Assembly (NCBI RefSeq): GCF_000372745.1
Contig: NZ_KB889727.1
Span: 543-33,270 of the forward strand
Direction: 5' to 3'
DNA: 32,728 bases
From: Embleya scabrispora DSM 41855
GTDB taxonomy: Bacteria > Actinomycetota > Actinomycetes > Streptomycetales > Streptomycetaceae
Shown piece after piece: positions 1 to 32,728 of the stretch. Below the pieces are notes generated by a model. It did not search any database. It saw nothing but the letters and a program-made list of their open reading frames with translations, and was not told the origin of the DNA. Position numbers and translations under genes: made by a program. How positions within the stretch are numbered: the first letter of the stretch is position 1; every line of letters starts with the position of its first letter.

Positions 1-125
1 CGGGGTCGGTTGATGCAGGCCCTGCCCGCGGGTGGGGCGATGGTCGCCGTCCGGGCGGCCGAGGCCGAGGTTGTGGAGTTGTTGCGGGGCCGGGAGAGTG
101 AGGCGGGGATCGCCGCGGTCAACGG
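1..125 (+). repeat. Left copy of exact 125-bp terminal inverted repeat
   Basis: Bases 1-125 match the reverse complement of 32604-32728 exactly; the first difference is at base 126 (A here, T in the other copy). Both copies encode the same AT stretch around [14 protein letters not shown]. High but imperfect similarity continues to about base 660, through HAFH to the LPTYPFQH motif that ends the AT. Confidence 0.95.
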
Positions 126-3100
126 ACCGTCGTCGGTCGTGATCTCCGGCATCGAGGACGTCGTCACCGAGATCGCGGAGGAGTTGCGCGGGCGGGGGCA
201 CAAGACGAGCCGGTTGACGGTCAGTCATGCGTTCCACTCGCCGTTGATGGACCCGGTCCTGGACGAGTTCACCGCCGTGGTGGGCGGTGTGGAGTTGTCC
301 GAGCCGGTCATTCCCATGGCCGCGAGCGCCGAACAGGTGTGTTCGGCGCGGTATTGGGTGGAGCACGTTCGGGAGCCGGTGCGGTTCGCCGATCACCTCG
401 CCCGGTTGCGGGCGGCGGGGGTGACCAGGTTCGTGGAGATCGGGCCGGACGGTGTGCTCACGGCCATGGGCCGGGAGAATGTGGTGGACGCGTCGTTCGT
501 GGCATTGCAGCGCCGCGGCCGGCCCCAGGTCCGCACCGCGATGTCCGCGCTGGCACACCTGCACACCGGCGGGCACACCGTCGACTGGTCCAAGCTGTTC
601 ACCGGAACCGCCGCGACCCTGATCGACCTGCCCACCTACCCCTTCCAACACCGGAGCTACTGGCTGGACGGCACCTCACCGGGCGGGCGCAAGGCCGGCG
701 GGCTCGGCCCGGCCACGGGACACCCGCTGCTGACGGCGGCCATCGAACTGGCGGGCGGTGACGGTGCGGTACTCACCGGCCGGCTGTCGCTGCACACCCA
801 CCCCTGGCTCGCCGACCACCGCATCGACGGCGTCGCGACGCTGCCCTCGGCGGCCATGGTCGAGTTGGCGGTTCGGGCCGGCGACGAGGTCGGCTGTTCC
901 GGCGTCGCCGACCTGACGATCGACACCCCGCTGACCGTCCCGGACGGCGGCGGCGTCCGGGTGCAGGTGACCATGGGCGCGGCCGGCGAGGACGGATACC
1001 GGCGGATCACCATCGGCTCCCGGACGGACCTGGACGACCCGACCGTGCCCTGGGAGGTACACGCCACCGGCCTGCTCACCGAGCCGGCGCCGGCGCCGAT
1101 GATCTCCCTGGGCGCCTGGCCGCCGCCCGACGCGACCCCGACCGGGCTGGACGACCTGCGCCGGCGGCTCGACGAGAAGGGTTACGCGCACGGGCCGGCG
1201 TTCCGAGGGCTGCGGGCGTTGTGGCAGCGCGGCGAGGACCTGTTCGCCGAAGTGCGGCTTCCCGACGACACGGACCCGGACACGTTCGGCATTCATCCCG
1301 CGCTGCTCGACGCCGCGCTGCACCCGCTGCTCGCCGCCGGGCAGGACGTCACCGACCTGTCCTGGCACGGGTTCGACCTGTATGCCGGCGGCCCGCGCAC
1401 GCTCCGGGTCCGGATCCGGCCCAAGGGCCGGGACGCGTTCCGGCTGTGGCTGGCCGACGACACCGGCGAGCCGGTCGCCGAGGTCCGCACGCTGCGCCGA
1501 CGCCCGGCGGCCCCCGCCGGCCGGGTCGACGGCGCGGCCGACGACTCGCTGTTCCACCTGGCCTGGTCGCCGATCGCCCTCCCGGACCCGGAGGACCTCA
1601 CCACCACCGGCTGGGCCGTGCTCGGGAACACCCCGCCGGCGGGTCTCGCGCACCGCGTCGAGAACGTCGCGGACGCCGCCGGGCACGTCCTGGTCGCCGT
1701 GATCGACGAGCCGGCCGGTGGCGACCCGGCGGCCGCGGCGCACCGGACCACCGTACGGGCACTGGAACTGGTCCAGGACGCACTGGCGTTGGGGACCACC
1801 CGGCTCGTGCTGGTCACGCGCAACGCCGTCGCCACCCGGGACGGGGAGGACGTCCGGCTCGGTTCGGCCCCGGTGTGGGGTCTGGTCGGGTCGGCACAGG
1901 TCGAGAATCCGGGCCGGATCACGCTGATCGACCTGGACGACAGTCCGGCGAGCGCCGAGCAACTCGCCACCGCGATCGCCTCCGGGCACGACCAGTTGGC
2001 CATCCGCGCGGGACGGGCGAGCACGCCCCGGCTGGCCAGGGTGCGCGCGTCCACGACGGCCGGGCCCGAGTTCGAACGGGACGGCACGGTCCTGGTCACC
2101 GGCGGAACCGGCGCGCTGGGCGCGCTGTTCGCCCGGCACCTGGTCACCGAGTACGGCGCCCGGAACCTGGTGCTCACGAGCCGACGGGGCCCGGGCGCCC
2201 CCGGAGCGGGCGAGCTGGTCGCGGAACTCACCGCGCTCGGCGCGCGGACCACCGTCGTCGCGGCCGACATCGGCGACCGGGACGCGGTGGCCCGGTTGCT
2301 CGACACGATTCCCTCGGCCCATCCGCTGACCGCCGTCGTGCACACCGCCGGCGTCATCGACGACGGCATCATCACCGCGCTCACCCCCGACCGGGTCGCC
2401 TCCGTACTGCGCCCCAAGGTCGACGCCGCCTGGCACCTGCACGAACTCACCCGCGACATGGACCTCGCGATGTTCGTGCTGTTCTCCTCCGTCGCCGGTG
2501 TCGTCGGTTCGCCGGGACAGGCGAACTACTCAGCCGCCAACCGGTTCCTCGACGCGCTCGCCCATCACCGGAGGGCGAACGGGCTGCCGGCCCACTCGCT
2601 CGCCTGGGCGGCGTGGGCGCAGGAACACGGCATGGCGTCCCGGCTGTCCGAGGTGGACCGGAGCCGGGCGACGCAGGCGGGTCTGCGGCCGATCTCACCG
2701 ACCGAGGGCCCCGCGCTGTTCGACGCGGCGATCACCGCCGCCCACCCGACGACGGTGCCGATGCACCTCGACGTCGCGCTGATCGAGCGGCAGCCCGGAC
2801 CGATCCTGCCCGTACTGCGCGGTCTGGTCCGCAGGCCGGGTCGGCGCGTGATCACCGCAGCGGCCGAGAACACCGGGCTGCTCGCGGAACGCCTGGCCCC
2901 GCTCGACGAGTCCGGCCGGCAGGAGCTTCTGCTCGACCTGGTGCGCACCGCCGTGGCCGCGGTACTCGGCCACGGCAGGACCGACCACATCACCGCCACG
3001 ACCGTCTTCACCGAGCTCGGATTCGACTCGCTGACCGCGGTCGAGCTGCGCAACCGACTGGAGGGCGAAACCGGCCTGCGTCTGCCGCCGACCCTGCTGT

Positions 3101-4353
3101 TCGACCACAACACCCCCGCGGCGCTGATCGGTTACCTCGGCGTGGAACTGGCCGGCCGAACCGAGGGCCCCACTCGGTCCACCGTGGACTTCGCGGCCGA
3201 GGTGCGGCTCGCCGAGGACGTGGTTCCGGCCGGGGACGTCACCACCGTGGTCGCCGATCCCCGGCAGGTCTTCCTCACCGGAGGCACCGGGTTCGTCGGC
3301 GCCTTCCTGCTCAGGGACCTCATGCGCTCGACCGGGGCCACCGTGCACTGCCTGGTCCGCGGCGCCGACGAGGCGGCCGCGCTCGACCGGTTGCGGGCCA
3401 ACCTGACCTGGTACGGCATCTGGGACGAGATCGACGTGGACCGACTGTCGATCGTCACCGGCGACCTCGCCCAACCGCGCTTCGGTCTCGACGCGGAGCG
3501 GTTCGACCGGTTCGCCCGCGAGGTCGACGTGGTCTATCACGCGGGCGCGACGGTCAATTGGCTGCACCCGTACACGTCGCTGAAGGCGGCCAACGTGACC
3601 GGCACCGAGGAGGCGCTGCGGCTCGCCGCGCTGCACCGGACGGTCCCCCTGCACTACGTGTCGAGCACCGGCGTCTTCGCCGGGCCGGCACCCGACGGCG
3701 CCGGCCTGACCCCGCAGGATCCCACCGGGCCGCCGGAGGAGCTGAGCAACGGCTACCGACAGAGCAAGTACGTCGCCGAGCAGATCATCGGGCTGGCTCA
3801 AGAACGCGGCCTGCCCGTGTCGATCTACCGCGCCGACGTCATCTCCGGCGCGCAGACCAACGGCGCGTGCCAGACCCGCGACTTCGTCTGGCTGAGCCTG
3901 AAGGGCAGCCTCCAGGCCCGGGCGATGCCGGTCGGCGCGAACGCGCTGTTCCCGATGGTGCCGGTGGACTACGTCAGCGCGGCCATCCTGGCACTGTCCC
4001 GCACGACGAACGGCCGGACCTTCCATCTGTTCAACCCGGTGGCGATCGGCTACGCCGACATGGTGAAGCGGTTGCGCGAATCCGGCTACGTCCTGGACGA
4101 GGTGCCCTGGGACGAGTTCGTCGCCACCGTCCGCGCCGACCGGGACAACGCGCTCTTCCCGACGATCGACATCTTCCGGAGCTACATGACGGCCGGCGAG
4201 GCCCTGTACATGCGGATGGACGTCGGCGCGACGGAGGCCGCCCTGGCCGGCACGGGCATCGCCTGCCCGGAGATCGACGCCGAACTGTTCGGCAGGTACA
4301 CGGAGTTCTTTGCCGACGCGGGCTACTTTCCGGCACCGGTGAAGCTCGGGTAG
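1..4353 (+). CDS. Terminal type I PKS, 3' part: AT(partial)-DH-KR-ACP-TD
   Basis: This is the last module of a modular PKS; the reading frame is open through the left edge, so the 5' end is missing and 1450 residues are visible. The AT remnant (about 1-660) carries HAFH, the malonyl-type motif. The DH has [10 protein letters not shown] (His codon 817-819) and a later DAALH motif. The KR has [11 protein letters not shown] and Tyr at 2527-2529, with IDD in the B-type loop, so it looks active. The ACP serine (GFDSL) is at 3028-3030. From about 3260 to the stop lies a thioester reductase domain of the extended SDR type: GGTGFVG (3280-3300) and YRQSK with Tyr 3754-3756 and Lys 3766-3768. It should reduce the ACP-bound chain with NAD(P)H and release an aldehyde. 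No thioesterase or C-terminal docking tail follows, so this is the chain terminus. It converges on the minus-strand PKS genes. Confidence 0.95.
2336..2489 (+). repeat. KR segment identical over 154 bp to the right-hand PKS
   Basis: This stretch of the KR catalytic domain, from the VHTAGVIDD loop to the FSS active-site serine, is identical base for base to the reverse complement of 30180-30333. Differences resume immediately on both sides, and the neighbouring DH regions are clearly different. I compared all 154 positions by eye. Confidence 0.93.
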
Positions 4354-4380
4354 GTGCGGTTCCGATAGCCGATCCGGCCT

Positions 4381-4423
4381 CGGGCGTGTCTTCGATCCCT
4401 GCCGGGGATCGAAGACACGCCCG
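4381..4423 (+). terminator. Hairpin terminator of the TD-containing PKS
   Basis: A perfect 19-bp stem (4381-4399 with 4405-4423) encloses a 5-base loop, starting 28 bases after the stop codon at 4351-4353. There is no T tract, as is common for actinomycete terminators. It lies between convergent genes and could act in both directions. Confidence 0.8.
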
Positions 4424-4506
4424 CGAGGGCCGGCCCGGACGCGGACGGCCCGCGCGACACGGCGACCCCGACGGGAATGGCCCGCCCGAGACGACAGCGC
4501 CGACAC

Positions 4507-4549
4507 GAATGGTCCGCCGGGGACGCTCGACGCCCCCGGCGGACCATTC
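4507..4549 (-). terminator. Hairpin terminator of the minus-strand PKS operon
   Basis: A perfect 16-bp stem (4507-4522 with 4534-4549) has an 11-base loop. It begins 57 bases downstream of the minus-strand stop at 4606-4608. A related copy of its left arm (GAATGGCCCGCC) is present as a direct repeat at 4475-4486. With the hairpin at 4381-4423 it gives one strong hairpin per transcript in this 252-bp convergent gap; nothing else is evident there. Confidence 0.7.
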
Positions 4550-4605
4550 ACGACTACCGGGCCGCCATCCGCGACCCGCACCGCACGTTCACCGGCGGAC
4601 CCCGC

Positions 4606-7600
4606 CTACTTGCCGTCCAGGAACTGGAAGAGCTCCTCGTCCGTCGCGGCGGTGACGTCGAGCCGCTCCTCGGACCGGGCGGCGGAGTCCCGGAACGCAC
4701 GCAGCTTCACCAGCAGGCCCTCGATGCGATCGGCGATCCGATCCCCGTCCGGGCCGGTGACCGAGGACATGGTCAACGCCGAGTCCACCCGGTCCAGCTC
4801 GCTCAACACCGAACCCGTCGGTGTCGAGGTACGGGCCGCGAGCAGACGAATCAACTCGCGAGTCACGGCGGCCGCCGTCGGGTGGTCGAACACCAGCGTC
4901 TGCGCGAGCCTGAGGCCGGTCTCGGCGCCGAGCCGGTTCCGGAACTCCACGGCGGACACCGAGTCGACCCCCAGGTCGGAGAACGCACGGTCGGGATCGA
5001 TCGACCGCCCCGGCGCGTACTGCAGCACGTCGGCCATCCGGGTGCACACCAGGTCGAGCAGGATCTCGTACCGGTCGTCCTCCGGCAGACCGGCCAGCCG
5101 GGCGGGCAGGGCACCGGAGTCGGCGGGCGCCGGCCGCAGCGACCGCGGCGCGCGCGGCGTCACCCCCCGGCCCGCGAGGCGTCGCAGGATCGCCGGCACC
5201 TCCGCCTGGGCGCGCACCATGGTCAGGTCCAGTGCGACCGGAACCAGCAGCGCCTCGTCCAGACCGAGTGCGGCGTCCAGCAGCGCGACGCCCTGTTCCG
5301 ACGAGGACAGGGTCACCCCGAGTCGGGCCAGGCGGGCCAGGTCCACGTCGGTCAGGTCCTCGGTCATCGTGCTGCGCTCGGCCCACATGCCCCACGCCAG
5401 CGACACCCCGGACAACCCCCGGGCCCGCCGATACTGCGCGAGCGCGTCCAGGTAGGCGTTGCCCGCCGCGTAGTTCGCCTGGCCCGCCGGGCCGATCAGG
5501 CCGGACATCGAGGAGAACAGCACGAACGCCGACAGGTCCAGGTCGCGGGTCAGCTCGTGCAGGTTCCACGCGGCGACCATCTTGGGGCTCAGCACCACGT
5601 CGAGCCGCGGCGGGGTCAACTCGGTCAGCACCCCGTCGTCGAGCGCCCCGGCCGCGTGCACGACCGCGGTCAGCGGGGTCTCGGCCGGGATGTCGGCGAG
5701 CAACCGGGCCAGCGCGGCGCGATCGGCCGTGTCGCACGCGGCCAGCACGACCTCGACACCCGATTCGGTCAGCTCGGCCGCCAGTTCCACGCCCCGCGGG
5801 GACGCGGCGCCCGTACGGCTGACCAGCAACAATCGCCGCACGCCGTGTGCGCTCACCAGGTGCCGGGCGACAACCCCGCCGAGCGTGCCGGTCCCGCCGG
5901 TGACGAGCACCGTGCCGGTGCCGAACGCCGCCGCCGGCGCGACGCCGGCGCCGACCTCGGCCCGGACCAGCCCGGGCACCAGGGCCCGGCCGGATCGCAC
6001 CGCCAACTGCGGCTCCCGCGCGACCAGCGCCGCCAGCGTGTCCCACGGCACCGCCTGCGCGTCCACGTCCACCAGCCCGAACCGGCCCGGGTTCTCGGTC
6101 TGCGCCGACCGCACGAGGCCCCACACCCCGGCCTGGGCCAGCCCGTCGACCGGCTCCTTCGGCTCGGTGCCGACCGCGCCCTCGGTCACCAGCACGAGCG
6201 TCCCGGAGGCGAACCGCTCGTCGGCGAGCCACTCCTGCGCGACGGTGAGCACCGCGCCGGTGACCTCCCGGGCGTCCGGGCCGGCCGGGCAGCGCAGGAA
6301 CACCACGCCCGGGTCGGCGGGGACCTCCGCGAGGCTTTCCACGAGCGTCCACGGGGCGGGTTCCGCCGGCTCGGCGGGCACGGCCGACCAGTCCACCCGA
6401 AACATCGACTCCGCGGGCGTGCCCGGTCCGCCCGTCGGCATCCGCCGAAACCGCAGACCGTCGACCGAGGCCACCGGTGCGCCGGTCGCGGCACTGAGCC
6501 GGATCGACACCACATCCGTGCCGGAGGCCGACATCCGCACCCGCAGCGCGGACGCCCCGACCGCCGACAAGGACACGCCGGACCAGGCGAACGGCAGGAC
6601 CGCGCCGTCCATACCGTCGAGGAAGGACCCGAACCAGACCGCGTGCAGCGCCGCGTCCAGCAGCGCCGGGTGCAGGCCGTATCGATCCGCCTCGGCCGCC
6701 GCCTCCGGCGGCAGCGCGACCTCGGCGAACACCTCGTCCCCGCGCCGCCACAACGCCGACAACCCCCGAAACGCCGGCCCGTAGTCGTACCCGCGCGCGG
6801 CGAGGTCGGCGTACACGTCGCCGATCGCGACCTCCTGCGCGCCCTCCGGCGGCCATACGCCGGCCTCGAACCCGGCCGGCGGGGCCCAGCCGGCCAACGA
6901 ACCGTCGGCGTGCCGGACCCAGTCGCCCTCCTCCGGGCGCGCGTGCACCGACACCGCCCGGTGTCCCGACTCGTCGGCCTCCTCGACCACGACCTGGATC
7001 AGCGTCCCGCCCCGCTCCCCCAGCACCAACGGCGTGTGCACGGTCAGCTCGTCGAGCAGGTCGCAGCCGACCTCCCGGCCGGCACGCAGCACCATCTCGA
7101 CGAACGCGGCGCCCGGTACGACCACCCGACCCAGCACCGCGTGGTCGGCCAGCCACGGCTGGGTCTGCGGGGACAGCCGGCCGGTCAACACCGTCCCGCC
7201 GGACTCCGGCAGCGCCAGCACCGCACCGAGCAGCGGGTGCTCCCCGGCGACCAGGCCCGCGGCCCGCAGGTCGCCCGCCTGCGCCGGGACTTCCATCCAG
7301 TAACGGTCGCGGCGGAAGGCGTAGGTGGGCAGCCGCACGGTGCTCGCGCCCGTCCCGGCGAACACCCGGTGCCACTCCACCTCGATGCCGTACACGTGCG
7401 CCGCGGCCAGCGCGGTCAGCGCGGCGACCGGCTCCGGGCGGTCGGCCCGCAGGACCGGCACCGCGACCGATACCGAGTCCCGTTCCGGGAAACAGCCTTC
7501 GGCCATCGCGGCCACCGAGGCGTCCGGACCGACACCGACGAACCGGGTCACCCCGTCGTCCAGGAGACGATGCACCGCGCCGGCGAACCGCACCGGCTCG

Positions 7601-10011
7601 CGGACCTGGCGCACCCAGTACTCCGGCGAGCACACCGACTCCGCCGTCAGCGGCTCGCCGGTGACCGTCGACACGATCGGCAACACCGGCTCGTGGAACG
7701 CCACGGCGGCGAGCACCTCGCGGTAGGGCTCCAGCATCGGGTCCATCAGCGGCGAGTGGAACGCGTGGCTCACCCGCAATCGCTTCGTGCGTCGGCCCAG
7801 GGACGCGAAGTGCTCGGCGACCCGCAGCACCGCGCCCTCCTCGCCGGACACGACCACCGACTCCGGCCCGTTCACGGCGGCGATGCCGACCTCGTCACCC
7901 GCCGCCACCGAGGCGACCTCGTCCTCGCCGGCCCGGATCGACACCATCGCGCCGCCTTCGGGCAGCCGCTCCATCAGCCGACCACGCGCCGCCACCACCC
8001 GGCACGCGTCATCGAGCGTCCACAATCCCGCGACGAACGCCGCCGACAGTTCCCCGATCGAATGCCCGGCCAGCACCTCCGGCCGCACGCCCCACGACCC
8101 GAGCAGTCGGGTCAGGGCGACCTCGATCGCGAACAGCGCGGGCTGCGCCCACCCGGTCCGGTCCAGCAGTTCCGCTTCCGGTTCCGTCTCCGCGACCAGT
8201 ACCTCGCGCAGCGGTCGGTCCAGCAGGCCGTCGAACCCGGCGCACACCTCGTCCAGCGCCGCCGCGAACTCCGGGAACACCGCGTACAGTTCCCGGCCCA
8301 TACCGATCCGCTGGGTGCCCTGCCCGGCGAACACGAACGCGGTGCGGCCGGGGTGCGCGACGCCCCGCACCACGCCGGATGCCGTACCGCCGGCGGCGAT
8401 CGCCCGCAGACCGGCGAGCAGTTCGTCCCGGTCCCCCGCCATCACCGCGGCCCGCTGCTCGAAGGCCGTCCGGGTGGTCGCCAGCGAGAACGCGACGTCG
8501 AGCGGGTCCGACGAGTCCACGGTGGACAGCAACAATCCCGCCTGGTCGGCCAACGCCTCGGGGGTCATGGCGGAGAGCACCACCGGCACGAGCGGCAGCG
8601 GGACGCCTTCCCGCGGCTCGGCCGGCGCGGTCGCCGGTGCCTGTTCCAGGATCACGTGCGCGTTGGTGCCGCTGATCCCGAACGAGGACACCGCGGCCCG
8701 CCGCGGCGCGCCCGTCACCGGCCACTCCCGCCGCTCGGTCAGCAGCCGCACCTCGCCCGCGGACCAGTCCACATGCGACGAGGGCGCGTCCACGTGCAGG
8801 GTCTTGGGCAGCACACCGTGTCGCAACGCGAGCACCATCTTGATCACCCCGCCGACCCCGGCGGCGGCCTGGGTGTGCCCGATGTTGGACTTCAACGACC
8901 CGAGCCACAGGGGACGGTCGCGGTCCGGGCCGTAGGTGTCCAGGACGGCCTGCGCCTCGATGGGGTCGCCGAGCCCGGTGCCGGTGCCGTGCGCCTCGAC
9001 CGCGTCCACGTCCGAGCCGGCCAGGTCGGCGTCGTCGAGCGCCTGGCGGATCACCCGCTGTTGGGACGGGCCGTTCGGCGCGGTCAGCCCGTTCGAGGCG
9101 CCGTCCTGGTTGACCGCGCTGCCGCGCACCACGGCCAGCACCGGATGCCCCAGCCGTACGGCGTCCGAGAGCCGCTCGACCAGGAGCATGCCGACACCCT
9201 CGGCCCAGCCGGTGCCGTCGGCGGCGTCGGCGAAGGACTTGCAGCGCCCGTCCGGGGCCAGCCCCCGTTGGCGGCTGAACGCGACGAGCATGCCCGGGGT
9301 GGACATCACCGTGGCGCCGCCGGCCAGCGCCAGCGTGCACTCCCCCCGGCGCAGCGACTGGACCGCCAGGTGCAGCGCGACCAGCGACGACGAGCATGCC
9401 GTGTCGACGGTGACCGCGGGGCCCTCGAACCCGAAGGTGTACGCGATCCGCCCGGAGGCGGCGCTGTTCGCGGTGCCGGTCAGCAGGTGCGCCTCCGCAC
9501 CGGCGGCGGCTTGGTGCAGCCGGGGGCCGTAGTCCGGTGCCATGGCTCCCGCGAACACCCCGACCCGGGCGCCGCGCAGCGAGGCGGGGCGGACCCGGGC
9601 CTGCTCCAGCGCCTCCCACGAGGTTTCCAGGAGCAGTCGCTGCTGCGGATCCATCGCGATCGCCTCGCGCGGCGAGATCCCGAAGAACTCCGGGTCGAAC
9701 TCCGTTGCCCCGCGCAGGAAACCGCCGTGCCGGGTGTAGGTGCGGCCGGGTGCGTCGGGGTCCGGGTCGTACAACGACTGCGCGTCCCAGCCCCGGTCGA
9801 CGGGGAATTCGCCGATCGCGTCACCACCGGCGTCCAACAGTCGCCACAGGTCCTCCGGCGAGCCGACGTCGCCGGGAAACCGGCACGCCATGCCGATGAC
9901 GGCGATCGGTTCCCGACTCGCCTGCTCGCTCTCCCGCAGCCGCTGCCTGGTCTGCTGCAACTCGGCCGTGACCCGCTTGAGGTACTCGACCAGCTTCTCT
10001 TCGTTACTCAC
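4606..10011 (-). CDS. One-module type I PKS: dock-KS-AT-DH-KR-ACP-dock
   Basis: The 1801-residue protein is one complete extension module. It opens with a coiled-coil docking helix (about residues 1-34), then KS (Cys206 in DTACSSS), AT (GHSIG with Ser651, HAFH 749-752, so malonyl-type), DH ([10 protein letters not shown] with His957; DAALH later), KR ([11 protein letters not shown], Tyr1514; LDD present, so B-type) and ACP (Ser1684), with a helical C-terminal docking tail from about 1730. All catalytic residues I can check are present, so it should add an acetate unit and leave an alkene. The start is GTG at 10009-10011 with GGAG five bases upstream. It follows the loading PKS after 11 bases and is the last gene of that operon. 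Its N-terminal helix fits the acidic C-terminal helix of the loading PKS, making it the likely second extension module. The recipient of its own C-terminal tail is not in the window. Confidence 0.96.
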
Positions 10012-10016
10012 AAGAA

Positions 10017-10020
10017 CTCC
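10017..10020 (-). promoter_or_regulatory. Ribosome binding site for the one-module PKS
   Basis: GGAG lies five bases upstream of the GTG at 10009-10011 and fills most of the 11-base gap after the stop of the upstream PKS (10023-10025). It supports the GTG start and tight operon coupling. Confidence 0.75.
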
Positions 10021-10022
10021 GA

Positions 10023-18332
<8,310 letters not shown>

Positions 18333-18450
18333 ATCCAGCAGTCAACGCCCATGACCGCGAGATGGCTTGTTTCACGAACCCAGAATGCGGCGGCGAATCT
18401 GGTGGCCGATACCAATGGCAACCGCTGCGGGTCCGCTGGAACGCCGGGCA
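18333..18450 (-). promoter_or_regulatory. Leader region of the loading-PKS operon
   Basis: This 118-bp stretch lies between the terminator of the upstream gene and the ATG of the loading PKS, so a promoter for the two early PKS genes is expected here. I found no convincing -10/-35 pair and no ribosome binding site. The assignment rests on position only. Confidence 0.35.
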
Positions 18451-18513
18451 CAAAAAGGCGCATCGGTATTGCTCGACGGCCATGGAATCATCCCGGCCGC
18501 CGAGCAATACCGA
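18451..18513 (-). terminator. Intrinsic terminator after the flavin monooxygenase
   Basis: A 19-bp stem with one mismatch (18463-18481 with 18495-18513) and a 13-base loop lies 57 bases beyond the monooxygenase stop. On the minus strand it is followed by a run of five T (18452-18456), a classic intrinsic terminator rare in such GC-rich DNA. It should separate the aminotransferase-exporter-oxygenase transcript from the early PKS genes. Confidence 0.8.
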
Positions 18514-18570
18514 CGCATTGATCGACGAAGACGTGGGACCACATCGGATGGCGTGGCCCGAGGAAATTCC

Positions 18571-19773
18571 TCAGTACAGGAGGGTCACCGACGGGTGGAT
18601 ATCCAGCGTCGCGCGGCTGTAGTCCTCGAGGATGATCGGCGCGTTCAGCGCGGTGTGCCGACTCATCACCGAGATATCCCGCCACAGGCGCTGGAGCGGA
18701 TTCGACAGGGCGAAGGCGCTGCCTCCGACGACGTCGAGCAGCTTCTCCACACCCGCCCGCGCCTTTTCGTGGGCGGACCTCTGGTGCATGCGAATCCGGG
18801 CTCGCTCCGCCCACGGCATGGGCTGGGTTTCCGGTATCCCGTCGAGAGCCGCACCGATCTCCCGCAGGTGCAGGGCGGAGGTCTCGATCAGATGCGCGGC
18901 CTCGCCGAACCACATCTGCACCGAGGGCGCGTCGACGGCCGCCTCGTAGTTGACGTAGGTGATCGGGCGCTTCTTGTCCAGGGTCTGCCTGGTGACCTCC
19001 AGCGCGCCCTGCGCCGCACCCACGATCGCGGCGAGCGACTGCGCGCTGCCCTGGATGAGCATGCTGTCCCGCTCGTCCTCGCCCACGAGGTCGGAGAGGC
19101 TGAACGCGACCGCCCGCTGCTCCGGGACGAACACGTCCTCGGCCACCACCGTGTGGGTGCCGGAGCCGGCCAGACCGGCCACGTGCCAGGTCCGCTCGAT
19201 CCTCAGGTCGCCCATCGGTACGACGGCGCCCACCAGGTCGGTGGTCTGCTCGTCGCCGTCGTACACGTGCACCACCGGGATGTAGGCCCAGTCCGCGATC
19301 TCGCAGCCCGAGCTCCACGGGAACGTGCCGGTCACCCGGAATCCGCCGTCGACCCGCCGAGCCTTGGTCGTGCTCAGGTGGGCCGTGGAGATCACGTACG
19401 CGTCGGGATTGTCCGCGAACATCTCCGCCAACGCGGTCTCCGGCATGCCGTTCAAGGCGAACCGGGTCGACGCGGTGTCGATGGACAGGTTCCAGCCGGC
19501 CGACCCACACGACTTGCCGACCTCGGCGATGATCGCCAGCAGATCCGACATCCGCAGGTCGTAGCCGCCGAACCGGGTCGGCGTGGTGAGCCGGAACAGC
19601 CCCGCGTCGCGCAGCCCGACCACGACCTCCTCGGCGAGCCTGCGGTCCTGCTCGGTCTTGGGCGCGTTCTCGCGGATCAGCTGAGCAAGCTCGCGGGTAC
19701 GGGTCAGAAGCTCCGCCGGGTCGACCGCCGGCTCGGTCGTCGCGTCCGCCCGCTCATCGGCCACTGCTGTCAC
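18571..19773 (-). CDS. Acyl-CoA-dehydrogenase-fold flavin monooxygenase
   Basis: The 400-residue protein has the acyl-CoA dehydrogenase fold: an N-terminal helical part with LRDAGLFRLTTPTRFGGYDL, a middle beta part with GTFPWSSGCEIADW, and a C-terminal helical part with DVVGGSAFALSNPLQRLWRD. This pattern fits two-component group D flavin monooxygenases (HsaA, HpaB, KijD3 class) better than true acyl-CoA dehydrogenases, because the usual catalytic Glu context is not evident. It would use reduced flavin and oxygen to hydroxylate, epoxidise or N-oxygenate the polyketide or its amine; the substrate cannot be read from sequence. I chose GTG at 19771-19773 because GAAGGAG lies six bases upstream; an in-frame GTG at 19825-19827 would add 18 residues that do not look like protein and lacks such a site. 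No flavin reductase partner is in the window. A desaturase role, as for dehydrogenase-like enzymes in alkaloid clusters, is the main alternative. Confidence 0.85.
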   Translation of the reverse strand: MTAVADERADATTEPAVDPAELLTRTRELAQLIRENAPKTEQDRRLAEEVVVGLRDAGLFRLTTPTRFGGYDLRMSDLLAIIAEVGKSCGSAGWNLSIDTASTRFALNGMPETALAEMFADNPDAYVISTAHLSTTKARRVDGGFRVTGTFPWSSGCEIADWAYIPVVHVYDGDEQTTDLVGAVVPMGDLRIERTWHVAGLAGSGTHTVVAEDVFVPEQRAVAFSLSDLVGEDERDSMLIQGSAQSLAAIVGAAQGALEVTRQTLDKKRPITYVNYEAAVDAPSVQMWFGEAAHLIETSALHLREIGAALDGIPETQPMPWAERARIRMHQRSAHEKARAGVEKLLDVVGGSAFALSNPLQRLWRDISVMSRHTALNAPIILEDYSRATLDIHPSVTLLY

Positions 19774-19779
19774 GAAGCT

Positions 19780-19786
19780 CTCCTTC
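19780..19786 (-). promoter_or_regulatory. Ribosome binding site deciding the monooxygenase start
   Basis: GAAGGAG is six bases upstream of GTG 19771-19773. This decides against the longer in-frame GTG at 19825-19827. Confidence 0.8.
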
Positions 19787-19805
19787 GATTGTGGGTCGCG
19801 GACCG

Positions 19806-19819
19806 ACCCCGATCGGGGT
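19806..19819. promoter_or_regulatory. 14-bp perfect palindrome upstream of the monooxygenase
   Basis: ACCCCGATCGGGGT is a perfect dyad 33-46 bases upstream of the chosen start codon. It could be an operator or a small hairpin in the leader. It does not match the larger palindrome before the exporter. A lone TTGACT lies a little further upstream (minus strand, about 19846-19851) without a matching -10. Confidence 0.4.
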
Positions 19820-19952
19820 GGGCTCACCGCACCGCATCCGTGCTCAAGTCAATCCGCTCCGGCCGAGCAGTCCCAGCGTCGAGAACCCAGAAACCGGCCG
19901 CAGGGCTGGTCCTCGGAACCAAGTGGCAGCCTTGGAACCGGGCACCTGCCGA

Positions 19953-19969
19953 CGGCCGGTTTCCGGCCG
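19953..19969 (-). terminator. Short hairpin after the MFS exporter
   Basis: A 7-bp all-G/C stem (19953-19959 with 19963-19969) with a 3-base loop starts 16 bases after the exporter stop codon at 19986-19988. There is no T tract, so it may be a weak terminator or a 3' end stabiliser. The remaining roughly 200-bp gap to the monooxygenase otherwise holds only its leader. Confidence 0.45.
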
Positions 19970-19985
19970 AACGATGCGGGAGGGA

Positions 19986-21497
19986 TCAGACGCCGGGCGC
20001 GACGGCCGCTTCACCGACCTCCGGCTCGGCCTGCGCCGTCACGAAGCGGTCGAACAGCAGGCCACAGACGATCGCCCCGCCGAGGAAGACCATCGCGCCC
20101 CAGAAGAACGCCGTCGTGTAGCTCTCCACGGAGGCTTCCGCGGCGAGCTGCGGGGTCGGCGTCTTGCCCTCGATGTAGGAGTCCGCCGCGGTGATCGCCA
20201 GCGTGCTCAGCAGCGCGGTACCGATCGAACCGCCCACCTGCTGCACCGTGTTGACCAGTGCCGACGCGGCGCCGGCGTCCTGCGGTTCGACTCCCACCGT
20301 GGCGACTGCGGCGCCCAGCGAGACGACCAGTCCGAAGCCGATGCCGGCGATGAGGGTCGGGGCGAGCACCCCGGCGGCGTACGAACTGTCGGTGGTGAGG
20401 CGGCTGAGCCAGAACGAGCCCACCGCGGCCAGCAGCAGGCCGGCCGGAATCAGTACGCGCGACCCGAGCTTCGGTTCGAGGATCGGCGGGACGGTGGTCG
20501 CCCCGATCGCGATCCCCACGATCATCGGCAGGAAGGCCAGGCCGCTTTCGATCGCCGAGAAGTCCAAGATCAACTGGAGGTAGTAGGTCAGGAACAGGAA
20601 CTGCACGAACAGCCCGATCCCGAGCAGGAACATCGCCAGGTACGCGCTGCCCCGATTGCGGTGCAGCACGATCCTGATCGGCAGCAGCGGGGTCCGCGAG
20701 CGAAGCTCGAACACCACGAACGCGACCAGCAGGACCCCGCTCCCGACCAGGAAGCCCCACACGTCGATGCCGCCCCAGTGACCGTCGGAGGCGTTGGAAA
20801 GACCATAGGCAAGGCAGAACAGGCCGACCGAGGCCGTCACCGTGCCGGGCAGGTCGAGCTTCTCCGGGCGATCTTGGGCCTGCCGGTTCTGCATCGTCAG
20901 CGACGCGCCGATGAAGACGACCGCCGTGAGGATCACGTTGACGTACAGGCACCAACGCCAGTCCAGCCAGTCGGTCAGAGCGCCGCCGAGGATCAGGCCG
21001 AGCGCGAGCCCGCCGCTGCCCAGCGCGCCGTAGACGCCGAACGCGGTGACCCGCTCCTTCGGGTCCTTGAACACCGTCAGCAGGAACGACAGCGCCGCCG
21101 GCGCGACGAGCGCGGCGAAGGCTCCCTGCAGCGCACGAGCGGTGACCAGCATGGGGAAGCCGTTGGCCGCGCCGCCCAGCACGGACATGACACCGAATCC
21201 GATGATCGAGATCATCAGCGACCGCTTGGCCCCGATGAGGTCGACCACCCTGCCGCCGAGCAGCAGTAAGCTGCCGAAAGCGAGCGCGTAGGCCGTGACG
21301 ACCCACTGCCGGTCCGCGTCGCCGAACCCGAGATCCGCCTGTGCCGACGGCAGCGCGATGTTGACGACCGTCGTATCCAGGAAGATCGTCATCTGCGCGA
21401 TACCGATCACCGCCAGGATCAACCAGCGGTTGGCGTAGTGGGGGTCGGGCGCCCCCTCCACCGCCACTTTCGACTCGGAATTTGGTGACTCTGACAT
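19986..21497 (-). CDS. MFS drug:H+ antiporter-type exporter (DHA2-like)
   Basis: The 503-residue membrane protein belongs to the major facilitator superfamily, 14-helix DHA2 (EmrB/QacA-like) branch. The first helix has FLDTTVVNIALPSAQ; the loop after helix 2 carries GGRVVDLIGAKR (motif A); GALGSGGLALGLILGG matches the antiporter motif C region. About 14 hydrophobic segments are visible and the length is normal for DHA2. It probably exports the cluster product and gives self-resistance. The ATG at 21495-21497 has GAGG eight bases upstream; the frame stays open much further upstream, but that part overlaps the aminotransferase gene in another frame and does not look like protein. Codon 77 is TTA (21267-21269), so in Streptomyces translation would depend on the bldA tRNA. 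A 22-bp palindrome sits just upstream, in the 67-bp gap after the aminotransferase gene. Confidence 0.95.
   Translation of the reverse strand: MSESPNSESKVAVEGAPDPHYANRWLILAVIGIAQMTIFLDTTVVNIALPSAQADLGFGDADRQWVVTAYALAFGSLLLLGGRVVDLIGAKRSLMISIIGFGVMSVLGGAANGFPMLVTARALQGAFAALVAPAALSFLLTVFKDPKERVTAFGVYGALGSGGLALGLILGGALTDWLDWRWCLYVNVILTAVVFIGASLTMQNRQAQDRPEKLDLPGTVTASVGLFCLAYGLSNASDGHWGGIDVWGFLVGSGVLLVAFVVFELRSRTPLLPIRIVLHRNRGSAYLAMFLLGIGLFVQFLFLTYYLQLILDFSAIESGLAFLPMIVGIAIGATTVPPILEPKLGSRVLIPAGLLLAAVGSFWLSRLTTDSSYAAGVLAPTLIAGIGFGLVVSLGAAVATVGVEPQDAGAASALVNTVQQVGGSIGTALLSTLAITAADSYIEGKTPTPQLAAEASVESYTTAFFWGAMVFLGGAIVCGLLFDRFVTAQAEPEVGEAAVAPGV
21267..21269 (-). other. In-frame TTA leucine codon (possible bldA control)
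   Basis: Codon 77 of the exporter, within a run of four leucines, is TTA. The other three leucines use CTG or CTC. In Streptomyces, TTA codons are rare and read by the developmentally controlled bldA tRNA. It is the only in-frame TTA I noticed, though I did not scan every PKS codon exhaustively. Confidence 0.85.
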
Positions 21498-21521
21498 TCC
21501 ACTTACCTCTGTTGATCGGGC

Positions 21522-21543
21522 CGGACCATCGGCCGATGGTCCG
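21522..21543. promoter_or_regulatory. 22-bp perfect palindrome, candidate operator before the exporter
   Basis: An uninterrupted 22-bp dyad with half-site CGGACCATCGG is centred in the 67-bp gap between the aminotransferase stop and the exporter ATG, ending 24 bases before that ATG. Its size and symmetry suit a dimeric repressor such as a TetR-family protein. No regulator gene is in the window. A translational or transcriptional hairpin is the alternative, but there is no T tract. Confidence 0.55.
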
Positions 21544-21564
21544 ACGAACGGGGTTCGGCAGATT

Positions 21565-24414
21565 TCAGCTGTAGACAGTCTCGAATCCGTGCTGCTTCGC
21601 GAGTTCGACCATGGCGTCCACCCGCTCGCGGGTAATCGCACCGTCGCCCATCGATCCGCCACCGGACAACGCGAGTGTGATTGCTTCCGCCGCCCCCGCC
21701 GGCAATTCGTCAGCACCCGGTGAAACGCTGAGGCCAGGTGGCAGAATACCGCCACCGGACACGGAAAGTACACCGGCCCGCACATAGCGTAGATCGTCGC
21801 GAGAATTTGCCGCGGCGGATTCCGCACCGGTGCCGAAGAAGGACAAATCGCCGATGATCGCGCCGTCGGCGAGATACTTTTCGTCCAGTACCGAAACCGG
21901 GCTCGAATGCGCCGTGAACACCACCTGCGCATTTCGCACCGACAACAGATCGTCGGCCACGACGACGAACGGGTCGGCGTCATGGGCGTCGGCGAGATAC
22001 GCGGCGATGGCCTCGCCACTGGGCTCGTCGCCGGGACGCCCGTCGGCCAGCCATCCGGCGATGAGCGGCTCGGCGGAAAGCGCCGCCGCGATACCGGTCG
22101 GCTCACCGCCCGCCGCGATCTGCGCCCACGACTCCTGGTAGATCCGATGTTCCGTGGCCCGGAGCCGCTCGGCCGAACCCGGCCGGCCGCTGCCCACCAG
22201 CACGATCCTGGCCACCTCCCGCGCGCCGATCGCCGCGATGGCCGAGCCGACCCGCCCGCCGGCGCCGACGACCGCCATCGTCGATCCGCCGAGTCCGCCG
22301 AAGCGTTCGACCGCGGCATGGCGAACGGCGGCCAGGGCCGAGCCGACCGCCAGCGCGCTGCCCGCGGTCACCGCGATCCCGGGAACTCGCAACACGCGGC
22401 CGTGACCGCTCACCGCGCCGAGGCCGAACCCGAGGCCGACGGTGTCGCAGCCGTCCGCCTTCGCCGCGCGCACCCGGCGGTCCAGGTCCAGGCCGATCAG
22501 GAAGGTCTGCCCGGAGACCTGGTACTCGCGCAACTGCTGCTGGGTCACCAGCAACGGGTAGACGGTGAGGTCCACCGACGTACCCTGCGGCGAGTCGAAC
22601 CGGACCGGCGCGAGCGCCGGCAGGTCCTTGAGCAGCTCGGACCGCCGGGCATAGGCGAGCAGCCGGGCGTCGTCCAGGTCGGCGAGCGAGGGGTCGAGCT
22701 CGCGCAACATGTCCGGGGTCAGCGGGTGGCTGACGAGTCCGACCTTGCGGTCGGCCGGCTCCGTCGGCGCGACCGCGTCGCCCGCCGCGGGCCGGAAGTC
22801 CCGGATCTGTGCGCGCGCCGGCCGACCGGCGCCGGTCAGCGGGTGGATCAACGCCGACGCGTCCTGGTTGCGCAGGATCCGACAGACCTGGGTGAGGCCG
22901 ACGCGCAGTTGCTCGATCTCCTCGTCGCTGATGTAAATCGACGGCTCGATCCGCAACATGGTCGGCACACTGGCCGTCGGGCCGGTGCGGATGCGGTGCG
23001 CCAACTGCAGGTAGCTGCCCAGTTGGAAGACGAGCAGACCGGCCCGTGCCTTCTCCCGGATGATCGGGGACGATGCCTGGCTCTGGTCGGCGAAATCCAG
23101 TCCGATGAGCAGTCCCCGGCCGCGGACGTCGGCCACCACGTCGGGGAACTCCGCGGCCAGCTCGCGCAGCATGGCCAGGATGCGCTCACCGCGTTCCGCG
23201 GCGCGGTCGTAGGCCGCTCCGTCCTCGGCTTCGAGCAGTTCGAGGGTCCGCAGGGCGATGGCCGTGGAAAAGCCGTCCTTGGCGAAGGTCGAGCTGTGCA
23301 CCAGCTCGAACTCCGGGCGGTAGCAGGACTGTCGGACCAGCATCGCGGAGGTCTTGCCGACACCACCGCCGAGCGACTTGCCCAGCACGTAGTAGTCGCC
23401 GAGCAGCCCGATGTGGGAGCTCGCGAAGAACTTCCCGGTCCGCCCCATCCCGGTTTGGATCTCGTCGACGACGATCGGGCATTCGATCTCGTCGCAGATC
23501 CGCCGGATCCGCGCGGCGAACTCGGCGGTCAGCTCGTGGATCCCGCCCTCGCCCTGGATCGGCTCGACGATCAGCCCGGCGACGACCGGGAAGTCCCGCT
23601 CGACGAGCGTGACCCTGCCGTCCACCACCTGGATGTCGAGCACGGTGACCCGCTGCTCGGAGACGATCTTCTCGAACGCCGTCGCATCGTCGGGCGGCAC
23701 GAACCGCACCGTCGGCCCGAGCGACGCGAACGCCGCCCGGAACAGCGGGTTGTAGGTGAACTGGGTGCTGCCGACCAGCTTTCCGTGGAAGGCCCGCTCC
23801 AGCGCGAAGAACACCGGGACGGTCCCCGCCCGCGCGACGTTGTGCGCGGCCACCGCGCCGAGCAGTGCCGCGAACTCCTCGACGGTCGTCGGCACCGGCA
23901 CATCGCCGGGCAGCAGCGAGGTGTCGTCCGGCAGCGCCGCGGCGCCGTCGCGCACCGCGTTCACCGCCACGTCGGCGTTCCACTCGATCTGCTCGAACAG
24001 GCTCTTCATCCGCAGCACGCGAGCGAACTCGCAATGCTTGACCGCCGCCTCGACCGCCTCCGCGCCGGTGTTGGCGAAGATGATCGGGTACGGCTCGGCG
24101 CCGGGGAACTCGCGGCCGAGTATCTCGTTGAGCACCGCGCCGACCCGGTCGGCGACGGGATGCGAGGAGTGCTGCGAGTGCACCGGCCAACCGGTGTCCA
24201 GCAGTTCCTTCGCGTACGCCACGATCTCCGGATGGTTGTGCCCGAGCATCAGCGAGCCCCAACCGCCGACCAGGTCGAGTACCGGCACCTCCGTACCGGC
24301 GTCGTCCAGGTAGTACAGGCTGTTCTTCTGTGCCCGGACATACTCGATGTCCAGTCCGAAGGTGCCGAGCATTCCGGTCAGTAGGGCTTCGGCGTAACGG
24401 ATGGGTGCGTTCAC
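21565..24414 (-). CDS. Class III aminotransferase fused to a Rossmann-fold reductase
   Basis: This 949-residue protein has two parts. Residues 1 to about 520 form a class III PLP aminotransferase: GGWGSLMLGHNHPEI near the N-terminus, ANTGAEAVEAAVK for cofactor phosphate, DEIQTGMGRTG, and the PLP lysine K346 in LGKSLGGG. Residues from about 560 form a second domain with a Rossmann dinucleotide motif, VVGAGGRVGSA (about 713-723), preceded by LGFGLGAVSGHGRV; it resembles the acyl-ACP/thioester reductase part of fused enzymes such as PigE and TamH, a weaker assignment. The enzyme probably converts the polyketide aldehyde to an amine; the reductase could make an aldehyde from a thioester or reduce a later imine. 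The GTG at 24412-24414 has AGGAG six bases upstream, better than the TTG just before it. It starts 13 bases after the PKS stop at 24428, so the two are co-transcribed. Confidence 0.9.
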   Translation of the reverse strand: MNAPIRYAEALLTGMLGTFGLDIEYVRAQKNSLYYLDDAGTEVPVLDLVGGWGSLMLGHNHPEIVAYAKELLDTGWPVHSQHSSHPVADRVGAVLNEILGREFPGAEPYPIIFANTGAEAVEAAVKHCEFARVLRMKSLFEQIEWNADVAVNAVRDGAAALPDDTSLLPGDVPVPTTVEEFAALLGAVAAHNVARAGTVPVFFALERAFHGKLVGSTQFTYNPLFRAAFASLGPTVRFVPPDDATAFEKIVSEQRVTVLDIQVVDGRVTLVERDFPVVAGLIVEPIQGEGGIHELTAEFAARIRRICDEIECPIVVDEIQTGMGRTGKFFASSHIGLLGDYYVLGKSLGGGVGKTSAMLVRQSCYRPEFELVHSSTFAKDGFSTAIALRTLELLEAEDGAAYDRAAERGERILAMLRELAAEFPDVVADVRGRGLLIGLDFADQSQASSPIIREKARAGLLVFQLGSYLQLAHRIRTGPTASVPTMLRIEPSIYISDEEIEQLRVGLTQVCRILRNQDASALIHPLTGAGRPARAQIRDFRPAAGDAVAPTEPADRKVGLVSHPLTPDMLRELDPSLADLDDARLLAYARRSELLKDLPALAPVRFDSPQGTSVDLTVYPLLVTQQQLREYQVSGQTFLIGLDLDRRVRAAKADGCDTVGLGFGLGAVSGHGRVLRVPGIAVTAGSALAVGSALAAVRHAAVERFGGLGGSTMAVVGAGGRVGSAIAAIGAREVARIVLVGSGRPGSAERLRATEHRIYQESWAQIAAGGEPTGIAAALSAEPLIAGWLADGRPGDEPSGEAIAAYLADAHDADPFVVVADDLLSVRNAQVVFTAHSSPVSVLDEKYLADGAIIGDLSFFGTGAESAAANSRDDLRYVRAGVLSVSGGGILPPGLSVSPGADELPAGAAEAITLALSGGGSMGDGAITRERVDAMVELAKQHGFETVYS

Positions 24415-24420
24415 CAATGT

Positions 24421-24425
24421 CTCCT
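24421..24425 (-). promoter_or_regulatory. Ribosome binding site deciding the aminotransferase start
   Basis: AGGAG is six bases from GTG 24412-24414 but only three from the preceding TTG (24415-24417), which favours the GTG. Confidence 0.75.
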
Positions 24426-24427
24426 GG

Positions 24428-27400
24428 TCAGCGGTTGGGGTTGGCGGAGGAGCGGCCCAGCTCCCGGTCGATGAAGTCGAAGACCTCGTTCTCGGTCGCG
24501 GTCTCGATCGCGGCGGCCAGGTCGAACTCGGCGGTACCGGCGACCGCTTCGGGCCGCGCGTCGGGCCGGGTCTTGTTCCAGCGGGCGAGGATGGCGGTCA
24601 GCCGGGCGGTGATCTCCGGGTGACCGAGAGCCTGGTCGGCCGCCTGGTCGACCGGAACGGCCATCAGGACGGCCTCCAACTTGTCCAGTTCGGCCAGTGC
24701 GGAGCGAGGGCTGACCCCGTCGGTGACGGCGAGCCGTTCGAGCAGGTGTTCCACCAGTACGCCGGGTGAGGCGTAGTCGAACACCAGCGTGGTGGGCAGG
24801 GACAGGCCGGTCTGCTCGGCCAGCCGGTTGCGGAACTGCACGGCGGACAGCGAGTCGAATCCGGAGTCCCGGAAGGACACCTCCCACTGCACGTTCTCCG
24901 GGGTCGCGTGCCCCAGCACCCCGGCCGCCTCGGCGCGCACCAGGTCGCGCAGGTACCGCTCGGCCTCGGTCCTGGTCATCCGGGCGAACCGGTCGGCCGG
25001 CACGTCGACGCTCGCCTTCCGGCGCTCACCGCGCGGCACCAGAGCGCGCAGCACGACCGGCACCTGCGCGGTGTCGCGGCGCAGCGCGGCCAGGTCGAGC
25101 GGTGCCGGCGCGACCACGGCATGCCCCGAGGCGAGTGCGGCGTCGAACAGTTCGCACGCCTCGTCCTCGGCGATCACCCGCAGACCGGACTGTGCGCTCT
25201 CGACCATCCGGCCCCAGGCCATCGACACCGCGGGCAGTCCCCGGGCGCGGCGCCACGTGGCCAGCGCGTCCAGGTAGGCGTTCGCCGAGGCGAAGTTGGC
25301 CTGCCCCGGGCTGCCGAGCATGCCGACCACCGAGGAGAACAGCACGAACAGCGCGGGCGGCGCGTCCGCGGTCAGCTCGTGCAGGTGCCACGCCCCGTCC
25401 ACCTTGGGCCGCAGCACATGCGCGACGCGCTCTGCGGTCAGCGCGGTGAACACCCCGTCGTCCAGGACGTTTTGGGTGTGCACGATCCCGGTCAACGGGT
25501 GCTCGGGCGAGATGTCCGCGAGCAGCGCGCGCAACGACGCCCGGTCGGCCGGATCGCAGGCCGCCACGGTGACCGCGGCACCGAGACCGGCCAGTTCGTC
25601 CCGCAGCCGCGCGGCCGGCGAGTGGGGCCCGTGCGGGTCGGACGCGGCGAGCACGAGGTGCTCGACCCCGTACGCGGTGACCAGGTGCCGGGCGAACAAC
25701 GCCCCGAGCGGCCCGTCGGCGCCGGTGACCAGCACGGTACCGGCCGCCACGGGCGCCGCCGGCGGCCCGCCCGGCGCGGCCGACGGTACGAGCCTCGGCG
25801 CGAGCATGCGCCCGGCCCGGATGGCCAGTTGGGGCTCCCCCGCCTGGGCCGCCAGGAACAGCAGCTCGGTCGAGGCCGCGTCGTCGTCCAGGTCGACCAG
25901 CACGATCCGATCGGGGTTCTCCGCCTGGGCCGACCGCAACAGGCCCCACACCGCGGCCCCGGCCGGGTCCCGGACGTCGTCCCGCGCCTCGACGGCCATC
26001 GCGCCCCTGGTCACCACGACCAGGCGGTTGTCCGGCAGGTTCTCCTGGGCCAGCCAGGACTGCGCCACGCCGAGGGCCCGTTCCACGGCCCGGTGCACCT
26101 GCGCCGGCCGCCCGGCGGACATGTCCGGCTCCGACGGTTGCACCAGCAGGACGTCCCAGGGGGTGTAGGACGCCGCCGCCGACTCGACGTCGGTGAACCG
26201 CAGCGGCGCCACCTCGGCGAGGTCGCCGGGGTCGTCGCCGAGCAGGGCGAGCAGGCTCTCCGGCTCGTCGTCGGCCGGCAACGGGACCGCAGTCCAGCGA
26301 AGTTCGAACAGCGAAGCCCGGCCGGGCGCCGCGGACGCCGCACCGTCCCTCGGGGTCAGCCGCACCGGGGCCAGGCGCACCGACTCGGCCACCAGCACCG
26401 GCAGCCCGGCCTCGTCGACCGCTTCGAGGCAAAACGCCTGCGGTCCCACGGGAGCCAGGCGCACGCGCAGGACCGTCGCCTCGGTGGCGTGCAGGGCAAC
26501 GCCCTCCCAGGCCAGCGGCAATACGGCCGTGCCGTCCGGCTCGACCTCGGGAGCGCCGATCAGCAGCGATTGCACGGCCGCCTCCAGCAGGGCCGGGTGG
26601 ATCCCGAACCCGCCGACGTCGGCGATCGCCCCTTCGGGCAGCCTGACCTCGGCGAACAACTCGTCCCCTCGGCGCAGCACCGACTCCAGGCCGCGGAACA
26701 CCGGGCCGTACCGGTGTCCCGCGTCGGCGAGGTCCTCGTACGCCCAGTCCACCACCGCGGCTCCGGCCGGTGGCCACGCGGCCGGCTCGATCCGCGGTGG
26801 GCCGGCGGCGGGGGCGAGCAGGCCGGTGGCGTGGCAGGTCCAGTCCCGCGGCGCACCATCGGCGCCCGGGCCGGCGGCGGGTCGGGTGTGGATGCCCACC
26901 GCGCGCCGTCCCGACTCGTCGGCGGCGCCGGTCACCACCTGCACCTGCACGCCGCCGCGGTCGGGCAGTACGAGCGGCTCGACGATGGTGAGCTCGGCCA
27001 GTACCGGGCAACCGGTCGCGTCGCCGGCCCGGATCGCCAGGTCCACCAGGGCCGACCCGGGCAACACCGGCACACCGGCGACCACATGGTCCGCCGACCA
27101 GGGATGGGTGGTGAGCGACAGGCGGCTGGTGAACACCGACTCGTCCCGGCCCGCCACCGCGACGGCCGCGCCGAGCAGGGCGTGCTCGGTGGCATCGAGG
27201 CCGAGGTTCGCGGCGTCGCCGGACTCGGCCGGCCAGTACCTCGCGCGCTGGAACGGGTAGGTGGGCAGGCCGGTGCGGCGGGCCCCGGTGCCGGCGAACA
27301 CGGCCGTCCAGTCGACGGCCGCCCCGGCGACGAACAGCTCCGCCACGCCGTCGAGCACGGTGTGCACCTGCGGCCGATCGTCCCGGAGCAGGAGCACCGA

Positions 27401-30400
27401 ACGTTCGAGCGTGCGCCCGGGACCCGACTCGACGAACCGGGTCACCCGTTGCTCATCCATCCACCGCTCGGCGGCGGTGATGCCCGCCGACCCCGCCGAC
27501 CCCACGAGATCGCCGGCCGCGAGCGGCCGGCCGGTGCGCAGCGACACCACCGGGATCCGTGGTTCGGCGAACGTCACCTCGATTCGGTCTCCGGTCGTCA
27601 CCAGCCGGGCGGCGTCGGCCGGCGAGAGCGCCCCGGCGACGTACGCGGCGGCGATCTCGCCGATCCCGGTCCCGGCGACGCAGCCGAACGTGAGGCCCCA
27701 GGACTCGATCAGGCGGAACAGCGCCACCTCGGCGGCGAACAGTGTCGCGTCCTCGCCCTTGTCGCCGAGCTCGGCCAGGATCTCGTCGAACGCCTTGGCG
27801 TACACCGGCAACGTCTCGTACAGGTCGCGTTCCGGACCGTCCGCGGGCCGGCCGGTGACGGGCCGACCGGTGAACACGAACGCGGTCCGGCCGTCCCGGG
27901 CGACGGATGCGTCGCCCTCGGCGATCGCCCGCAGCCCGGCCGGTGCCTTCGCCCCGCCCGCGGTGACCAGTACCGCGCGGTAGTCGAATACCGAGCGGGT
28001 CGCCAGCGAGAAGCCGATGTCGAGCGGGTTCGGCGCGGCATCGCAGTCCACCACGGACAGCAGGCGACCGGCCTGCGCGCGCAGCGCCTGCGGCGACTTG
28101 GCCGACAACACCCACGGCACAGCCGGCAGGGACACCGCGTCCCGCGCCGGAATCCGGGTCGCCTCCTCGGGTGCCTGTTCGAGGATGACGTGCGCGTTGG
28201 TGCCGCTCATTCCGAAGGCGGACACCGCGGCCCGGCGCGGCCGGTCCCGTTCCGGCCACGGACGGGCCTCGGTCAGCAGTTCCATCGCGCCCGACGACCA
28301 GTCCACCGCGGATGTCGGCTCGTCCACGTGCAGGGTCTTCGGCAACAGGCCGTCCCGCATGGCCATGACCGCCTTGATCAGCCCGCCGGCCCCGGCCGCG
28401 TGCTGGGTGTGCCCGATGTTCGACTTCACCGACCCCAGCCACAGCGGGCGGTCCGCCGGCCGGTTGTGGCCGTAGGTCGCCAGCAACGCCTGCGCCTCGA
28501 TCGGGTCGCCGAGCCGGGTGCCGGTCCCGTGTGCCTCCAGCAGGTCCACCTCGGACGGTTCGACGCCGGCGTTGGCCAACGCCTGCCGGATCACCCGCTG
28601 TTGCGAGGGGCCGTTGGGCGCGGTCATGCCGTTGGACGCGCCGTCGGAATTCACCGCGCTGCCCCGGACGAGCGCGAGCACCGGGTGCCCGTTTCGCCGG
28701 GCGTCGGACAGCCGCTCCAGCACGAACAGGCCCAACCCCTCCGACCAGCCGGTGCCGTCCGCGGACTCGGCGAACGCCTTGGCCCTGCCGTCCGGCGACA
28801 ACGTGCGCTGCCGGGAGAACTCGATGAACCCGATGGGCTGCGCCATCACCGTCGCGCCGCCCGCGAGCGCCAGGGCACACTCGCCGCTGCGCACCGCGTT
28901 CGCGGCCAGGTGCAGCGACACCAGCACCGAGGAGCACGCCGTGTCGATGGACATCGTCGGGCCTTCCAGCCCCAGGACGTAGGAGATCCGGCCGGAGCCG
29001 AAGGACGTCGTGGAGCCGGTCAGCCGGTATCCCTCGGCACTCTCCTCGACCCCGTCGCCGCCCTCCCCGTATCCCTGCGCGGTCAACCCGGTGAAGACGC
29101 CCGTGTTGCTGCCGCGCAACGACTGCGGGTCGATTCCGCCGCTTTCCAGCGCCTCCCACGAGGTCTCCAGGAGCAACCGCTGCTGCGGGTCCATCGCGAG
29201 CGCCTCGCGGGGCGAGATCCCGAAGAAGCCGGCGTCGAACTCGGCGGCGGCGTCGATGAATCCGCCGGCACGCGGATAGAACGTGCCGGGTTTGTCGGGA
29301 TCCGGGTCCCAGAGCCGCTCGATGTCCCAGCCGCGGTCGTCCGGCATGTCCGCCATCGCGTCCACCCCGTCCACGACCAGCCGCCACAGTTCCTCGGGGG
29401 TGTTCGCCCCGCCCGGGAAGCGGCACGCCATCCCGACGATCGCGACGGGCTCGTTCTCGCCGCCGGGCCCCGGGACCGACGCGGCCACGGCCGTTGCCGA
29501 AGCCGGCAGGTCGCCGCTCAGCTCGGACAGCAGATGCTCGGCGATCGCCGAGACCGTCGGGTAGTCGAACACCACCCCGGGCGACAACCGCAGGCCGGTG
29601 ACCGCGGCCAGTCGGTTGCGCAACTCGACGGCGGTCAGCGAATCGAAGCCCAGCTCGCGGAACGGCACTCCCTCGCCGATCCGCTCGCCCGTGCCGAACC
29701 CGAGGACCGCGGCCACCTCGGTCCGCACCAGGTCGGCGACCTGCTCGTGCCGCTGGTGAGGCGGCAACGCGGCCAACCGGCCCGCCAGTTCCCGCTGGTC
29801 GCCCGCGCCCTGCCGAACCACCCGACGAGACGGCCGACCGACCAGGCTCCGCAACATCGGCGGGATCGGAGCCGATCCGGCCCGCAACGTCGGCAGGTCG
29901 AACCGCGCCGGCAGGATCACCGGGCGGTTCGACGCGAGCGCCAGGTCGAACAGCGCCGCGCCGCCCTGCGCGGAGATGGGCCGCAGACCCGGGTGCCGCG
30001 GTTGGTCGAGCCCGCCCGCGGTGACCCCGGCCTGCATGCCGCCCTCCGTGGACCACAGACCCCAGCCCAGTGAGAGCGCGGGAAGGCCGTGGGCGCGGCG
30101 GTAGCCGGCGAGCGCGTCGAGGAAGTGGTTGGCCGCACAGTAGTTGGCCTGGCCCGGGTTGCCCAGCGTGCCGGCGAGTGAGGAGAACAGCACGAACATC
30201 GCGAGGTCCATGTCGCGGGTGAGTTCGTGCAGGTGCCAGGCGGCGTCGACCTTGGGGCGCAGTACGGAGGCGACCCGGTCGGGGGTGAGCGCGGTGATGA
30301 TGCCGTCGTCGATGACGCCGGCGGTGTGCACGATGCCGGTGAGCGGGTGCTCCGCCGGGATCGCGTCGAGCAACGCCGCGAGATCGGCGCGGTCGGCCAC

Positions 30401-32728
30401 GTCGCAGGCCGCCACCCGTACGGTGGCACCGAGCGCGGTGAGTTCCGCGACCAGTTCGCCCGCCCCGGGCGCTTCCGGGCCTCGCCGGCTGACGAGTACC
30501 AGGTTCCGGGCGCCGTACCCGGTGACCAGGTGCCGGGCGAACAGCGCGCCCAGCGCGCCGGTTCCGCCGGTGACCAGGACCGTGCCCTCCGGTGCCGGCT
30601 TCGGCCCGGCGGTGTCCGCCGCGGGCTGCGGAGCCAGGCGTGGCACGGTCACCGCGCCGGCGCGCACCGCGACCTGCTCGTGGCCCGCCGCCAGTACCGC
30701 GGGGAGGATGGCGAGCGAGGCCGGGTCGTCGTCGACGTCCGCCAGCACGATCCGGTCGGGGTGTTCCGACTGTGCGGAACGCAACAGGCCCCACACCGCG
30801 GCGCCCACCAGGTCCGGGCCGATGCCGTCCGGCCCGACCGCCACCGCGCCACGGGTCACCACAACGAGGCGACTTGCCGCGAACCGCTCGTCAACCAGCC
30901 ATTCGCGCACCAGATCCAGCGCCTCGACGACCGTGTCGTGCACCGGTGCGACGACCTCGCCACCTGGCCGGCCGGTGTATGCGGCGAGCAGCACGTCGGC
31001 CCCGGCCGCGTCCGACAGCGACTCGCGGTGGTCGACCGTCAACGCCGCATCGACCGACCGGTCGGGGCCGCCGAGCAGCACCCAGCGCCCCTCCTGTGCG
31101 GCCGGGACCGCTTCGGCCCCCACCCAGTCCACCCCGAACAGCGAACCGACCGCCTTATCCCGCGCGACCGGCCCGTCGGCCGACACCGGGCGTCCCTCCA
31201 CCGACAGCACCTCGGCGACCGGTTGCCCCGCCTCGTCGGCCATCTGCACCCGGCAGGACGCCCCGCCGTCGGTCTCGCCGTCGATGACCACCCGTACCCG
31301 CAGCGCGGTCGCGCCGGTGGCGTAGAGGCTGATCCCGTTCCACACGAACGGCAGCAGGAGCGTGAAGTCCTCGCCCGCATCGGCGATCGCGGCGAAGACC
31401 CGAGGGTGGATGGCCGCGTCGAACAGCGCGGGATGAATCCCGAATCGTGCCGTGTCCGTGTGTTCCGGCAGCGCGACCTCGGCGAAGAACTCGGCGCCGG
31501 CGGCTCCGTCGCGGCGCCACAGCGTCCGCAGCCCGCGAAACGTCGGGCCGTAGACGTAGCCGCTCTCCGCGAGCTGCTCGTAGAACCCGTCCGTGGCCAC
31601 GGGCGAGGCGCCGGCCGGCGGCCATTCGCTCAGCTCGAAATCCGGCTCCGGGGCCGAGGGAGTCAACAGACCGGTGGCGTGGCAGGTCCACTCCCGATCG
31701 CTCTCGTCGCAGGAGTGGATCGCGAACGTGCGGTGGCCGGAGTCCTGCACCTCGTGGACCACGAGCTGGACTTGTACCCCGCCTGCCTCCGGAAGGAGCA
31801 GCGGCGCGATGACCACCATCTCGGCCACACCGGCGCAACCGACCTCGTCGCCGGCCCGGATCGCCATGTCGATCAACGCCGTGCCCGGCACCAACGCCCG
31901 TCCGCCCAGCGTGTGTTCGGCGACCCAGGCGTGCGTGCGCGCCGACAGGCGGCCGGTGAACACGACCTCGTCGGCGCCGGCGACGCGCACCACCGCGTCC
32001 AGCATCGGGTGGCCCAGGGCCTCTTGCCCCGCCGAGACGGCGCCGGCCGACGACGACTGCGCAAGCCAGTAGTTCCGGTGTTGGAAGGGGTAGGTGGGCA
32101 GGTCGATCAGGGTCGCGGTGGTACCGGTGAACAGCTTGGACCAGTCGACGGTGTGTCCGCCGGTGTGCAGGTGCGCCGGCGCGGTCACCGCAGTGCGGAC
32201 CTGGGGCCGGTCATGGCGCTGCAACGCCACGAACGACGCGTCCGGCACACTGTCCGGGCCCATCGCGGTCAACACACCGTCCGGCCCGATCTCCACGAAC
32301 CTGGTCACCCCCGCCGCCCGCAACCGGGTGAGGTGATCGGCGAACCGCACCGGCTCCCGAACGTGCTCCACCCAGTACCGGGCGGAGCACACGTCCTCGG
32401 TACTCGCGGCCATCGGGATGTCCGGCTCGGCGAACACCACACCGTTCACGACGACGGCGAACTCATCGAGGACGGGGTCCATCAGCGGAGAGTGGAAGGC
32501 GTGACTGACCGTCAGCCGCCGCGTCTTGCGTCCCCGCTCGCGCAACGTGTCGGCTACAGCGGTGACAACGCCCTCGACCCCGGAGATCACCACCGACGAC
32601 GAACCGTTGACCGCGGCGATCCCCGCCTCACTCTCCCGGCCCCGCAACAACTCCACAACCTCGGCCTCGGCCGCCCGGACGGCGACCATCGCCCCACCCG
32701 CGGGCAGGGCCTGCATCAACCGACCCCG
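24428..32728 (-). CDS. Type I PKS, 3' part: AT(partial)-DH-KR-ACP / KS-AT0-DH-KR0-ACP-dock
   Basis: The frame is open through the right edge; 2766 residues are visible. The first, incomplete module has a malonyl-type AT (HAFH), DH ([15 protein letters not shown]), KR ([14 protein letters not shown], Tyr 30140-30142) and ACP (Ser 29639-29641), all apparently functional. The second module has an intact-looking KS (from about 29452; Cys 28934-28936; EAHGTGT and KSNIGH present) and ACP (Ser 24851-24853), but its middle is eroded. The AT has GTGIG for GHSIG and lacks the HAFH region; the DH has LLEAAVQ, with Glu for the catalytic Asp (26582-26584); the KR has QANF for QANY (Phe 25292-25294) and TGADGPLG for the NADPH loop. 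A helical C-terminal docking tail ending in [12 protein letters not shown] hands the chain to another PKS, possibly the TD protein on the plus strand. The module is either skipped, loaded in trans, or a ketone-leaving module. Confidence 0.95.
25120..26280 (-). other. Inactive ketoreductase domain (KR0)
   Basis: The catalytic Tyr is Phe (QANFASAN, codon 25292-25294). The dinucleotide loop is TGADGPLG rather than TGGTGxLG, and the SRRGP stretch that usually follows is replaced by ASDPHGP. The LDD and FSS motifs are kept. Loss of Tyr normally abolishes KR reduction, so this module should leave a beta-ketone if it extends the chain at all. Domain limits are approximate. Confidence 0.85.
27260..27900 (-). 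other. Eroded, internally deleted acyltransferase domain (AT0)
   Basis: The nucleophile motif GHSxG is GTGIG: His is Thr (27668-27670) and Ser is Gly (27665-27667). The GQG motif near the start reads FTGRP. Between AARLV and PRIPVVS, intact ATs in this window have about 100 residues including HAFH; here only about 12 remain. The frame stays open and flanks such as [13 protein letters not shown] and LPTYPFQ are conserved, so this is an in-frame decayed domain rather than a frameshift. It cannot load its ACP by the normal mechanism. Confidence 0.88.
30180..30333 (-). repeat. KR segment identical over 154 bp to the TD-containing PKS
   Basis: Reverse complement of 2336-2489 without a mismatch. 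It covers the VHTAGVIDD to FSS part of the KR in the first, incomplete module of the right-hand PKS. Confidence 0.93.
32604..32728 (-). repeat. Right copy of exact 125-bp terminal inverted repeat
   Basis: Exact reverse complement of 1-125, encoding the same AT segment. It marks the probable point where an assembler could not choose between repeat copies. Confidence 0.95.

Follow-up and report, generated by a model that had tools for sequence, protein, structure and literature searches.

The kirromycin line contains several AT-less modules. As in the line reported here, cis and trans loading coexist in it, and excerpts of its descriptions present KirCII as a separate AT that supplies a non-malonyl unit to one particular ACP, as we propose below; kirromycin, however, is made by a PKS/NRPS hybrid, and here a single module is affected (PMC6164871, PMC5818483). 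Oxazolomycin has a free-standing AT, OzmC, described as specific for methoxymalonyl-ACP (PMC6164871), and its cluster is said to carry the same five methoxymalonyl genes as our locus (PMC7489565). It is listed as a trans-AT line (PMC6164871), whereas in our line cis ATs remain in the other modules, and the affected one retains a recognisable dead AT with its linkers. Module 12 of the irumamycin PKS resembles our case in belonging to a cis-AT line with KSQ loading, in having the one AT with Gly for Ser and in being held to extend; it differs in that its loading is ascribed to the neighbouring AT11 and in being the last module, with TE release, and the excerpted account mentions no free-standing AT (PMC11672594). 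AT-null DEBS module 6 is likewise a dead-AT cis module served by a separate AT, but an engineered one (PMC6164871). For algal PKSs, displacement of integrated ATs to separate genes has been proposed from phylogeny, although for whole lines and for malonyl use (PMC4661987), and not for one bacterial module with a remnant. In overall architecture our locus resembles the argimycin P, coelimycin and cyclizidine type, with a terminal reductase, an aminotransferase and a probably penultimate module without working KR (PMC5300972, PMC11278551), and it shares AQSSS loading with argimycin (PMC5300972). All argimycin ATs, in contrast, are described with GHSxG (PMC5300972), and the excerpts on this type describe neither methoxymalonyl genes nor a free-standing AT (PMC5300972, PMC11278551). 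Our literature search, which covered few subscription journals and many sources in excerpt, found no cis-AT line in which a dead AT is paired with a free-standing AT dedicated to it. Judged by these accounts, a natural AT-dead, still-extending module has already been reported for irumamycin, and the new part is the dedicated free-standing AT.

The window, that is, the whole stretch of 32,728 nucleotides that we analysed, carries genes of a modular PKS (Table 1). The 3' part of PKS A forms a single open frame of 2766 amino acids that runs off the high end of the window, which contains no Ns. AT5, the AT of its last module, has GTGIG at 27659-27673, FVFTGRPVT (from 27880) in place of the F.F.GQG of intact ATs, and, from 27589, 13 residues in place of the roughly 95, HAFH included, of the intact AT4 (a hand count on the printed sequences). 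Over the matching stretch the remnant measures 237 residues against 355 in AT4, a net loss of 118 made up of the gap of about 90 residues and shorter losses on either side. The Pfam model Acyl_transf_1 scores AT5 at 39.1 bits, covering positions 65-120 of 319, whereas the five remaining ATs of the same contig score 193-345 bits. The three defects named by the sequence-only reading (GTGIG, a broken GQG and an in-frame loss of about 90 residues removing HAFH) are thus confirmed in an N-free open frame, and it was also right that the other ATs are normal: six others of the line, module 3 of this genome included, have their Ser and His motifs. AT5 most resembles the malonyl ATs of PKS A and PKS D, and was probably a malonyl AT before it died. 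An AlphaFold model of the linker and remnant, built from three sequences, reached a mean pLDDT of 40.7 and was not used.

Table 1. Features of the window, with the free-standing AT and the methoxymalonyl-ACP genes of the three clusters (G000, genome of the window)
Feature	Position	Strand	Remarks
PKS A, 3' part: AT4-DH4-KR4-ACP4 / KS5-AT5(dead)-DH5(dead)-KR5(dead)-ACP5-docking tail	24428..32728	(-)	AT4 Ser motif just beyond window edge
KS5	28325..29452	(-)	catalytic Cys and both His kept
KS-AT linker of module 5	27899..28318	(-)	retained
AT5 remnant	27269..27892	(-)	GTGIG, no GQG, HAFH region missing
DH5	26399..27184	(-)	high end (2110 of frame) approximate; catalytic Asp to Glu
KR5	25199..25738	(-)	catalytic Tyr to Phe
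ACP5	24743..24943	(-)	intact GFDSL
C-terminal docking region of PKS A	24431..24691	(-)	Erythro-docking match below the model's cut-off
Class-III aminotransferase	21568..24417	(-)	>400 further C-terminal residues without Pfam match
Open frame with MFS transporter match	19989..22319	(-)	match in residues 306-701
Acyl-CoA-dehydrogenase-fold oxidoreductase	18574..19827	(-)	HsaA-like (below the model's cut-off)
PKS B: KSQ-AT-ACP loading module and module 1	10026..18332	(-)	AQSSS; both ATs intact (GHSQGE, YASH)
PKS C: module 2	4609..10011	(-)	AT intact (GHSIGE, HAFH)
PKS D, 3' part: terminal module and C-terminal reductase (NAD_binding_4)	1..4353	(+)	AT/DH/KR/ACP intact; AT Ser motif just beyond window edge
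Free-standing AT	G000 C58:4083-5429; G001 C28:176273-177712; G096 C13:85291-86628		78-83% identical
Methoxymalonyl-ACP set	G000 C143:13415-9326; G001 C28:123814-127954; G096 C13:112217-116307

The rest of module 5 is a mixture of intact and dead domains. KS5 has DTACSS, EAHGTGT and KSNIGH and ACP5 has GFDSL, so that the catalytic residues of both are in place, as the sequence-only reading had stated. A non-elongating (KS0) module has a KS without the condensing His; in KS5, HGTGT and NIGH are present in all three genomes in which we found the cluster (see below). DH5 keeps its His motif, and a stretch of 10 residues carries Glu for the catalytic Asp (26582-26584); the domain is mutated in two genomes and absent as a whole from the congener, G001. 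KR5 reads GQANFASAN, with Phe for the catalytic Tyr (25292-25294) in all three, and module 5 is the sole module without the KR tyrosine among the KRs read, that of KR4 being kept in 3/3 genomes. A stretch of 14 residues was read in the docking tail.

The gene neighbourhood of the dead AT is conserved in two further genomes, G001 of the same genus and G096 of a second genus, both with GTGVG at the AT5 position. Since the defect is shared by them, it is more than a chance event. Searches with the remnant found it in 1/394 genomes of a class sample (the genome of the window itself) and in 1/35 genomes of the genus of G096 (G096 itself); family and class searches scored 6 to 8 first-look candidates per genome, and their absences are not strict. 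A scan of the genome contigs with the remnant returned two loci at 40-46% identity, and among 51 records of a plasmid DNA search none covered 80% of the query, the five listed covering 29% at 74-75%. Among the three genomes dN is low for KS5 (0.05-0.10) and ACP5 (0.03-0.09) and higher for the AT5 remnant (0.18-0.27), which favours the reading that we prefer below. Other rates speak against it. The remnant, with omega of about 0.5, is not far above the intact AT4 (0.14-0.21), although this comparison is rough: the GC-rich DNA gives low, uneven dS values, and in the window's genome AT4 sits within a contig-end repeat that contains ambiguous bases. KR5, dead as it is, is conserved to the same degree as KR4 (0.09-0.12 versus 0.11-0.16), and the docking tail varies between the genomes (dN 0.19-0.25, omega 0.70-0.76).

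Each of the three clusters also contains one free-standing, motif-complete AT (FPGQG, GHSQGE, ARIVALR, VDFAAHS), a discrete PKS AT with GQG, GHSxG, Arg and catalytic His and with no KS or ACP attached. The open frames span 448, 445 and 479 amino acids, figures that are open-frame lengths and not gene starts. At E 1e-200 this AT was detected in 3/297 family genomes (6 candidates scored per genome), which are the same three that have the dead AT. Its gene lies at the far border of the cluster, about 33 kb from the dead module in G001, which also counts against our reading. The second shared element is a five-gene, FK520-type methoxymalonyl-ACP set, present as one block in each genome and comprising genes for FkbH, an acyl-CoA dehydrogenase, an ACP, a 3-hydroxyacyl-CoA dehydrogenase and an O-methyltransferase, the single genes presumably bearing the respective Fkb letter names. 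In the genome of the window the FkbH-like gene is the sole match. The five steps of methoxymalonyl-ACP biosynthesis have been described (PMC7489565).

These observations suggest that the dead AT5 has been replaced from outside, by a separate loader enzyme. We propose, with a probability of about 0.63, that module 5 works, as a hybrid module within a line that is otherwise cis-AT, its ACP5 being loaded in trans by the free-standing AT. The line is neither a plain cis-AT PKS, as 6/7 of its ATs are intact, nor a trans-AT PKS, as 1/7 loading and extending modules is without a working AT and six are cis. The extender loaded onto ACP5 is probably methoxymalonyl: the free-standing AT would take it off its carrier ACP and load ACP5, and KS5 would condense it. 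The resulting unit would keep its ketone, because KR5 and DH5 are dead, and the chain would pass to the terminal module D, whose reductase domain would release it as an aldehyde for amination. The ketone of the preceding module could then enable closure of a six-membered nitrogen ring. In the argimycin and cyclizidine PKSs, the module before the terminal one is described as having no functional KR and so leaving a keto group (PMC5300972, PMC11278551). With its reductase, class-III aminotransferase and dead KR5, our locus is a candidate reductive-release alkaloid PKS, the position of PKS A before D being deduced from the terminal reductase and the gene order. The sequence-only reading, which missed the deaths of DH5 and KR5, had suggested that the module is still used, which probably stands, and had named loading in trans as an option. 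It had left three fates open, of which the cluster context (the free-standing AT and the methoxymalonyl-ACP genes) favours loading by the free-standing AT; loading by a neighbouring AT and use for transfer only appear less likely.

In the transfer-only or skipped version, KS5 would hand the chain from ACP4 to ACP5 and on to D without extension. That AT, DH and KR of module 5 are all dead or absent fits a module doing no chemistry, and the five extender modules left would match the five-module argimycin type, as excerpted (PMC5300972). Nevertheless, both condensation histidines of KS5 are kept in 3/3 genomes (a weak argument with three genomes), the free-standing AT would be left without a vacant target, and there would be no keto-forming module for ring closure because the KR4 tyrosine is kept in all three. 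We regard skipping as unlikely. Less likely still, in our judgement, is loading of ACP5 by a neighbouring cis AT (AT4 or that of module D) or by the malonyl-CoA:ACP transacylase of the cell, with the free-standing AT and methoxymalonyl serving another position. The accounts at hand offer precedents: in irumamycin AT12 the catalytic Ser is a Gly, and AT11 has been proposed to reach T12 (PMC11672594), and AT-null DEBS module 6 can be rescued either by malonyl-CoA:ACP transacylase or by discrete ATs (PMC6164871). The resemblance between AT5 and the malonyl ATs of PKSs A and D points the same way. However, the motifs of the six other ATs are kept, so that no vacant acceptor would be left for the free-standing AT, and among the genomes sampled this AT and the dead one occur together. 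Recent pseudogenisation or mis-assembly, the latter raised by the sequence-only reading as a possible refutation, is very improbable, and mis-assembly was set aside. The assemblies do have flaws: both contig ends fall in a repeat common to two ATs, their outer 1200 bases include 13 and 14 Ns, and PKS D of G096 is broken by Ns. But the N-free window has open frames, the lesion is shared by two further assemblies, G096 of a different genus and G001, in which the DH is absent, and KS5, ACP5 and KR5 are conserved.

Returning to loading by the free-standing AT, since AT5 was probably a malonyl AT, the shift to loading in trans would have brought a change of extender unit as well. As to origin, interconversion of cis-AT and trans-AT lines is debated. 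We tentatively suggest, at somewhat less than even odds, that a cis-AT module is here turning trans-AT in an otherwise cis-AT alkaloid line, its malonyl AT having died through loss of the small subdomain and a methoxymalonyl AT, cut out of a cis module, having taken over as a free-standing enzyme, with a change of extender. If true, the conserved pair of dead and free-standing ATs, presumably of different specificity, would make extender switching by moving an AT in trans testable, would supply an evolved AT-ACP pair for placing a methoxy group at a chosen position, and would give AT-dead extending modules a second explanation beside the neighbouring AT of irumamycin.

The specificity of the free-standing AT is to be read against motifs that excerpted sources treat with caution: no significant differences were found between methoxymalonyl and methylmalonyl ATs (PMC3679948), AT motifs are called poorly defined and a YASH AT is reported for methoxymalonyl (PMC7489565). 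Given this ambiguity, methoxymalonyl could be used by one of the three cis ATs with YASH in our line. In the AT tree the free-standing AT has a YASH AT as its neighbour (support 0.83) within the methylmalonyl/methoxymalonyl half, with no supported grouping with the AT6-type group. Its nearest relatives outside the three genomes (seven at E 1e-118, 249 genomes) are cis ATs of 59-62% identity. Six of the seven have VDFAGHS, with an FkbH-like gene 38-39 kb away, and share the stretch W..PGVDFA.HS with the free-standing AT; the seventh has VDYASHS and no FkbH-like match. One relative is AT6 of a bafilomycin-like cluster (G160), in which, of the 12 ATs, only ATs 6 and 12 have Phe in place of the YASH Tyr. 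Bafilomycin modules 6 and 12 are those assigned to methoxymalonate in the excerpted account, although via cis ATs and not in trans as proposed here (PMC3679948). The G160 cluster has the same methoxymalonyl-ACP gene set as ours, at 63-68% identity (ACP 53%).

The AT of module 5, with which PKS A ends, is broken as the sequence-only reading had claimed: at about 27269-27892 the catalytic motif reads GTGIG, and both GQG and the stretch with HAFH are absent. Compared with the intact AT4 of the preceding module, the remnant has a net 118 fewer residues (~90 of them forming the gap already described), and its Pfam match is limited to positions 65-120 of 319. Its closest sequence matches are the malonyl ATs in PKSs A and D. 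The KS and ACP of module 5 do keep their motifs, as was also stated, but two changes had been overlooked: the catalytic Asp of the DH is replaced by Glu, and the catalytic Tyr of KR5 by Phe. Among the KRs read, KR5 alone lacks this tyrosine (the PKS D KR of G096, a genome of another genus in the family, is masked by Ns).

Searching with 300 aa around the remnant, we found matches in one of three other genomes of the genus (G001, 67% identity) and in G096 (72%). The remnant occurs in 3/394 genomes of a family sample, Embleya scabrispora DSM 41855 (G000) among them, in G000 alone of 394 in a class sample, and in 1 of 35 genomes of the second genus, the already known G096; six candidates were scored per genome in the family and class searches, so that absence there is not strict. 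G001 and G096 both have GTGVG at the motif and share the large gap, and this recurrence makes an assembly error an unlikely source of the lesion. KR5 has Phe in all three genomes; the DH of G096 has the same Glu, and that of G001 is wholly absent.

The G000 genome (11.4 Mb, 190 contigs) holds the line in pieces on contigs C143, C166 and C58, placed by similarity, and the window (C166:543-33270) covers a large part of this modular PKS cluster, mostly on the minus strand. The entire line lies on a single contig in G001, and also in G096, with PKS D interrupted by Ns. PKS D appears at two places in G096 (C13:88027-93768 and 157143-159326), one broken by an N run, so the scaffold order there is probably wrong.

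Features of the PKS cluster in the window
Feature	Position	Strand
PKS D, convergent to the rest; reductase domain at its end	1-4353	+
Module 2 (PKS C)	4609-10011	-
KSQ loading module and module 1 (PKS B)	10026-18332	-
Acyl-CoA-dehydrogenase-fold enzyme		-
MFS transporter		-
Class-III aminotransferase, long	21568-24417	-
PKS A, bearer of the dead AT	24428-32728	-

We compared substitution rates among the three genomes. Values are low for KS5 (dN 0.05-0.10, omega 0.14-0.27) and ACP5 (dN 0.03-0.09, omega 0.09-0.29). The remnant shows dN 0.18-0.27 and omega 0.46-0.52, against 0.14-0.21 and 0.20-0.32 for AT4, and is thus under relaxed, not absent, constraint; its core and linkers may perhaps keep the module in shape, hence the residual constraint. 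The dead KR5 (dN 0.09-0.12) is conserved like KR4 (dN 0.11-0.16). The docking tail of PKS A, earlier taken as a sign of use, is indeed present but variable (dN 0.19-0.25) rather than strongly constrained. The AT4, KR5 and tail rates count against a simple decay story.

The line comprises seven ACP-bearing units, six with ATs carrying Ser and His motifs and one with the dead AT; module 3, which stands before PKS A, carries an ER. Module 5 is the sole non-reducing module and, from the A/D order that we infer, probably directly precedes PKS D. Published accounts place a ketone ahead of the final module in argimycin, whose fourth module out of five has a KR that is probably malfunctioning (PMC5300972), and in cyclizidine, where the KR of the sixth of seven modules is called non-functional (PMC11278551); in both, the aldehyde is released and then aminated. 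If module 5 were skipped rather than extending, no ketone would stand at this point, because KR4 keeps its motifs in 3/3 genomes. By analogy, module 5 most likely extends the chain, and its loading must then come from outside. A free-standing AT at the cluster's far border, adjoining a PucR-type regulator and a membrane acyltransferase, is the candidate loader, since no ACP of the line other than that of module 5 is vacant. It would load ACP5 in trans; the unit added by module 5 would keep its ketone, and ring formation would follow; this step and the product are likewise what we infer.

The free-standing AT is encoded by open frames of 445-479 aa, with the KS-AT linker and catalytic motifs kept. 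At E 1e-200, with six candidates scored per genome, it was found in 3/297 family genomes, the same three that have the dead AT. At E 1e-118, with eight candidates scored per genome, 10/249 matched: these three and seven others, whose matches are cis ATs (59-62% identity, frames of 3036-5406 aa). Six of these seven have an FkbH-like gene 38-39 kb off on the same contig; the seventh has none at E 1e-20. The motif is VDFAAHS in the free-standing ATs, VDFAGHS in those six relatives and VDYASHS in the seventh. At the other cluster border, all three genomes also carry five adjoining genes, which encode an FkbH-like HAD protein, an acyl-CoA dehydrogenase, a small ACP, an O-methyltransferase and a 3-hydroxyacyl-CoA dehydrogenase; they share 63-68% identity (ACP 53%) with their counterparts in a bafilomycin-like cluster. 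The same five-gene set is described for methoxymalonyl-ACP (PMC7489565, PMC3679948). In G001, a 536-aa frame (L016:3795-5402; C28:123795-125402) codes for the O-methyltransferase in its second half only, its first half overlapping the 3-hydroxyacyl-CoA dehydrogenase gene, which is read in a different frame; mechanical ORF calls mislead here.

One of the six FkbH-near clusters, that of family genome G160, has 12 ATs, numbered by gene order, with malonyl motifs at positions 3 and 7 and the Tyr of YASH replaced by Phe only at positions 6 (FAGH) and 12 (FASH). In bafilomycin, modules 3 and 7 are reported as malonyl and 6 and 12 as methoxymalonate (PMC3679948). Methoxymalonyl is the likely unit of the free-standing AT. 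Against assignment by motif count the statements that methoxymalonyl and methylmalonyl ATs show no significant difference (PMC3679948) and that a YASH-type AT serves methoxymalonyl (PMC7489565), and also our tree, where the free-standing AT stands beside the YASH relative (support 0.83) and does not group with the AT6 group. The remnant is nearest to malonyl ATs, so if an AT from the propionate/methoxymalonate half took over its role, the extender unit would have changed.

An AT-dead extending module is already known: module 12 of the cis-AT irumamycin line has Gly in place of the catalytic Ser, and AT11 of the neighboring module is proposed to load it (PMC11672594). In mode of working, the free-standing AT resembles OzmC, and the line a complemented AT-null DEBS (PMC6164871). 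For algal PKSs, a published proposal has their ATs displaced in trans (PMC4661987). In the literature texts available to us, we found no description of a cluster that pairs a conserved free-standing AT with dedicated extender genes. The line fits neither the plain cis-AT nor the trans-AT definition, and the broken AT5 is part of a conserved system that probably works as a hybrid of cis and trans loading.

C166 begins and ends with the same AT-coding repeat in inverted orientation; the two copies are 94-100% identical across the outermost 700 bases, and Ns lie immediately beyond the window edges. The PKS A and PKS D ATs pair closely in the tree in G001 too, which together with the repeat suggests gene conversion. 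The aminotransferase has >400 additional C-terminal residues, including a glycine-rich stretch, with no Pfam match there; the enzyme may be a fusion of transaminase and reductase of the PtTamH kind (PMC9594044), in which case the cluster would have another reductase in addition to the one in PKS D. Elsewhere in G000, a second PKS module (L003, C147:77781-78101) has a decayed AT with GRSVG instead of GHSVG, no HAFH region and an intact-looking ACP; it seems to have lost the same AT part as AT5, perhaps by a recurrent route of decay.
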